A stretch of 64,000 bases of DNA from Clostridia bacterium (GTDB lineage Bacteria; Bacillota; Clostridia; Christensenellales; CAG-138). Location of the stretch: positions 1-64,000 of the forward strand of contig JAFWVQ010000035.1 of NCBI GenBank assembly GCA_017523925.1. The letters run 5' to 3'. The notes below the pieces were generated by a model that was given only the letters and a program-made list of their open reading frames with translations, searched no databases and was not told the origin of the DNA. Shown here piece by piece: positions 1-64,000 of the stretch (its first letter is position 1; every line of letters begins with the position of its first letter). Made by a program: the position numbers and the translations under genes.

Positions 1-4
1 ATTT

Positions 5-273
5 GGGCGCATCCGCATAAGGATAAACAGCCTCAAAAGGCATCTTTTCGCGCCATACTTCGTTGAAAATGCTCGAAAGACCACTCCGAGTCTTTCTCCG
101 CTTTTCGCCTCGTCTGACACGAAAATCTGCTCTTTTTAGGCGCTGCGCGGTTTTCAGCCGAAATCTTGAAAAAGAATGAGCTCCGGGAATACGAACGGTA
201 TTCCCGGAGCGTTTGCATTAGAAAAAGTGTTATACTCGGCTGAAAACCTGTATCTCCTTATGCGGACACGCCC
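5..273. repeat. MITE-like non-coding element with terminal inverted repeats
   Basis: The left end (5-30) and the right end (about 247-273) are inverted copies of each other over roughly 26 bp with a few mismatches; both contain the core TCCGCATAAGGA. Nested inside are a perfect 13-bp inverted repeat (149-161 with 236-248) and a perfect 13-bp hairpin (180-192 with 198-210). There is no credible gene. The right end abuts the stop codon of the metallophosphoesterase at 274. The architecture fits a miniature inverted-repeat element, but no target-site duplication is visible and other genomic copies cannot be checked here. Confidence 0.55.
176..212 (-). terminator. Strong hairpin, likely terminator for the metallophosphoesterase gene
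   Basis: A perfect 13-bp stem (180-192 with 198-210) has a 5-nt loop. Read on the minus strand it is followed by a T-rich stretch. It lies about 65 bp past the stop codon at 274, inside the inverted-repeat element. Confidence 0.5.
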
Positions 274-1266
274 TTACGGCGCTTTTGGAAGCAGCTCCAC
301 CGTAACTATCTCCGGCGGATTGAATACCCTCGGGATAAAGCCCTTGTAGCCGTCGAGACCTGCGCCGATTATCAGCTCGGTGCCGTTCACGCTGAAGCTC
401 CCTCGGTCGAACTCGGGGAAGGAGCGCCCCATGGACCACAGCGCGCCGAGCCCGAACGGCAGCGCGACAACGCCGTTATGCGTATGTCCGCTCAAAACAA
501 GGTCGATCCCGCCTATATCCGCCTCGTCGCTGTATTCAAAGCCCTCGGGGCGGTGGGAAAGAAGGATGCTGAAGCGCTCGCCGTCGGTGAATTCGCTCAG
601 AAAGCTGCCGATCGCCTCAAACTGCTTTTCGGTGTAGACCTCGTTTTTATATGTGAAGGCATACAGCCCGCCGATGCGCAGCGCGTTTGAGTTGATCTCG
701 ATATCCGCATAACTGCGCTCGAGAAAGCGTGCTCCGGTGCTCTCGAGCCGCCTTACGAGCGGGGAAAGCTCAAGCCCGCGAAGCAACTCGTTTTCCGCAA
801 GCTCGTACAGGTAAAAGTAGGCGGGATAATCATGGTTGCCCGCAGAGAAGAAGGTCGGCGCGATCCCGTTCAGCCGCTCGAGCAGGCTTTTGAAGGCGGC
901 CTCCTCCCGCTCGGTGTAGTCGGGCTCGAGCATGTCGCCGTTCACGAAAATCAGATCGGGCGATTCGAGCGCGGTCATGTCGATAAGCTTTTGGTTGTCC
1001 TCATCGAGCTCATTTCGGTGAAGATCGCTTATCATAACGATGCGAACAGGGGAAACGAGCTTCGCGCTCGAAAGCGAATATCTCGCGACCTCGGGCTCCT
1101 TGTTCGAAAGCATGGATAACAGCGCGGCTGCGATAAAAGGCGCCGCGATGATGAAAAGCACTGCCGCAGCCTTCACGAGCCATGAGGGAACAGCCCGGCG
1201 CTTCTCCGCGCCCGCTTTTTCGCGCCCGTGGGCATATTCGGCTGCGTTATCGGTAAAGTTCAACAT
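274..1266 (-). CDS. Membrane-anchored calcineurin-like metallophosphoesterase
   Basis: This 330-residue protein has a short cytoplasmic N-terminus, one hydrophobic segment (about residues 27-50), and a metallophosphoesterase domain predicted to lie outside the membrane. The metal-binding motifs occur in order: DLH, NGD, GNHD, a lone His in LLSHRP, and GHTH. This is the order known for YkuE-type binuclear phosphoesterases. The natural substrate cannot be told from sequence; relatives act on phosphoesters or undecaprenyl/lipid phosphates. The start at 1266 was preferred to the GTG at 1272 because GAGGTG lies at a good distance from it. The gene is followed by a terminator hairpin and stands next to a nucleotide-sugar dehydratase gene on the same strand, 40 bp upstream, so co-transcription is likely. 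Confidence 0.85.
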   Translation of the reverse strand: MLNFTDNAAEYAHGREKAGAEKRRAVPSWLVKAAAVLFIIAAPFIAAALLSMLSNKEPEVARYSLSSAKLVSPVRIVMISDLHRNELDEDNQKLIDMTALESPDLIFVNGDMLEPDYTEREEAAFKSLLERLNGIAPTFFSAGNHDYPAYFYLYELAENELLRGLELSPLVRRLESTGARFLERSYADIEINSNALRIGGLYAFTYKNEVYTEKQFEAIGSFLSEFTDGERFSILLSHRPEGFEYSDEADIGGIDLVLSGHTHNGVVALPFGLGALWSMGRSFPEFDRGSFSVNGTELIIGAGLDGYKGFIPRVFNPPEIVTVELLPKAP

Positions 1267-1306
1267 GCTCACACCTCAATCGGTCCTGTGAAAAACGCTC
1301 TCGCAC

Positions 1307-2413
1307 CTATCGTGCTTCTGTGAGGCGCATTAGCTCCTCGCGAACAAGGCTCGGCTCCCGATCCGCAAGCTCCCGCAGGCGCTCCAGTCCCTGCATGAGC
1401 TCGCGTTCGTTCACGTCCTTCGAACGGGCAACGCGGATAAACTCGTTTTCGGTCCTCTCGATGCGCTCGTCCGCGTTGAATAGCTCCTCGCACAGCTTCT
1501 CGCCGGCTCTGAGACCCGTGTAAACTATGGAAACGTCCTTTTCGGGCGTGAGACCGCCGAGCAGGATCAGCCTTCTTGCAAGCGCGTCTATGCGCACCGG
1601 CTCGCCCATGTCGAGCACGAACACCTCGCCGCCCCTCGCGTATGCGCCCGCGAGCAGCACCAGCGTCGCCGCCTCCGGCACCGTCATAAAGTATCTGCTT
1701 ACCTCGGGGTGGGTAACGGTGACGGGGCCGCCGAGAGCGATCTGCTTCATAAAAAGCGGCACGACGGAGCCGTTCGAGCAGAGCAGGTTGCCGAAGCGCA
1801 CAGAAGCAAAAACGGTGTTCGAGCGGCGAAGCATCATCCGCACGATCATCTCGCAAAGCCGCTTGCTCGCGCCCATGACGCCCGTTGGAGCAACGGCCTT
1901 ATCGGTGCTGATAAGAAGCATCAGCTTCGCGGCGTATCTGTCTGCGGCGCGCGCCGTGTTCAGCGTTCCGAAAACGTTGTTCTTAACAGCCTCGCCGGGC
2001 GCCTCCTCCATCAGCGGAACGTGCTTGTGCGCGGCGGCATGGAAAACGCAGTCCGGACGGAACTCGGCGAAAACGGAATCAAGCCTCGCTTCGTCGCGAA
2101 CGGAGCCGATGCGCACCGCAAGCTTGAGGCTCGGGAAACGCCGCTCAAGCTCGGCTTTCAGCTCGTAAACGCCGTTTTCCGCGATGTCGAAAGCGATGAG
2201 CACTTTCGGCTCGAATTCGGCTATCCTTCGGCAGAGCTCGCTTCCAACGGAGCCGCCCGCGCCAGTAACGAGCACGGAGCCGCCGCGAATATAGCCCATG
2301 CTGGCGGAGATATCCGCGCTCATGGGCGCGCGCGAAAGCAGCGCCTCCGTCATGGCGGGGTCAAGCTCGCTATTCATCATGCATGCAGCAGCGGCAGGGC
2401 TTGGAAATTCCAT
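1307..2413 (-). CDS. Soluble CapD-like nucleotide-sugar 4,6-dehydratase
   Basis: This 368-residue member of the extended short-chain dehydrogenase family matches the catalytic half of CapD/FlaA1 proteins. Visible motifs are the Rossmann fold TGAGGSVGS (about residue 50), the AAAHKHVPLME block, ISTDKAVAPTGVMGASKR around the catalytic region, and SVRFGN. Family members convert UDP-GlcNAc or related sugars to 4-keto-6-deoxy intermediates for capsule, glycan or flagellin modification; the exact sugar is not inferable. Full-length CapD proteins have four N-terminal membrane helices, absent here, so this is the short cytoplasmic form. The start at 2413 is chosen because GAGG lies 9 nt upstream; in-frame ATGs at 2428 and 2443 lack a ribosome-binding site. 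It is driven by a consensus promoter back to back with that of ileS. Confidence 0.82.
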   Translation of the reverse strand: MEFPSPAAAACMMNSELDPAMTEALLSRAPMSADISASMGYIRGGSVLVTGAGGSVGSELCRRIAEFEPKVLIAFDIAENGVYELKAELERRFPSLKLAVRIGSVRDEARLDSVFAEFRPDCVFHAAAHKHVPLMEEAPGEAVKNNVFGTLNTARAADRYAAKLMLLISTDKAVAPTGVMGASKRLCEMIVRMMLRRSNTVFASVRFGNLLCSNGSVVPLFMKQIALGGPVTVTHPEVSRYFMTVPEAATLVLLAGAYARGGEVFVLDMGEPVRIDALARRLILLGGLTPEKDVSIVYTGLRAGEKLCEELFNADERIERTENEFIRVARSKDVNERELMQGLERLRELADREPSLVREELMRLTEAR

Positions 2414-2523
2414 CGTATCAAACCTCATAGGCTCGGGTCTCATCGGGCTTTTGCGCGTCGGCGCCAGAACGCAGTGCGGCGGGAAAGCAAAGCGCCGCGC
2501 TCACGCAAGCCGTTTATATGCGC

Positions 2524-2552
2524 ATTATAGATAATAGCGCCCCCGTTGTCAA
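2524..2552 (-). promoter_or_regulatory. Consensus sigma-A promoter for the CapD-like gene
   Basis: On the minus strand, -35 TTGACA (2547-2552) and -10 TATAAT (2524-2529) are separated by exactly 17 bp. All twelve hexamer bases match consensus. The start codon at 2413 lies about 100 nt downstream of the expected transcription start. Confidence 0.85.
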
Positions 2553-2565
2553 TAATTATTGACAA
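2546..2565. promoter_or_regulatory. 20-bp perfect palindrome holding both divergent -35 boxes
   Basis: TTGTCAATAATTATTGACAA is a perfect palindrome. Each half supplies a TTGACA -35 box, one for the CapD-like gene (minus) and one for ileS (plus). Its perfection goes beyond what two -35 boxes require, so it may also be an operator. Confidence 0.8.
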
Positions 2566-2587
2566 AGCCCCGCATTTGCAATATAAT
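2559..2587 (+). promoter_or_regulatory. Consensus sigma-A promoter for ileS
   Basis: TTGACA (2559-2564), a 17-bp spacer and TATAAT (2582-2587) precede the T-box leader. All twelve bases match consensus, which suits a strong promoter controlled downstream by attenuation. Confidence 0.88.
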
Positions 2588-2633
2588 AATGATAATGCCG
2601 CAGGCTGTGCTTTTCGCGCCACGGCATCCATAC

Positions 2634-2898
2634 TTGCTGTGATCGGGACAGGACGCGCAGTGCTTCGGCTTCAAGAGAGCCGCCGGAAGGTGCAAGGCGG
2701 CAGCGTGCGTGCGCAGTTATCACCCGTATGCTCCGCTTGTGAAGTTCGGATGCGCTCCGGATGCGTAGTGAGCGGCGGCTGCCTCCGTTACGGGCATTGA
2801 GTGCAGAGGAAGGCTGCGCATTTTCGCTCTTGCTTCCTCTGAATTCGGGTGGTACCGCGGTCAAGATCGCCCCGAGAAGGGGCGGGCTTTATTTTTTT
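2634..2898 (+). promoter_or_regulatory. T-box riboswitch (isoleucine) upstream of ileS
   Basis: The 14-nt T-box sequence GGGTGGTACCGCGG lies at 2847-2860. Stem I shows the family hallmarks AGAGAG followed by GGTGCAAGGCGGC (about 2674-2703). In the specifier region the codon ATC is followed by a purine at 2719-2722, matching tRNA-Ile. A terminator hairpin follows the T-box directly. Uncharged tRNA-Ile should pair with the T-box and stabilise the antiterminator, allowing ileS transcription. The exact 5' boundary is approximate. Confidence 0.93.
2868..2898 (+). terminator. Regulated intrinsic terminator of the ileS T-box
   Basis: CGCCCC (2868-2873) pairs with GGGGCG (2879-2884) across a 5-nt loop, followed by a T-rich tract to 2898. 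It competes with the antiterminator formed by the T-box bulge. Confidence 0.88.
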
Positions 2899-2970
2899 AG
2901 TGAATAGTGAATAATGAATAGTTAATAGTGAATAGTTGAGGATGAAATCCCTCCGGGATTTCTTGCAATA
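2899..2970 (+). repeat. Dispersed TGAATAG repeat plus short hairpin, copy 1
   Basis: Five tandem 7- to 8-nt units of the TGAATAG type are followed by a perfect 8-bp hairpin (GAAATCCC at 2944-2951, GGGATTTC at 2955-2962). The same composite recurs at 9778-9842, also directly after a T-box terminator. It separates the attenuator from the ileS ribosome-binding site. Confidence 0.75.
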
Positions 2971-3002
2971 AACAGAATTATTTTCATTGGAGGATAAACA
3001 AA

Positions 3003-6000
3003 GTGTACAAAAAGGTTTCTACTTCTCTCGACTTCGTGCCGAGAGAGAAGGAAATACTGGAATTCTGGAAGCAGAACGGCATCTTCGAGAAATCCGTGAA
3101 GCAGAGCGAGGGCAAGCCGCCCTACACCTTCTACGACGGCCCGCCGACCGCGAACGGCCGCCCGCATATAGGCCACGTTCTGACCCGCGCGATGAAGGAC
3201 ATCATCCCGCGCTACCGCACGATGAAGGGCTTCGACGTGCTCCGCAAGGCGGGCTGGGATACCCACGGCCTGCCCGTTGAGCTCGAGGTCGAAAAGGCGC
3301 TTGGGCTCGACGGCAAGGAGCAGATCGAGGGCTACGGCGTGCTTCCGTTCATCGAAAAATGCAAGGAGTCCGTGTGGAAATACAAGGGCGAATGGGAAGA
3401 GATGAGCGACGAGGTGGCGTACTGGGCGGATATGGAAAATCCCTACGTCACCTATCACGACGACTATATCGAGTCCGTCTGGTGGGCGCTCAAAACCATC
3501 GATGAAAAGGGCCTTCTCTACAAGGGCCATAAGATCGTTCCCTACTGCCCGCGCTGCGGCACCGCGCTCTCGAGCCACGAGGTCGCGCAGGGCTATAAGG
3601 ACGTAAAGGAAGTTTCCATCTTCGTCACCTTCCCCGTCAAGCCCGACGCCGAGCACCCCGCCTTCGACGGCAGCGAGGAGCTTATCGCGTGGACGACCAC
3701 TCCCTGGACGCTCCCCTCGAACGTCGCTCTCTGCGTCAATGCGGATGAGGATTACGTTATAGTTAAGAAGGATGAAAGAAAGTTCGTGCTCGCAAAGGCG
3801 CTCGTTGAAAGCGTTCTCGGCGAGGAGACCACCGAGCTTGCCTGCTTGAAGGGCTCCGAGCTCGTCGGTCTTGAGTACGAGCCCCTCTTCGATTTCCCCG
3901 TGAACCATAGGGGCAAAAAGGGCTGGCGCATCGTATCCGATCCTTACGTTACCTTGACGGACGGCGCGGGCATCGTTCATATCGCGCCCGCCTTCGGTGA
4001 GGACGACGCAAAGGTCGGCCGTGAGTGGGAGCTTCCGTTCGTTCAGCTCGTGGATGCGCGCGGCAGGCTCGCCGGCGGCACCCCGTGGGACGGCATCTTC
4101 GTTAAGAAGGCGGATAAGCCCATCATCGAGGATCTGCGCGAGCACGGCAAGCTGCTCAAGGAGCTTCCTTATGAGCATAGCTACCCCTTCTGCTGGCGCT
4201 GCGACACTCCGCTTATCTACTACGCGAGGGAGAGCTGGTTCGTTAAGACCACCGCCGTTAAGGGCAGGATGGTCGAAAACAACCGCAAGATCAACTGGAT
4301 CCCCGAGTCCATCGGCGAGGGTAGGATGGGCAACTTCCTCGAAAACGTCATCGACTGGGGCATCAGCCGCGAAAGGTATTGGGGCACTCCGCTTCCGGTT
4401 TGGATGTGCGACTGCGGCCATTACCACGTCATGGGCAGCCGCGAGGAGCTGAGAAAATACGCTCCCGAGGTACCCGAGGATATCGAGCTGCATAAGCCGA
4501 TGCTCGATCCGATCACCTTCAAATGCGAGAAATGCGGCGGCACCATGCGCCGCGAGCCCGTGGTCATCGACTGCTGGTTCGACAGCGGCTCCATGCCGTT
4601 TGCCCAGTGGCATTATCCCTTTGAAAATAAAGAGGAATTCGAGCGCAGATTCCCCGCTGATTATATCAGCGAGGCGGTCGATCAGACCCGCGGCTGGTTC
4701 TATACGCTCTCCGCGCTCTCCACGATCCTCTTTGATAAGCCCGCGTTCAAAAACTGCATCGTGCTCGGTCTCGTTTGCGATAAGGACGGCAAGAAGATGA
4801 GCAAGCACGTTGGCAACGTCGTCGCTCCTGCGGACGTGCTCACCAAGCAGGGCGCGGACGCCGTGCGCTGGTATTTCTACACAGCGTCGAGCCCCTGGCT
4901 GCCCAGCAGGTTCTCGGGCGACGCCGTCAGCGAGCAGCAGCGCAAGTATATGGGCACGCTCTGGAACACCTATGCGTTCTACATCCTCTATGCGGATATC
5001 GACGAGTTCGACCCCACCAAGCACAGCCTCAACAGGGAAAACCTCTCCGTTATGGATAAATGGCTGCTCTCGAGGCTCAACACGCTTGTTAAGACCGTGG
5101 ATACCGATCTTGAAAAGCTCAAGATAACCGAGGCGGGCCGCGAGCTCAACCGCTTTGTGGACGATCTTTCGAATTGGTACGTCCGCCAGGGCCGCGAAAG
5201 GTACTGGGGCAAGGTCATGACGCCCGATAAGGAGGCCGCGTACATGACGCTCTACACCGCGCTTGAAACGCTCTCAAGGCTCACCGCGCCGTTCACCCCG
5301 TTCATGGCGGAGCAGATCTATCAGAACATCGTGCGCACCGTCGACATTTCCGCGCCCGAGAGCGTGCATCTTTGCAGCTTCCCCGTATGCGATGAAAGCT
5401 TCATCGATGCGGAGCTTGAAAGGAGCATGGACGACATACTGCGCGTTGTAACGCTCGGCAGAGCCGCACGGAGCCTTGCAAATATCAAGAATCGTCAGCC
5501 CCTCTCCGAAATGTTCGTGCAGGGCGTGGACGAGCTCCCAGAGATGTACACGAATATCATCGCGGGCGAATTGAACGTTAAAAAGGTAAGCTACGTTAAG
5601 GACGCTTCCGAGTTCATCAGCTACCGCGTCAAGCCTCAGCTCAAAACGCTCGGACCGCGCTACGGCAAGGTGCTTCCGAAGATAAACGTGCATCTTTTGC
5701 AGGAAGGCGTCGGCAACCTCGTCGTTGCCGCGCACGCAGCGGGCAAGCCCTATGAGTTCGAGCTCGACGGCGTGCAGGTATCGCTCCTTCCCGAGGACGT
5801 GCTTGTGGACACCGTCAAGAAGGAGGGCTTTGCAACAGCAGGCGACAACGGCGTTACCGTCGTTCTCAACACGCTTCTCACCGAGGAGCTGATCGAGGAG
5901 GGCTACGTGCGCGAGCTGATCAGCAAGGTGCAGACCATGCGCAAGGAGGCGGATTTCGAGGTCACGGATAAGATCGAGCTGACAGTTTCCTGCGGCGAAA

Positions 6001-6143
6001 GCCTGCTTGCACCGCTCGATAAGCATTCGGGCGAGATCTGCGCCGCCACCCTCTCCACAACGCTGCGCTTCGGAGAACCCGAGGGCGTTGTCAAGGAATG
6101 GGACCTCAACGGCGAGAAGGTAGTTATCGGCATCAAGCGCTGA
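3003..6143 (+). CDS. ileS: Isoleucyl-tRNA synthetase, eukaryote-like (IleS2) type
   Basis: This 1046-residue class I aminoacyl-tRNA synthetase attaches isoleucine to tRNA-Ile. The HIGH motif appears as PHIGH (about residues 54-58) in the context DGPPTANGRPHIGH, and the KMSKS loop as KMSKH (about 600). A Cys pair CPRCG (about 183) and further CxxC pairs (about 465 and 505) are visible. The editing (CP1) domain contains WTTTPWTLPSN and the anticodon-binding domain follows. The sequence context and length resemble the archaeal/eukaryotic-like IleS2 class rather than B. subtilis IleS1. Translation starts at GTG 3003 with GGAGG about 9 nt upstream. Expression is controlled by the isoleucine T-box. 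IleS2 enzymes are generally known to be poorly inhibited by mupirocin; whether that holds here is an inference. Confidence 0.95.
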   Translation: MYKKVSTSLDFVPREKEILEFWKQNGIFEKSVKQSEGKPPYTFYDGPPTANGRPHIGHVLTRAMKDIIPRYRTMKGFDVLRKAGWDTHGLPVELEVEKALGLDGKEQIEGYGVLPFIEKCKESVWKYKGEWEEMSDEVAYWADMENPYVTYHDDYIESVWWALKTIDEKGLLYKGHKIVPYCPRCGTALSSHEVAQGYKDVKEVSIFVTFPVKPDAEHPAFDGSEELIAWTTTPWTLPSNVALCVNADEDYVIVKKDERKFVLAKALVESVLGEETTELACLKGSELVGLEYEPLFDFPVNHRGKKGWRIVSDPYVTLTDGAGIVHIAPAFGEDDAKVGREWELPFVQLVDARGRLAGGTPWDGIFVKKADKPIIEDLREHGKLLKELPYEHSYPFCWRCDTPLIYYARESWFVKTTAVKGRMVENNRKINWIPESIGEGRMGNFLENVIDWGISRERYWGTPLPVWMCDCGHYHVMGSREELRKYAPEVPEDIELHKPMLDPITFKCEKCGGTMRREPVVIDCWFDSGSMPFAQWHYPFENKEEFERRFPADYISEAVDQTRGWFYTLSALSTILFDKPAFKNCIVLGLVCDKDGKKMSKHVGNVVAPADVLTKQGADAVRWYFYTASSPWLPSRFSGDAVSEQQRKYMGTLWNTYAFYILYADIDEFDPTKHSLNRENLSVMDKWLLSRLNTLVKTVDTDLEKLKITEAGRELNRFVDDLSNWYVRQGRERYWGKVMTPDKEAAYMTLYTALETLSRLTAPFTPFMAEQIYQNIVRTVDISAPESVHLCSFPVCDESFIDAELERSMDDILRVVTLGRAARSLANIKNRQPLSEMFVQGVDELPEMYTNIIAGELNVKKVSYVKDASEFISYRVKPQLKTLGPRYGKVLPKINVHLLQEGVGNLVVAAHAAGKPYEFELDGVQVSLLPEDVLVDTVKKEGFATAGDNGVTVVLNTLLTEELIEEGYVRELISKVQTMRKEADFEVTDKIELTVSCGESLLAPLDKHSGEICAATLSTTLRFGEPEGVVKEWDLNGEKVVIGIKR

Positions 6144-6243
6144 AAACCGGCGCGATCGCCATGGAATATATGCCGTGCGTGCGTTTTGCCGCGCATGCAC
6201 GGCTAATATGCGAATAAACGAACGGCAAGGAGCTGTTTGCCTG

Positions 6244-7311
6244 ATGAAGCAGAAGAAAAAAACGGAATACCGCTTGAAGCGCGGTTCGGCGTGCGGCCGG
6301 GCTCGGCGTGCATGCACCCTCACCCTTGCCGCGCTCGCCGCGCTGCTGCTTGCCTCCTCCTGCGCGGGAGGGGACCGCGAGGCGGCGCAGAGGGCCTTCG
6401 ATCGCGGGGCGGCCGCCTACGAAGCGCTCGATATGGACGCGGCAAAGCAGGCGTTTGCCGAGTGCTGCCGGCTCGACGGCAGCTTATACGAGGACGCGAA
6501 GCAGTATCTCGACGGCATCGCGCAGTATGAGTCGCTCTATCTTCAGGGCGTTGCCGCGTTTGAAAAAGGCGATTACAATTCGGCTTATTCGGCGTTTCTC
6601 GGCATAAAGGATTACCTGAACAGTGCCGATTATCTTGCGCGCATAGATTCGCTCAAGGCGGATTATGAGAGCGCGGTCGCGCTTTATGAAGCGGGCGAAT
6701 ACATAAGATCGCGCGCCGCGTTCATGCAGCTTGGGGGCTATCAGCGCTCCGAAGCATATGTTGCGAACGTGGATGCGATGATCGGTCTGTATAACGAGGG
6801 CATCAGCCTGATGAACCGCAGCAGCTTTCAAAATGCCATTCGCGCTTTTCGCGCGATAAACACCGCCTTCCTCGATTCCGAGGAGCTTATCGAGCTCTGC
6901 CGTGGCAGCGAGGGCGGCGAGACCGTGAAGCTCGGCGAGTACATCGCCGGCTACACTGCGGAGTACGGCGGCAGCGTGAATTTTGTGAGCATCAATCCGG
7001 GCATCCTCTTCGATATGAGGGACAGCAGGGGAGTGGTCATCTGCGGCGCGATGGACGAGAGCGGCGTGGTGCGCTATATCTCGTTCTGCATCCCGAAAAC
7101 CGTGAGCGACAGGCTCGGAGCGATCGAAACCCGCAGCGCCCTTGCGCACTGCATCCGTGCGCTGAATCCGGAGCTTGCGGAGCATGAGAGCATCCTTGCG
7201 GATATCGAAGGCTGCTTCACCGCGCAGGGCGTAAAATACGGCTGCATGCGCGTGCATCTCGGCGATGGGATGGACGGAACCACTGTTCTGACGGCGGAAT
7301 ACGAGCCGTAA
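6244..7311 (+). CDS. Lipoprotein with TPR-like helical repeats
   Basis: This 355-residue predicted lipoprotein has a long basic N-region, a hydrophobic stretch and a lipobox ending LLASSC (Cys about residue 43). Residues about 48-225 contain five tetratricopeptide-like helix pairs with recurring patterns such as AYEALDMDAAKQAF, FEKGDYNSAYSAF and YEAGEYIRSRAAF. A C-terminal region of about 120 residues looks mixed alpha/beta and is not recognised. TPR lipoproteins usually scaffold other envelope proteins, so a partner-binding role outside the membrane is likely. The start at 6244 was chosen for its AAGGAG site and because it gives a proper signal peptide; an in-frame ATG at 6175 would bury it. 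It lies 100 bp after ileS on the same strand and may be read through from it. Confidence 0.7.
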   Translation: MKQKKKTEYRLKRGSACGRARRACTLTLAALAALLLASSCAGGDREAAQRAFDRGAAAYEALDMDAAKQAFAECCRLDGSLYEDAKQYLDGIAQYESLYLQGVAAFEKGDYNSAYSAFLGIKDYLNSADYLARIDSLKADYESAVALYEAGEYIRSRAAFMQLGGYQRSEAYVANVDAMIGLYNEGISLMNRSSFQNAIRAFRAINTAFLDSEELIELCRGSEGGETVKLGEYIAGYTAEYGGSVNFVSINPGILFDMRDSRGVVICGAMDESGVVRYISFCIPKTVSDRLGAIETRSALAHCIRALNPELAEHESILADIEGCFTAQGVKYGCMRVHLGDGMDGTTVLTAEYEP

Positions 7312-7343
7312 CGTGAAAAAACGGCGCGTCAAGCCCGGCACTG

Positions 7344-7372
7344 TTTACAAACGCGCTGAAAAATGCTATCAT
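7344..7372 (+). promoter_or_regulatory. Promoter of the MntR/DtxR-type regulator
   Basis: TTTACA (7344-7349), a 17-bp spacer and TATCAT (7367-7372), with the extended -10 TG two bases upstream. The start codon is 23 nt beyond the -10 box, so the leader is very short. Confidence 0.7.
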
Positions 7373-7394
7373 ATCCACAAAAGGAGGCGACAGA

Positions 7395-7778
7395 ATGAAT
7401 CTTCAGGAATCGGGCGAAATGTACCTTGAAACGATCCTCAGATTATCGGAAAAGAAGGAAAGGGTGCGCAGCATAGATATCGCCGATGAGATGGGCTATT
7501 CCAAGCCCAGCATCAGCCGCGCGATGCGCATTTTGAAGGAAAACGGCTTCATCGTCATAGACAGCCTCGGCGCGATCACGCTGACCGAGAAGGGGCGCGC
7601 TTCCGCCGAAAAGACCTACGAGCGGCACAGGGTGCTGACCTCGCTCTTCATTGGGCTCGGCATCTCGGCGGAGGTCGCTGCGGACGATGCCTGCAAGATC
7701 GAGCACGTCATCTCCGATGAGACCTTCGAGGCGATAAAGCGCCATATCATCGATAAAAAGGGCGGCCTGCCCGAGTGA
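7395..7778 (+). CDS. MntR/DtxR-family metal-dependent transcriptional regulator
   Basis: This 127-residue protein has an N-terminal winged helix (residues 1-62) with recognition segment SIDIADEMGYSKPSISRAMRIL, followed by a dimerisation/metal-binding helix region with the family-typical DDACKIEHVISDE. The SH3-like third domain of DtxR/IdeR is absent, so it is the short MntR form. Known family members sense Mn(II) or Fe(II) and repress metal uptake genes; no transporter is next to it, so the regulon is unknown. The ribosome-binding site AAAGGAGG is strong. It converges with murC and both share a bidirectional terminator. Confidence 0.85.
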   Translation: MNLQESGEMYLETILRLSEKKERVRSIDIADEMGYSKPSISRAMRILKENGFIVIDSLGAITLTEKGRASAEKTYERHRVLTSLFIGLGISAEVAADDACKIEHVISDETFEAIKRHIIDKKGGLPE

Positions 7779-7853
7779 TCGGCCGCTCTCCGCTCCGCTA
7801 AAGCGAAGCTTGCGATCAAAGCGATCATAACGCGGGTCGCGAAAACAACGAAT

Positions 7854-7882
7854 AAAGCTGCCGATGCTTCTCGGCAGCTTTT
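7854..7882. terminator. Bidirectional terminator between the regulator gene and murC
   Basis: AGCTGCCGA (7856-7864) pairs with TCGGCAGCT (7871-7879) around a 6-nt loop, with T-rich sequence on the plus strand and A-rich flank giving T's on the minus strand. It sits between convergent genes. Confidence 0.8.
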
Positions 7883-7904
7883 GCTGTATCCGGGTTTTCC
7901 GCTG

Positions 7905-9305
7905 TTACTTGACGAACAGCCTGCTCTGCTTGTAAACGTCGCCGCTGCCGAGCGTCAGCACGAGGTCGCCCTCGCGCGCGTTCTCTTTGAGATATTCGTT
8001 TATCTCCTCGAAGGTGGCGATGTACTTGGCGTTGTGCGATTCGCGGTTGATCGCATCCACCATATCCCTTGAGTGAACGCTGCCGTCGTCCGTCTCCCTG
8101 CCGGGGTAGATATCCGGCACGAGCACCTCATACGCGTCGCCGAAGCAGTTCATCTCTTTAAGAAACAGCGTCTTTGCGCGGGTGTAGCTGTTGCACTGGA
8201 ACACCACGAACACGCGCCCGCCGCGGCAGGTGCGCACGGCGCTGTCCATCGCGGCGCGGATCTCCGAGGGATGGTGCGCATAGTCATGGAAAACCTTAAC
8301 GCCGTTCCTCTCGCCGTAGAACTCGAAACGGCGCTGCACCGAATGAAACTCCGGCAGTGCGCGGGCGATATCCTCAAACTCAACGCCGTGCGAAAGCGCA
8401 ACGGTCGCGGCGGCAACTGCGTTGAGCATATTGTGCCTTCCGGGAACGTTCAGCTCGATCCTGCCGAGCTTTTCGCCGCGGCGCATAAGGTCGAATGAGG
8501 GGCAGCCGAGCTCGCTGTATTCGATATTCTCGGGGTAATAGTCGGGGGAGAACGCCTTGTCAAGCCCGTAGGTGATCGTGCGCATGGAGCCGAACTCCGC
8601 GATGAGCGCGCGCACGTGCTCGTCGTCGCTGCAGCCGATAAGCAATCCGTTTTCGGGCATGAGCCTGATGAATTTGCGGAAGGCGTTCACGATATTATCG
8701 AAGGTTTTGAAATAGTCAAGATGGTCGTTGTCGATATTGTTGATCAGCACCACCGTGGGATGCAGCGTCAAAAAGCTCTCAACGTATTCGCAGGCCTCGG
8801 TGATGAAAAGCTCGTCCGACCCGATGCGGATGCCGCCGCCGAGAAAATCCACCATGCCGCCCACGTGCACAGTGGCATTTGAAGCCGCGATCTCGGAGAT
8901 CAGCGCCAGCATGGAGGTGATGGTGGTCTTGCCGTGGCAGCCCGCGATGCCGATTACCTCGGCGTATTTCTCGCTGATGAGGCCAAGCGCCTCGCTGCGC
9001 TCGATCTCGGGTATGCCAAGCTCGCGCGCGTGCACGCGCTCGGGGTTATCCGCGGGGATGGCGGCCGAATAGACGACCGTGCCGCAGCCCTCAACGTTCT
9101 TTGCGTCGTGCCCGATGAAAACGGGAACGCCGAGCTCCGTCAGCCTCTCGGTGAAGGGGGAGGTGCTGCGGTCCGAGCCCTGCACCTCATAGCCGCGCTC
9201 GCGCAGTATCTGAGCAAGCCCGTTCATCGAGCAGCCGCCGATGCCGATAAAATGCACCTTGCCGGTGATGGTTTTTTTCGTTTCCTTGTTTGCGGAATTA
9301 GTCAT
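7905..9305 (-). CDS. murC: UDP-N-acetylmuramate--L-alanine ligase
   Basis: This 466-residue Mur ligase adds L-Ala to UDP-MurNAc, the first peptide-forming step of peptidoglycan synthesis in the cytosol. It shows the UDP-binding GIGGCSMNGLA motif (about residue 20), the ATP P-loop GCHGKTTITS (about 123), the central-domain NIDNDHLDYF block and the C-terminal DYAHHPSEI motif typical of MurC. The start at 9305 has AAGGGG upstream and avoids a 27-residue unrelated extension. It stands alone between the regulator and metG rather than inside the dcw cluster. It has its own promoter, divergent from that of metG. Confidence 0.95.
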   Translation of the reverse strand: MTNSANKETKKTITGKVHFIGIGGCSMNGLAQILRERGYEVQGSDRSTSPFTERLTELGVPVFIGHDAKNVEGCGTVVYSAAIPADNPERVHARELGIPEIERSEALGLISEKYAEVIGIAGCHGKTTITSMLALISEIAASNATVHVGGMVDFLGGGIRIGSDELFITEACEYVESFLTLHPTVVLINNIDNDHLDYFKTFDNIVNAFRKFIRLMPENGLLIGCSDDEHVRALIAEFGSMRTITYGLDKAFSPDYYPENIEYSELGCPSFDLMRRGEKLGRIELNVPGRHNMLNAVAAATVALSHGVEFEDIARALPEFHSVQRRFEFYGERNGVKVFHDYAHHPSEIRAAMDSAVRTCRGGRVFVVFQCNSYTRAKTLFLKEMNCFGDAYEVLVPDIYPGRETDDGSVHSRDMVDAINRESHNAKYIATFEEINEYLKENAREGDLVLTLGSGDVYKQSRLFVK

Positions 9306-9389
9306 GCTGACCCCTTTTTGCCTCCGTGCGGAAGCGGAATAGAATATTGAAGCGCCTCGGAATGCCCGGGGCGCACTTTCCAACACTTT

Positions 9390-9418
9390 ATTATACTCCT
9401 TTTAGCGCTTTTTGGCAA
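9390..9418 (-). promoter_or_regulatory. Promoter of murC
   Basis: On the minus strand TTGCCA (9413-9418), a 17-bp spacer and TATAAT (9390-9395) give eleven of twelve consensus bases. It lies about 85 bp upstream of the murC start. Confidence 0.8.
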
Positions 9419-9455
9419 CTTTTTCACGAAAAAGGTTTCTTCGCCGGGTTAATGC

Positions 9456-9484
9456 TTGACAATTTCGCGCAATAGTAATAAAAT
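9456..9484 (+). promoter_or_regulatory. Promoter of metG
   Basis: TTGACA (9456-9461), a 17-bp spacer and TAAAAT (9479-9484). A second -10-like TATAAT occurs at 9492-9497 without a good -35 box. The T-box leader starts just downstream. Confidence 0.82.
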
Positions 9485-9507
9485 ATCGTGGTATAATTCA
9501 ATACGGG

Positions 9508-9776
9508 CTGTGAAGGAAAGAGTAGGGCTCTTCCACCGCGAGGGAGATTCGATCGAAAGCTCCCGCAAGAGATACGCCGGTCGGTGCAAGGCGAAGCGGA
9601 AAGGGCTTGAACATGGCTCCCGAGCCCCCGGGGTGAACTGCTTCCGCTTCAGCCTCGGCGTGTGCGCACGTTACAGCGCTCAATGAAGCCCGCGTTTTTC
9701 GCGGGGAAATAGGGTGGTACCGCGTTTTGTTAAAGCGCCCCTGTGTCCGTTCGGATGCGGGGGCTGTTTCTTTCTT
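9508..9776 (+). promoter_or_regulatory. T-box riboswitch (methionine) upstream of metG
   Basis: The T-box GGGTGGTACCGCG is at 9712-9724, followed by a terminator stem (about 9735-9765) and a T-rich tract. Stem I shows AAGAGATACGCCGG then GGTGCAAGGCG (about 9567-9595). The specifier context GAAC-ATG-G places Met codon ATG at 9613-9615. Uncharged tRNA-Met is therefore the expected ligand. The 5' boundary is approximate. Confidence 0.92.
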
Positions 9777-9777
9777 T

Positions 9778-9842
9778 AGTGAATAGTGAATAATGAATAG
9801 TGAATAGTGGAGGTTGAAATCCCAAGGGGATTTCTTCATAAT
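9778..9842 (+). repeat. Dispersed TGAATAG repeat plus short hairpin, copy 2
   Basis: Four tandem TGAATAG-type units are followed by an 8-bp hairpin (GAAATCCC at 9816-9823, GGGATTTC at 9827-9834). It is closely similar to 2899-2970 in sequence and in position after a T-box terminator. Confidence 0.75.
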
Positions 9843-9933
9843 TGATTCTTCATTCGCTGCTCGCAGGCGCCGAATCAGCCGCCCAAGCCGAAAAAAGAAA
9901 ATACTTGCATAGGCAAAGGAAAAGGTAAAGAAA

Positions 9934-11949
9934 ATGGAAAACAAGAAAGCACCGTATTACGTAACCACGCCCATCTACTACCCGAGCGCGAATCTGCATA
10001 TCGGGCACACCTACTGCACCGTCAATTCCGATGCGCTTGCGCGTTACAAGCGTCTGACCGGCCACGAGGTCTATTTCCTCACCGGTGCGGACGAGCACGG
10101 CCAGAAGATCGAGCGCAAGGCCGAGGAAGCGGGCGTAACGCCGCAACAGTTCGTGGACGATATCGTCAAGGGCTTCCATTCCCTTTGGGAGCTGATGGAC
10201 ATTTCGCACGACGGCTTCGTTCGCACCACGGACGACTATCATATCGCCTGCGTGCAGAAGGTTTTTAAAAAGCTCTACGAAAAGGGCGATATCTATAAGA
10301 GCAGCTATAAGGGAATGTACTGCACCCCCTGCGAAAGCTTCTGGACGGATACCCAGCTAAAGGAATCCGGCGGCGTTTGCCCGGACTGCGGCAGGCCCGT
10401 TGAGGAGGTGCAGGAGGAGAGCTACTTCCTGAACGTTTCTAAGTACGCGCCACGCCTCATAGAATACATAAACGAGCACCCCGACTTCATCCAGCCCCCC
10501 TCGAGGGCGAAGGAGATGCTCAATAACTTCCTGCTTCCCGGTCTTGAGGATCTTTGCGTATCCAGAAGCACCTTCAAATGGGGCGTTCCCGTCGATTTCG
10601 ACGAGAAGCACGTAATCTACGTTTGGTTCGATGCAGTTCTCAACTATCTCTCCAAGCTCGGCTATCTCTCCGATAACGACGAGCTGTACAGAAAGTTCTG
10701 GCCTGCAAGCGTGCATATCGTGGGCAAGGAGATAATCAGATTCCATACCATCGTTTGGCCCATCATGCTGATGGCGCTGGATATCCCGCTTCCCAAGCAG
10801 GTCTACGGCCACGGCTGGCTCGTGCTGGACGGCAAGAGGATGGCCAAATCCTTCGGCAACGTGGTCGATCCCGTTAAGCTCGTGGAGCGCTACGGCGTGG
10901 ATGCTATCCGCTATTTCCTGCTCTCCGAATTCCAGTTCGGAACGGACGGCAATTTCAACAACGAGATACTTATCACCCGCATAAACAGCGACCTTGCAAA
11001 CGACCTCGGCAACCTGCTTTCGCGCACCGTTGCGATGATCGAAAAATACTTCGGCGGCGAAGTACCCGAAGCCAAGGTCTATGTTCCCGAGGAGGACGAC
11101 ACGATCCTGCCCGCTGCCAAGGCGCTTGCGGGGAAGGTCGAGGACGCGATGAACGCCGTTCATCCGAACGAGGCGCTCGGCGAGATATTCAAGCTGATCA
11201 GGCTCTGCAATAAGTACATCGACATCACCGCGCCCTGGGTGCTCGCAAAGGACGAGGCCAATAAGGATCGCCTCGGCACCGTGCTCTACAACCTCGCCGA
11301 GTGCATGAGGATAGTTGGCGTGGCTCTCCGGCCCTTCCTGACGCGCACCTCACCGAAGATCTTCGCTCAGCTCGGCATCACGGATGAGCGTTTGACGAGC
11401 TTCGACTCTATCACCGAGTTCGGACTTCTGCCCGCCGGCACCAAGGTCGTCAAGGGCGATGCGCTGTTCCCGCGCATAGATATAAAGAAGGAGCTCGAAT
11501 ATCTCGAAGCCCTGCTGCCCAAGGCAGAGGAAAAAGCGGAGGAAAAGGCGGAACCCAAGGCGGAAAAGCCCGAAGCCAAACCCGCCCCCGTGCAGGCGGA
11601 GCAAGCGGAGGAAAAGCTGCCCGAGATCGGCTACGATGATTTTGCAAAGCTCGATCTGCGCCTTGCGAAGGTCGTTGCCTGCGAGGAAGTGCCGAAGTCA
11701 AAAAAGCTTCTCAAATTCACCCTTGATCTCGGCGGCGAACAGCGCACCGTGCTTTCAGGCATAAAGAATTGGTTTGGAACGGACGATTTGATCGGCAAAA
11801 CCGTTGTCGTGGTCGCAAACCTCGCGCCCAAGGTGATGGCGGGCATCGAGAGCCACGGCATGATCCTCTGCGCCAGCGACGCGGGGGACGTGCATCTTTC
11901 CCCACTCACCACCATGAGCGAGATGCAGAGCGGCCTCAAGGTCCGCTGA
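9934..11949 (+). CDS. metG: Methionyl-tRNA synthetase with C-terminal tRNA-binding domain
   Basis: This 671-residue class I enzyme charges tRNA-Met, including the initiator. It has HIGH as LHIGH (about residue 22), a zinc knuckle with CxxC pairs (CTPC about 130; CPDC about 149), and a KMSKS variant RMAKS (about 305). The anticodon-binding helical domain runs to about 520. A charged linker rich in Ala, Glu, Lys and Pro (about 525-560) leads into an EMAP/Trbp111-type OB fold (about 565-671), which aids tRNA binding and dimerisation. The ribosome-binding sequence is purine-rich AAAGGAAAAGG. It is controlled by the methionine T-box and followed by an intrinsic terminator. Confidence 0.96.
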   Translation: MENKKAPYYVTTPIYYPSANLHIGHTYCTVNSDALARYKRLTGHEVYFLTGADEHGQKIERKAEEAGVTPQQFVDDIVKGFHSLWELMDISHDGFVRTTDDYHIACVQKVFKKLYEKGDIYKSSYKGMYCTPCESFWTDTQLKESGGVCPDCGRPVEEVQEESYFLNVSKYAPRLIEYINEHPDFIQPPSRAKEMLNNFLLPGLEDLCVSRSTFKWGVPVDFDEKHVIYVWFDAVLNYLSKLGYLSDNDELYRKFWPASVHIVGKEIIRFHTIVWPIMLMALDIPLPKQVYGHGWLVLDGKRMAKSFGNVVDPVKLVERYGVDAIRYFLLSEFQFGTDGNFNNEILITRINSDLANDLGNLLSRTVAMIEKYFGGEVPEAKVYVPEEDDTILPAAKALAGKVEDAMNAVHPNEALGEIFKLIRLCNKYIDITAPWVLAKDEANKDRLGTVLYNLAECMRIVGVALRPFLTRTSPKIFAQLGITDERLTSFDSITEFGLLPAGTKVVKGDALFPRIDIKKELEYLEALLPKAEEKAEEKAEPKAEKPEAKPAPVQAEQAEEKLPEIGYDDFAKLDLRLAKVVACEEVPKSKKLLKFTLDLGGEQRTVLSGIKNWFGTDDLIGKTVVVVANLAPKVMAGIESHGMILCASDAGDVHLSPLTTMSEMQSGLKVR

Positions 11950-11988
11950 TCGCGCTTCGATAGGTATCACACATCCTTCATACCGCAT

Positions 11989-12017
11989 AAGGCCGCCCCG
12001 CTTCGGGCGGTCTTTCT
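11989..12017 (+). terminator. Intrinsic terminator of metG
   Basis: An eight-pair stem (11991-11998 with 12005-12012, one G-U pair) closes a 6-nt loop and is followed by TCTTTCTTT. Confidence 0.8.
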
Positions 12018-12277
12018 TTGCGCCTGCTCCCTTGCACCGCATGCCTTCGCGCCGGTCCGTCAAGCCCGCTCGGGGAAGTTTGCAATGGATAACTTTTCGC
12101 CGCTCAAACTGCCGAAAATCGTCAATTTTGCGCCTTGGCGCATAACGCGGGCCGAAAACTCGGCTCGGCGGGGGAAAGGGGGTCGATTTTCGCATCTGAA
12201 ATGTCATATTAGAGGGTTGTCAAACGCATATTATTTGTGAATGGCGAAATGTAACATTGCAATTTTTGCATGAAATT
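12018..12277. other. Gene-free stretch upstream of the giant surface protein
   Basis: No credible gene is seen. The first 190 bp are GC-rich without clear structure. From about 12205 the DNA becomes markedly AT-rich. A short dyad TGCAA-TTT-TTGCA lies at about 12257-12269, just before the paired TTTGCT/AGCAAA dyads. Confidence 0.6.
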
Positions 12278-12316
12278 TTTGCTTCTGCAGCAAAGGCATT
12301 TTGCTAAATCAGCAAA
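12278..12316. promoter_or_regulatory. Two identical dyads, putative paired operator
   Basis: TTTGCT-N5-AGCAAA occurs twice, at 12278-12294 and 12300-12316, with centres 22 bp apart (about two helical turns). Both lie 66-104 bp upstream of the -35 box for the giant adhesin. Identical half-sites with different central bases suggest binding of a dimeric regulator, unnamed here. Confidence 0.55.
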
Positions 12317-12381
12317 ATTTTGTTGCGCATTCTGGATATTACGAAATTAAAAATATATTATTTGAAACGCCTCAAAAAGCA

Positions 12382-12409
12382 TTGACTTTTGTTAGATAAT
12401 GATTAAAAT
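12382..12409 (+). promoter_or_regulatory. Promoter of the giant surface-protein gene
   Basis: TTGACT (12382-12387), a 16-bp spacer and TAAAAT (12404-12409). The next 115 nt form a leader that can fold, ending in TGGAGGT before the start codon. Confidence 0.7.
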
Positions 12410-12428
12410 ATGCAGTGTTAAAGGTATG

Positions 12429-12495
12429 CACGGCAGGGCGGTTCCATGCCGTGTGTCACAGACCGCGACAAACGGGATAGCGACCCGCTGCCGTG
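12429..12495 (+). ncRNA. Candidate structured 5' leader, three-way junction with alternative pairing
   Basis: An outer 8-bp stem CACGGCAG (12429-12436) with CTGCCGTG (12488-12495) encloses two hairpins: GCGGTT (12438-12443) with GACCGC (12461-12466), and CGGG (12473-12476) with CCCG (12484-12487). The 5' strand of the outer stem can instead pair with TGCCGTG at 12447-12453, so two mutually exclusive folds exist. It does not match a riboswitch consensus I recognise; in particular the conserved GEMM (cyclic-di-GMP) core is absent. A regulatory role is inferred. Confidence 0.45.
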
Positions 12496-12524
12496 GTTAA
12501 ATCTATTTTTATGGAGGTTATCTT

Positions 12525-15500
12525 ATGAACAAGAACTCGCTCATCACCAAAGCCATCGCCGGCTTCCTCGCCGTGCTCATGGTTTTTGGCACCCTCGTCT
12601 CCCTTCGCGGCTTCAGCGTTGCTAAGGCCGAGATCGTAAACGAGGAGCCCGCGAAGTCCGAGCCCACCAAGTCAGGAGACGGCATCGGTCATCGCGTCAT
12701 CACCCAGCAGGTAAGTTTCAGCGAATGGAAGCTCAAGGATCGTCCGGGCAACCAGGGCGCCGAATTCTATTCCGACGGCGCTTCGAGCAATACCTACATC
12801 GGTCTGTGGTATGATGGCGTTGAAGCCAGCTCCGCGATCCCCGCAAGGTCTAAAACCACCAGGGTATGGCTTGCTCAGAATCAGTACAAGAACCCCGGCG
12901 CATTCCAGGGCATAACAGGCGGTAAAATCGTTGAGTACTGCGAACCGGAAGGCGAAAGCTTCTTCGTGACCGATGAAAGCAATTTCCGCGGCTTCATTTA
13001 CCAGGAAAACTACGGCCCCAACAAGAACTGGTGGCTGGATACCGGCACCTATTTCCCCGCCGGCAGCAGTCCGTGGAACTTCATTGAGAAGGTCATCTAC
13101 GTCGGCACCAAGAGCAGCGACGTGAATGGCCCCTACCAGGCGATCGTCAAATACTTCAAGGATACCATCTACCCCAAGATGATGGCCGAGTACTCCTGGA
13201 CCCGCAGCAGCGGCAGCTCCAACGGCTGCGCCATCCAGGTGAACGTTTCCAGCCCCTATTCCAATGAGAACATCGTAGAGTACATCGGCGTAAAGCAGGT
13301 TATAACCCACAAAGAGAGCTACGGCCACTGGTACGAGGCCGTTTGGAACGACGACAAGCAGAACCCCTCCACCCGTGACATGGAGCTCTTCGAGGATTAT
13401 CTGCTTCCCGCGCTGGTTCAGTGCGCCATCTATGCGATCACCTGCGGCGACACCAACGTTTCCGTTGGAGGAGTCAACTTGCCCACCCAGCGCGAGATGA
13501 GCGAGCAGGTCGAGTACACCGGCAATACCGTTGCCCGCCGCGAGATCACCCGTGTAAAGATGTACAACGGCAGCACCTCAGCCTCCGGCTATGGCAGCGG
13601 CAGCTATGTTCGCATGATCGTTGACAAGATCCTGAGCATCGCAAAGGGCGTCGAAACCGTTCCCAATGCAAACAAGATCTCCTACTCCATGCCCGTTCAT
13701 GAGGTAGGCCGAAACAACCCCGCCGGCAGCGATATCGTCGGTCCCAACGGCGAGAAATACGGCTACAAGGGCGTTTTCAAGGTTCAGGCCCCCGCAGTAA
13801 CCCCGATAAAGGTCACCTTCCAGGGCGAGTTCTACGAGGGCGTCGGCACCGACGGTTCCCTTACCGGCCGCACCTACGCGCCCCATCAGATTTCGGGCGC
13901 AGCCCTTGAGAACTTCCTCAAGGTCACCCTTAACAACGGCGACTCCACCGTCGGCACCACTCCCCTCGGCGAGAGCGACAACACCCCCTGGCGCACCGAG
14001 TGGCAAAACCAGACCAGGGGCGGCGATTACTCCATCGGCGTAAGTGACCTTAACGATGAGTGGGTCTACCTCCCCGGCAAGACCACCACCGAGACCGATG
14101 CAAACGGCAACGTTACCATCACCGGCCGCTTCCTCTATAACCGCACCGAGGTCGGCATCCGCAAGAACTGGAAGAACAATATCACCGGCTCCACCACCGT
14201 TCCCACCGATGCGGAAGCGACCTTCAGGCTCAAGCAGAACGGCAATGACTACGGCGATGTCGTTACCCTTAATAAGGATAAGACGGCGCACACCTGGCCC
14301 AAGCTGCCCAAGTACATCCTCGGCGGCGACGGCATCACCAACCTCAGCGGCATCCAGTGGGAGTCGGACAAAATCACCCCCAAGACCTACGCCTACACCG
14401 TGGTCGAGACCGGCGCAACCAATGGCTGGAATAAGGACACTAACCCCATCGCGGATGCTAACGGCGTTCTCGTCTTCACCAACACCAAGAACAACGAGTT
14501 TATCGATATCACCGTTAACAAGGTCTGGAAGGACATGAACGGCAACCCCGTTTCTGCCCCGTCAGGCGTCACCGTAAAGGCCGACCTCTATCAGAACGGC
14601 GCTAAGATGGGCAGACCCACCAAGGACCTCAACCAGAGCACCAACTGGACCGGCACCTGGGTAAATCTTCCCAAGTACGATAACAACGGTAATCTCTATC
14701 AGTACACCGTTAAGGAATCCAACGTTCCCAACGGCTGGGCGAGCACCGTTACCAACAGCGGCCTTAATTACACCATCACCAACACCAAGACCAACGAGGA
14801 GTTCGATATCACCATCACCAAGAACTGGGTCGGCGGCACTCCCGATGCCGGCACCAACGTACAGGTCGATCTGTATCAGAACGGCGTTAAGATGGGCCGT
14901 CCCACCAAGGATCTCAACGAGGGCAACCGCTGGACCGGCACCTGGATCAAGCTTCCCAAGTACGATGCAAACGGCAACCTGTATCAGTACAGCGTTAAGG
15001 AGCTTAACGTTCCCGCCGGCTGGACTTCGATCGCTCCCGCGCCGCAGTCCTTCACCGACAGCAACCTTTCGCTCACCCTGACCAACACCAAGAAGAAGAT
15101 CAATGTTACCTTCGTTCAGGAGTGGTACACCGGCGTTGACGAAAACGGCAACCTCACCGGCAAGACCACCACTCCCGATAACTACATCGGCGGCACCAAC
15201 ACCTACCCCAGCAGACCCGCTTGGGTGCAGCTCTACAAGGACGGCCAGCCCGTTGGCGAACCCATCCGCGCTTGGAGAGAGAACGACTGGAGCGTGACAT
15301 ACGGGGAGCCCCTTGACGCCGGCACCTACACCGCGCAGTACGCCTCTCCCGGCACTGACCACGACAGCAGGTATCATCCCGAGCAGTATGGTTGGCTCGA
15401 GCTTCCGAGCTACACCGAGATCACCGTTGACAACGAAGGCAACGTGACCATCACCTTCAAGGCGCTTGCCGACGTCGTTGACAGGACCGTTGATAAGTCC

Positions 15501-18500
15501 TGGGCGGACGAGAACAAGCCCAATGGCCTTACCTATACCGCAACCTCCGCAACCGTGGAGCTCAGGAAGAACGGCACCGCAGTTGAGAGCGTTGAGCTCA
15601 ACGCGGGCAATAACTGGACCAAGACCTGGACCAAGCTGCCCAAGTACTATGTAAACGACAACGGCGTTGCAGCCGAGGCCGATTACGAGATCGTTGAGAC
15701 CGCATTTGCGGTGGACGGCGAGACCGTTACCGAAGGCTTCTCCACCGAGTATGCTCTTAACGCCAGCACCAACAAAACCACCATCACCAACACCAAGGAG
15801 CAGGAATTCGTTGACGTAAGCTTCGTTAAGACTTGGATCGACAAGCTCGGCATTATCGGCCACGTCGATGATCCGAATGTCGAACATGAGAACGATGAAT
15901 TTGCCGAGGCTGATCACCTCTGGGACGACACCCTCAACGCTATTCCTTCCAGTATCACGCTTCAGCTCTACGTAAACGGCCAGCCCTACGGCGACCCCGT
16001 TATCAAGAACAAGGGCGCACACAACTGGGCGAACCACACCTTCCCCAACCTGCCCAAGTACGACAGCGAGGGCAACGTCATCGCTTGGGATATCGTTGAG
16101 ACCTTCGATAACCCCTCATGGGCCGAGGATATCTCCGGCCACAGCCGCAGCGTTGACGAGAACGGCAACGTGACCGTTAAGCGTTACAACAGGCAGAACT
16201 ACTCCCGTCTCGTTATCACCAAGACCTGGGATATTAACGGCGAACAAGTTGTGCCCGAGCAGGATTCCGTAACCTTCACCGTCTATCAGTATAGAGAAGA
16301 TGGCGACCATAAGAAAGTAAACACCTACACGCTCGAGAAGAGTGAGAACTGGACCCTCGTCATCAAGAGCTTCAATCCCAGGGAAGAGCTTCCCTTCCTC
16401 GATTCCGAGGGCAATATGCTCAGGTACTTCGCTCTCGAGGGCAGCTACGATGAGACCGTTTGGGCAAACAACGGCGATGAAGACGGCCGCATCTGGGTCG
16501 AGTTCGACCGCGACTACAAGATCGAAAACGGCAAGAAGGACGGCGCACTCGTTCTCCGCGCCGAGAACAGCAACCACCGCTCCTACTCCCTCGATAAGAC
16601 CGCAAAGCTGACCGCGGACGGCACCTACACCGCCACCCTGACCGCTCAGTACAACGGTTCCACCCCGAAGGACGATCCCGATACCTTCGTATCCGATACC
16701 CTCGGCTTCGACTTCCACGTTGATCCCGCAACCTACTCCGGAGATAATGTGAAGCCCTACATCGAGAGGTACAATGACGACGGCACCTACACCCGCCTGA
16801 CCCTCGACGACGACGACATCACCGACGAAGAGCGCGCTATGATCAACGCTCTCACCGTTGCCGTAGATACCTATGACCGCGGCGAAACCGTCTACACCGG
16901 CCCCCTTGCCGGCGTGAACGATACCTGGGGTCTCAAGGTGAACGTCACCGGCTTCGATCTTGAGAAGAACGGCTGCTATGTTGACGGCAGCGGCAAAGCC
17001 CACGGCTACAGGCTCGTGGTCGAAATCGAGAAGCTCCTCGCCAATGGCGACGCGGTCGGTAACGGCCTGCCCATCGGCGACAGGATCACCCCCTACGGCG
17101 AAGAGGAGCGCGGCGTCTGCGGTATCTACAAGACCAACGAAAACAACGCTCCCATGGTAGGCAAGCTCCGCACCAACGACACCGTGACCGAGCAGAAGCT
17201 CATATTCCCCAAGCCCACCGTCCAGATCCGCGAGATCCAGCAGGTTTATGACTTCGGTCTCCGCCAGAGGAACGACGATCTGCTCGACTTCTTCGGTCAC
17301 GGCACCGAGTACAGCTTGGGCATGGGCGATATCTCCCACGTTCTTGCGCTGGACTTCATGTACAGGGAGCAGAACGCATACCACTACACCTATCCCTATA
17401 ACGGTGCAGAAGGCAGGAATGCCGCTATGGACCGCATTACCTACACCAACGAATCCATCGCGAACGAAGAGTTCGAGGTTGGTCTCGTTACCTACTTCAA
17501 CGGCGAAGGCACTCCCAAAGATTCCCGTTGGACCCCCATCGACGAGGACGGGGACGGCAATGTCGACAAGTACGAGTGGACGAATCCCACCGGCCACCCC
17601 GAGGTCGACAAGCACGCCTGCTTCGGTTACTTCGAGCCCAAGGAGATCTCCGTTCGTGAGTTCACCCTCGCGGCGCTGATCGAGATCTCGGAAGGCAGCT
17701 ACGCATGGTGCAAGCTGATCTTCGTTCCCGCAACCAACGTCTACTACGAGGCTGAGGACTTCCTCAAGTTCGCAGATGGCAATGGCAGCACCGCTGAGCT
17801 TGGCCAGTGGTCCGCCGACGGCGACGCCAACTACAACGTGGAAGACCGCTATCAGCACCATTCCACCGGCGACCTGCAGCACGTCTACGGCTATGACGAT
17901 GCTTACGACAACGGTCACACCGGCACCCAGCTCGACGGCCACACCGCCTACGATGCCTATGGCTACTCCAACGGCAGTGCGATGCAGGTCACTCTGGATA
18001 AGGATTACTACGATAAGGTAGTTGCCAAGGAAAAGAGCTGGCCTACCGCCGAGTTCACCTTCACCGGCGAAGCCTTCGAGCTCTTCTCCAAGACCACAGC
18101 GACCAGCGGCTTCTTCGCGGTCCAGGTCTACGACATGAGCAACAACCTCGTTCAGACCAACCTTGTTGACACCCGCTACTTCGGTGCTCACGGCAGTGAC
18201 GGCGACCAGTTGGTCGATCAGAACGACGCAACCGGTAATCTCTACCAGATCCCCGTAATGCGCGTTGAAATGCCTGCGAAGGGCACCTATAAGGTTCGCA
18301 TCTCCGCTTGCTACCTGCCCTTCTTCGTACCCCTCCAGCCCACCAAGGGCGGCATCACCATCCCCGGTCTCGAAGGCGTATTCACCCTTGAGTATGCTGC
18401 CGAGAGCGATCCCGAGTTCATCCCCGCTGCCACCAAGGCCGAGTACAGCTACCCCGCGATGACGATGACTCTTGACGCTGTCCGTGTTTATCACCCCGCG

Positions 18501-19388
18501 ACCAACGAGCATCACGCAAGGTACCTCAAGACCGAGAAGCAGGGTCTGTATCAGCAGATCTCCGAGATCCTCACCGAGGATGATATCCCTGCAACCGGCA
18601 CCACCGGCGGTATCTTCATCGACTTCATGCACATCCAGGGCTCCGGCGATCCGGTTCTCGTTGAGAATGACCAGGGCGGCTACACCCTCGCTCAGTACCA
18701 GAAGTTCGGTCCGAACTACGAGATGTACCTGCGCAACGGCAACGCATTCTCCTTCGTTCTTGAGAACATCAACTTCAGGGAGAGCCTGCACATCGCAGCC
18801 AAGGTCCCGTATAAGACCGGCGACAGCGACGTTAAGCTCAAGGTAACCGTCTACGGTCTCTATGAGGATGCAGCAGGCGAAGTCGAGCGCGGCGCAATGC
18901 ACATCATGGATCCCATCGTGATCAAGTCCTCCACCGAGATGTACTACTCGCTGAACGATGCGCTTGTGTTCGACAACGGCCTCATCGCTCCGTACACCGA
19001 TCCCGAGACCGGAGAAACCTACCAGCCCTTGACTTACAAGAAGAATCTTGTTATAATTGAGTGCGAATCTGATGACGATGCCGCGATCCTCTCTCTGACC
19101 AACGTTAAGCTGGTCGACAAGAGCGGCGCCCGTCCCGCTCTCACCGAGGCTCAGCTCACCATGGACCCCGCTAGCTACCAGATCGCTATGGCGAGCGTCT
19201 GCGGCATCATGGGCGACGTTAACGGCGACCAGACCATCGACATGATCGATGCTATCGCCACCATGCGTCACGCTATCGGCGGCACGCAGCTCAACAACTA
19301 CGGTCTGTTCTGCGGCGACCTCGACGAGAATGCCTCTGTCGACATGCTCGATACGCTGAGCATCATGCGCGCGGCTCTCATCGACTGA
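12525..19388 (+). CDS. Giant secreted adhesin: predicted thioester domain, CnaB-like repeats, dockerin
   Basis: This 2287-residue protein starts with a Sec signal peptide (about 1-35, cleavage near AKA). Residues about 50-340 look like a thioester domain: Cys139 in VEYCEPEG and Gln299 in LVQCAIYAI are 160 residues apart, close to the spacing in known Cys-Gln thioester adhesins. Residues about 428-1340 hold seven or eight CnaB-like beta modules; many show the isopeptide triad context, Lys in NKVW/TKNW, Glu in YTVKE/YTVVE and Asn in TITNTK. The next 880 residues are acidic and unrecognised. The C-terminus (about 2228-2287) is a type I dockerin with two calcium loops, GDVNGDQTIDMID and GDLDENASVDMLD. 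There is no LPxTG motif, so attachment would be through a cohesin partner, not sortase. The codon use is strongly biased to C-ending codons, suggesting high expression. Confidence 0.8.
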   Translation: MNKNSLITKAIAGFLAVLMVFGTLVSLRGFSVAKAEIVNEEPAKSEPTKSGDGIGHRVITQQVSFSEWKLKDRPGNQGAEFYSDGASSNTYIGLWYDGVEASSAIPARSKTTRVWLAQNQYKNPGAFQGITGGKIVEYCEPEGESFFVTDESNFRGFIYQENYGPNKNWWLDTGTYFPAGSSPWNFIEKVIYVGTKSSDVNGPYQAIVKYFKDTIYPKMMAEYSWTRSSGSSNGCAIQVNVSSPYSNENIVEYIGVKQVITHKESYGHWYEAVWNDDKQNPSTRDMELFEDYLLPALVQCAIYAITCGDTNVSVGGVNLPTQREMSEQVEYTGNTVARREITRVKMYNGSTSASGYGSGSYVRMIVDKILSIAKGVETVPNANKISYSMPVHEVGRNNPAGSDIVGPNGEKYGYKGVFKVQAPAVTPIKVTFQGEFYEGVGTDGSLTGRTYAPHQISGAALENFLKVTLNNGDSTVGTTPLGESDNTPWRTEWQNQTRGGDYSIGVSDLNDEWVYLPGKTTTETDANGNVTITGRFLYNRTEVGIRKNWKNNITGSTTVPTDAEATFRLKQNGNDYGDVVTLNKDKTAHTWPKLPKYILGGDGITNLSGIQWESDKITPKTYAYTVVETGATNGWNKDTNPIADANGVLVFTNTKNNEFIDITVNKVWKDMNGNPVSAPSGVTVKADLYQNGAKMGRPTKDLNQSTNWTGTWVNLPKYDNNGNLYQYTVKESNVPNGWASTVTNSGLNYTITNTKTNEEFDITITKNWVGGTPDAGTNVQVDLYQNGVKMGRPTKDLNEGNRWTGTWIKLPKYDANGNLYQYSVKELNVPAGWTSIAPAPQSFTDSNLSLTLTNTKKKINVTFVQEWYTGVDENGNLTGKTTTPDNYIGGTNTYPSRPAWVQLYKDGQPVGEPIRAWRENDWSVTYGEPLDAGTYTAQYASPGTDHDSRYHPEQYGWLELPSYTEITVDNEGNVTITFKALADVVDRTVDKSWADENKPNGLTYTATSATVELRKNGTAVESVELNAGNNWTKTWTKLPKYYVNDNGVAAEADYEIVETAFAVDGETVTEGFSTEYALNASTNKTTITNTKEQEFVDVSFVKTWIDKLGIIGHVDDPNVEHENDEFAEADHLWDDTLNAIPSSITLQLYVNGQPYGDPVIKNKGAHNWANHTFPNLPKYDSEGNVIAWDIVETFDNPSWAEDISGHSRSVDENGNVTVKRYNRQNYSRLVITKTWDINGEQVVPEQDSVTFTVYQYREDGDHKKVNTYTLEKSENWTLVIKSFNPREELPFLDSEGNMLRYFALEGSYDETVWANNGDEDGRIWVEFDRDYKIENGKKDGALVLRAENSNHRSYSLDKTAKLTADGTYTATLTAQYNGSTPKDDPDTFVSDTLGFDFHVDPATYSGDNVKPYIERYNDDGTYTRLTLDDDDITDEERAMINALTVAVDTYDRGETVYTGPLAGVNDTWGLKVNVTGFDLEKNGCYVDGSGKAHGYRLVVEIEKLLANGDAVGNGLPIGDRITPYGEEERGVCGIYKTNENNAPMVGKLRTNDTVTEQKLIFPKPTVQIREIQQVYDFGLRQRNDDLLDFFGHGTEYSLGMGDISHVLALDFMYREQNAYHYTYPYNGAEGRNAAMDRITYTNESIANEEFEVGLVTYFNGEGTPKDSRWTPIDEDGDGNVDKYEWTNPTGHPEVDKHACFGYFEPKEISVREFTLAALIEISEGSYAWCKLIFVPATNVYYEAEDFLKFADGNGSTAELGQWSADGDANYNVEDRYQHHSTGDLQHVYGYDDAYDNGHTGTQLDGHTAYDAYGYSNGSAMQVTLDKDYYDKVVAKEKSWPTAEFTFTGEAFELFSKTTATSGFFAVQVYDMSNNLVQTNLVDTRYFGAHGSDGDQLVDQNDATGNLYQIPVMRVEMPAKGTYKVRISACYLPFFVPLQPTKGGITIPGLEGVFTLEYAAESDPEFIPAATKAEYSYPAMTMTLDAVRVYHPATNEHHARYLKTEKQGLYQQISEILTEDDIPATGTTGGIFIDFMHIQGSGDPVLVENDQGGYTLAQYQKFGPNYEMYLRNGNAFSFVLENINFRESLHIAAKVPYKTGDSDVKLKVTVYGLYEDAAGEVERGAMHIMDPIVIKSSTEMYYSLNDALVFDNGLIAPYTDPETGETYQPLTYKKNLVIIECESDDDAAILSLTNVKLVDKSGARPALTEAQLTMDPASYQIAMASVCGIMGDVNGDQTIDMIDAIATMRHAIGGTQLNNYGLFCGDLDENASVDMLDTLSIMRAALID

Positions 19389-19409
19389 TTATAACCGGAG
19401 GAACTCACA

Positions 19410-19655
19410 ATGAAGAAACACTACGTTAAGCCGGCGATCCTCGCAGAGGATCTGAAGCTTAGCCTCATCACGACCGCTTGCGACGTCGCAGCCGACGTTA
19501 CGGCTCCGCTGGAAATAGGACTTGGCGATGGCATCACCGTGTTCGGTGGACCCATCCAGGACTGTTTCATCGAATATGACTCCCCGCAGGCAAACGGCGC
19601 AGAGCTCTGCAAGAACATTCCCGCTGCTGCGGATCTGCTCTTCGCCTCCCACTGA
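19410..19655 (+). CDS. Small 81-residue protein following the giant adhesin
   Basis: The gene starts 22 nt after the adhesin stop with a GGAGGA site and is followed by a strong terminator, so it is probably co-transcribed. The N-terminus MKKHYVKPAILAEDLKLS resembles the KKxYxKPxI opening common in small Clostridia and Bacteroidota peptides of unknown role. There is no signal peptide or membrane segment. The rest is acidic and hydrophobic with three Cys (about residues 24, 52 and 67). It might be a peptide precursor, a chaperone-like partner or a short secreted protein; no modification enzyme lies nearby. Function unknown. Confidence 0.65.
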   Translation: MKKHYVKPAILAEDLKLSLITTACDVAADVTAPLEIGLGDGITVFGGPIQDCFIEYDSPQANGAELCKNIPAAADLLFASH

Positions 19656-19702
19656 TCGCCGACCCGGGCGGACTAAGCTTCCGCCCAATAACCTCCATCC
19701 AC

Positions 19703-19734
19703 AAAGCCGCCGGCCTCTGGCCGGCGGCTTTTGC
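19703..19734 (+). terminator. Terminator after the adhesin/small-protein pair
   Basis: A 13-bp GC-rich stem AAAGCCGCCGGCC with GGCCGGCGGCTTT closes a 3-nt loop, followed by a short T run. Confidence 0.88.
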
Positions 19735-19820
19735 GCTGCACGGATCCGAACGAAACAGCAGCATGGATCATAGCTTGATACAGATAATAAAGCAGATGCT
19801 TGCTCAGAATGCGCCAAAAA

Positions 19821-19922
19821 GCAAAAGACCGCCTCGCAGGCGGCCTCTTGCCACAGTAAAACAGGAAGGAAATACATGAAAAGGAAACTCTCGTCAACCT
19901 CTTCCGACTATATAACGGAGGT
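19821..19922 (+). repeat. Direct repeat, copy A (hairpin plus conserved 65-bp tail)
   Basis: A GC-rich hairpin (about 19826-19849) is followed by a segment with a long block identical to copy B at 21596-21698 (19854-19880 in this copy), ending in GACTATATAACG. An ATG in the shared block opens different reading frames in the two copies (about 50 codons here, 13 in B), so conservation is at DNA level, not protein level. The rest of the gap (19656-20102) holds the preceding terminator, this repeat and the promoter at 20028. Confidence 0.75.
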
Positions 19923-20027
19923 TCGGTTGCTTCGGTTGACGCTTTTTGGCAAATCCATTTTCTTTCATAAAATCGCCGCATTTGCGCCATTTTTCTCCGA
20001 GTGGCGGTCAAGAAATTGGAATGGACG

Positions 20028-20056
20028 TTGACATAAAAAATATGATATGATATAAT
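20028..20056 (+). promoter_or_regulatory. Perfect consensus promoter of the membrane-protein gene
   Basis: TTGACA (20028-20033), a 17-bp spacer and TATAAT (20051-20056). The ATG at 20055 overlaps the -10 box and is excluded as a start. Confidence 0.88.
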
Positions 20057-20102
20057 GAAACATCTCAATTGTGCGGCCTCGGCTGCGCGGAAAGGCGGTC
20101 TT

Positions 20103-21473
20103 ATGACAGAAACCATCGCAAACGCTTCTGCCGTAAAAAGAGCAAAGCTCGGCGCTGTTCATCCGGCAGCTTCGGCGCTCCTGCTTGCTTTTTCCATCCT
20201 GCTTCTCGGCTCACCTCCTGTGCTGCTTCTCATGAATTCCAGCAGCCTGCAGGGGCTGCCGTTCATCCTGCTTTCAGTGCTCTATATCGCTTCAATTTGC
20301 GCTGTATTTGCATTTATCGTATTGAGCAGGCAGGCTTCTGCGCTCAAGCGTGAGTTGGGCAAGCAGGCGCTCACGGAGCTGTTTCCGAGCCTGAACCGCT
20401 TCGAGGAGCGCAAGGCGGCCTTCCTCTCCTTCTTCGGCATCTCTCCCGATTGGGATTATGCGCCGAAGGCCGAGCGCAAAGCGTTCTTCGTAAACACCGG
20501 CTATGGCGTCGTTAAAATGCGCAAGATAAAGGTCAAAAGACCCGTTCTGATCACATTGGAATTGGGGTTTGCAACGGTAGCCACGGGTATCATCCCAACC
20601 TTGATAACGATCAATGCGCAAGCGCTCGGTTGGTGGTTCTCGATCATGTGGGCGGCATTCTTCGCTCTGCTCGTGTGCGTCTATATCGCCGTCTGTATGC
20701 CGGAAGTTTGGCGCAAAGAGAAGTTCATCTTTGGCGAGGAAGCGTTTTACAGCTCACATCCGAGGCTTAAAAAGCTCAAGGAGCGCAGGGAGCAAAGGGC
20801 GCTGCGCATTGCGACAAAGGCGATCATGCCGAAGGCCGAGCGCAAAGCGTTCTTCGTAAACACCGGCTATGGCATCGTTAAAATGCGCAAGATAAAGGCG
20901 GGAACACCTGTTCTGCAAACGATCTTGGTCGCAATTCCGATGGTCATTGGCATAGTGATCATCACTCCGTATATCTTCACCATCGAAGGGCCGATGTTCA
21001 TCGTTGCGCTATGCGGCTACCTGCTCGTGCTTGCGGGCGTGAATATCGGTATCCGCATTCCGTCGATACTCCGCAAAGAGAAGGAGTTGCTCGGAGACGA
21101 ATTCTACTATTTCCATCCGATGCTTAAAAAGCTGAAAGACTTCAAAGACAGGCGTTCCGGTCGCCGCATAAGGAGCAATATGAATGAAAACGAAAAAACG
21201 AAGGGCAAGATCTTCTCGATAAATGCGACCCTGCATTCCCTGCTTTGGGTGCTCGGCATAGCGCTGTGCTTCTTCCCGATCTATCTGCTCATCGCATTCG
21301 CCGAGGACCTTGGCTGGTGGTACACCGTGCTGTGGGGCGTTTACCTCGGCTCAATGGCGCTTGCCTACGGAATCATCGACGCAAGAAAGCGCCGCCGTGT
21401 GGAGCGCATCCTCAAGGAGGACGCAAAGAACAGCGAAAGGACCCAGAGCGGAAACGTTCGCAAATATCAGTAA
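20103..21473 (+). CDS. Three-module integral membrane protein with internal duplication
   Basis: This 456-residue protein has three membrane modules, each a pair of hydrophobic helices (about residues 20-80, 155-205, 280-325, with a last pair about 390-440), separated by basic cytoplasmic-looking linkers such as LKKLKERREQRALR. The segment PKAERKAFFVNTGYG(V/I)VKMRKIK occurs twice, about 122 residues apart, from a 71-nt DNA duplication with one mismatch. No catalytic motif is visible and I do not recognise the family. The start at 20103 has AAAGGCGG upstream; 20055 is ruled out by the promoter. The last codons lie in a 20-bp tandem repeat, so the C-terminus may vary among strains. It is flanked by direct repeat copies A and B, suggesting acquired or rearranged DNA. 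Confidence 0.7.
   Translation: MTETIANASAVKRAKLGAVHPAASALLLAFSILLLGSPPVLLLMNSSSLQGLPFILLSVLYIASICAVFAFIVLSRQASALKRELGKQALTELFPSLNRFEERKAAFLSFFGISPDWDYAPKAERKAFFVNTGYGVVKMRKIKVKRPVLITLELGFATVATGIIPTLITINAQALGWWFSIMWAAFFALLVCVYIAVCMPEVWRKEKFIFGEEAFYSSHPRLKKLKERREQRALRIATKAIMPKAERKAFFVNTGYGIVKMRKIKAGTPVLQTILVAIPMVIGIVIITPYIFTIEGPMFIVALCGYLLVLAGVNIGIRIPSILRKEKELLGDEFYYFHPMLKKLKDFKDRRSGRRIRSNMNENEKTKGKIFSINATLHSLLWVLGIALCFFPIYLLIAFAEDLGWWYTVLWGVYLGSMALAYGIIDARKRRRVERILKEDAKNSERTQSGNVRKYQ
20462..20898 (+). repeat. 71-nt internal duplication (20462-20532 and 20828-20898)
   Basis: The two 71-nt segments differ at one position (GTC versus ATC codon). The surrounding membrane modules are clearly divergent, so either the segment was recently copied by gene conversion or it is under strong constraint. 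Confidence 0.9.
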
Positions 21474-21572
21474 GTATCCGCAAATATCAGTAAATATCCG
21501 CAAATAACTGTAAGTATCAGCAAATATCAGTAAGTATCCGCGAATTGCGGAAATATCGGTAAATATCTGTAA
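21459..21572 (+). repeat. 20-bp tandem repeat spanning a gene end
   Basis: Units of CGCAAATATCAGTAAGTATC begin at 21459, 21479, 21499 and 21519, then decay in a further 1-2 units. The stop codon of the membrane protein (21471-21473) is inside unit 1. No spacers occur between units, so this is not a CRISPR. The gap to 21774 otherwise holds repeat copy B and about 75 bp with nothing recognisable. Confidence 0.88.
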
Positions 21573-21595
21573 TGAGTGAAATACGCTCCGATACG

Positions 21596-21698
21596 ACAAA
21601 AGACCGCCGAAGGGCGGTCTTTTGTCAACAGTAAAACAGGAAGGAAATACATGAATCGGAAGCTCCTCATTGCTCCTCTTCTGACTATATAACGCAGG
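21596..21698 (+). repeat. Direct repeat, copy B
   Basis: Same layout as copy A: hairpin (21601-21619), then the shared block (21629-21655) and GACTATATAAC. The copies lie 1.77 kb apart in the same orientation and bracket the membrane-protein gene. Confidence 0.75.
21597..21624. terminator. Terminator hairpin within repeat copy B
   Basis: AGACCGCC pairs with GGGCGGTCT across a short loop, with A's before and TTTTGT after, so it could terminate in either direction: the membrane-protein gene on plus, the hydrolase gene on minus. Confidence 0.8.
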
Positions 21699-21774
21699 CG
21701 GGCCGCATACGGTTGATTGTTTTTTCAAAATTATGCGGATTTTTGAAGATTTATGATTCGTTTCGCGCGCGATC

Positions 21775-22479
21775 TCAGAAAATGTTTCGGATAAGATCGG
21801 CAAGCTCACGCGCGTGCGTCTCCGGTATGCCGTGCCCCGCGCCCTCGATCGTGATATGCGAAGCGCGCGGGATCATGTTTGCGATATGCTCGGAGTGCTG
21901 CCTTGAAATGAAGCTGTCGCGGCTGCCTATGACCACCGTTACCTCGCTGATGATCGAGGCGAGCTGAGCTTCGGTGATATGCGGCTCCTCGAGCATCAGG
22001 CGCGTGAGCTCCGCCGCAAGCTCGTCGCCCTCCGCAAGCGCCTTTTTGTGATCGGCGGTCATTATGCGCCTTGCCTTCGGCGTCAGCCCGCTCGGGTCCG
22101 TGTTTGCGCCGATCGTCATCACTCTGCGCAGCCTTATCGAGCGCATCGCCATCATAAGCGCCGCTATCCCGCCGTCCGAATAGCCGATAACGTCGTATTC
22201 CGTTATCCCAAGATGCTCCATCAGCGCGAGCGCATCCGATGCGATCGCCTCATAGTTGAGGCTTCGGCTGCCATTTTCAAGCGGATGCGATCTGCCGTGC
22301 AGCCTCGAATCCATCAGCACGAAGCTCTTGATATTGAGCAGCGGACGAAGCACGCTTTCAAATATCTCCATGTCCTCGCCGTTGCCGTGCAGCATAAGTA
22401 TCGGCGTTCGCGCACCGAATTTGCTTGGGTTCACAAGCTCGTAAAAGATGGATTGGTTGTCGTGTATGAATTCGCTCAT
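21775..22479 (-). CDS. Alpha/beta-fold hydrolase
   Basis: This 234-residue single-domain hydrolase has the oxyanion-hole segment LMLHGNGEDMEIF (about 29), the nucleophile elbow GYSDGG (Ser about 100), a candidate acid in VIGSRDSF (about 188) and the catalytic His in GAGHGIPE (about 216). No signal peptide is present, so it acts in the cytosol. Substrate is not inferable; relatives include esterases, C-C hydrolases and 2-succinyl-6-hydroxy-cyclohexadiene-carboxylate synthase-like enzymes. It lies downstream of the dcw cluster on the same strand but after the ftsZ terminator, so it is likely a separate unit. No strong ribosome-binding site is seen. Confidence 0.82.
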   Translation of the reverse strand: MSEFIHDNQSIFYELVNPSKFGARTPILMLHGNGEDMEIFESVLRPLLNIKSFVLMDSRLHGRSHPLENGSRSLNYEAIASDALALMEHLGITEYDVIGYSDGGIAALMMAMRSIRLRRVMTIGANTDPSGLTPKARRIMTADHKKALAEGDELAAELTRLMLEEPHITEAQLASIISEVTVVIGSRDSFISRQHSEHIANMIPRASHITIEGAGHGIPETHARELADLIRNIF

Positions 22480-22540
22480 GCCGATCCGGCGCTTTGCCGC
22501 TCCTTATCGTTTAGTATTGCTTTTGCGCGGTCAGCAGGCC

Positions 22541-22616
22541 CCGCAGGTGTCCGTTGATGCCGCAGGTGTCCGTTGGTATCACAAGTAACCGCCGGTGCCG
22601 CAGGTGTCCGCAGCAT
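22541..22616. repeat. 19-bp tandem repeat, four units
   Basis: CCGCAGGTGTCCG is exact at 22541, 22560 and 22598; a degenerate unit sits at 22579, keeping the 19-bp register. It lies between the hydrolase gene and the ftsZ terminator. Confidence 0.8.
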
Positions 22617-22630
22617 ATCGCTCGCCCTAC

Positions 22631-22657
22631 TAAAACGGAGCGGCAGGCGCCGCTCCG
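22631..22657 (-). terminator. Terminator of the dcw cluster after ftsZ
   Basis: CGGAGCGGC (22636-22644) pairs with GCCGCTCCG (22649-22657); on the minus strand the stem is followed by TTTTAG. It is 16 bp past the ftsZ stop. Confidence 0.85.
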
Positions 22658-22673
22658 CAGATTCTATCAATGC

Positions 22674-24071
22674 TCAGTTTTTGTTGTTCCTGTTCCTGCG
22701 CAGGAAAGCGGGGATCTCGAGCCCGCCGCGATCGCTCTGATCGGGGCTGCGGCGCTCGTCCGAAGCACGCCTGTCCTCACCGAGACCGCGGCGCTCGTCG
22801 CTGATGCGCCTGCCCTGGTTCGCGCCGGCCTGCTCCTCCTCGGCGCGCCTTCCGCCGAGCGGGGAGGAATACTGCCTGTCGCCGTCGTAGCGATCGCCCC
22901 TGTCACGCTCGCTCCTTGCGGGGCGTGCGGGCTCCTCGGGATACTCGCTGCCGCGAATGCCCCTGGAATGAGCGGGGTTCTCGCCGCGCATGCCGAGGCC
23001 GGAGGGGCGCTCGTCGCGCATGTCGCGCACGTCACGGCGAACGGTCTCGCCGCCGCGGATCATGCCGGAAACGCGGTTGTTCACGTGATGACCCACCTCG
23101 TTGAACTCGTCGGGCCACTCGAAGCCGGTCGCGATAACGGTAACGCGAACGGTGTCGGAGAGGCTGTCGTCGGTGCCCATGGAGAAGATGATGCTCGCAT
23201 CGGGATCGGCCGCCTCCTGAACGAGGGAAACGGCTTCGTCGATCTCGAGCATGCTGAGCGAGCTGTCGCCCACGATATTGATGAGGACGCCCTTTGCGCC
23301 GTCGATTGTGGTCTCAAGCAGGGGGCTTGCAACCGCCTGACGCGCAGCCTCAGCGCAGCGATCGTCGCCGGTCGCGGTTCCGATGCCCATATGCGCCATG
23401 CCTTTTTCGGCAAGGATGGTGCGCACGTCCGCAAAGTCGCTGTTGATCATGGTGGGATTGGTGATGATGTCGCTGATGCCCTGAACGCCCTGACGGAGCA
23501 CGTCGTCCGCGGTGCGCAGCGCTTCCTCAACGGGCGCCTTGCCGACGATGGCGAGAAGCCTCTGGTTGGGGATCACGATCAGCGTGTCCACAACGTCGCG
23601 AAGCTCGCGGATACCGTCGATCGCGTTCTTCATGCGGGGACGGCCCTCGAAGTTGAAGGGCTTGGTCACAACGCCAACGGTGAGGATGCCGAGATCCTTG
23701 GCTTTCTTCGCAACGATGGGAGCAGCGCCGGTGCCGGTGCCGCCGCCCATGCCGGCGGTAACGAAAACAAGGTCCGCGCCGCGAAGCGCCTCTTCGATAT
23801 CCTGGATGCTCTCCTCGGCCGCCGCTTTGCCGACCTCGGGCTTGGAGCCCGCGCCGAGACCCTTGGTGACCTTCTCACCGATCTGGATGCGCACGTCGGC
23901 GTTGGAGGTATTCAGCGCCTGCTTGTCGGTGTTGACGGCGATAAATTCCACGCCGCGAACGCCGAAGTCAACCATGCGGTTGACGGCGTTGCCGCCCGCG
24001 CCGCCGACGCCGACGACCTTGAGCTGGGCAACATTGCCGCGGTCGTTGTCGAGTTCGATTTCAAATGCCAT
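22674..24071 (-). CDS. ftsZ: Cell division GTPase FtsZ
   Basis: This 465-residue tubulin homologue assembles the cytokinetic Z-ring. Visible are the nucleotide-binding [13 protein letters not shown] (about 22-35), the tubulin signature [10 protein letters not shown] (about 107-116) and the T7-loop region [11 protein letters not shown] (about 206-217). The globular core ends near residue 320. A long linker rich in Arg, Asp and Glu, with recurring DERR, leads to the conserved C-terminal peptide [12 protein letters not shown], which binds FtsA and other partners. ATG 24071 was preferred over the in-frame TTG at 24080, which is too close to AAGGAGGT. It is the last gene of the dcw cluster, 36 bp after ftsA. 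Confidence 0.97.
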
Positions 24072-24107
24072 AGTATCCAATACCTCCTTGAGTATTCGAA
24101 AATAGTT

Positions 24108-25295
24108 TTAGATCTTATGCTTGCGAGAGAAGGCGCTTACGCTGAAAAATTCCTTCACGCCGCTGAAGATGCGGTCGGTCGATCGCGCCGAGAGCGCGCT
24201 TTTTTCGGGCATGCCGCCATCGTAAAGCATGAAATGCGCGAGCGCGAGGGTGGGGGAGTGGCGAATGCCGTTCAGCCTGCCCGCACGGGGAGCGCCTGCG
24301 ATGATGCTCCTTCCCGTTTTCTCGGAAAGATACTCGATGCAGCCGCTCATGCCGGAAACGCCGCCGCCTACGAGATGAACGGGGGAGCCGGCCGGAATCT
24401 CCGATGAAACCGCGTCGAGCGCTTCGCGGAGCCTGTCCGCAAATTCCTCGGCGCGCGATTCAACGATGAGCCGAAGATCGTCCGCGTTTAAATCCTTCGC
24501 CGCCGCCAAAGCAGCATCGCCGCCAAAGCGGTAGCCGCGCTTCAACTCCTCGGCCTCCTGCATGGGAAGCTCGAAGCCGTATGCGATATCCTTTGCAAAA
24601 TGCGTTCCGCCTATACCGAAGGATTCCGTGCGGACCACTGCGTTGCCGCGGATCGCGGAAACGTCGCAGTGGGTGCCGCCGCAATCGATCAGCACCGCGC
24701 CGCCGAGCCTTGCGTTCAGCGGAATGGTGAACGACGCGCAGGCCATGGGCGAGGAGATGAAGTTTCCAACGCTCCAGCCCGCGGACTCCACCGCGTCCGT
24801 AAGGAGCGAAACAAATTCGCCGCAAACGAAGGCGTGGCAAAACTTTGCGCTGAGCCGCTTTGATTTGAGCCCGAGCGGCGAACCGCCCCCGCAGGGAAGC
24901 GCGTTCACTGCATAGTCGAAGGGCGTGGTGTGCATCAGAGTGTAGCCCTCGGGAGGCTCGATGTTCTCGCCTCTGTCGAGCAGCAGCTCAAGATCGGAGT
25001 CGCAGACTCTGCCGGATGGCGTGTGCACCTCGCGGGAGGTGACCGCGCTCAGAATGAACGGCGCGGGCACGCCTATGCAGATGCTGTGCGAGCGCAGAAC
25101 GGATCGGGAGTACGCCTTGGAAAGCAGCTCGTCCACCGCCTCCAAAACAGCCTCGGCATCGGGCAGTTTCCCGATGGAGTAGCCCGCATAGGGGCGTGTA
25201 TCGAAGCTGTTTATAATAAGCGCCCCGCCCTCAGCAGAGGCATCCAGAAAGGAGACCTTGCTCGAGCCGACGTCGATCACGAAGCTGCGTTTCAT
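24108..25295 (-). CDS. ftsA: Divergent cell division protein FtsA
   Basis: This 395-residue actin-like ATPase tethers FtsZ to the membrane. ASKHA motifs are present: phosphate-1 VIDVGSSKVSF (about 6-16), phosphate-2 VLIDCGGTHCD (about 194-204) and adenosine-binding VHLVGGGVSGMSG (about 309-321). The C-terminal 20 residues (IFSGVKEFFSVSAF...) form a likely amphipathic membrane-targeting helix, as in known FtsA. Identity to model FtsA sequences looks low, and the assignment rests on motifs plus position between ftsQ and ftsZ. The start at 25295 has a weak ribosome-binding site. The 274-bp gap upstream to ftsQ holds nothing recognisable. Confidence 0.85.
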   Translation of the reverse strand: MKRSFVIDVGSSKVSFLDASAEGGALIINSFDTRPYAGYSIGKLPDAEAVLEAVDELLSKAYSRSVLRSHSICIGVPAPFILSAVTSREVHTPSGRVCDSDLELLLDRGENIEPPEGYTLMHTTPFDYAVNALPCGGGSPLGLKSKRLSAKFCHAFVCGEFVSLLTDAVESAGWSVGNFISSPMACASFTIPLNARLGGAVLIDCGGTHCDVSAIRGNAVVRTESFGIGGTHFAKDIAYGFELPMQEAEELKRGYRFGGDAALAAAKDLNADDLRLIVESRAEEFADRLREALDAVSSEIPAGSPVHLVGGGVSGMSGCIEYLSEKTGRSIIAGAPRAGRLNGIRHSPTLALAHFMLYDGGMPEKSALSARSTDRIFSGVKEFFSVSAFSRKHKI

Positions 25296-25569
25296 CAGTA
25301 AGTAAACTTCCGTTTGAGGATCGTGCGCAGATGCAGTTCGCTGGCCGCGCCGCCGTGGATGGCGGGGGAGCGAACAGGCGCATTTTCGCTGAAAAAGCAA
25401 AGTATGCGCAAGCATATACGCGGATTCATTATACCATAGTCCCGATATTTGGCGCAATACCAAATCATGGGGAAAACAAAAAGATTTTTTCGGTTTTTAT
25501 TGCGCCGGTTCATGCGGCGCAGGCGGGATTTCGCGGGCTTGATGCGGCATCGGCTGCCGGTCGCGCCAC

Positions 25570-26652
25570 TCAGCGCTTGTTCGGCGTGAAATCCACGATG
25601 CTCGAGCCGTTGAACACGTTTATCGTGCCGCCCTCCGGATAAACGGGAAGGAAGCGGCGGTAGGCCTCGCCCGCAGCGTACAGGCATTCGGACGCTGTGG
25701 TGACTGCGCCGAGCACAACGCGATAGTTGTTTTCGAGCCCGAGCACGGTGTACGCGCTGCCGGAAAGATCGATGTAGAGCGCCTTTTCGGCGATGTCGCT
25801 CGCGTCGATGGCGGCGATAAGCTCAATAGCACCAACGGTGCGAATGCTGCGCTCGGTCCTGTTGATATAGGTGCCCGGAGCAAAGCTGAAGCCGGAGAGG
25901 CCGCGCACCTCGAGCAAGCCCTCGGGCTTTTCGCTGCCAACGCTCAAAACGTATCCGTCCGCGCTGATGATGGTGCAGCGTCCGTTCACGCCCATGATCG
26001 CCGCGCGCGCCGCAACGTCCTCAACGGCGATCTCTATCCTGTTTGGAAACACCTTGCGCACGCTCTTGGTGCGAACGCCGTAAACGGAGTCCACGGCGGC
26101 GCTCAGCTCGGCCTGCTTATAGGAAAAGAAGCTCTTGCCCGTGCTGAGCCCGGAAAGGCTGACGAGCTGCTCCGAGCCGTACTGCTTCGAGCCCGTGACG
26201 GAGATAGTTTTAACGATCGTGAATCGGCGGAAGAGCGAGATAGCGGCGATGATGAAGAGTATGGCGAACACAACGGAGAGCACCTTGAGCAGGTCGCGCA
26301 GATTCTGCTTGCGCCTGCGCCTTTCGTGGCTGATCCCGCGCGCCTCATGCGCAAAGCCCGTATCGAGCTCCTTGCGCTTCTTTTTCCCGCGCTGCTTGCC
26401 CTTATCTCGGGCGGATCTTGACCTTGCATCGGTAGCGCCCGCTTTTTCGCCAGCGCCGGCGGGCGAAGCGGAAGCATCGGCTGCGCTTTGTGCGCTCTCC
26501 ATCTCGAACACGGGATCCTCGGTCGGAAACCGCGTATCCCTGCCGCCTTTTTTGTGCAGCTGACGGGGACGTTCGCCGCGCGAACGCCTTCTGTCTATGC
26601 CGCTGCGGATGCGGTCCCCGTTCTTTTTGCCGTCGTTCTGCCTGTTGTCCAT
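25570..26652 (-). CDS. ftsQ: Cell division protein FtsQ/DivIB
   Basis: This 360-residue bitopic membrane protein has a long, very basic cytoplasmic N-terminus (1-118), one transmembrane helix (about 122-142), a POTRA domain beginning FTIVKTISVTGSKQYG (about 148-220) and a beta domain. With FtsL and FtsB/DivIC homologues it forms the complex that activates the septal synthase FtsW-FtsI. The N-terminal extension is unusually long and rich in Arg, Lys, Ala and Ser. The 170-bp gap between this gene and ftsW, where murG often sits, contains no gene. Confidence 0.85.
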   Translation of the reverse strand: MDNRQNDGKKNGDRIRSGIDRRRSRGERPRQLHKKGGRDTRFPTEDPVFEMESAQSAADASASPAGAGEKAGATDARSRSARDKGKQRGKKKRKELDTGFAHEARGISHERRRRKQNLRDLLKVLSVVFAILFIIAAISLFRRFTIVKTISVTGSKQYGSEQLVSLSGLSTGKSFFSYKQAELSAAVDSVYGVRTKSVRKVFPNRIEIAVEDVAARAAIMGVNGRCTIISADGYVLSVGSEKPEGLLEVRGLSGFSFAPGTYINRTERSIRTVGAIELIAAIDASDIAEKALYIDLSGSAYTVLGLENNYRVVLGAVTTASECLYAAGEAYRRFLPVYPEGGTINVFNGSSIVDFTPNKR

Positions 26653-26822
26653 TTATCCCGTCATAGAGCGATGCTTTCGATTTTTCGGCCGACTTCGGTT
26701 TCTGCAGTTTTCGGCTAATGCGGCCGGTTCGCTCTTTTCGCTTGTGTTTTTTGGTTTGTGATTTCGATGATAGCTTGCGTTCGCTTCCCACCGCCGATCG
26801 GCGCGATGCTTCGCCCGCTGCT

Positions 26823-28043
26823 TTACTTAGCCTGCGCCCTTGCCGAGGGTTCCTCGCCGTCGCTTTTGAATGAGGGCAGCTTGGATACCTTCATGCTTCT
26901 TGAAACGTTCAGCAGTATGCCCATCGCTCCGAAGAAAACCAATAGGGACGAGCCGCCCGAGCTGATGAAGGGTAGGGACTGGCCCGTGGAGGGGATGCTG
27001 TTGGTAACAACGCCAACGTTGACCAAAACCTGGAGCGCAAGCGCGCAGGTGATGCCGAAGGCGATGAGGGAGCCGAAGCGGTCCGGCGCGGAAAGCGCGA
27101 TGCGAATGCCGCGATAGATTATGAATGCGAACGCCGCAAGCAGCACCACCACGCCTATGAAGCCGAGCTCCTCCGCGATGATCGCGAGGATATAGTCGTT
27201 CTCCATCTCGGGCAGGAAAAGCAGCTTCTGCCTGCTGTTGTTGAAGCCCTGACCGATGAAGCCGCCGTTTGCAAAGGCGTACATGGACTGCACCACCTGG
27301 TATGAGCGCCCGGAGGTGTCCTCCCAGGGATTCCACCAGGCCCAGATCCTGCTCAGTCGGTAGGGAGCGACCAGTATGAGCGCACCGATGCCGACAGCGC
27401 CCATACCGGCGACCGAAAGCAGATGCTTCATGCGCGCGCCGCCGAGAAACAGCATTACCGCCGTCAGCGCCACGATGATTATTACCATGGACATATTGGG
27501 CTGCAGGAAGATGAGCGCGATATGAGGCAGCGTCATCCCTATGAGCACGAGAAAGCTCTTGAGCGAGCCCATTTCCTTGTGATGCGTGCTGATATAGTAT
27601 GACATGCAGAACACGATCATGAATTTCACAAGCTCAGAGGGCTGCATGCCAAAGCTGCCGATATAGAGCCAGCGCTTTGCGCCGAGCACCTCGCGGCCGA
27701 TAAGGAGCGTTAGCGCAAGCAGCGCGAGAACGCCGAGATAGGCGACTATCACGATCCAGCGGCGATGATAGAAATGATAGTCCAAATGGGAAACGGCGAA
27801 CATGACCACGATGCCGATACCGAGGTAGATCGCCTGGCTGCGAACGAATTTCATGCCGTTGCCGTACTCGGAAAGCCCCTTATAATAGCTCGCGGAATAT
27901 AGCATAACTATGCCGAAAAGCGCCACCGCACAAACAGCGAAAAAAAGCAGAAAATCCATTCCCTGCTTTCCCTCAGCCAAGGTCTCGCGGCGCCGTTTGC
28001 CCGCTGTGTTCCTGAATTTTATGGGGGTGACATTGCTTTCCAT
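26823..28043 (-). CDS. ftsW: Septal peptidoglycan glycosyltransferase FtsW (SEDS family)
   Basis: This 406-residue polytopic protein has about ten membrane helices and SEDS hallmarks: GAKRWLYIGSFGMQPSELVKF (about 122-142), LQPNMS with the position of the catalytic Asp occupied by Asn (about 180), and the C-terminal TGQSLPFISSGGSS block. SEDS proteins polymerise lipid II with a class B PBP, here FtsI in the same cluster. SpoVE and RodA are paralogous alternatives, but dcw context favours FtsW/SpoVE. It lies 85 bp after murD. Confidence 0.92.
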   Translation of the reverse strand: MESNVTPIKFRNTAGKRRRETLAEGKQGMDFLLFFAVCAVALFGIVMLYSASYYKGLSEYGNGMKFVRSQAIYLGIGIVVMFAVSHLDYHFYHRRWIVIVAYLGVLALLALTLLIGREVLGAKRWLYIGSFGMQPSELVKFMIVFCMSYYISTHHKEMGSLKSFLVLIGMTLPHIALIFLQPNMSMVIIIVALTAVMLFLGGARMKHLLSVAGMGAVGIGALILVAPYRLSRIWAWWNPWEDTSGRSYQVVQSMYAFANGGFIGQGFNNSRQKLLFLPEMENDYILAIIAEELGFIGVVVLLAAFAFIIYRGIRIALSAPDRFGSLIAFGITCALALQVLVNVGVVTNSIPSTGQSLPFISSGGSSLLVFFGAMGILLNVSRSMKVSKLPSFKSDGEEPSARAQAK

Positions 28044-28128
28044 AAAGCCGTCCTGCCTTTATAACGTATAATAATGCTATGCGGCGGGAAGGAGGAACTG
28101 AACCGTTCCGCCGCACAGCATTTTGTGA

Positions 28129-29526
28129 TCAGATGATAGCGTCTTCCTTCATTCCATTCACGATCTTTTTGAAAATGTCGCCTCTCTGCTCGAAATTATC
28201 GAACATTCCCCAGCTTGCGCAGGCGGGGGAGAGCAGCACCGCGTCGCCGGGCTCGGCGTATGAAAACGCGGAGTAGATCAGCTCGCGGAAATCGTCCGGG
28301 CAGGCGTGGATGCTCTCAAAGCCCTCGTCCGCAGCCGCCTTCATGATCGCTTCGGTGTTCGAGCCGTTGACCACAACGGCCTTGATCCTGCCGTTGAAGG
28401 CGCGGAAAACGGGGCGGTAATCGCTGTTTTTATCGTAATTGCCGGCGCCGAGGATAAGCACCGTGGGCTTGGTCATCGCCTCGACCGCCTTGACGGTGGA
28501 TTCGGGGTTGGTGCCCTTGGAATCGTTGTAGAACGTAACGCCCTTGAATTCCCTGGTGAACTCGATCCTGTGCTCAACGCCCTTGAATGAGCGCAGCACT
28601 TCGCAAACGGTTTCGGGGGCAACGCCCATTGAAAGCGAGAGGCACACGGCGCAAAGCGCGTTCTCAAGGTTGTGCGCTCCTATGATGCCGAGCTCATCCG
28701 CGGGGATAAGCTCCGTTTCAACGCCGTCCATCCTGAAAACTATCATGCCGCCGCGCACGAATGCGCCGTTTTCGACCTCGTGCAGGCGCGAGAAGAAGAG
28801 CTTTTTGGCCTTGGTCTCGGCAGCGGCTACGATCGGATCGTCCGCATTGAGCACGGCGAAGTCCTTCGCCGTCTGATTCTCAAACATGCGCATCTTTGCG
28901 GCGATATAAGCCTCCATGCTGCCGAAGCGGTTGAGGTGATCCTCGGTGATGTTGAGAAGTCCTGCGGCGTTGGCGTGGAAATCAACGATGCTCTCGAGCT
29001 GCAGCGCGGCGGTCTCCGCAACCACCGTGTCCCCTGCGCGGGTCTCGAGCGCGTGCTCGGTGATCGGGATGCCGATGTTGCCGAGAGTGAAGCTCTTTCC
29101 GCCGACCAATGCATGATGCGCCTCGAAGATCTTGCCGGTGAGCGCCGTGGTGGTGGTTTTGCCGTTTGTGCCGCCTATGCAAACAAATCGCGTCCTGCGG
29201 TCGCAGAAACGGTAGCCGAGCTCTATCTCGCCGATGACCTCAACACCCATTCCGATCGCGCTCTTGACAAAGGGCTTGAATATGGGGATAACGGGGGAGA
29301 GGATCATCAGATCCGCCTCGTCAAGCAGCGCTTCGGGCGCAACGCCAAGTCGGTCGGTATAGCGCATGCCGCTGAGCGCCTCTTCAAGGCCGGGCAGCTC
29401 GCTCTTGAGATCGTTTATTATGATCCGATAGCCTTTTTTATAAAGCAGCTTCGCTGAGGAGATGCCGCTTTTTGCCATGCCGACTATCAGTGCGGTTTTT
29501 CCGTTTTTCTTGGGGGCTCTTTCCAT
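28129..29526 (-). CDS. murD: UDP-N-acetylmuramoyl-L-alanine--D-glutamate ligase
   Basis: This 465-residue Mur ligase adds D-Glu to UDP-MurNAc-L-Ala. It has an N-terminal Rossmann-type start ALIVGMAKSGISSAKLL, the ATP P-loop GGTNGKTTTT (about 118-127), NITEDHLNRF (about 191-200), the AHNLENALCA block and a C-terminal FYNDSKGTNPEST motif diagnostic of MurD. One oddity is AETAALQLE where MurD usually has the SSFQLE block. The ribosome-binding site GAGGAGG is good. Confidence 0.95.
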   Translation of the reverse strand: MERAPKKNGKTALIVGMAKSGISSAKLLYKKGYRIIINDLKSELPGLEEALSGMRYTDRLGVAPEALLDEADLMILSPVIPIFKPFVKSAIGMGVEVIGEIELGYRFCDRRTRFVCIGGTNGKTTTTALTGKIFEAHHALVGGKSFTLGNIGIPITEHALETRAGDTVVAETAALQLESIVDFHANAAGLLNITEDHLNRFGSMEAYIAAKMRMFENQTAKDFAVLNADDPIVAAAETKAKKLFFSRLHEVENGAFVRGGMIVFRMDGVETELIPADELGIIGAHNLENALCAVCLSLSMGVAPETVCEVLRSFKGVEHRIEFTREFKGVTFYNDSKGTNPESTVKAVEAMTKPTVLILGAGNYDKNSDYRPVFRAFNGRIKAVVVNGSNTEAIMKAAADEGFESIHACPDDFRELIYSAFSYAEPGDAVLLSPACASWGMFDNFEQRGDIFKKIVNGMKEDAII

Positions 29527-29740
29527 TTTCGGATCCTCCTCGATATTGTGCGCTTGTTGGTTGAGTCATACTATGAAAAACCGATCGGGGATCCAAGATC
29601 CTTGAGGGATGTGCCGATGCTTATCTCTCAAAAACCTTAGCGTTGCCAAGTTGTTTGTCCGTGCCAAGCGCCAACCGGAATCACGGCCAAACTTCCTCCC
29701 CCGATCGGTCTTCAACGGGGGTAATGCGCCGTATCGCCGC

Positions 29741-30763
29741 TCACAGGAAGAGTGCGAGTGCGGCGAGACAGCAAACTGCGGTAACGATCATATAGCCCGA
29801 TACGATCTTGGTTTCGGGATGACCGAGCAATTCGAAATGATGATGCAGGGGCGCCATCTTGAAGATGCGCTTGCCGTGGCGGAGCTTGAAGGAGCCAACC
29901 TGGAGCACCACGCTCACCGCCGAGGCAACGATGCAGCAGCCCATCAAAAGGAACAGGAACGGCGAACGGCTGTAAATGACCATCGCGCTCATTGCGCCGC
30001 CCAGTGCCATGGAGCCGGTGTCGCCCATGAATACCTTCGCAGGGTAGCTATTGCTCTTCAAAAAGCCGAGGCAGCCGCCCGCAGTCGCGAAGGCGAAGAT
30101 TCCCATATTGAGCATTCCGTCGCTCTTTGCGATGAAAAGGGGTTCCCTTGCGCTGAAATCGGTGGTGAAGGCCTTTGCAAAGTAGAGGAAAAGCACGCCC
30201 ATCGCCAGCGAATAGATCAGCGAGGTGCCGCCGAGCAGCCCGTCCAGACCGTCGGTAAGGTTAGCGCTGTTCACGATGGCGATCACGGTGAACATGATGA
30301 AGGGGATGTAGAACCAGCCGAGCTCGATCTCGCCGATGATCGGATCGTAGAGCTTTGAGCCGATATTCTCGCTCTTGTATGCATAGAGCGCCACAATGAG
30401 CGAAAGCAGGAACTGCGCGATTATCTTCTGATACGCCTTGAGTCCTAGATTATGCTTGGCCTTTACCTTGATGGAGTCGTCGAGGAATCCCACGAGCCCG
30501 AAGGCGACCATTATCAGGATGGCGGGCACGGAATACTCGAGCGCGATGTCGTACTTGCTTGAAATGAGCACTGCGGCGATGATGCCGATGATGAACATGA
30601 TTCCGCCCATCGTCGGCGTGCCTTCCTTGGCGGATTTGGCGTGCGGCCCTTCCTCGCGCTCGACCTGGCCGTACTTGAGCCTATGGAGCATCTTGATGAA
30701 AATGGGGGAGATAGGCATGGTTATCACTGCCGCTTCGAGAAAAGCTAAGATCATCCTTTGCAT
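29741..30763 (-). CDS. mraY: Phospho-N-acetylmuramoyl-pentapeptide transferase
   Basis: This 340-residue polytopic enzyme transfers phospho-MurNAc-pentapeptide to undecaprenyl phosphate, forming lipid I. Family motifs are EEGPHAKSAKEGTPTMGG (about 37-54), FLDDSIKVKAKHNLG (about 100-114), NSANLTDGLDGL (about 175-186) and the loop MAPLHHHFE (about 302-310). ATG 30763 fits the family N-terminus and has GAGAGG upstream; an in-frame ATG at 30823 would add 20 atypical residues. It follows murE directly, with no murF between. The 214-bp gap to murD shows no gene. Confidence 0.95.
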   Translation of the reverse strand: MQRMILAFLEAAVITMPISPIFIKMLHRLKYGQVEREEGPHAKSAKEGTPTMGGIMFIIGIIAAVLISSKYDIALEYSVPAILIMVAFGLVGFLDDSIKVKAKHNLGLKAYQKIIAQFLLSLIVALYAYKSENIGSKLYDPIIGEIELGWFYIPFIMFTVIAIVNSANLTDGLDGLLGGTSLIYSLAMGVLFLYFAKAFTTDFSAREPLFIAKSDGMLNMGIFAFATAGGCLGFLKSNSYPAKVFMGDTGSMALGGAMSAMVIYSRSPFLFLLMGCCIVASAVSVVLQVGSFKLRHGKRIFKMAPLHHHFELLGHPETKIVSGYMIVTAVCCLAALALFL

Positions 30764-30825
30764 AAGTCGTAAACCTCTCTGACGTAGTATTGCTTCCGTG
30801 GGCGCGAGCGAGCCGCGCTTCATCG

Positions 30826-32280
30826 TCAGCTTTTGCTTTCGCGCATCTCGTCAAGCAGCTCCGCCACGATGAGCTTTTCATCGAAAGGATGCTTAACGCC
30901 GTTTATCTCCTGATAGTATTCATGCCCCTTGCCGGCAAGCACGATGATATCGTCCTTCTTTGCCACAGAAAGAGCATACTTGATCGCCTCGCGGCGGTTT
31001 TCGATCACCGCGTGATCACAGCCGGTGCGCTCAACGCCCTCGAGCACCATCCCGATGATGCGCATCGGGTCCTCAGTGCGCGGATTGTCGGAGGTGACCA
31101 CGCAAAGGTCCGCGCAGCGTCCGGCTATCTCACCCATGATGGGGCGCTTGCTGTTGTCACGGTCGCCGCCGCAGCCGAAAACGGCTATGATGCGGCCCTT
31201 TGCGAACTCGCGCACAGAGCTGAGCAGGTTGTCGAGCCCGTCGGGGGTGTGGGCAAAGTCGAGTATGACGGAGAAATCGAAACCGTCGGTGGGCAGGGTC
31301 TCCATCCTGCCGGATACGCTTACAACGCTTGCAAGTCCCGCGGCGATATCGTCAAGCCCGATGCCGAGCTTGATGCAGATGCCCGCCGCGAGCATCGCGT
31401 TGAACACATTGAACAGGCCGGGGATCGGAACGGTTATATGCTGCATGCCCATGGTGCAGATCATGTCGAACTCGATGTTCGTGGGGCAGATGTCGATGTT
31501 AACGGCGCGTATATCGGCGTTGTTTGTGCGAACGCCGTAGCGCATCGCGGGCAGATTCAGCCCGTCCAAAAGCATGTCGCTGTGCTCGTCGTCCGCGTTC
31601 ACGACGGCAAATTTGCTGCGCTTGAACATGATCTTCTTGGCGGCAAGATAGTTTTCAAAGGTCTTGTGGTAGTCCAGATGATCCTGCGTGAGGTTCGTGA
31701 AGCCGCCAACGACGTATTCTATGCCGTGTACCCTGTCCTGATCGAGCGCGCTCGAGCTTGCTTCCATTATAATGATATCAACGCCGGCGTCCTTCATCAT
31801 GCGGAAAACGCGCTGCAGCTCAACGCTCTCGGGCGTGGTGAGCTCGGTGTGGATGATGTGATCGCCGATGAGGTTCCTTATCGTGCCGATCAAGCCCACC
31901 TTCATGCCTGCCTTCTCGCAGATCGCCTTGACCATGTAGGTCGTGGTGGTCTTGCCGTTCGTGCCGGTGATGCCGACCACGGGGATGCCCATGAGCGGAT
32001 GATCGAAGAAGTTCTCCGCGATCTCGGCCATGGCAAGGCGCGAATTCTTAACGATGATCTGCGGCACGTCGAACGGCAGCACCCTCTCAACGAGCAGCGC
32101 GGCCGCGCCGGCCTTCACCGCGGCTTCGGCGTATTCATGCCCGTCCTTATAGGTGCCGTTGATGCAGCAAAACAGATTGCCGGGCTTGACCTTCCTTGAA
32201 TCGTAGGCGATCTCGGAAATATCCGTGTCATCGCCGATAAGCCTGTGGTCGATGTTTTCGGTCAAAGCGCTGATACGCAT
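30826..32280 (-). CDS. murE: UDP-MurNAc-L-Ala-D-Glu--meso-diaminopimelate ligase
   Basis: This 484-residue Mur ligase adds the third residue of the stem peptide. It has the P-loop GITGTNGKTTTTY (about 108-120), EASSSALDQDRV, LTQDHLDYHKTFENYL and the substrate-selectivity motif DNPR in VTSDNPRTEDP (about 405-415), which in characterised enzymes marks meso-diaminopimelate rather than L-lysine. This predicts DAP-type peptidoglycan. The start at 32280 has AAGGAGAT 5-6 nt upstream. It lies 85 bp after ftsI. Confidence 0.96.
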   Translation of the reverse strand: MRISALTENIDHRLIGDDTDISEIAYDSRKVKPGNLFCCINGTYKDGHEYAEAAVKAGAAALLVERVLPFDVPQIIVKNSRLAMAEIAENFFDHPLMGIPVVGITGTNGKTTTTYMVKAICEKAGMKVGLIGTIRNLIGDHIIHTELTTPESVELQRVFRMMKDAGVDIIIMEASSSALDQDRVHGIEYVVGGFTNLTQDHLDYHKTFENYLAAKKIMFKRSKFAVVNADDEHSDMLLDGLNLPAMRYGVRTNNADIRAVNIDICPTNIEFDMICTMGMQHITVPIPGLFNVFNAMLAAGICIKLGIGLDDIAAGLASVVSVSGRMETLPTDGFDFSVILDFAHTPDGLDNLLSSVREFAKGRIIAVFGCGGDRDNSKRPIMGEIAGRCADLCVVTSDNPRTEDPMRIIGMVLEGVERTGCDHAVIENRREAIKYALSVAKKDDIIVLAGKGHEYYQEINGVKHPFDEKLIVAELLDEMRESKS

Positions 32281-32365
32281 TTTTATCTCCTTCCCCGTTT
32301 GCGGGATCGTTTTGGTAATGCGGCGGATCGCCGCAGGTATTTCGTTTTTGTTCGTAATTAGGGAG

Positions 32366-34681
32366 CTAAGGCTGAGCGGGGGATGGCGGTCCGTATGGCG
32401 CATCCGTTTCAGAGGGCTCGCCCGTCGGCGCTTCCGTGGGATCTTCCGTCGGCTGCTCGGTCGGAGCCGCAGTCGGCGCGAGGGTCAGGATCGGGTTATC
32501 CGAGCGGAAGTAGACCGTCACCGTTGAGCCGAACTCGACCTGTTGATGGGCGTAAACGCTCTGCGCATACACCTCGCCGTAGGGATCGGCAGGCTCGGAC
32601 TGCATCTTGAGGCCGAGCGCCTTGAGTGCGTCGTAGGCTTGGATGGGGGACATGCCGATAAGATTCGGCATCTCGACCATGTATGGCGAATCGGGCTCTT
32701 CGTTCATGCCCTCCCGGCCCGTGTAAAGCAGCACGGATGAGCCGTAGGGAACGAGCTGACCCGCCGCCGGGACCTGCACGGTAACGTGCTCGTCGGTTTC
32801 GTGGAGACCGTAGAGTCCAAGCTCGGAAAGCTTGTCGAGCGCCTCCTGCATCTCAAGCCCCACAAGGTTCGGGATCTCGACCGTGGTGGTGTTGAAATCG
32901 GTCTTCGGGATCCTTGCGTGCGTGAGTACGTCCGAAAGCACCCGGCGCACGTAGGGCGCAGCAACGGTGCTGCCGAAGATGGAGCTCACATGGGGCTCAT
33001 CAACGAGGATGAGGCAGAGATAACGCGGTTCGTCCGCGGGTGCAAAGCCGATGAACGAGCAGATATAGCTGCCAACGGACACCCTGCCGTATTTATCGTA
33101 TTTCTGCGCGGTGCCGGTCTTGCCGCCTACCGCGTAGCCCTCGATTTTTGCGTTCCTTCCGGTGCCGTTGTCAACAACGGATTGAAGGATCTTGCGCAGC
33201 TTGAGCGAGGTCTCCTCGCTTATAACGCGGCGCACGGGCGCGGTGTCCATCTCGTAAACGACCTTTCCGTCGTTGGAGATCACCTGATCCACGATGTACG
33301 GGGTGTGGAGCTCGCCGCCGTTCACCGCCGCAGCCACTGCCGCAGCAAGCTGTATCGGAGTGACCGCGATGCTCTGCCCGAAGCCTATCCTCGCAAGATC
33401 GTTCTCCTTTACGTACTTGCCGTTCGTCACTATTCCGCTGCCCTCGCCGGGAAGCCCGCTGCCGGTGCTCTGCCCGAGACCGAAGGCATAGAGGTAGTCG
33501 TAGAAGGTTTCGCAGCCCATCGAGAGCGCAAGCTGCATGAAGCAAACGTTGCAGCTGTTCTCGGTCGCCTCGGTGAGGTTCTGACTGCCGTGCCCCGCGT
33601 GCCTCCAGCATTTGATGCGTTCACTGCCGACGATATAGCCGCCGTTGCAGTAAAAATTGGAGGAGAGCGTGGTCGAGCCCGAATCGAGCGCCGCCGCAAG
33701 CGTGAGTATCTTGAAGGTGGAGCCGGGCTCGTATGCGTCGGTCACGACCCTGTTCTTCGAAAGCTCGGCAAGCTTTTCAAGATCGCTCCTCGGAGGGGCG
33801 TTGAGGTCGAGATCGGGCTTGGTGGAGATGGCCTTTATCGCGCCGTCGGTAACGTCGAGGATGATGCCCTGGGCGTTGGAAGCGTTGTTTACGGAAACGG
33901 CTTCCTCGAGCGCGCTTTCAAGGTAGCTCTGAAAATAGGAATCCACCGTCAGACGCACCTTGCAGCCGTCCTCGGGCTCGATGTATTCGATCGCGCTGTC
34001 CGGCAGCAGAGCGCCGGTGCGGTCGGTCTCGGCGATGTATTTGCCTTCACGGCCGGTGAGGTATTTGTCAAGCGTCAGCTCAAGCCCGCTCTGACCCACG
34101 TTGTCGACCGTGGTGAAGCCGAGCGTCTGCGAAAGCAGGCTGTGGTAGGGGTAATAGCGCTTAACGTCGGGCAGGATGCCCACGCCCCTTCCGAGCTGCA
34201 GTGCGGTCACCGCGTCGGCAGTCTCCTTGTCGACCCCGCGCTTGACCACGTATTCGCTGATGCGCTCGCTGTTCAGCCTTGAAATAAGATTCGCCTCGTC
34301 AACTCCGAGCAGGGAAGCAAGCTCCGAAGCGATGCGTGGCTTTTCGGCGGACTTGGCCGACTGCGGCCAGATAACGATCTTATACGCCGATATGTTCGCG
34401 GCAAGCTCAACGCCGTTTGCATCCACGATCGTGCCCCTCGAGGCGGCGATGGCGGTGGTCCTGCGCCACTGCCCCTGCGCCTTTTTAAGGTACCACCCTC
34501 GGGAGGATACCTGAAGGTGGAATATTCGCGCGATCAGCAGCAGAAATACCACTGCGAGAAATGCAATTAACCACGGCACTCTTCTCTTCAAGGATGCCGC
34601 GGGTACGAAGGCAGTTTTCGCCCGATTGTGCTTTTTTTTGCGGGTCTGTTTTTTTCCGCCGGGAATGGAATGGATGTTCAT
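32366..34681 (-). CDS. ftsI: Septal class B penicillin-binding protein (FtsI/SpoVD type) with PASTA domains
   Basis: This 771-residue bitopic transpeptidase cross-links septal peptidoglycan. It has a basic cytoplasmic start, one membrane helix (about 36-55), a dimerisation domain with SRGTIVDANG (about 81-90) and a transpeptidase domain with the three active-site motifs STFK (321-324), SCN (376-378) and KTG (521-523). Two PASTA domains follow (about 607-670 and 680-750), as in SpoVD and pneumococcal PBP2x. The last 38 residues are a Pro/Thr/Glu-rich tail (repeats like PTEQPTEDPTEAPT) unlike SpoVD but like the stalks of the lipoproteins at 52-61 kb. The ribosome-binding site is weak. Confidence 0.93.
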   Translation of the reverse strand: MNIHSIPGGKKQTRKKKHNRAKTAFVPAASLKRRVPWLIAFLAVVFLLLIARIFHLQVSSRGWYLKKAQGQWRRTTAIAASRGTIVDANGVELAANISAYKIVIWPQSAKSAEKPRIASELASLLGVDEANLISRLNSERISEYVVKRGVDKETADAVTALQLGRGVGILPDVKRYYPYHSLLSQTLGFTTVDNVGQSGLELTLDKYLTGREGKYIAETDRTGALLPDSAIEYIEPEDGCKVRLTVDSYFQSYLESALEEAVSVNNASNAQGIILDVTDGAIKAISTKPDLDLNAPPRSDLEKLAELSKNRVVTDAYEPGSTFKILTLAAALDSGSTTLSSNFYCNGGYIVGSERIKCWRHAGHGSQNLTEATENSCNVCFMQLALSMGCETFYDYLYAFGLGQSTGSGLPGEGSGIVTNGKYVKENDLARIGFGQSIAVTPIQLAAAVAAAVNGGELHTPYIVDQVISNDGKVVYEMDTAPVRRVISEETSLKLRKILQSVVDNGTGRNAKIEGYAVGGKTGTAQKYDKYGRVSVGSYICSFIGFAPADEPRYLCLILVDEPHVSSIFGSTVAAPYVRRVLSDVLTHARIPKTDFNTTTVEIPNLVGLEMQEALDKLSELGLYGLHETDEHVTVQVPAAGQLVPYGSSVLLYTGREGMNEEPDSPYMVEMPNLIGMSPIQAYDALKALGLKMQSEPADPYGEVYAQSVYAHQQVEFGSTVTVYFRSDNPILTLAPTAAPTEQPTEDPTEAPTGEPSETDAPYGPPSPAQP

Positions 34682-34779
34682 TGGGCAAAAACATATTCCG
34701 CGCCTTCGTTCGGAACGGACTTCCTTTCATTAACATAGTTAACGGAAACGGAATGAACGGCGGCGCGGCAAATATGTTT

Positions 34780-35229
34780 TTACGGCTGAACCTGAACGAG
34801 TCCCACTTCTTGAGCAAACTCAGCCGCGTTCACGACCGGTTTGGTGGTGTAGGAAAGCCCTTTGATTGAGTCGGAGGTGCTTTCGATGCGTTCGTTCAGT
34901 TCGTTTATATTTGCCTGAACTGCGGCGATCCCCGCGAAGCGGGTCACCGTGAAAAATGCCACCGCCGCAACCGCTATTGCGCAGCCGACCGCAAAGAGCT
35001 TCGGAAGGAACCGGTTTTGCCGGAGAAACTCGCGAAGGGAGAAGGTTTTCGCCTTGCGAGCCGCCTTCCTGCGTTTTTCGGCGTTCTGCGCGCTCTGCTG
35101 CCTCGGCTTTCCTGCCGGAGCAAGCTGAGCGGTGCGATATGCGTAATCGGAAATGTATGCAAGCGAACCGTTGCTGGGCGCGTACACGCGCTCCTTTTCG
35201 GTTGCGATGATCTCGTTATTCTTTGCCAT
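34780..35229 (-). CDS. ftsL: FtsL-like division protein
   Basis: This 149-residue protein has a basic cytoplasmic region (1-75), one membrane helix (about 77-97) and a predicted extracytoplasmic coiled coil (VQANINELNERIESTSDSIKGL), the standard FtsL/DivIC layout. These short bitopic proteins pair with FtsB/DivIC and FtsQ to regulate FtsWI. Sequence conservation in this family is low, so the call rests on architecture and position between rsmH and ftsI. Confidence 0.8.
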   Translation of the reverse strand: MAKNNEIIATEKERVYAPSNGSLAYISDYAYRTAQLAPAGKPRQQSAQNAEKRRKAARKAKTFSLREFLRQNRFLPKLFAVGCAIAVAAVAFFTVTRFAGIAAVQANINELNERIESTSDSIKGLSYTTKPVVNAAEFAQEVGLVQVQP

Positions 35230-35260
35230 GTTATTCTTCCCCCTGAGAATTTATGAGCAT

Positions 35261-36202
35261 TTATCGATCGAGCTTTCTTGCCGCCCGCAGCTTCGCGCTG
35301 CGGGAACGCGGGTTGGCCTCAAGCTCCGACTCCGCTGCTGTAAGCGGTTTATTTGTCAGAATATCGATCTCCCTTTGCTTCCCGCAGGTGCAGATAGGTG
35401 CGCTGGGCGGGCAGGTGCAGGGATCATGAAGGGTCTTGAAGACCCTTTTCACCACGCGGTCCTCGAGCGAATGGAAGGTGATCACGGCGATGACCCCGCC
35501 GGGGTTCAGAAAACCCACTGCGTCGGTTATGGCTTTTTCAAGCCCGTCAAGCTCGCCGTTCACCTCGATGCGGATCGCCTGGAAGGTGCGCTTGGCCGGA
35601 TGCTGGCTTTCGCGCCTTGCCGCGGCGGGCATTGCCGCCTTGATGATCTCGCTGAGTCTCGTGGTGGTCTCGATGGGGGAGGCTTGTCTTTCCCTCGTGA
35701 TCGCGTCTGCGATGCGGGAGGCGTAACGCTCTTCCCCATAATACCTTATTATATCATACAGACGCGCCGTTGGGTAGGTGTTTACGACATCAAACGCACT
35801 TATATTTTGGCTTCTGTCCATCCTCATGTCGAGCCTTGCCTCGTTCATGTAGGAGAAGCCGCGGCTCCCGTCGTCGAGCTGGTGTGAGCTCACGCCGAGA
35901 TCGAGCATTATGCCGTCAGCGCCGCTGATCCCAAAGGGGGAGAGAAGAGCGCGCATATCGAAAAAATTACCGTGTACGGCTGTAAATTTCGGGTCGCCCC
36001 CAAGCCGTTTTCCGGCCTCGAGGATCGCCTCGTCGTCGCGGTCGATCCCAAAGAGCCTGCTGCCCTCGGGAAGGTGGGAGAGTATGCCTGCGCTGTGGCC
36101 GCCGCCGCCGAGCGTGCCGTCTATAAATATGCCGCCGCGTTCGGGCCGAAGCAGCGTCAGCGCTTCGTTTAGCATGATCGGAATGTGGTACGTTTTTTCC
36201 AT
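35261..36202 (-). CDS. rsmH: 16S rRNA (cytosine1402-N4)-methyltransferase
   Basis: This 313-residue SAM-dependent enzyme methylates C1402 in the ribosomal P site. It starts with the family HIPIMLNEAL and contains the SAM-binding DGTLGGGGHS (about 28-37), LDLGVSSHQLDD (about 100-111), the Pro-Ala-Lys-Arg block HPAKRTFQAIRI and ITFHSLEDR near the active site. It follows mraZ by 6 bp, the typical mraZ-mraW start of a dcw cluster. Confidence 0.96.
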   Translation of the reverse strand: MEKTYHIPIMLNEALTLLRPERGGIFIDGTLGGGGHSAGILSHLPEGSRLFGIDRDDEAILEAGKRLGGDPKFTAVHGNFFDMRALLSPFGISGADGIMLDLGVSSHQLDDGSRGFSYMNEARLDMRMDRSQNISAFDVVNTYPTARLYDIIRYYGEERYASRIADAITRERQASPIETTTRLSEIIKAAMPAAARRESQHPAKRTFQAIRIEVNGELDGLEKAITDAVGFLNPGGVIAVITFHSLEDRVVKRVFKTLHDPCTCPPSAPICTCGKQREIDILTNKPLTAAESELEANPRSRSAKLRAARKLDR

Positions 36203-36208
36203 GACGGA

Positions 36209-36682
36209 TCAGTTCGCATTGCCGAAGACCCGATCGGGATACTTCGCCGCATAGGATGCCGCATCGTTTGAGAAGTCGGCAACGCCGTAGCCGCCGTTTG
36301 CACGGTCGAGGCGCTCGGGATTCCAGATCTGGATATGATCGCCGACGCCGCAAAGAACCACTTCTCCACTCAGTTCGGCGTATCGGATCAAATGCTGGGG
36401 AATGAGTATGCGGTCGCTCTTGTCCACGGTGATATCCTCCGCGTTTGAGAGGATGAAGCGCTTTGCCCTTGCAAACGCGCCGTCCGTCATGGAAGAGCTT
36501 GCGATCGCGCCGTATGCGCCTTCGAAGGTCGCCGGCGTCATGAACTGCAAAAACTTATCCTCCGGATTGTCGCCTATGCCGAACATGACTACGAGCTTGT
36601 CCGGAAGATCCGATCGCCATCTGGCGGGCACGGTGATCCTGCCCTTGGCGTCGATCGTGTTCCGACTGTTGCCCTTGAACAT
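36209..36682 (-). CDS. mraZ: Transcriptional regulator MraZ
   Basis: This 157-residue protein has two AbrB-like MraZ domains. The first contains DAKGRITVPARWR (about 11-23) and the second TVDKSDRILIPQHLIRYAEL (about 83-102), both with the DxKxRxxxP-type signature. MraZ forms a ring, binds TGGG repeats and controls its own dcw operon; such repeats lie just upstream here. The start at 36682 has GGAAGGAGG upstream. It is the first gene of the cluster. Confidence 0.95.
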   Translation of the reverse strand: MFKGNSRNTIDAKGRITVPARWRSDLPDKLVVMFGIGDNPEDKFLQFMTPATFEGAYGAIASSSMTDGAFARAKRFILSNAEDITVDKSDRILIPQHLIRYAELSGEVVLCGVGDHIQIWNPERLDRANGGYGVADFSNDAASYAAKYPDRVFGNAN

Positions 36683-36717
36683 GGCGTGCCCTCCTTCCGC
36701 GCGAAATCGGGGCTGAT

Positions 36718-36789
36718 GCCCCACTTAATCTATCCTCGCAGCCCATTATAGCACACTTAGCCCCACAAATCAACACTTTGCCCCACCCA
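36718..36789 (-). promoter_or_regulatory. Putative MraZ-binding TGGGN boxes
   Basis: On the minus strand TGGGG/C boxes occur at 36719-36723, 36741-36745, 36761-36765 and 36781-36785, plus TGGGT at 36785-36789. The intervals are 22, 20 and 20 bp. MraZ is known to bind direct TGGGN repeats upstream of its own gene. One box lies within the promoter spacer and one just upstream of the -35, suggesting repression. Confidence 0.65.
36745..36773 (-). promoter_or_regulatory. Promoter of the mraZ/dcw operon
   Basis: On the minus strand TTGATT (36768-36773), a 17-bp spacer and TATAAT (36745-36750). It is overlapped by the TGGGG boxes. Confidence 0.8.
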
Positions 36790-36833
36790 ACAGTAAAATT
36801 TTTTTATTTTTTTCGTATTTTTTTGTTATCCTA

Positions 36834-36862
36834 TTGATTTGACGAGCGCAAGTTGATAAGAT
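36834..36862 (+). promoter_or_regulatory. Probable promoter of maf
   Basis: TTGATT (36834-36839), a 17-bp spacer and TAAGAT (36857-36862), preceded by an A/T-homopolymer-rich tract (36794-36830) separating it from the divergent mraZ promoter. Confidence 0.5.
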
Positions 36863-36932
36863 ATCGCTCGAAAGCGGCGCGGGCCGGGGCGCATAGCGCC
36901 GGGCATGAGCGCGGAAAACGGAGAAAAAGAGG

Positions 36933-37556
36933 ATGAAACTGATTCTTGCAAGCGGGTCGCAGCGGAGGCGCGAACTGCTCGATATGTGCGGATATGATTT
37001 TGAGATCGAGGTCTCGCTTGCGGACGAGCATATTGCCGAGACCGATCCCGAAGCCTTCGTTTCAAGGCTTGCGCAAGCAAAGGCCGAGGAGGTTTTCGAG
37101 CGGTTGAGCGGTTGCTCGGGCGCGGAAGAAAACCCGCCGGAAGGAGAATCCTCAGGCGAGGATATCGCCGTGCTCGGCTCCGACACCATAGTATATCACA
37201 ACGGGCATATAATTGGCAAGCCTGCGGATGAAAAAGATGCGTTTCGCATACTGTCGGAGCTTTCGGGGCGGACGCACGAGGTATATACCGGCGTTGCGGT
37301 CATAACCAAGCGCCTTCGCCAGGTCGAGTGCAGCGTAACGCGCGTAACGTTCGAAAAGCTGAGCCGCGAGGAGATCGAAAAATACATAGCTTCGGGTGAA
37401 CCCATGGACAAGGCGGGCGCCTACGGCATACAGGGCCCATTCGGGATGTTCGTTGAGAAGGTGGATGGCAATTATTTCACCGTGATAGGGCTGCCCCTGC
37501 CCACCGCGTACAGGATGCTCGCTCGGGCGGGCGTGCTGCCGCGCGATTTTCGCTGA
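36933..37556 (+). CDS. maf: Maf-like nucleoside triphosphate pyrophosphatase
   Basis: This 207-residue house-cleaning enzyme hydrolyses dTTP/UTP or modified nucleotides to monophosphates. Motifs are LILASGSQRRRELL (3-16), the catalytic-Asp segment VLGSDTIVYHNGHIIGKP (about 80-97), SGRTHEVYTGVAVI (about 111-124) and DKAGAYGIQG (about 161-170). An acidic loop around residues 55-75 is longer than usual. The start has GGAGAAAAAGAGG upstream. Family members are often next to mreB, as here, and some inhibit septation when overproduced. Confidence 0.92.
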   Translation: MKLILASGSQRRRELLDMCGYDFEIEVSLADEHIAETDPEAFVSRLAQAKAEEVFERLSGCSGAEENPPEGESSGEDIAVLGSDTIVYHNGHIIGKPADEKDAFRILSELSGRTHEVYTGVAVITKRLRQVECSVTRVTFEKLSREEIEKYIASGEPMDKAGAYGIQGPFGMFVEKVDGNYFTVIGLPLPTAYRMLARAGVLPRDFR

Positions 37557-37662
37557 GAAGTGCGCGAACGGCAAGCTTCGGAGAATTTTTCGCGCAAAAC
37601 TGCGATTATTAAAGTGCTGCCTTCGGAATACTCTTTATACACGGAGTATTTCGGAGGTTTTT

Positions 37663-38682
37663 ATGTTTAAAACGGTCATTGGCATCGATCCGGGCTCGAG
37701 GAATAACGGTCTCGCGCTGAAAACGGGCTGCTTTTTCGAGCGAACGCGCCTTTCACCGGGCGCGGCGAGAGGCACGGGCGCGTCAAACTCAAACGCCGCG
37801 GGCATGGCGAAAACCAAGGGCGCGGCGAACCGGCTTGAAACGGCGAAGGCAGGCGAGGTTTTCGAGCTCGATCCGATCAAAAACGGCGAGTGCGCGAGCC
37901 TGCGCCTTTTCGGCGCGTTTCTTTTGGAGCTTGTGCAAAAATACGGCGGCAGACGCGCCGGCCCGCGCCGCACGGAGCTCTTCCTCGCTCTGCCCGGGGT
38001 GATGCCTCTCCAGCGGGTGCGCATTTTCGAGAAAGCGGCGTGCTCGGCGGGCTTCGCAGGCTTTCGCGTGCTCGAGCGCGCGCTGATGGGTGCGCTTGGC
38101 GCGGGGGTGGATATCGGCTCGGAGCGGGTGAGCGTGATCGTGGATATCGGAGCGCAGAGCGTGACCTGCGCCGCTGTCGGCTTCGGCGGCGTGCTCTTCG
38201 AATGCCGAGAGCGCTTCGGAAGCGAGCTTGCGGACAGGGCGATACGCGGTTATTTCGCCTCGGAGCATCGCGTTGCGATCGGTGCGCGCGTGGCCGAGCT
38301 TATCAAGCGGAATCTCGATAGGCCGGGCTTTGCCGTGGACGGCCGCTCCACGCTCGACGGGCTGCCCCGAGCCGTCAACGCGGATGCGGAGCCGGTTCGA
38401 GCCGCCGCGCTCGAGGGTTCAAAATGCATCGTGCGCTTTGCTGCGGACATGATGCGCCTGCTTCCGCCTGAGGCCAGCGCGGACATCCTCGATACGGGCG
38501 TAACACTGATCGGCGGCGGCGCGAAAATGCATGGACTTGCGGAACTTTTCGAGGCGGAGCTCGGCGGCGGTGTTCGGGTGCGTGCGGTCGAAAACGCCGA
38601 AACCGCCGTTGCCGAGGGGATGCGCCGATTCCTCTTTCTCGAAAACGACGGGCGAAGCGCGGGCCGGTTTGAATACGCCTGA
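37663..38682 (+). CDS. Divergent MreB-like actin-family ATPase
   Basis: This 339-residue protein has ASKHA features: GIDPGSRNNGLAL (about 7-19, phosphate-1), VSVIVDIGAQSVTCAAVGFGG (about 156-176, phosphate-2) and VTLIGGGAKMHGLAELFEAELG (about 282-303, adenosine motif) with the MreB-like ending AVENAETAVAEGMRRFL. It probably polymerises on the membrane and helps shape the cell, but it departs from canonical MreB: the phosphate-1 loop has Pro for Leu, and residues about 25-60 are an Ala/Gly/Arg-rich insert. No mreC or mreD follows. The ribosome-binding site GGAGG is good. The gene is unusually GC-rich. A pilus-type (PilM) or other ASKHA protein is a weaker alternative. Confidence 0.68.
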   Translation: MFKTVIGIDPGSRNNGLALKTGCFFERTRLSPGAARGTGASNSNAAGMAKTKGAANRLETAKAGEVFELDPIKNGECASLRLFGAFLLELVQKYGGRRAGPRRTELFLALPGVMPLQRVRIFEKAACSAGFAGFRVLERALMGALGAGVDIGSERVSVIVDIGAQSVTCAAVGFGGVLFECRERFGSELADRAIRGYFASEHRVAIGARVAELIKRNLDRPGFAVDGRSTLDGLPRAVNADAEPVRAAALEGSKCIVRFAADMMRLLPPEASADILDTGVTLIGGGAKMHGLAELFEAELGGGVRVRAVENAETAVAEGMRRFLFLENDGRSAGRFEYA

Positions 38683-38891
38683 ATGCCCGGCACGGCAGCG
38701 GATGCAAGCTGTGCCGAAACGCCTGCCGGCGGCGCAGGCGCCGCGCTTTATGCGCAGGATCGCGGGGAGCGCCGGCGGAAAACGGCGCGGGTCTGAGGAA
38801 GCTGCGTCAAAGCCGTGCGGGATGCGTGAAGGCTTAGTGAAAAACCGCCGCAAACAAAGCCGATTTGGGTCTTTCATTCTTCCACTGTTCA
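38683..38891. other. Gene-free GC-rich gap before def
   Basis: The 319 bp between the MreB-like gene and def contain no recognisable gene; the first 140 bp are very GC-rich, with no clean terminator that I can define. The def promoter follows at 38892. Confidence 0.5.
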
Positions 38892-38900
38892 TGCTATAAT
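38892..38900 (+). promoter_or_regulatory. Extended -10 promoter of the def operon
   Basis: TGCTATAAT is an extended -10 element; the -35 region 17 bp upstream (TTTCAT) is weak. The leader to the def start is about 95 nt. Confidence 0.55.
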
Positions 38901-39001
38901 TATAGTGGATATTTGGCGGCAAATGCCGAAGCGCACCGGTTCGTATGGCGGCGCGGATGCATCGGGCCGCAAAAGAAACAACAGCATCGGAGAAAAACGA
39001 A

Positions 39002-39499
39002 ATGGCAGTAAGAAACATATTCAAGGACGACGCAAGCTGCTTATACAAAACCGCGCGGCCCGTTGAAAAATTCGATAAAAAACTGCACGCCCTGCTCGAC
39101 GACATGGCCGACACCATGTACGCGGCGGAGGGCGTTGGGCTTGCAGCGCCCCAGATCGGCATACTGCGCCGCATCTTCGTTATGGACTGCGGCGACGGGC
39201 TGATCGAGGCGATCAACCCCGAGATAATCGAAACGAGCGGCGAACAGGGCGGCATGGAGGGCTGCCTGTCCTTCCCGAACCGTTCGGGCTACGTCGTGCG
39301 CCCCGACAGGGTCGTGTTCAGAGCCTATAACCGCGACGGCGAGCTGATGGAGTATGAATGCGAGGGGCTGCACGCACGCTGCGTCATGCATGAAAACGAT
39401 CATCTCGACGGGCACGTCTACCTCGAAAAGGTGACGGAGCCGCCCGAGGGCTTCACCGAGGAAACGCAAGAGGACTGCGAAGAGGGCGCGGAAGAATGA
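39002..39499 (+). CDS. def: Peptide deformylase
   Basis: This 165-residue metalloenzyme removes the formyl group from nascent proteins. All three family motifs are visible: GVGLAAPQIG (about 42-51), EGCLSFP (about 85-91, metal-binding Cys) and HENDHLDG (about 127-134, two metal His and the catalytic Glu). In the last, Asn replaces the usual Ile, Val or Leu of HEIDHL. The acidic C-terminal tail is longer than usual. ATG 39002 has GGAG upstream. Its stop overlaps the fmt start (ATGA), showing translational coupling. Confidence 0.95.
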   Translation: MAVRNIFKDDASCLYKTARPVEKFDKKLHALLDDMADTMYAAEGVGLAAPQIGILRRIFVMDCGDGLIEAINPEIIETSGEQGGMEGCLSFPNRSGYVVRPDRVVFRAYNRDGELMEYECEGLHARCVMHENDHLDGHVYLEKVTEPPEGFTEETQEDCEEGAEE

Positions 39500-40470
39500 G
39501 GATAGCTTTCTTGGGAACGCCCGAATTCGCCGTTCCTTCGCTTAAAATGCTCGTCGAAAGCGGGCATGAGATAGCGGTTTTCACTCAGCCGGACAGGCCG
39601 AAGGGCAGGGGCAAGGCCCTTGCAATGCCGGAGGTCAAGGTTTTCGCGCTCGAAGCGGGGCTGCCCGTTTACCAATTCGAAAGGATACGCTCCGAGGAGG
39701 GGCTCAGGGCGCTTTCCGATTTCGCGCCCGAGCTGATGGTGACGGCGGCGTTCGGCCAGCTGCTCTCAAAGGCGAATCTCGAGGTGCCGAAATACGGCTG
39801 CATAAACGTGCACGGCAGCCTTCTTCCGAAGTACCGCGGCGCGTCTCCGATACAGAGCGCGATCATCGCGGGAGAGCGCTTCACGGGCTGCACCACCATG
39901 CTTACCGATATCGGCATGGACACGGGCGATATACTGTTATATAAAGAGGTAGAGATAGGCGAGGACGAAACCTATGGCGAGCTGTATTCCCGCCTTGCCG
40001 TGCTCGGCGCGGAGCTTCTGAAGGATACCATAACCGCCCTTGAAAACGGCACGCTCACGCGCACTCCGCAGAACGGCGACGAGGCAACGCACTGCAAAAC
40101 CATCAAAAAGAGCGAGGCGCAGATCGACTTTTCGCTGCCGTCACACCGAATACACGACCTCGTTCGCGGTCTGGACCCTTCGCCGATCGCCTATGCCAAA
40201 TGCGGCGGCGACAGCATAAAGCTATTCAAAACCAAGCCTCTGAGCGAGGCTTCGCCCCTGCTTGATGAAGCAATGGCGGCAGGCGAAAACGCCTCTGTCG
40301 GCGAATGCGTTATCGCAAGCTCCAAGAAGGGGCTCGTCGTCAAAACGGGCGACGGCTATATCGAGATAAGGGAGCTGCAGTTCCCGAATGCGAAGCGCAT
40401 GGACGCCAGGGCCGCGCTGAACGGCAAAAAGCTGCTCGGCGTGGTGTTCGACGCGCCCGAAAAGGCATGA
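39496..40470 (+). CDS. fmt: Methionyl-tRNA formyltransferase
   Basis: This 324-residue enzyme formylates initiator Met-tRNA. It starts with MRIAFLGTPEFAVPSL, contains the active-site block NVHGSLLPKYRGASPIQSAI (about 108-127) with the catalytic Asn and His, and TDIGMDTGDIL (about 138-148). The C-terminal OB-like domain (about 205-324) binds tRNA. It overlaps def upstream and rsmB downstream, each by ATGA. The pairing of def and fmt is standard: formylation and deformylation of the same substrate. Confidence 0.97.
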   Translation: MRIAFLGTPEFAVPSLKMLVESGHEIAVFTQPDRPKGRGKALAMPEVKVFALEAGLPVYQFERIRSEEGLRALSDFAPELMVTAAFGQLLSKANLEVPKYGCINVHGSLLPKYRGASPIQSAIIAGERFTGCTTMLTDIGMDTGDILLYKEVEIGEDETYGELYSRLAVLGAELLKDTITALENGTLTRTPQNGDEATHCKTIKKSEAQIDFSLPSHRIHDLVRGLDPSPIAYAKCGGDSIKLFKTKPLSEASPLLDEAMAAGENASVGECVIASSKKGLVVKTGDGYIEIRELQFPNAKRMDARAALNGKKLLGVVFDAPEKA

Positions 40471-41897
40471 GCGCCGCACCCGAAAACGGAAAAGGCCGCT
40501 ATAAGGACGCCAAAAGCTGCCGGCGGCTTGCATACGACGTGCTCAAAAAGGTAACTGCGGACGGCGCTTTTGCAAACCTTGCGCTCAAGCAGGCGCTGAG
40601 CGGCGCGGAGAAGAGGCTTGCTTCGAGCGTCACCGCGCTCGTGTACACTTCGCTTGAAAACGCTTCGTATGCGGACTACCTTATAGCGCACTATGCAAAA
40701 GGACGGGTGCATGGAAGCATCAGGAACATCCTGCGCATCGGCATCACCGAGCTTCTGTTTATGCAGGTGCCGGATCATGCCGCAGTGAACGGTGCTGCGG
40801 AGCTGACCCGCGCCGTCGGCAAGGCTGGTCTCTGCGGCTTTGTGAACGGCGTGCTTCGCTCGATCGCGCGGGATAACGCCGAAAACAGGCTTTTCCCGCT
40901 TCCCAAAGACCCCGCCGAGCGGCTCAGTGTGCGCTTCGGCATCCCGAAGGGGCTTGCCGGAGAATACGTTGAGGACTACGGAGCGGATTTCGCGCAGGAC
41001 ATGCTCTCGTCAAGGGCGCATGAATTGACAGTGCGCGCACAGTATCCGTTCTCTGCCGATGCGCTCAAGGCGGAGCTTGATAAGCTCGATATCACCTATA
41101 CCGTTGGAAAATACGATAAAAACGCGCTCGTGCTCGACGGCGGCGTGAATATCGCGGAGCTGAGCCTGTTTAAAGAAGGAAAGCTTGCCGTGCAGAGCGA
41201 GAGCGCGATGCTGAGCGTTCGCGCCTGCCGCGTGCGCGAGGGAATGCGGGTGCTCGATACCTGCGCCGCGCCCGGCGGCAAGAGCGCGTATCTTGCAAGC
41301 CTGATGAGGAACACCGGCTCCATCACCGCGTGGGAGCTTCATGAGCACCGCACCGAGCTGATGCGGGCCGCGCTCAAAAGGCTCGGAGTAACGAACTGCA
41401 CCTGCGAAACGCGCGATGCATCCTCTGCCGAGGATAACGGCGAAAGGTACGACGCGGTGCTTTGCGACGTGCCGTGCTCGGGGCTCGGGGGCGGCGGCAA
41501 GCCCGATGCGCTGATACGGCGCACCGATGAGAGCATAGCGGAGCTTGCGGATATCCAGCTCAAAATACTGCTGAACGCCGCAGATCTCGTAAAGCCGGGA
41601 GGCGCGCTCGTGTACTCCACCTGCACCGTATCACGGCGCGAAAACGAGGACAATATTCGGCGCTTCCTTGAAAAACGCCCCGATTTTGCGCCCGAAAGCC
41701 TCGATCGGCTTATAAGCTGTGAACACGGTGTAAGCTGTGAAAACGGTGAGCTCAACGAAAACGCGGGAAGCGGGAATGCGGCGCTTAAAGAAAAACGGGG
41801 CAGGCTCGGCATCCAGCTTTTCCCGAATATCGACGGCATGGACGGCTTCTATATAGCCCGAATGATAAAAACGGAAACGAACAGTAAAGGTAAATGA
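40467..41897 (+). CDS. rsmB: 16S rRNA (cytosine967-C5)-methyltransferase
   Basis: This 476-residue SAM-dependent enzyme has an N-terminal NusB-like RNA-binding domain (about 15-150) and a Rossmann methyltransferase domain with DTCAAPGGKSAYLA (about 269-282), the first active-site motif DVPCSGLGG (about 334-342) and STCTVSRRENED (about 389-400) with the second catalytic Cys. A poorly conserved insert near 425-455 precedes the C-terminal PNIDGMDGFYIARM. It starts at the ATGA overlapping the fmt stop and ends overlapping rlmN. Confidence 0.95.
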   Translation: MSAAPENGKGRYKDAKSCRRLAYDVLKKVTADGAFANLALKQALSGAEKRLASSVTALVYTSLENASYADYLIAHYAKGRVHGSIRNILRIGITELLFMQVPDHAAVNGAAELTRAVGKAGLCGFVNGVLRSIARDNAENRLFPLPKDPAERLSVRFGIPKGLAGEYVEDYGADFAQDMLSSRAHELTVRAQYPFSADALKAELDKLDITYTVGKYDKNALVLDGGVNIAELSLFKEGKLAVQSESAMLSVRACRVREGMRVLDTCAAPGGKSAYLASLMRNTGSITAWELHEHRTELMRAALKRLGVTNCTCETRDASSAEDNGERYDAVLCDVPCSGLGGGGKPDALIRRTDESIAELADIQLKILLNAADLVKPGGALVYSTCTVSRRENEDNIRRFLEKRPDFAPESLDRLISCEHGVSCENGELNENAGSGNAALKEKRGRLGIQLFPNIDGMDGFYIARMIKTETNSKGK

Positions 41898-42973
41898 TAG
41901 ATCTGTTATCCATAGAAAAACAAGAGCTCGAAGCGCTTCTGTCCGAGTGGAAGCAGCCGCGTTTTCGCGCCGCCCAGATAATGGACTGGCTCAAAAAGGG
42001 CGTTCGCCCCGAGGAAATGGGCAATATCCCAAAGGGAGTGCGCGAAAAGCTTGCGGAGCTGCCCTTCGGCGGCGTGAAGCTGATCGAAACGCTTCATTCA
42101 AAAAAGGACGATACCGCCAAGATGCTCTATGAGCTCGAGGACGGCAACATCGTCGAATGCGTTTTGATGCGCTATGGCTACGGCAACACGCTCTGCATCT
42201 CCACGCAGGCGGGCTGCAGGATGGGCTGCGCGTTCTGCGCTTCGACCCTGAACGGCAGGTTGCGCGATCTCACCGCCGGCGAAATGCTCTCGGAGGTGCT
42301 TGAAACGGAGAAAAACTTCGAGCACGGCGAGGACAGAAAGCGCACCGTCACAAACATCGTTATGATGGGCAGCGGCGAGCCGCTCGACAACTACGAAAAC
42401 ACGATCCGCTTCCTTAAAAGGGCAACGGCCGAGGACGGGCTGAGGATAAGCCCGAGGAATATCTCGCTCTCCACCTGCGGCATAGTGCCGAAGATAATGA
42501 GCCTCATCGACGATGCGCCGCATATCACGCTCTGCATATCGCTGCACGCGCCGAACAACGAGATCAGGGACAGGCTGATGCCGATAAACGCAAAATGGCG
42601 CATGGAGGAGTTGCTTCCGGCGGCAAAGGCGTATGCCGATGCGACGGGCAGAAGGGTCATCTTCGAGTATGCGCTGGTGGACGGGATAAATTCCTCCGAG
42701 CAATGCGCGCATGAGCTTGCTTCAAGGCTTCGCGGCATAAACTGCCACGTCAACCTCATCCCGCTGAACTCGGTCAAGGAGCGCTCGCTGAACGGCGTCA
42801 CAAGAGCATACGCGCACACCTTCGAGGGGTATCTCAATAAGCGCGGAGTCTCCGCCACGGTGCGCCGAGAGCTCGGAACGGATATCGAGGGCGCCTGCGG
42901 CCAGCTTCGAAACAGGCGCATAAGCGAAAAAAACGCGGATTCGCGATCAACCGACAATACGGAGAACTGCTGA
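41894..42973 (+). CDS. rlmN: Dual-specificity RNA methyltransferase RlmN
   Basis: This 359-residue radical SAM enzyme makes 2-methyladenosine at A2503 of 23S rRNA and at A37 in some tRNAs. The [4Fe-4S] motif is CxxxCxxC, Cys108, Cys112 and Cys115 in GCRMGCAFCAS. Further motifs are MMGSGEPLDNYENT, SLHAPNNEIRDRLMP and the C-terminal DIEGACGQL, which carries the mechanistic Cys. It overlaps rsmB by 4 bp and touches stp at its stop codon. Confidence 0.97.
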   Translation: MIDLLSIEKQELEALLSEWKQPRFRAAQIMDWLKKGVRPEEMGNIPKGVREKLAELPFGGVKLIETLHSKKDDTAKMLYELEDGNIVECVLMRYGYGNTLCISTQAGCRMGCAFCASTLNGRLRDLTAGEMLSEVLETEKNFEHGEDRKRTVTNIVMMGSGEPLDNYENTIRFLKRATAEDGLRISPRNISLSTCGIVPKIMSLIDDAPHITLCISLHAPNNEIRDRLMPINAKWRMEELLPAAKAYADATGRRVIFEYALVDGINSSEQCAHELASRLRGINCHVNLIPLNSVKERSLNGVTRAYAHTFEGYLNKRGVSATVRRELGTDIEGACGQLRNRRISEKNADSRSTDNTENC

Positions 42974-43698
42974 TGATATTTGCACACAGAACCGATATAG
43001 GCAGAAGAAAAACCAACCAGGATTTCTTCCACGTGCCTGATGAAAAAGAAATGCAGCTTGCAATAGTAGCGGACGGCATGGGCGGCCACCGCGCAGGAGA
43101 GGTCGCAAGCCGCAAGGCGGTCGAGGCCATGCTCGAGTATTCGGAGGGTAAGCAGGCGCTTTCCCCTCGGGAGCTGCTTGAGCATGCCGTTTCGTATGCA
43201 AACCGCTCCGTATTCGAGCTTGCCTGCTCCGATGAAGAATACGCAGGCATGGGCACCACGATCGTGGCGGCGTATTTCGAAAACGAAAGCTTCACCTTTG
43301 CAAACGTGGGCGACAGCAGGCTGTATCATTTTAGCGGCGAAAGGCTCACGCAGCTTTCGAGCGATCATTCGCTCGTGGAGGAGCTCGTTCAGTCCGGCGT
43401 GATAACCAGGCGTCAGGCGGAGGGGCATCCGCAGCGAAACATCCTCACAAGGGCGGTCGGATGCACGCATTTCGTAAGCGCGGATATCGGCACCGTGCGC
43501 TGGAAGCGCGGGGATATCGTGATGCTTTGCTCGGACGGGCTGCACGGCAGCGTTTCCGAGGAGGAGATGGAGCGCATCATAGCCTCAAATGAAAACCTGC
43601 TTGATTCCTGCGACGAGCTGACCGAGACCGCGCTTGAAAACGGCTCGAGCGACAATATCACCGTAGTGCTTGTGAAGAATACGGGAGGTGCGGCATGA
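42973..43698 (+). CDS. stp: PP2C-type protein serine/threonine phosphatase
   Basis: This 241-residue cytosolic phosphatase reverses phosphorylation by the adjacent PASTA kinase. Metal-binding motifs are RKTNQDFF (about 12-19), VADGMGGHRAGE (about 33-44), GTTIVAAYF (about 94-102), FANVGDSRLY (about 110-119) and CSDGLHG (about 179-185), with the last Asp in SSDNITVV (about 226-233). It overlaps the kinase gene by 4 bp. The pair is widely known as PrpC/Stp with PrkC/StkP. Confidence 0.95.
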   Translation: MIFAHRTDIGRRKTNQDFFHVPDEKEMQLAIVADGMGGHRAGEVASRKAVEAMLEYSEGKQALSPRELLEHAVSYANRSVFELACSDEEYAGMGTTIVAAYFENESFTFANVGDSRLYHFSGERLTQLSSDHSLVEELVQSGVITRRQAEGHPQRNILTRAVGCTHFVSADIGTVRWKRGDIVMLCSDGLHGSVSEEEMERIIASNENLLDSCDELTETALENGSSDNITVVLVKNTGGAA

Positions 43699-45578
43699 TA
43701 GGCAGAGTGCTTTCCGAAAGATACAGGATAGAGAGCGAGATAGCAAACGGCGGAATGGCCGAGGTCTATCGCGCCTACGATGAAGCGGAGCAGCGCGAGG
43801 TCGCGATCAAGCTCATCAAAAAGGAGTATTGCGAGGACAAGGAATACATCAGGCGCTTTGAGCGCGAGATCAGCGCAGTTCTGTCGCTCGATCATCCGAA
43901 CATCGTGCGCGCCTATGATTTCGGCGTGTGCGACGGCAGAAACTACCTCGTGATGGAGCTTGTGGACGGCTACACGCTCAAGGAATACCTCGAGCGCCGC
44001 GGCAAGCTTCGCCCGAAGGAGGCGGCGTACATCGCCTGCAAGGTGCTCGATGCGCTCGAATGCGCCCATGAAAACGGCTACGTCCACAGGGACGTGAAGC
44101 CGCAGAACGTGCTCATCTCCAATGACAACGAGATCAAGCTGACCGACTTCGGCATTGCAAAATCCAAGCAGAGGGTAACGAACACCTTCGACGGCAGCAA
44201 GATAATCGGTTCGGTGGAGTACATCTCCCCCGAGCAGGTGAACGGCGAGCCGGCCACCGTGAAGAGCGATCTGTACTCGGTCGGCATCATGCTCTATGAG
44301 ATGCTGACGGGCGAACCGCCCTTCGACGGCGAGCTTGCCGTGAATATCGCGATGCAGCATATGAAGCAGCCGATACGCCCGCCCCATGAGCTGGATCCGA
44401 GGATCTCCCGTTCGCTCAGCGATGTGGTGCTGAAGGCCACCGCCAAGGACCGCAGCGCGCGCTATGAGTCCGCAACCGATATGAAAAGGGATATCCTGCG
44501 CACCTTCAGGCAGCCCAAGGGCAGATTTGCGCACGTTAAAAAGACGGAGCGAATGCATTACGACGGCGAGCTCGAGGACGACGGAAAATCCCGCACCAAG
44601 CTCAAGATCGGCCTCATCCTCGGCGCGGCGGGGCTCGCGCTGGCGCTGATCGCGATCATGTTCTTCTCGTGGCTTCGGATCTGGAACGGCAACGACGACA
44701 AGAAGCTTTCCAAGGTTCCGGATGTGCTCGGAAGAAGCGCACAGAGCGCCAAAAAACTGCTTGAAAACAGGGAGTTCAAGATCAAAATATCCGGCACCAT
44801 GACCGATTCCGAATACGACGCCGGCACCGTATGTAAGCAGGTGCCGTCGGCGGGAACGGCGTTTGACACCGGCTCGGAGGTCGAGGTCTGGATCTCAAGC
44901 GGCACCGAAACGGTCAGCATGCCGAACCTCGTCGGAAGGAGCTTCGATGAGGATCTGGCGCTGCTGCTCGAGGCCTACGGCATAGGCATCGAATCCATAA
45001 GCTTCGATGCAAGCGTTTCGCCCGAAGGCAACGTGCTGTGGCAATCCATACCGGAGGGCACGGAGCTCGTCAAGGGCGACGAGAGCATAGCCCTTGAGAT
45101 AAGCGGCTCAAGGGAGACCACCCTTCTGCCGATGCCCGATCTGAGCAAATACAAGACCGCGCGCAGGATAGCGGACGTGCTGCGGATCTACGGCTTTGAG
45201 GATTTCGTATTCAGCATCGAAAAGACCAAGGGCGGAGGCGTGGGCGAGCTGCTCGTTTCTTCGCAGCTTCCTTCGGCCGGCAAGCTCGTTCTGCCGGGCA
45301 ATATCCGCGTTGATGTGATCCTTTCGCCCGATTGCGCAAAGGCGGCTGCGGACGTGGAGTTCTCCATCCCCGCAAGCCAGACGGGCGGCGAACTGAGGGT
45401 CAGCCTCTTCTCGGAAAACGGCGAATTCCTGCTCTATGAGCAGCGGCTCGAAAAGTCGGATGAGGCGGCCACCATCGCCTTCCGCGCACGCTATATCGAG
45501 GAGGGGAAGCACACGCTCGTGGTCAGCTCAAACGAAACCGAGCTCATGCGGCTCTCGGCGGAATTCACCAAGCCGTGA
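43695..45578 (+). CDS. prkC: PASTA-domain Ser/Thr protein kinase (PrkC/StkP type)
   Basis: This 627-residue bitopic receptor kinase monitors peptidoglycan or lipid II. The kinase domain (about 9-270) has GGMAEVY, the ATP Lys in VAIKLIKK (about 40), HRDVKPQN (about 133-140) and DFGIAK (about 152-157). One membrane helix lies at about 304-326. Three PASTA domains follow (about 338-405, 407-475, 478-540), then an about 85-residue beta-rich C-terminal domain. Known targets in relatives include division and wall-growth factors and translation GTPases such as RsgA, the next gene. It is co-transcribed with its phosphatase. Confidence 0.95.
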   Translation: MIGRVLSERYRIESEIANGGMAEVYRAYDEAEQREVAIKLIKKEYCEDKEYIRRFEREISAVLSLDHPNIVRAYDFGVCDGRNYLVMELVDGYTLKEYLERRGKLRPKEAAYIACKVLDALECAHENGYVHRDVKPQNVLISNDNEIKLTDFGIAKSKQRVTNTFDGSKIIGSVEYISPEQVNGEPATVKSDLYSVGIMLYEMLTGEPPFDGELAVNIAMQHMKQPIRPPHELDPRISRSLSDVVLKATAKDRSARYESATDMKRDILRTFRQPKGRFAHVKKTERMHYDGELEDDGKSRTKLKIGLILGAAGLALALIAIMFFSWLRIWNGNDDKKLSKVPDVLGRSAQSAKKLLENREFKIKISGTMTDSEYDAGTVCKQVPSAGTAFDTGSEVEVWISSGTETVSMPNLVGRSFDEDLALLLEAYGIGIESISFDASVSPEGNVLWQSIPEGTELVKGDESIALEISGSRETTLLPMPDLSKYKTARRIADVLRIYGFEDFVFSIEKTKGGGVGELLVSSQLPSAGKLVLPGNIRVDVILSPDCAKAAADVEFSIPASQTGGELRVSLFSENGEFLLYEQRLEKSDEAATIAFRARYIEEGKHTLVVSSNETELMRLSAEFTKP

Positions 45579-45667
45579 TCGGGATGCGGTGAAGATAAAA
45601 CCGTGATCATAAAACCGCATCAAGGCATCGGATAACACGAAATACGAACTGATTTCAGGAAAACGAT

Positions 45668-46612
45668 TTGGAAAAGCAACTCAAACAAGGCAGGATCATA
45701 AAGGGCATCGGCGGCTTCTACACCGTGCTCATGCAGGATGGCTCAAGCTGCATCTGCAAGGCGCGCGGGCTGTTTCGCAAGCAGGGCGTAACGCCGCTCA
45801 TAGGCGATGAGGTCGAGATCGAGCTCAATTCCTCGCAATCGCGCATGGACGGGCGCGCGGCGGACGAAGCGGCGGCTTCGGGTTATCTCGTGCGCATACT
45901 CCCGCGAAGAAACGAGCTTATTCGCCCCGCCGTTTCCAATATCGACAGGCTGTTCGTCGTGATCGCGGCAAGCCGTCCGCAGCCCGATCTGCTTTTGATA
46001 GACAAGCTCCTGCTCCTCTGCGAAAAATACAGCATAGACCCGGTCATAATCATCAATAAATGCGATGAAGCGGCAGCCGAGGATATCGAAAACCTCAAGG
46101 CGGAATATAAAAAAACGGAGTATCCGTTGTTCACGGTTTCCGCCGAAACGGGGGAGGGGCTGACCTTGCTGAAAGAAATGCTCCAAGGCGCGGTGATATG
46201 TCTTGCGGGGCAGTCCGCCGTGGGCAAATCCTCGCTTTTGAACGCGCTTATCCCGGGCATAAAGCTCGCTGTCGGCGGCCTAAGTGAAAAGACCGAGCGC
46301 GGCAGGCACACCACGCGGCATACCGAGCTGATACCGCTTCCCGAAACGGGCGGCGCTGTGCTCGACACGCCCGGCTTCAGCTTTCTCGATACGCTCGAGC
46401 TCGACGAGGCCGAGATAAGGCTGCTTTACCCCGAGCTGCGCGGTTTGGAAGTGAACTGCCGCTTCAACGGCTGTTTGCATATCACCGAGCCGGGCTGCTG
46501 CGTTAAAAAGAATCTGAACGGCGAAGATGCGCCGATACATAGAAATCGATACGAAAGATACGTTCGCCTCGTGAATGAGGCGATAGAAAGAAGGAAGCAT
46601 AGATATGATTAA
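45668..46612 (+). CDS. rsgA: Ribosome small-subunit-dependent GTPase A
   Basis: This 314-residue circularly permuted GTPase acts in 30S maturation. The G motifs appear in permuted order: NKCD (G4, about 120), SAETGEG (G5, about 157), GQSAVGKSS (G1, about 179), TTRHTE (G2, about 217) and DTPGF (G3, about 235). An N-terminal OB fold (1-75) precedes them and a C-terminal zinc knuckle C..C.H.....C follows (about 260-278). The start is TTG 45668, chosen because it keeps the full OB fold; AGGA lies just upstream. It overlaps rpe by 8 bp. Confidence 0.95.
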   Translation: MEKQLKQGRIIKGIGGFYTVLMQDGSSCICKARGLFRKQGVTPLIGDEVEIELNSSQSRMDGRAADEAAASGYLVRILPRRNELIRPAVSNIDRLFVVIAASRPQPDLLLIDKLLLLCEKYSIDPVIIINKCDEAAAEDIENLKAEYKKTEYPLFTVSAETGEGLTLLKEMLQGAVICLAGQSAVGKSSLLNALIPGIKLAVGGLSEKTERGRHTTRHTELIPLPETGGAVLDTPGFSFLDTLELDEAEIRLLYPELRGLEVNCRFNGCLHITEPGCCVKKNLNGEDAPIHRNRYERYVRLVNEAIERRKHRYD

Positions 46613-47258
46613 GATCGCACCGAGCATACTTTCAGCCGATTACGCCGCCCTCGGCAGCGCAGTGGACGCGCTCAAGGACTGGGGAGCGGACTACGTTCAT
46701 CTTGACGTGATGGACGGCGCATTCGTTCCGAACATCACCTTCGGCGCGCCGATGACAAAGGCACTGCGAAGCCATACCGACCTCGTTTTCGATGCGCATC
46801 TGATGGTCGAAAACCCCGCAAAATGGGTGCAGGACTTCAAAAACGCGGGTGCGGATATCCTCACCATCCATATCGAGGCCGATCGCCACGCGCACCGCAC
46901 GATCCAGCTCATCCGCTCGCTCGGCATGAAGGCGGGCATTTCCTTGAACCCGCAAACGTCGCCCGAGGCGATCTCGTATCTGCTTGAAGCGGTCGATCTT
47001 ATCCTCGTTATGACAGTGAACCCCGGCTTCGGCGGTCAGAAGTTCATACCCGAAGCGGCGAAGAAGATCGCCGTTATAAGAAAAATGCTCGAGGAAAAAG
47101 GGCTTGCGGATAAGGTCGAGATCGAGGTGGATGGCGGCGTGAACGCCGAGACCGCGAAGCTCTGCCGCGAATACGGCGCAAACGTGCTCGTTGCGGGCAA
47201 CGCCGTTTATTCTTCGCCCGACCCGAAGGAAATGATAAGGCTTTTGAGGGGCGAGTGA
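46605..47258 (+). CDS. rpe: Ribulose-phosphate 3-epimerase
   Basis: This 217-residue TIM-barrel enzyme interconverts ribulose-5-phosphate and xylulose-5-phosphate. Motifs are IAPSILSADYAALG (3-16), VHLDVMDGAFVPNITFG (about 32-48, metal-binding His and Asp), DAHLMV (about 65-70), MTVNPGFGGQKFI (about 136-148) and EVDGGVNAET (about 170-179). Its place after rsgA is common in Bacillota. Confidence 0.97.
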   Translation: MIKIAPSILSADYAALGSAVDALKDWGADYVHLDVMDGAFVPNITFGAPMTKALRSHTDLVFDAHLMVENPAKWVQDFKNAGADILTIHIEADRHAHRTIQLIRSLGMKAGISLNPQTSPEAISYLLEAVDLILVMTVNPGFGGQKFIPEAAKKIAVIRKMLEEKGLADKVEIEVDGGVNAETAKLCREYGANVLVAGNAVYSSPDPKEMIRLLRGE

Positions 47259-47259
47259 A

Positions 47260-47829
47260 GTGCTGACAGAGGAAAAAAACATCGTTTTAAAAAGCGGCGG
47301 CACCGCGCTTTTAAGAAATCCAAGCGAAAGCGACGCGCAGGGTCTTTTGGATTATCTTCGCATAACGGCTGGGGAAACGGATTTTTTACTGCGCTACCCC
47401 GAGGAATGCGATAATTTGTATTCGCTCGAGGGCGAAAAAGTCATTATCAACAGGATAAACTCATCTGAAAACGAGTTGATGCTGCTTTGTGAAGCCGGCG
47501 GCGAGATCGCGGGCGTTTGCAATTTAAGCTTCAATACGCGGATCAAAACAAGGCATATTGCGCGGATCGCCATCGCCGTGGTAAAAAAATACTGGCGGCA
47601 GGGGATCGGAAAGCAAATGATGAACGAGCTTATCTCCATTGCCGAGAGCAGGGAGGAAGTTTTACAGATAGAGCTTGAATTTATCGAGGGCAATCACCGA
47701 GCCCGCGCCATGTATGAAAGCCTCGGCTTCCGCATAACCTGCGTTCGCCCGAACGCATTCAGGCTCAAGGACGGCACGCTTTTGAACGAATACGCTATGG
47801 CGCGCCCCGTAATCCGGAAGCAGAATTAA
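47260..47829 (+). CDS. GNAT-family N-acetyltransferase
   Basis: This 189-residue protein has the GNAT fold: acetyl-CoA-binding motif A, VVKKYWRQGIGKQMMNEL (about 107-124, with RxGxG/A-type RQGIG), and motif B, NHRARAMYESLGFR (about 147-160). The substrate is unknown; similarity is to ribosomal-protein-type or antibiotic-type acetyltransferases. It starts at GTG 47260, one base after the rpe stop codon, and sits where thiN often follows rpe. Confidence 0.85.
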   Translation: MLTEEKNIVLKSGGTALLRNPSESDAQGLLDYLRITAGETDFLLRYPEECDNLYSLEGEKVIINRINSSENELMLLCEAGGEIAGVCNLSFNTRIKTRHIARIAIAVVKKYWRQGIGKQMMNELISIAESREEVLQIELEFIEGNHRARAMYESLGFRITCVRPNAFRLKDGTLLNEYAMARPVIRKQN

Positions 47830-47831
47830 AT

Positions 47832-48311
47832 ATGAACGCTGAAATAGAAAAAATAGCAATAAATAAAGAAAATACCCGGGAAAACGCGGAGCTTCTTGCC
47901 GAGCTTGCCGCGCTTTCAACCGAATGGGCGGGCGAGGGGAGCTGCGCGGGCTATTACCCAAACGATGCGAGCGAATACTTCGATAAGGAGCTCTATATCG
48001 CGCTTGTTGACGGAAAGACCGTCGGCTATGCGCTCGGGCATATCAAGGTGCTTGAGGAAAAGACCTCGTATAACTCGGTCGGGGAAAAGGCGTTTGAGCT
48101 GGACGAGCTTTTCGTAACGGCGGCTTTTCGCGGGCGGGGCATAGCGCGTTCTCTCTTTCGCTTCGCCGAAAATGACGTGCGCGACAGGGTGGATGTTATA
48201 GGGCTCACCGCCGCAACGAAGCATTATAAGCAGCTTTTGAAGCTCTATATAGAGGAGCTCGGAATGAGCTTCAATCATGCGCTGCTTGTGAAGCGGACGG
48301 AAAGGGATTAG
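47832..48311 (+). CDS. GNAT-family N-acetyltransferase
   Basis: This 159-residue acetyltransferase has motif A in LDELFVTAAFRGRGIARSLFRFAE (about 94-117, RGRGIA). It lies 2 bp after the preceding acetyltransferase gene, but the two proteins share little sequence, so they are not a recent duplication. Substrate unknown. Confidence 0.82.
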   Translation: MNAEIEKIAINKENTRENAELLAELAALSTEWAGEGSCAGYYPNDASEYFDKELYIALVDGKTVGYALGHIKVLEEKTSYNSVGEKAFELDELFVTAAFRGRGIARSLFRFAENDVRDRVDVIGLTAATKHYKQLLKLYIEELGMSFNHALLVKRTERD

Positions 48312-48331
48312 AAAAACACGGAGGAAAACGC

Positions 48332-48646
48332 ATGGCATATCCCGATGAAAGGGCGCTTTCAAAGCTGCTCGATGCGCTTTTAGGGCTCGATATACGAGTA
48401 AAGAAAATGTTTGGCTGCTGCTGCGTTTACTGCGACGAGGTGCCGGTTGGGTGGCTGAACGGCAATGTGTTTTCGCTGCGTGAGGTTGGGCTTTCGTATC
48501 TTCCGAAGGAGCTGAAAAGACCGCATATTGGGTACAGCGTGCGGGAGATAGTTATCCCGATGGAATACATGGAAGCCGATTGGCTTAAAGCCGCCGTAAA
48601 GGACACGGCGAGCATAATACAAACGAGAAAAACTGCGAAAAGGTGA
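48332..48646 (+). CDS. TfoX/Sxy N-terminal-domain-like protein
   Basis: This 104-residue protein resembles the TfoX N-terminal domain: KKMFGCCCVYCDEVPVGWLNGNVFSLR (about 28-54) matches the family pattern around a conserved MFG and short beta strands. Four Cys lie within six residues (CCCVYC), which is unusual. In gamma-proteobacteria TfoX/Sxy promotes competence with CRP; in Bacillota such stand-alone domains have no settled function. It lies 6 bp upstream of the GyrA-like gene. Confidence 0.65.
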   Translation: MAYPDERALSKLLDALLGLDIRVKKMFGCCCVYCDEVPVGWLNGNVFSLREVGLSYLPKELKRPHIGYSVREIVIPMEYMEADWLKAAVKDTASIIQTRKTAKR

Positions 48647-48652
48647 GAGATA

Positions 48653-51085
48653 ATGGCAAAGAAGAATCAGTTTCAGGAGCCGCGCGAGCCGAAGCTCCCC
48701 ATCATTATAAAGAGCATGGACGACGTTATGCATCAGTCCATGATGCCCTACGCCGAGCACGTTATTTTGGAGCGCGCCCTTCCGCGCGTTGAGGACGGCT
48801 TAAAGCCCGTTCAAAGGCGCATCCTCTACACGATGATGGAGCTTGGGCTTTCACCCGATAAGCCGCACAGAAAGTCCGCGCGCATCGTGGGCGACTGCCT
48901 CGGCAAATACCATCCGCACGGCGACAGCTCGGTTTACGATGCTATGGTCCGCATGGCGCAGGATTTCAATATGCGCGTTCCCATGGTCGACGGACACGGC
49001 AATTTCGGAAGTATGGACGGCGACTCCGCCGCCGCTATGCGCTACACCGAGGCGAGGATGACTCCCGCCGCGATGCAGATGCTTCGCGATATCGAGCGTG
49101 ACACCGTTAAATTCAGCCTCAATTTCGACGACACCTTGAAGGAGCCGGACCTGCTCCCCGGCAGGCTACCGAACCTTCTTATAAACGGCTCAAACGGCAT
49201 CGCCGTAGGTCTTACTACGTCCATTCCGCCGCATAACCCCACCGAGGCGATAGACGCGGTCATCGCAAGGATAAACGACCCCGAGATAAGCCTTGATAAG
49301 CTGCTTGAGATAATGCCCTGCCCGGATTTCCCGACCGGCGGCTACCTTATCGATTCGCTCGAGATTCGCGCCGCCTACGAAACGGGGCGCGGCAAGCTCA
49401 CCAACCGTGCGAAAACGCATTTCGAGCCGCTGAAAAACGGCAAAACGAATATCGTCATAACCGAGTTCCCGTACCAGGTCAATAAAGCCTCCGCGCTTGA
49501 AAAGATTCTCGCGCTCGTTCAGCAAAAATCCAAATCCGCCTTTGCGGGCATAAGCGATATAAGGGATGAATCGGACAGAACGGGCGTTCGCGCGGTCATC
49601 GAGGTCAAGAAGGATTTCGATCCGCAGAAGGTGCTGAACGCGCTTTTCAAATATTCCGATCTTCAAAAGACCGTCAGCGTTATAATGGTCGCGATCGCCG
49701 AGGGAAAGCCCAAGCTTCTGAGCCTCACCGAGCTTATCGACTACTACATCAAGCACCAGGACGAGGTTGTAACAAGGCGCTGCCAAAACGAGCTCGAGCA
49801 GGCGGAGCGCCGCAGCCATATCCTCGAAGGTCTGATGATCGCGCTTCTCAATATCGACGAGGTTATCGCGCTGATCCGCGCTTCAAAATCGCCCAAGGAA
49901 GCAAAGGTCGGCTTGATGGAACGCTTTGAGCTTACCCAGCTTCAGGCCGAGGCGATACTCGATCTGCGGCTCCAAAGGCTCACCAACCTTGAGCAGCTCG
50001 AGATCGAAAGGGAGTTCAACGACATCAAAAAGCAGATCAAGCGCCTCAAGGACATTCTTGCATCGAAAAAGAAGCTCCATGCGCTGATCGTGGACGAGCT
50101 GACCGCGATACGCGAGCAGTTCAAGTCCGAGCGCCGCACCCAGCTTATCGGCGACGACGGCGCGGAGGTCGAGCAGGAAGCAAAGGAAGCGATAAGTGAG
50201 CCCGCCACGGTGCTGCTTCTTTCGGAAAACAGGATCAGAAGGCTGCAGCCGAAGTCCGTTACGCCCGATCTTCTCGCGGCGGAAAAGCCAATTGCCGTCT
50301 TCCCAAGCTCCACCGAACGGAGCCTGCGGCTGTTTACGAGCCACGGCGCGCTGATCACCTTGAACGTGGGCGACATTCCCGAAACCAAGCCCGATAAGAA
50401 GCCCACCAACCTCTCCGCGATAGTCGAAATGGAGGGGGATGAGCGCATAGTCGGCGCATTTGACGATGATTTCGCGCGCGGCCTGATGTTCTTCTACACC
50501 GCGCAGGGCATGGTCAAAGCGACCGAGGCGAGGGAATACATAACGCGCACCAAGCGCATCGCCGCCGTGAACGTTAAGGACGGCGACACGGTACTTTCGG
50601 TCGAGTACATCCCCGAGCCCCTGGAGGAGGACAGCATAATTCTCATCACCGAAAAGGCGATGAGCATCCGCTTCATGGCGGATACCGTGCCGACCATGGG
50701 CAGAGCCAGCGCGGGCGTAAAGGGCATCAAGCTCGAAGCGGGGGATAAGGTCATCTTCGCAAGCCATATCATCGACGAGGGCGAGCTTCTGACCGTTACC
50801 GACCGCGGCTACATGAAGCGCAGCTTCGTTTTCGACCACGATATCCAAGGCAGGCACGGCAAGGGCCTGCAGTGCTTCGGCTTCAAGAAGAACGGCTCGA
50901 ACGGCACGCGCATCGCCGCCGTTATGCACGTCACCGTGCCGCAGGAACTTGCGGCCGTTCAAAAGAGCGGCGCAGAAACGCCCTTCAACACCGAGGAGAT
51001 CAAGATCGATGCGCGCGCCGGAAGGGGCGAGCCCGTGGTCATGGTGCTCATGGACGACGTTGTGGTGGGGCTCGTTAAAAAGTAA
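48653..51085 (+). CDS. Type IIA DNA topoisomerase subunit A (GyrA/ParC type)
   Basis: This 810-residue DNA-cleaving subunit has the winged helix with catalytic Tyr131 in [10 protein letters not shown]. The quinolone-resistance region [18 protein letters not shown] has Ser92 and Asp96 at the positions of E. coli Ser83 and Asp87, the sensitive state. A coiled-coil arm (about 390-480) and a C-terminal beta-pinwheel (about 510-810) follow. A GyrA-box-like QGRHGKG lies in the last pinwheel blade (about 729) rather than at the start of the pinwheel as in gyrase. No gyrB/parE partner is adjacent. It could be ParC or a second GyrA, so I leave the symbol empty. Confidence 0.88.
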
Positions 51086-51111
51086 GCTCTAAGAAAGAAT
51101 CGGGGGTAAAC

Positions 51112-52245
51112 ATGCTTCATTTCTTCACCCTTGGCTATATGCCGCAGTATGTTCCGATCGGCATCGTGCTCGGGCTCATCTGCGGCGCGTACACCTTTTT
51201 CCGCACTGCGGGGCTCATCCGTGCACTCGGAAGGAACCCGAAGAGCGCAAAAAGCCGCCTGCTTAGGCTTGCGCTCGCCGCTTTGAACCTGCCGTTCTGC
51301 TTCAATATGTGGGCGCCATCCTGCGTGCTGGCGTTCTATATCATGGTGAGCGGCATAATTGCCGATATCGTCGCCTTGATCGTGCATAAGCTTTTCAAAA
51401 AGACGGGCAGTAGATTCTACCTTCTCGGGGGTCTTGCGGCGATCGTGTTCGCAGCGCTGCTCGCGCACGGGCTGTACGGCATGAACCGGATCGTTAAAAC
51501 AGAGTACCGCGTTGCTTCCGATAAGGTAACAAAGCCATATAGAATCGTGTTTATAAGCGACACGCATTACGGCACGGTTCAGAATAAGGCGCTTCTTAAG
51601 GCCGGCATCGACGATATCAACGCGCTTTCGCCGGATATCGTAGTGCTCGGAGGCGATATTGTGGACGAGCGCACCTCAAAGGCCGATATGCTCGAGGTTT
51701 TCTCGGAGTTCGGAAGGTTCAAGCCCACCTATGGCGTTTTCTATGTTTACGGCAACCACGATAATCAGCCCTATGAAACGGACTACATCGGCGGCGAGCG
51801 CACGTTCACCGATATCGAGCTTGAAAACGCGATCCTCGAAAACGGAATCGCGATACTTTCGGATAATTACGCGGTCGTCGGCGGTGAGATCATGCTCGCC
51901 GGCAGGGCGGATCTGGGCTGGCACAGAAACGAAAGAGCCGAGGCGGCGGATCTGGTTCACGGCGCTTCAAACGAGCTTATGTGGGTAATGCTCGATCATC
52001 AGCCGATCGAAACCGAAGAAAACGCGGCTCTCGGCTTCGAGCTCCAGCTCTCGGGGCATACCCACGGCGGGCAGATCTGGCCATACCCGATCATGCACAG
52101 GCTTATGGGCATCCTCAACTACGGCGAATACAGAATAGGCGATATGACGCATATCACCTCCTCCGGCTTCACAGGCTGGGGCTGGCCCGTTAGAAACGCA
52201 TATTTCTGCGAATATGTCGTGGTGGACGTTATCCCGGCGGAGTGA
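51112..52245 (+). CDS. Polytopic membrane metallophosphoesterase (YkuE-like)
   Basis: This 377-residue protein has about four N-terminal membrane helices (within 1-125) followed by a calcineurin-like domain with motifs DTHYG (about 147), GGDIVD (about 181), YGNHDN (about 216), LDHQP (His about 300) and SGHTHGGQIWPYP (about 318). The GHTHGGQ form is typical of the YkuE group, which acts on lipid phosphates or other phosphoesters at the membrane. Substrate unknown. It follows the topoisomerase gene by 26 bp and precedes the lipoprotein array. Confidence 0.85.
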   Translation: MLHFFTLGYMPQYVPIGIVLGLICGAYTFFRTAGLIRALGRNPKSAKSRLLRLALAALNLPFCFNMWAPSCVLAFYIMVSGIIADIVALIVHKLFKKTGSRFYLLGGLAAIVFAALLAHGLYGMNRIVKTEYRVASDKVTKPYRIVFISDTHYGTVQNKALLKAGIDDINALSPDIVVLGGDIVDERTSKADMLEVFSEFGRFKPTYGVFYVYGNHDNQPYETDYIGGERTFTDIELENAILENGIAILSDNYAVVGGEIMLAGRADLGWHRNERAEAADLVHGASNELMWVMLDHQPIETEENAALGFELQLSGHTHGGQIWPYPIMHRLMGILNYGEYRIGDMTHITSSGFTGWGWPVRNAYFCEYVVVDVIPAE

Positions 52246-52310
52246 ACCCGAGCTGCTGCTAAAAAGCGCAGCAACCGATTATTAACTTTTTGTGACAAGG
52301 CCCGTTTTGC

Positions 52311-52339
52311 TTGCAATTCGGGCTTTTATATACTAAAAT
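52311..52339 (+). promoter_or_regulatory. Likely promoter of the lipoprotein array
   Basis: TTGCAA (52311-52316), a 17-bp spacer and TAAAAT (52334-52339), 34 bp before the first lipoprotein start. Confidence 0.55.
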
Positions 52340-52372
52340 AAAGGCGCAGCAAACGAAAGGAAGTCTGGGAAA

Positions 52373-53548
52373 ATGAAGAAGATAGGGAAGCCGATATCAA
52401 TAATACTTATCCTGCTCATGCTCGGTGCATGCGCGCCTGTTGATGTTCCCAAAACGCCCGATCCGAGCGAAGCGGCGCATACAGCTGCGCCTACGGAGAC
52501 GGTGACCGCCGCGCCCACGGTTACGCCGGAGCCAACGACCGCACCAACGGAAACCCCGATTCCCACCCCAACGCCGAATCCGTTCCTGCCACCACAGCTC
52601 GGCAACCTTATCGGCGGGCCGATCCTGCCGGAGCCGTATAAATACTTCGTGCTGAAGGGCGAGGGCGATCTGTTCTATGTTTACGATACCATGGGCGAGC
52701 TTATTAAGATCATAGCTGATGGAGGATACTATTATGATCGCTCCCCCGTTGGAATTTACAGCGAATACGGGATGATCGGCGGCTTTTCATTCAAACTGAT
52801 GGATTCGATCGAAAACTATGACCGCGTTGCCGATTTCGTGCTGCATATAGAAGACGGCGAGCTTATTGAGATAATGGATGCATACTATGAAAACCCGATA
52901 CCGATAAAGCAAAACGGTCTCGGCATGGGAAAGCACGGCGGCGTGCTTCGCATAGACGGAAAATACCTGCTTCTTGAAGCGGAGTATAACGAGGAAACGG
53001 GCAAAATGGATTACGGCCGCTGCGTATGGCTGGATGATTCGGGAACGGTAATCGGCGAATTCGATCCCGCGCCTTTCGGCGTGATCCGAGGCGTTCTTGC
53101 GGAAAAGTATCTTATCTGCGAGGACAGCATAAGGGAAAACTCGGAGTTTAGCTGCAAGGTGGTCACTCTTGACGGCGAAGTGCTGATTTCGGATATTGAG
53201 CCGGTAACGGACGGTTGGTTCAGGCATGACTATGAAGAAGCTTTGCGGGGCATAGGCTGGTATTGCATATCGTTCGACTGCGTAAAGGTCGGCGAAAAAG
53301 CATGGTGCAGGCTCGATCGGTATGGCCGATTCGTGCCTTGCGAAGAGTATCCGAATCATTCCTATTATCCCGATATCACCACCGATCCGGTAAAAGTCTC
53401 GGGCTATAAGCTCATTACGGATCACGGCTACGGTGCGCCCGGCGTCTACGCCGGAATAAAGCGCGGGGGCAACTGGCTCTTCAAAATTTACGATCCGAGC
53501 CTCGTGAGCGATTCTCATCGAACCGAAAAACATGCTCCCGATTGGTGA
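52373..53548 (+). CDS. Array lipoprotein 1 (novel paralogous family)
   Basis: This 391-residue lipoprotein has a signal peptide with lipobox LGAC (Cys20), a Pro/Thr-rich stalk (about 35-70) and a globular domain. Three blocks shared with the other array members are: N-block QLGNLIGG...YFVLKGEGDLFYVYDTMGEL (about 75-110); middle block IGEFDPAPFGVIRGV (about 223-237); and C-block GVYAGIKRGGNWLFKIYDP (about 361-379) followed by SDS and a terminal DW. Short D-x-x-G strands recur, reminiscent of WG/KWG or beta-propeller repeats, but this is an inference. No catalytic motif is seen. It heads the array, with its own promoter. Confidence 0.75.
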   Translation: MKKIGKPISIILILLMLGACAPVDVPKTPDPSEAAHTAAPTETVTAAPTVTPEPTTAPTETPIPTPTPNPFLPPQLGNLIGGPILPEPYKYFVLKGEGDLFYVYDTMGELIKIIADGGYYYDRSPVGIYSEYGMIGGFSFKLMDSIENYDRVADFVLHIEDGELIEIMDAYYENPIPIKQNGLGMGKHGGVLRIDGKYLLLEAEYNEETGKMDYGRCVWLDDSGTVIGEFDPAPFGVIRGVLAEKYLICEDSIRENSEFSCKVVTLDGEVLISDIEPVTDGWFRHDYEEALRGIGWYCISFDCVKVGEKAWCRLDRYGRFVPCEEYPNHSYYPDITTDPVKVSGYKLITDHGYGAPGVYAGIKRGGNWLFKIYDPSLVSDSHRTEKHAPDW

Positions 53549-53552
53549 TAAA

Positions 53553-54743
53553 ATGATAAAAAATACGATTAAAAACTGCATACGAATCATCGGCATCCTG
53601 CTTGCCTTTCTGCTTATCCTACCGCTTCTTTGCTGCGCGAGGGACACGGGAAAGACTCCAAACGAAACCTACGCGCCCGCGACCGATCCTATAACGGGCG
53701 AGCGCGTTCGCGTAACGCCCAAGCCGCGATCAACGGCGCCGCCGGATTTTTCATCGGAAGGGCTCAGCTTTCCTACCACGGGCGCAGGGCTCGGCAATCT
53801 GACGGGCGGCCGCATCTTCCCCGAGCCGGCAGAATATCTGGTGCTCGGCGGCAGCGGCGGAGTTCACTACGTTTACTCAAGCATGGGCGAGCTGCGCGGA
53901 GTTTTCCAAAGCCACTTTGATTTCACGGGCTTCTATGGCGAATATGGAGTCTGCGGCAATTTCAGCCTTAAGCTGATGGATTATTTCCGGACGTACATTT
54001 GGCGCAGCGCGGATGTGTTTGTTGGCGTGGAACGCGAAGATGAAAATAGGACAGCGGTCAGCATAACCGACTGGCGCTGCGAAAAAACGGTAATGATCGA
54101 GGGCGGCGGCATCGACCTCGGCCGGTGCGGAACGCTGTTTCATGTCGAAAACAAGTATCTCGCGGTGTTCAAGGACTATTCAAACAGGGCGGATATCGAA
54201 TACGCCGAGCCGGATATAGTAAAGCTGACGCTCATCGATCAGGACGGCTCGATCATCGGCGAGATAGATAACGCGCCATTTAACTCGATCGCGGGCGTGC
54301 TCGGCGGCAAATATCTCGTTTGTTACGACGAAAACAACGTCGTTTTCGATGAGGATGATTGGGTGCTCTACGATCTTTACGATATTTCGGGAAATCTTAT
54401 CGAGGAAAAAGTCGTTGTGCGCTGGTATAACGATCTTTCCTCTACAATGTTTGGCGATTATTACTATAAAAACGGCAGATGGTACGACTGCGAAGGCAAT
54501 GAATGCGATGCTTACCCGAGGGAGGACGCCATGAGCGATATCCATTTGGCAACCGAGCGCATCGAGCTTGAGGGCGTAAGCATTCGTATCGGCGGCTGGA
54601 GGGCAGGGGGATTCGGCGTTCAAACGGAAAGAGGCATATACGCGGGCGTTGTGGATGAGGAGGGCAGCTGGCTTTTCAAGATCTACAGCCCGGTGCTCGA
54701 TTCGGACTCTAAGCCGAAGCGCAAATCGTTTTTATTTGATTGA
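53553..54743 (+). CDS. Array lipoprotein 2
   Basis: This 396-residue paralogue has a signal peptide ending LPLLCC, so the exact lipidated Cys is uncertain and the lipobox is weak. The stalk is short (about 25-75) and less repetitive than in the others. Shared blocks are LGNLTGGRIFPEP...HYVYSSMGEL, IGEIDNAPFNSIAGVLGGKYLV and GIYAGVVDEEGSWLFKIYSP, then SDS. It is the most divergent member: Asn replaces Gly after the PF of the middle block, and it has an extra acidic loop about residue 265. An in-frame ATG at 53532 overlaps gene 1; 53553 gives a better signal peptide. Confidence 0.72.
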   Translation: MIKNTIKNCIRIIGILLAFLLILPLLCCARDTGKTPNETYAPATDPITGERVRVTPKPRSTAPPDFSSEGLSFPTTGAGLGNLTGGRIFPEPAEYLVLGGSGGVHYVYSSMGELRGVFQSHFDFTGFYGEYGVCGNFSLKLMDYFRTYIWRSADVFVGVEREDENRTAVSITDWRCEKTVMIEGGGIDLGRCGTLFHVENKYLAVFKDYSNRADIEYAEPDIVKLTLIDQDGSIIGEIDNAPFNSIAGVLGGKYLVCYDENNVVFDEDDWVLYDLYDISGNLIEEKVVVRWYNDLSSTMFGDYYYKNGRWYDCEGNECDAYPREDAMSDIHLATERIELEGVSIRIGGWRAGGFGVQTERGIYAGVVDEEGSWLFKIYSPVLDSDSKPKRKSFLFD

Positions 54744-54758
54744 TGCAGGGAGGGTAAT

Positions 54759-55913
54759 ATGAAACGCCTATCCATTACAGCGATAATACTTTCGGCAATA
54801 CTGCTTTCGCTTCTTTCCTGTGCAAAAAACGGGGGAGCGGGGACTGAAACGAATACCGCCGAGCCCGCCGAAACTGTGGCGCCTGCGCTGCCCGTCCTTC
54901 CCGCAAGAGGCAGGCTCGGAAACCTCATTGGAGGTGAGATATTCCCCGACCCCGCAAAGTATCTCGTTTTGAAGGGCGAGGGCGATCTTTACTATATCTA
55001 CGACCGCATGGGCGAGTTTGTGACGGTCTGCAAGGGCATGGGCTATCTTTCGGGCTTCTACGGCGAGGACGGCATTGTCGGCAATTTCTCGCTCAGGCTC
55101 ATGCAGAATATGGACGATTGGCAAACCTTCGGGCAGCTCATGCTGCATATCGTGGATGGCGAGCTGATCGAGTTTATCGACTGCTATACCGATAAAACCG
55201 TTCAGGTGAAGTCAAAAGGGCTGAGCATCGGCGAACAGGGCGGCGTTCTGCCATTTGATGATAAATACCTCGTTATTGAGGCGTATCACGATGAAAATGC
55301 CGATAAGGGGCGGGAGCTTCGCTATGAGCGCTGCACTTGGCTCGATCAAAACGGCGATATTGCGGGAGAATTCGACCCCGCGCCGTTCGGGCGTATTCGC
55401 GGCGTTTACGGCGGAAAGCATATCATAGCGATCGACGGGGGCGACGCCTCCGAGGATGAGGATCATTTCAAAACGAAGATATATTCGCTCTCCGGCGAAG
55501 CTTTGCTTGAGAATATCGAATCGGCTGATGCGGCGGTGTTTTATACGCTGAAGGAAGGCGAAGTGATCGACGGTTCCGTTTTTGAACGCAGGCTTACATT
55601 GGCGGAATATGCCTATACCGAGTTCGATCGCTGGTACGACAGCGCGCCGGAACCAATGCGAACTCCGCCTGCGGATGCTTATGATGTGGAATACAACAGG
55701 ATGCGCCGCTCAATCGAGCTTGAGGATCGCATCGTTATCGGCGACAACAGCGTGAATTGGTACAGCCTGCTGTTTTGGGAGAGCACACCCGAGCCCATCC
55801 GCATCTACGTTGGCGTTAAGGACGGGGCGGGGAACTGGCTTTTCAAGATATTCAATCCCGCGCTCGCAAACGATTCAAAGCGCAGACCAAGATCCGTTTT
55901 TGGGATCGGCTAA
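54759..55913 (+). CDS. Array lipoprotein 3
   Basis: This 384-residue paralogue has lipobox LLSC (about 21) and a short Thr/Glu/Ala/Pro stalk. Blocks are LGNLIGGEIFPDP...YYIYDRMGEF, AGEFDPAPFGRIRGVYGGK and RIYVGVKDGAGNWLFKIFNP, then NDS. Between blocks it shares an IVDGELIEFID segment with member 1 (IEDGELIEIMD), so 1 and 3 are the closest pair by eye. It starts 15 bp after member 2 with GGGAGGG upstream, consistent with an operon. Confidence 0.75.
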   Translation: MKRLSITAIILSAILLSLLSCAKNGGAGTETNTAEPAETVAPALPVLPARGRLGNLIGGEIFPDPAKYLVLKGEGDLYYIYDRMGEFVTVCKGMGYLSGFYGEDGIVGNFSLRLMQNMDDWQTFGQLMLHIVDGELIEFIDCYTDKTVQVKSKGLSIGEQGGVLPFDDKYLVIEAYHDENADKGRELRYERCTWLDQNGDIAGEFDPAPFGRIRGVYGGKHIIAIDGGDASEDEDHFKTKIYSLSGEALLENIESADAAVFYTLKEGEVIDGSVFERRLTLAEYAYTEFDRWYDSAPEPMRTPPADAYDVEYNRMRRSIELEDRIVIGDNSVNWYSLLFWESTPEPIRIYVGVKDGAGNWLFKIFNPALANDSKRRPRSVFGIG

Positions 55914-55954
55914 GGAGTGAATTATAAACAAATTATGAACTTTAATAGAACCAC

Positions 55955-55983
55955 TTGAATATATGCCCCTTATCCAATATAAT
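55955..55983 (+). promoter_or_regulatory. Promoter of the PstS-like lipoprotein gene
   Basis: TTGAAT (55955-55960), a 17-bp spacer and TATAAT (55978-55983), in an AT-rich gap after member 3. Confidence 0.75.
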
Positions 55984-56033
55984 ACGCATGGCGAACGGCA
56001 AAGCGAAATGCCGTTCGCGGAAAGGAATGAAAA

Positions 56034-57092
56034 ATGAAACGCATTCTTGCTTTTGTACTTGCACTCACCCTTGCCTTCGCGCTCGTTTCCTGCGCGAACC
56101 GGGATAAGCCCGATCCCACGCCCGATCCTTCGGAAGTGACGAGCGAAGCGCCCACCGGCAACCCTACCGATGCACCGACCGATGCACCCACCGACGAGCC
56201 GACCGAGGCACCCACCGATGAGCCTAGCGGCGAACCCACCGATGAGCCGACCGAGGCGCCGAATCCCCCCGTGATGCGCCCCTCCTGCTCCTACGATGAG
56301 TACCCCCGCTTCGACGGCTCCACCGCGAATATCCCCCTTGCAATGAGCCTTATCCAGTTCGTTACCGGCTGCACCGAGGCTCAGGCAGAGGCAAAGTGCT
56401 CCGTCAGCACCACCGACTATTCCTATGAGGCGCTCGATAAGGGCGAGGCGGATATGCTGCTCGTTTACGAAGCAAGCAAGCCCACCAAGGAGCAGTACGA
56501 TCCCGAAAACCGCTTCGATATGCGCCCGATCGGCCTCGATGCGCTCGTTTTCATCGTTAATAAGGATAACCCCGTGAACAGCCTCACCGAGGAGCAGGTC
56601 AAGGGCATCTACACCGGCGAGATCACGAACTGGAAGGAAGTCGGCGGTCTCGATCAGGAGATCAAGGCGTTCCAGCGTCCCGTTCTCAGCGGCAGCCAGA
56701 CCCTAATGCTCGACCTTGTTATGAAGGGCACCGAGATGGCTTCCCCCGAGGAGGTCACCGTTTCTGTCACCATGAGCGACGTTATCAGCGATATCGCCGC
56801 CTACGACAGCAGCGCGAATGCGATCGGCTACTCCGTGTTCTACTACGCAAGCTATATGTACAACCAGCCGAACCTCAAGTTCATCACGATAAACGGCGTT
56901 GAGCCCACCTATGAAACCATCAATGCGGGCGAGTATCCCTACATCAACCCGTTCTACGCGATTATACCAAAGACCAACCCGAACGAGATCGCGAAGACCA
57001 TCGTGGACTGGCTCGAGACCCCCGAGGGTCAGACCCTCGTTGCCACCTGCGGCTACGTTCCCTACATGAAGGGCATAACCGCCAATCAGTAA
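56034..57092 (+). CDS. PstS-like phosphate-binding lipoprotein
   Basis: This 352-residue lipoprotein has lipobox LVSC (Cys20), a repetitive stalk of PTDAPTDEPTEAP type (about 35-80) and a periplasmic-binding-protein-like domain of the PstS family. Visible family segments are RFDGSTANIPLA (ligand loop), DLVFIVNKDNPVNSLT-like LVFIVNKDNPVNSL, IYTGEITNWKEVGG and RPVLSGSQTLM with TSxAIGYSVFYY-like NAIGYSVFYY. Members bind phosphate or related oxyanions for ABC uptake, but no pstCAB genes are nearby. Its codon use is more biased than that of the flanking paralogues, suggesting higher expression. It has its own promoter and a hairpin after the stop. Ligand uncertain. Confidence 0.82.
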   Translation: MKRILAFVLALTLAFALVSCANRDKPDPTPDPSEVTSEAPTGNPTDAPTDAPTDEPTEAPTDEPSGEPTDEPTEAPNPPVMRPSCSYDEYPRFDGSTANIPLAMSLIQFVTGCTEAQAEAKCSVSTTDYSYEALDKGEADMLLVYEASKPTKEQYDPENRFDMRPIGLDALVFIVNKDNPVNSLTEEQVKGIYTGEITNWKEVGGLDQEIKAFQRPVLSGSQTLMLDLVMKGTEMASPEEVTVSVTMSDVISDIAAYDSSANAIGYSVFYYASYMYNQPNLKFITINGVEPTYETINAGEYPYINPFYAIIPKTNPNEIAKTIVDWLETPEGQTLVATCGYVPYMKGITANQ

Positions 57093-57113
57093 TTATAATA
57101 AAGCATAATTGAA

Positions 57114-57139
57114 TTGAGCGCCGAGACTTCGGCGCTCAA
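57114..57139. terminator. Hairpin after the PstS-like gene
   Basis: TTGAGCGCCGA (57114-57124) pairs with TCGGCGCTCAA (57129-57139) across a 4-nt loop. The T tract after it is poor, so it may be an incomplete terminator allowing read-through to member 4. Confidence 0.6.
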
Positions 57140-57177
57140 AACCTATTTGGAGAAACAAATCTTACGGAGGGAACCCC

Positions 57178-58506
57178 ATGAAACCGAAAAGCGCCGCCGC
57201 GCTTCTGCTTAGTTTAGCGATGCTCCTTTTCTGCGCCTGCGCTCCAACCGATAAACAGCAAGATACGCCCGAACCCACGGCGGAAGCCACCGCCGCGCCG
57301 ACGGATAAGCCGACGGCAGTTCCGACCGACGCGCCGACGGATGCGCCGACGGCAGTTCCCACCGAAGAACCCACTCCGAAGCCGACAGGCAGACCCACCG
57401 CGCCTCCGGATGCGGGCGAGATGCCGAGTTTTCCCGGTGCGGTGCAGCTTGGAAACCTTATCGGCGGCGAGCTGTTTCCCGAGCCGGGGATGTATTTTGT
57501 GCTGAACGGGGAAAGCGATCTCAAGTATGTTTACGACCGCTTCGGCGAGCTTGTTTCAAGCTTCAACATTACCGATTACGAGGATCACTGGCTGGATAGC
57601 GGGGGATTCTTCGGCGAGCACGGTGCGCCCTGGGGCTACAGCATCGAGCGCGGGGAAAACCTGCCGGATTACCGCTTGTTCGGCGATCTTGCGCTTATTG
57701 CAAGATCCGACGGATACTGCGTTTTGGAAAACGGCGAGGAGTGGCGAGGCTTCGTTATATCGGACATTAGGACGGGGCTGCTTGAGGAGCATCCTTTGAT
57801 GAACGGAGCGGAGGATATCGAGCTGGAAAGCTTTAATTACGACACGGGCAGCTATGAGTTTGTAAAGGCGAGAGGCTTCCGCATCGGTGAAGCGGGAGGG
57901 ATACTTCATATAGACGGAAAGTATCTGGTGATCGAGAGATACTATGAATTCGTAAGCGATTCCGATTGGTATATGCACCGCCCCGGACCTGCCAAAGCCG
58001 TGCTGTTCGATGAAAACGGCGCGAGGCTCGGCGAGGTGGACACCGCTCCCTTCGGCACGGTGCGCGGAGTTTTCGGCGGCAAATACATAATCGGCGAAAG
58101 GATGCTTCCGGAGGAGGAATGGTACTTTGACGGGTCGAATTACGTTCAAACCGCGAAAAGCCTCTACACCCTCTCGGGCGAGCTCGTGATGGACAATGTA
58201 GAACCCATCGTGTCGGACGGCTTTGCGGCGGACGAGGAGATCGGCGCGGGCTGGATGATCTGCGCATCCTACCTCAAGGATAGGGAAGGCGGCGTATTTA
58301 ACAGCGCGTTTGAGAGCATAGAGGAGCTGCCCGCGGATGCGAAAAAGGGCGAGTATTCGAGCCTGTACCGTCCGTTGGAGTTGGAAAACAGAGTTTTTGT
58401 GGAAAGCGGCGTTTATGTAGGCATAAAGGACGATGAGGGAAACTGGCTTTTCCGCATCTACAACCCCAATTTTGCGAGCGATTCGCAAAGGGAAGACCGA
58501 TGGTAA
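57178..58506 (+). CDS. Array lipoprotein 4
   Basis: This 442-residue paralogue has lipobox FCAC (about 21) and a long PT-repeat stalk (about 30-78, units like PTDAPTDAPTAVPT). Blocks are LGNLIGGELFPEP...KYVYDRFGEL, LGEVDTAPFGTVRGVFGGKYII and GVYVGIKDDEGNWLFRIYNP, then SDS and a terminal W. It shares with member 6 a GE(H)G(A/M)P(W/Y)GYSIERGE segment after the first block. It is preceded by GGAGGG. Function unknown. Confidence 0.75.
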   Translation: MKPKSAAALLLSLAMLLFCACAPTDKQQDTPEPTAEATAAPTDKPTAVPTDAPTDAPTAVPTEEPTPKPTGRPTAPPDAGEMPSFPGAVQLGNLIGGELFPEPGMYFVLNGESDLKYVYDRFGELVSSFNITDYEDHWLDSGGFFGEHGAPWGYSIERGENLPDYRLFGDLALIARSDGYCVLENGEEWRGFVISDIRTGLLEEHPLMNGAEDIELESFNYDTGSYEFVKARGFRIGEAGGILHIDGKYLVIERYYEFVSDSDWYMHRPGPAKAVLFDENGARLGEVDTAPFGTVRGVFGGKYIIGERMLPEEEWYFDGSNYVQTAKSLYTLSGELVMDNVEPIVSDGFAADEEIGAGWMICASYLKDREGGVFNSAFESIEELPADAKKGEYSSLYRPLELENRVFVESGVYVGIKDDEGNWLFRIYNPNFASDSQREDRW

Positions 58507-58549
58507 TCAAAGGAAACTGTAATTCTTTTATCTAAGGGAGATCATGAAA

Positions 58550-59794
58550 ATGAAAAAGACCCCAATAATCGCTTCATGCGCCGCGCTGCTGCTTTTTGCT
58601 TCGGCCTGCGTTCCAAGCGTAAAACCGCAAGATACGCCCGCTCCCACGGCGGAAGTTACCACCGCACCCACGGCAGCGCCGAGCGAAGACCCGAGCGGAG
58701 GGCCCACGGCAGAACCGACCGCGCCCCCGGCCCCGGCTGTCGTTTTCCCGACCCCGGGCAGGCTGGGCAACCTTGTAAACGGCGGCTCCGTGCTGCCCGA
58801 GGGCATGGCGTATTTCGTGCTGGACGGCGAGAGTGATATCCACTATGTTTACGATCGCTTCGGCGAGCTGATGGCGACCTTTACCGCCCCTTCCGATGAT
58901 TTTAACTGCTGGTCAGATTCTGCGGGGATATACGGCGAATACGGCGTTCCCTACGGCTACTGCATAAAGCGCGGAGAGATGATGCCGGCAGATATCATCG
59001 ATTTTGCAAACAGGCTCTTTGAATACAGAAAAATATGGGATGATGAGGAAGGTTATTCCGAATATTCGGAGTATTACGGCTTCGTTTGGACTGCATTGTG
59101 GGATAAAAAGCTTGAAAGGCGCATCGAATTTGACAGGCCCTTAGGGTTTGGGTTCGGCGCCGGCATACTTCCCGTGGACGATAAGCTGATTCTGATAACC
59201 GTCAGGGATGTCGAGGAAAACGGGGAGCAGGCAGCAATCACCGAAGCGATAATGCTCGATGAAAACGGCGAAGTTATCGGCGATTTCGATCCCGAGCCCT
59301 TCGGCGGCATAGATATGATCGAGGGCGTGTTCGCAGACCGTTACCTTCTTATAAAAGCCGATGACGAATCCCACCCGCTGGAGCTTGACGGCGATTGGCC
59401 GTGGTATAGAAAATACGATCTCTATTCGCTTTCCGGCGAATGCGTTATGCGCGATTGCTGGCTGGATCCGCAGGATAGATTCGGCTATTGGGACGGCTGC
59501 GGCAGAGGGCTTATCTATGCAAATTGCTTCATCAACAGGCAGGGGGAGGTGTACGGAAGCGATCTCAGCGTGCGCTACACCGTGCCGGATGGCACCGACC
59601 TGCATAGCTTCGATATAACCACGAGCGAAAACGACTCTATCTTCGGCATATACTATCGCTGCGGCTATACAGTCGATCAGGAGGGCATTTATGCGGGCGT
59701 GAAGGATGAAGCGGGAAACTGGGTCTTCAAGGTCTATAACCCGAAGCTTGCAAGCGATTCGCCGCCCGAAACCGAACCGGATGACGAGTGGTGA
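58550..59794 (+). CDS. Array lipoprotein 5
   Basis: This 414-residue paralogue has lipobox ASAC (about 20) and a PT/PS stalk (about 28-65). Blocks are LGNLVNGGSVLPE...HYVYDRFGEL, IGDFDPEPFGGIDMIEGVFADRY (with a 2- to 3-residue insertion in the middle block) and GIYAGVKDEAGNWVFKVYNP, then SDS and terminal DEW. It is rich in Trp and Cys in its last third. ATG 58550 is preferred over 58544 because AGGGAG then has proper spacing. It lies about 40 bp after member 4. Confidence 0.75.
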   Translation: MKKTPIIASCAALLLFASACVPSVKPQDTPAPTAEVTTAPTAAPSEDPSGGPTAEPTAPPAPAVVFPTPGRLGNLVNGGSVLPEGMAYFVLDGESDIHYVYDRFGELMATFTAPSDDFNCWSDSAGIYGEYGVPYGYCIKRGEMMPADIIDFANRLFEYRKIWDDEEGYSEYSEYYGFVWTALWDKKLERRIEFDRPLGFGFGAGILPVDDKLILITVRDVEENGEQAAITEAIMLDENGEVIGDFDPEPFGGIDMIEGVFADRYLLIKADDESHPLELDGDWPWYRKYDLYSLSGECVMRDCWLDPQDRFGYWDGCGRGLIYANCFINRQGEVYGSDLSVRYTVPDGTDLHSFDITTSENDSIFGIYYRCGYTVDQEGIYAGVKDEAGNWVFKVYNPKLASDSPPETEPDDEW

Positions 59795-59824
59795 GCGAAA
59801 GCTTATTACGATTAGGAAAGGGAA

Positions 59825-61174
59825 ATGAACGATATGAAAAAAAGCTTGATCCTTGCTTTTGTGATTGCGCTTTTTGCACAAGCCGCCTGCGCTCCGGCCG
59901 AAAAGCCGCAGACCACCCCCGAGCCCACGGCGCAAGTCACCGCCGCGCCTACCGAAGCGCATACCGAAGGACCGAGCGAGGCACCGACAGATGCGCCGAC
60001 GGCAGTCCCGACCGAAGCGCCGACGGCAGAGCCGACCGCGCCTCCGACTCCGGCGCTTGTTTTCCCGACTCCGGGAAGGATGGGCAAGCTCATCGACGGC
60101 CCGCTGTTCGACGAGCCGGCTGCATATTTCGTTCTCGAAGGCGAGAGCGATCTTAAGTACGTTTTCGACCGATTCGGCGAGCTTGTAACGGTGATCAATG
60201 CAACGGATTACGAAGAACCCAATTGGAGTCAGCATCCTGCTTTCTACACAGAGCACGGCATGCCCTACGGCTACAGCATCGAGCGCGGCGAGTGGATGCC
60301 GCCGTACCGTTTCTTTGACAATATGGCGATAACAATATCGCAAAGTTCGTATTTGAATGAGAACGGTGAACGGGACTTCTCTTTCTTCATAACGGATATA
60401 AAGGACGATCGGCTTGAAAAGACCATTCTGATGGATAACGCTCCCGAATTCGATTTTGTCGATGGCGAAGGAAACACGCGCACTCAAAGGGCTTTCAAGA
60501 TCGGCTGGGCGGGCGGCATACTGCACGTGGACGGCGTTTACCTTGTTTACGGAGCGACAATGGAAAATTACGGCGAGGAGGGCCAGGCTCTGGCTTATCG
60601 CGAATGCCTTATGCTCGATGAAGAGGGAAACCGTATAGGCGAGATTGATCTTTCCGCCTTTAATAGAGTGCGCGGTGTTTTCGGCGGCAAATACATAATC
60701 GGTGAGCGTTATCTTGACGAAAGCGAGCGGTATGAGGATTCCAACGGATATACGGTCTATAGTGAAACAAATCTTTATACGCTCTCGGGAGAGCTTGTGA
60801 TGAGCAGGGTTCGACCGTATTCTACGGGCGGCTTCGTTGTGGACGAGGAACTCTATTTCGGCTCGATCTACACGGCACGCTTTCTTAATGATGAGAACGG
60901 TAATTTTTACGATAAGGATCTGAACCCGATACCCGCGCCAGATGAGGACGAACTGCACACTGATCCGGAGGAATTCACGAGGAACTATTTCGCACTGCGG
61001 GTCAAGGACAGGCAGATCGTCTCCGGAGGCGGTATATATGCCGGCATAAAGGACGGCGAGGGCAACTGGCTTTTCAAAATATATGATCCGGCGGGTGCAA
61101 GCGACAGCCAAAATGAGGAGCACTGGCCGGACTGGTATTGGGATTACTATTTCAGAGAGAACTACGGCGATTGA
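59825..61174 (+). CDS. Array lipoprotein 6
   Basis: This 449-residue paralogue has lipobox QAAC (about 23), a PT stalk (about 32-75), and blocks MGKLIDGPLFDEP...KYVFDRFGEL, IGEIDLSAFNRVRGVFGGKYII and GIYAGIKDGEGNWLFKIYDP, then SDS. The C-terminus is extended by a Trp/Tyr-rich tail (HWPDWYWDYYFREN). Similarity to member 4 is highest (GYSIERGEWMP; MRPLYTLSGEL-like NLYTLSGELVMS). The start may instead be ATG 59834. It closes the array and is followed by a strong terminator. Confidence 0.75.
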   Translation: MNDMKKSLILAFVIALFAQAACAPAEKPQTTPEPTAQVTAAPTEAHTEGPSEAPTDAPTAVPTEAPTAEPTAPPTPALVFPTPGRMGKLIDGPLFDEPAAYFVLEGESDLKYVFDRFGELVTVINATDYEEPNWSQHPAFYTEHGMPYGYSIERGEWMPPYRFFDNMAITISQSSYLNENGERDFSFFITDIKDDRLEKTILMDNAPEFDFVDGEGNTRTQRAFKIGWAGGILHVDGVYLVYGATMENYGEEGQALAYRECLMLDEEGNRIGEIDLSAFNRVRGVFGGKYIIGERYLDESERYEDSNGYTVYSETNLYTLSGELVMSRVRPYSTGGFVVDEELYFGSIYTARFLNDENGNFYDKDLNPIPAPDEDELHTDPEEFTRNYFALRVKDRQIVSGGGIYAGIKDGEGNWLFKIYDPAGASDSQNEEHWPDWYWDYYFRENYGD

Positions 61175-61208
61175 GAACGGTCGCGCTTATAAGGAAAAGC
61201 TCCTTTCA

Positions 61209-61241
61209 GCAAGCGCCGCAGCAGCGGCGCTTGCGGCATTT
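61209..61241 (+). terminator. Terminator of the lipoprotein array
   Basis: GCAAGCGCCGC (61209-61219) pairs with GCGGCGCTTGC (61224-61234) around a 4-nt loop, followed by GGCATTTTAA. It sits between convergent genes and ends 15 bp before the stop codon of the minus-strand gene. Confidence 0.85.
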
Positions 61242-61249
61242 TAACGGAG

Positions 61250-61567
61250 TCAGTTGCCCAGCATATTCATTATCCCGATCAGCTTTTGCCGCTGCTCACT
61301 TGTCAGCATCGGCATTATGCTATCCGCGGTCTTCTGCATCGCAGAAGCATCGAACGAGCCGTCCTTCTTCTGCCGCTCGGTCATGCGCCTTAGCTCATCC
61401 ATAAGCTCCGTCTCGCTCTTGCCGCCGTAGGCGTTCATCATGCTTTCGATATTCGCCATATCCGCGCCGCTGAGCTGCGCCGAGCCCGCCTGCGCTTCGT
61501 TTCGAATTTGATCCTCGCCCTTTTCGCTCCGCTCGTTCTTTCTGTATGCTTTAAGGTTCCTTGCCAT
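61250..61567 (-). CDS. Small helical hypothetical protein
   Basis: This 105-residue soluble protein has a basic N-terminus and a helical remainder: ANIESMMNAYGGKSETELMDELRRM (about 38-62) and DSIMPMLTSEQRQKLIGIMNML (about 83-104). Similar MMNxYxGKSExEL...MLTxEQRxKL proteins are, from memory, common in Clostridia without assigned function. The ribosome-binding site GGAGG is good. It is divergent from the Met-rich protein gene 103 bp away, and the pair may share function. Confidence 0.7.
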   Translation of the reverse strand: MARNLKAYRKNERSEKGEDQIRNEAQAGSAQLSGADMANIESMMNAYGGKSETELMDELRRMTERQKKDGSFDASAMQKTADSIMPMLTSEQRQKLIGIMNMLGN

Positions 61568-61670
61568 ATCGCGCCTCCGAATTCCTTATTCACAATACTA
61601 TATGCACGATATCGCCCCTCGGTGAATAATATGTTCATGGGAAACAAAACTCGGAAAGGCGGTGCGGACT

Positions 61671-62315
61671 ATGCCGAATCCTTCTCAAAATGCGGGAAAC
61701 AGGGGAAATCCGCGGCGAACGGTGCAGAGCGGAGGCAGCCTCAATAACAGCGCGCGTCCTATGCAGACCGTGCCGGAGGAGGCAAAAAAGGAGGAACGCT
61801 CGCCCCTGCTTCTGCTTGCGCGGCGCATACGCGAGGAGCAGGGTGCGGACGGGCTCAAGGCGTTTCTTATTGCGATGGAGCCCTTCGCCGCGCCGTTCGA
61901 ACTGAAAAACCTTGCCGTGCAGTTCGGGATGGAGCATCATGTCCGCGCTGGCGCGGCGCAGGGGCAGGTGAATGCTTACGATCGGAACGCCGCGTTTTCA
62001 TCGCCCGAAGGCGGCTTTTCGGCACAGAATAACGGCGGCTTCAATATGAACGGCATGAACGGCACGGCTGGCACGGGCGGCATGGGCGGCGCGCAGCAGA
62101 ACAGGGGCATGGGCTTCGACCCGAACCTTTTCCGAATGATGCAGATGATGAACGGCGCGGGCAGCGGCGGCATGGGTAATTTCGGCGGGAATAACGGCGG
62201 CAATATGAATCAAATGATGCAGCTTATGCAGCTTATGAGACTCCTTCCTATGCTCCAAAACATGGGCAAGGGCGGCGCGGATATCTCGCAGATCATGAAA
62301 ATGATGAATATGTGA
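61671..62315 (+). CDS. Met/Asn/Gly-rich hypothetical protein
   Basis: This 214-residue protein has a helical N-terminal part (about 40-85: RSPLLLLARRIREEQ...) and a low-complexity C-terminal half built of GGFNMNGMNG and GGMGGAQQNRGMG-like runs, ending in Met-rich helices MMQLMQLMRLLPMLQNM and IMKMMNM. No signal peptide is present. It may self-associate or bind metal through Met, but this is speculation. ATG 61671 has AAAGGCGG upstream and is preferred to the GTG at 61662. Confidence 0.68.
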   Translation: MPNPSQNAGNRGNPRRTVQSGGSLNNSARPMQTVPEEAKKEERSPLLLLARRIREEQGADGLKAFLIAMEPFAAPFELKNLAVQFGMEHHVRAGAAQGQVNAYDRNAAFSSPEGGFSAQNNGGFNMNGMNGTAGTGGMGGAQQNRGMGFDPNLFRMMQMMNGAGSGGMGNFGGNNGGNMNQMMQLMQLMRLLPMLQNMGKGGADISQIMKMMNM

Positions 62316-62377
62316 TGAAGTTTTGATGGACAAATCCAATTATTTGTGTTACATTATATGCGTGGGAGGATGCACGC

Positions 62378-63030
62378 ATGAAAGAAGTACACGAAATACC
62401 CGATAAAGCATGGATCGATAAGGTGCTCGATGAGCTTGATAAGGCGCATCCGGACGCAAGGCCGGAGCTCGATTTCACGAACCCTTTCGAGCTTCTGATC
62501 GCCACGATCCTCTCCGCTCAATGCACGGACAAGCAGGTGAATAAATGCACCCCCGCGCTGTTTCGGGACTATCCCACGGCGGAGGCCATGTCGCATTTGA
62601 GCGAGGAAGAGCTCGGCAGATACATCAAGCCCTGCGGCTTCTTCAATATGAAAGCAAAGCATATCCTCTCCGCCTGCCGCGATATCGTGGAAAAGTTCGG
62701 CGGTGAGGTGCCGGGAAACCGCGAGGGGCTTGAATCGCTTGCCGGCGTTGGACGAAAGACCGCGAGCGTCGTGCTTTCAAACGCATTCGGCGTTACGCGA
62801 TAGCCGTGGATACGCATGTTTTCAGAGTCAGCAACCGCATCGGGCTTGCAAACGCCAAAACGGTCGAAAAAACCGAAGCGCAGCTCATGGAGCGCATCCC
62901 CGAGGATAAATGGTCGATAGCGCACCATTGGCTTATCTTCCACGGAAGGCGCGTCTGCTCCTCGCAAAAACCGAAATGCGCCGAGTGTACGCTCAATGCG
63001 CTTTGCAGATTCTATAAGGAGTTAAACTAA
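62378..63030 (+). pseudogene. nth: Endonuclease III, interrupted by a one-base frameshift
   Basis: The first frame (62378-62803) encodes residues 1-141 of endonuclease III and stops at TAG 62801-62803. A shifted frame, from about 62800, encodes the rest to 63030. Removing the shift gives a full-length, normal protein: helix-hairpin-helix LAGVGRKTA with the catalytic Lys, then AVDTHVFRVSNRIGL with the catalytic Asp, then the [4Fe-4S] motif C-x6-C-x2-C-x5-C. Between GTT and ATA there are five bases (62795-62799) where six are expected, so one base is missing. Because the break separates the catalytic Lys and Asp, neither piece should work alone. This may be a true pseudogene, a sequencing error or programmed frameshifting; the intact downstream frame favours a recent event or an error. 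Confidence 0.9.
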
Positions 63031-64000
63031 TGCAGTTTGTAGATAAAGCAAGAATAGTCATAAAATCCGGCAACGGCGGCGACGGCGCGGTGAGCTTCCA
63101 CCGCGAAAAATACGTTTCACATGGCGGACCCGACGGAGGCGACGGCGGCACGGGCGGCAGCGTCATCTTCGAGGCCGACGAGAATATGAGCACTCTGCTC
63201 GACTTCAAGTTCGCGCGCTTTTTCAGGGCAAAGAACGGCGAAAACGGCAGGGCGAAGCTGCAATCGGGCAAGAGCGGCGAGGACCTTATCATAAGAGTCC
63301 CGGTCGGAACGCGCGTTCGCGATCTCGAATCGGGCAAGATAATCGCCGATATGAATAAGCCCGGGCGCACGCGCACAGTGCTTCGCGGCGGCAGGGGAGG
63401 CAAGGGCAACGCAAGGTTTGCAACGCCAACGCGCCAGACCCCGCGCTACGCACAGAACGGGCAGAAAACCAAGGAATACGAAGTCGAGCTCGAGCTTATG
63501 ACGATCGCGGACGTGGGGCTCGTCGGGCTTCCGAACGTCGGAAAATCCACCATACTTTCGGTCGTAACGAGCGCAAAGCCCAAGATCGCGAACTATCATT
63601 TCACCACGCTGACCCCGAATCTCGGCGTCGTCAAGCGCTACGACGAAACCTTCGTGCTCGCGGATATCCCCGGCCTTATCGAGGGCGCGAGCGAGGGCGC
63701 GGGGCTCGGGCATGATTTCCTTCGCCATATCGAGCGCACGAGGATGCTCATGCACGTTCTGGATATCTCCGGCTGCGAAGGCCGCGACCCGATCGCCGAT
63801 TACCGCCAGATAAGGCAGGAGCTTACGGCGTACAGCGAAAAGCTTGCCGAGCTTCCCGAGCTTATCGCGGCAAACAAGATGGACATAACCGGCGCGGAGG
63901 ATTGGCTCGAGCTTCTTAAGCAGGAGCTTGCCGAAACCAACCCCGAGGCCGAGATATTCCCCGTTTCGGCGGCCACGGTGCAGGGCTTCGAGCCGCTGCT
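63030..64000 (+). CDS. obgE: Obg-family GTPase, 3' end beyond the window
   Basis: The window holds 323 codons. The Gly-rich Obg domain (about 1-158) shows SGNGGDGAVSFHREKYV, GGPDGGDGGTGGSV and RGGRGGKGNARF. The G domain follows with G1 GLPNVGKSTIL (about 166-176), switch-I T's in FTTLTPNLGVV, G3 DIPGLIEGASEGAGLGHDFLRH and G4 NKMD (about 285). Obg acts in 50S ribosome maturation and stress signalling. It starts at ATG 63030, overlapping the nth stop (TAATG) with AAGGAG upstream. The C-terminal OCT domain is not in the window. Confidence 0.97.
   Translation, partial: MQFVDKARIVIKSGNGGDGAVSFHREKYVSHGGPDGGDGGTGGSVIFEADENMSTLLDFKFARFFRAKNGENGRAKLQSGKSGEDLIIRVPVGTRVRDLESGKIIADMNKPGRTRTVLRGGRGGKGNARFATPTRQTPRYAQNGQKTKEYEVELELMTIADVGLVGLPNVGKSTILSVVTSAKPKIANYHFTTLTPNLGVVKRYDETFVLADIPGLIEGASEGAGLGHDFLRHIERTRMLMHVLDISGCEGRDPIADYRQIRQELTAYSEKLAELPELIAANKMDITGAEDWLELLKQELAETNPEAEIFPVSAATVQGFEPL

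Follow-up and report, generated by a model that had tools for sequence, protein, structure and literature searches.

AztD has a propeller fold, as the titles of its structures state. It is the partner of the binding protein (SBP) AztC, to which it hands zinc, and both come from one operon, together with AztAB, the ABC transporter belonging to AztC (PMC6689063). Mycobacteria offer a characterised partnership between an orphan SBP and a propeller protein: FecB forms a complex with MMAR_1667/Rv3035 and AftB, one that includes a glycosyltransferase, and the propeller partner is a predicted lipoprotein in M. marinum (PMC12802301). A propeller lipoprotein can also be the accessory of a sensor kinase, as LpqB is with MtrAB (PMC13068155).

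The array described here lies in the window, by which we mean the whole 64-kb stretch of DNA that was analysed, taken from a rumen-type gut Clostridia genome. It resembles the FecB–Rv3035/MMAR_1667–AftB system in that an orphan SBP without a transporter and a (here predicted) propeller protein occur together in the envelope, and the AztC–AztD system in that an SBP has such a partner. In contrast to FecB, the partners are encoded by adjacent genes or fused, and a single SBP is accompanied by up to seven propellers. In contrast to the zinc-binding AztD and its transporter-served partner, we recognised no gene for a transporter beside the array, and the domain alignment (A3) contains no invariant or nearly invariant His or Cys column. 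What distinguishes this system from both pairs is the combination of a conserved pocket motif, no recognised transporter, fusion and an amplified propeller arm. Searches of the open part of PubMed Central found no account of the domain family or of an SBP–propeller fusion. To us the array resembles a single binding protein whose partners have been duplicated more than it does six surface proteins that act on their own, and we lean towards an extracytoplasmic SBP–propeller receptor or scaffold with a duplicated propeller arm, for which we infer a physical complex, a ligand and the receptor or scaffold role itself.

The array and its domain family

Reading of the window's open reading frames (ORFs) places six lipoprotein genes, all on the + strand, at 52373-61174: paralogue 1 (52373..53548, 391 aa, domain from 52598, 97% identical to its orthologue at locus L043), paralogue 2 (53532..54743, 403 aa, domain from 53790), which overlaps gene 1 by 17 nt, paralogue 3 (54759..55913, 384 aa, domain from 54915), paralogue 4 (57178..58506, 442 aa, domain from 57448), paralogue 5 (58544..59794, 416 aa, domain from 58763) and paralogue 6 (59825..61174, 449 aa, domain from 60080). 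All six products carry a hydrophobic leader with a lipobox Cys at its end, followed by a Thr/Pro-rich stretch, a long stalk in genes 1, 4, 5 and 6 but a shorter linker in genes 2 and 3, and then by a domain of 316–364 aa with 31–48% identity to that of gene 4. The tandem array of six paralogous lipoproteins reported in the preliminary description is therefore real, as is its single interruption, at 56034-57092, by what proves to be a PstS-like lipoprotein gene. The three conserved blocks reported there are also present with minor departures, such that gene 6 begins MGKLIDG and block 2 reads EFDPAPFG, EVDTAPFG, EIDLSAFN and so on. Searched with a stalk-free profile of the six sequences, the 2.59-Mb genome yielded these six (E 1e-113 to 1e-136) and no others, the best further match having E 0.07, so the resemblance greatly exceeds what chance would give and does not stem from the stalks. 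Many other lipoproteins of the genome were rejected as relatives, since a full-length query matched them through the stalk and leader only and these matches vanished with the stalk-free profile.

The domain itself belongs to no described family that sequence profile searches of Pfam, NCBIfam, PHROG and the PDB could find, in keeping with the preliminary description. The six proteins scanned against Pfam, NCBIfam and PHROG gave no credible domain family, only a PT stalk repeat and a leader match; 29 domain members scanned singly against Pfam, followed by ten distant and near domains, likewise gave none, and a profile search of PDB sequences with the domain returned nothing at E ≤ 5. Weak Pfam matches such as NdhO and Lipocalin_4 lacked credibility. 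We also considered an origin in a phage or mobile element and rejected it, no relative having been found in the phage records and viral contigs searched.

WG-like or propeller repeats had been suggested from the short D-x-x-G strands, and here the two halves of the suggestion part company. The WG-repeat family found no support, with no Pfam WG_beta_rep match in the six full proteins at E ≤ 10, nor in the 29 or the ten domains at E ≤ 1, whereas two AlphaFold models, both built from 29-sequence alignments, are all-beta and propeller-like (paralogue 3, pLDDT 81.5 and pTM 0.80; paralogue 4, pLDDT 86.9 and pTM 0.84). Foldseek and VIA-align lists for the models consisted mostly of propellers, including prolyl oligopeptidase, eIF3b, NHL, olfactomedin, BamB and AztD (6ck1, Z 4.8 over 229 residues), but the matches were weak, with Z reaching 6.5 and 6.0 at best, TM-scores from Foldseek low and superpositions poor, and, among those listed, many kinds of propeller reached similarly low Z without any standing out. 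The domain shares short D-x-x-G strand pairs and a propeller-like predicted fold with WG-repeat, WD40, NHL, BamB and olfactomedin propellers, but differs from them in having no Pfam match and only weak, unspecific fold similarity. Comparison of the domain profile with itself revealed a weak repeat with a period of about 52–55 residues. We consider the family previously unnamed and probably propeller-shaped; we read the models as an irregular propeller, and about six blades would be our guess.

An SBP paired with the domain

The interrupting gene (56034..57092, + strand), whose significance the preliminary description missed, is the constant partner of the domain family. It encodes an orphan PstS-like SBP lipoprotein of 352 aa that resembles PstS of PstSCAB in matching PF12849 (PBP_like_2, E 1.9e-28) and the PDB PstS chains 4q8r and 4gd5 (E 6e-23 and 7e-23), but falls below the curated NCBIfam cut-off for PstS (TIGR02136, 113.4 vs 206.6 bits). 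The R...SGT motif of PstS grips phosphate. Its counterpart here, R215...S219-G220-S221, aligns with that motif and is invariant in 21/21 near sequences, in contrast to the less conserved pocket of FecB (PMC12802301). At the place of SSR in classical PstS of the same family, the SBP reads VYE. The retained PstS-type R...SGS motif makes some anionic ligand likely on sequence grounds, whereas the VYE leaves phosphate itself uncertain.

Pairing of the domain with this SBP is observed as co-occurrence, adjacency and fusion, alongside expansion in copy number. A single GTDB family, sampled in 103 genomes, had the near SBP clade (copies at least 51% identical, best E per genome 2e-84 or lower) together with the domain in 19 of them and neither in the other 84 (Fisher 4e-21, uncorrected for phylogeny); the co-occurrence falls inside that family and is in part a matter of common ancestry. 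In the loci checked (the window, L042–L049 and L073–L083), an SBP gene of the same clade adjoins a domain gene. The SBP gene comes first, with −4 to 107 nt between its stop and the start of the domain gene in 15 distinct loci besides the window, contigs that appeared twice (L046/L073, L047/L074, L049/L075 and L045/L081) being counted once; in the window, paralogue 4 lies directly 3′ of it. In genome G044 (L071), the domain gene precedes the SBP gene and the two ORFs overlap. SBP and domain are fused in one chain in three ORFs of G027 (752, 779 and 904 aa) and in one of G046, whose 710 aa break off where the contig ends. Two of the G027 fusions stand in tandem (L072:2588-4924 and L072:4928-7639) and adjoin an rpoB-like ORF, so the fused form has been duplicated too. 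Fusion and co-occurrence make a joint action of propellers and SBP the likeliest arrangement. An otherwise unnamed lipoprotein family thereby gains, through fusion and strict co-occurrence, a concrete partner, and with it a testable SBP–propeller system.

Some features of the window weigh against this reading, as the SBP gene has a promoter-like site of its own and a hairpin lies between the SBP gene and gene 4, so that the seven genes may not form one transcription unit. By eye, a candidate sigma-70-like promoter (TTGAAT-17-TATAAT, 55955..55983, + strand) precedes the SBP gene, and similar promoter-like sequences occur in L042, L043 and L044. A small predicted hairpin, GGCGAACGGCA...TGCCGTTCGC (55990..56018, + strand), also placed by eye, lies in what is presumably the 5′ leader of the SBP transcript, and its arms appear complementary in L042 as well (GCAAACGG...CCGTTTGC).

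More distant SBPs (31–43% identity) occur in other contexts, judged by eye: with membrane segments, with a YARHG-like tail, or as true PstS, the last adjoining PstCAB-like genes at L141 and L142. In G027, orphan PstS-like SBP domains at L138:2162-3757 and L139:1875-3170 are followed, again by eye, by a YARHG-like C-terminal segment, that is, the same SBP type is joined to another extracellular domain.

The most probable alternative is uptake, in which the SBP would serve an ABC importer of small molecules whose genes lie elsewhere, with the propellers as surface capture or hand-over proteins. The conserved pocket motif is consistent with this, as is AztD, which partners an SBP (PMC6689063) and is among the weak fold matches. 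Yet no transporter genes were recognised beside the SBP or array in the loci examined by reading ORF translations, the basis on which functions of neighbouring genes in related loci were judged, a situation shared with FecB, and the domain lacks the invariant His or Cys residues that a metal carrier such as AztD might lead one to look for. For a Pst transporter in particular, the window genome has no PstC over the cut-off (best 26 bits vs 196, with controls over the cut-off in 12/14 genomes) and only one PBP_like_2 protein, which makes it unlikely that the SBP feeds one; two Na/Pi cotransporter genes are present. Nor was PstC found at E ≤ 1e-20 in any genome of genera g1 (the window's) or g25 carrying the SBP–domain pair, these genomes being drafts, some only 53–70% complete, so that absence in any one is not proof. 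PstC does occur in G003 (genus g1, pair absent) and in the pair-bearing genomes of g15 and g18. A replacement of the Pst transporter by the array was considered and rejected as a simple exchange, since neither is present in G001 and G004, and the two occur side by side in the genomes G044, G027 and G046. Taken together, we regard uptake as unlikely.

Less probable still is a sensory role, with propellers and SBP as extracytoplasmic accessories of a sensor kinase, comparable to LpqB–MtrAB or ChvE–VirA. Such roles are documented for propeller lipoproteins as well as for SBPs (PMC13068155), but in the loci examined we recognised no sensor kinase gene beside that of the SBP, with the exception of L044, where a kinase/regulator-like ORF pair lies downstream of the array on ORF reading.

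Copy number, history and selection

The domain family is present in eight of the 11 genomes of genus g1 and missing from three. Copy numbers in the genus are six in the window genome, seven in G008 (one with an in-frame stop), six in G005, about six in G007 (gene 1 being split over two contigs), two in G002 and one each in G006, G009 and G010, the last apparently frame-broken. Genus g25 has one copy in seven genomes and two in G034, and distant forms of the domain occur in g15 (G044) and g18 (G027 and G046). A profile that included the distant fused forms, run over 396 genomes from the order, matched only inside the same GTDB family; the related loci come from uncultured Clostridia genomes, several of them labelled rumen or abomasum. 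In the sister genus, SBP and propeller mostly form a 1:1 pair, whereas in the window's genus the propeller has been amplified to as many as seven copies and the SBP is still single.

In a tree of 38 domains, the orthologues of G000, G007 and G008 group tightly, the branches between paralogues are deep, and the gene 5 type has been duplicated separately in G005. Deep paralogue branches, tight orthologue groups and variable copy number together support birth and death of array genes by tandem duplication, and the repeated duplication proposed in the preliminary description is borne out by copy numbers of 0 to 7 among relatives. In G008, an in-frame TAA divides the gene 2 orthologue (L043:1382-2626), which points to loss of genes from the array.

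Divergence of this kind invites the explanation that the array consists of free-standing surface proteins diversified by selection, for phage or immune evasion or for partner discrimination, and tandem duplication, the range of copy number and strong paralogue divergence would all fit it. Orthologues tell otherwise. Those in close species are 78–99% identical (57% in the most distant gene 3 pair), and between species dN/dS over the domain is 0.13–0.41, with 0–0.20 in the conserved blocks and 0.22–0.48 in the stretches between them; the blocks were set by pattern, which caught fewer columns in genes 1, 2 and 5 (60–62 vs 82), where one block is probably missing from the set. As averages rather than site-wise values, these ratios indicate purifying selection both within and between blocks, so ongoing diversifying selection, the part of the earlier proposal that concerned present positive selection, is unsupported. 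SBP orthologues have dN/dS of 0.06–0.13, which on averages places the domain under weaker constraint than the SBP. Near-identical orthologues in close species and the constant link to one SBP also argue against free-standing proteins, and we consider that explanation improbable.

Under the receptor or scaffold reading that we favour, the six genes would encode lipid-anchored, mostly stalk-tethered irregular beta-propellers that form the accessory arm of the orphan PstS-like SBP. The ancestral state would have been one SBP and one propeller, as adjacent genes or a single fused protein, followed in the window's genus by tandem duplication and divergence of the propeller gene while the SBP remained single. 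At the outer face of the membrane, the SBP would bind a small anion, or a polymer that bears the ligand, and dock to the propellers to form a receptor or scaffold, comparable to FecB–Rv3035 and AztC–AztD, with different propeller copies possibly making different partner or substrate contacts. Carried to its extreme, one invariant SBP with up to seven alternative propeller co-receptors would constitute a combinatorial receptor in gut Clostridia, an extension that we consider doubtful. Such a case in gut Clostridia, amplified and independent of the mycobacterial one, would point to recurring re-use of binding proteins at the cell surface.

Other features of the window

A predicted terminator-like hairpin, AAGCGCCGC-AGCA-GCGGCGCTT followed by GCGGCATTTT (61211..61242, + strand, by eye), marks the end of the array. 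Past it lie two divergent small ORFs, 61250-61567 (−) and 61662-62315 (+), both without a Pfam match. Upstream of the array, the window encodes a Ser/Thr protein kinase with PASTA domains (43695-45578) and, further away, a T-box leader (RF00230, 104 bits) at 2630-2877, directly 5′ of a class I aminoacyl-tRNA synthetase ORF with DUF5915 (3003-6143), probably isoleucyl. The 2287-aa product of an ORF at 12525-19388, a giant surface or cellulosome-type protein, carries a type I dockerin at its C-terminus along with four Cna_B stretches.
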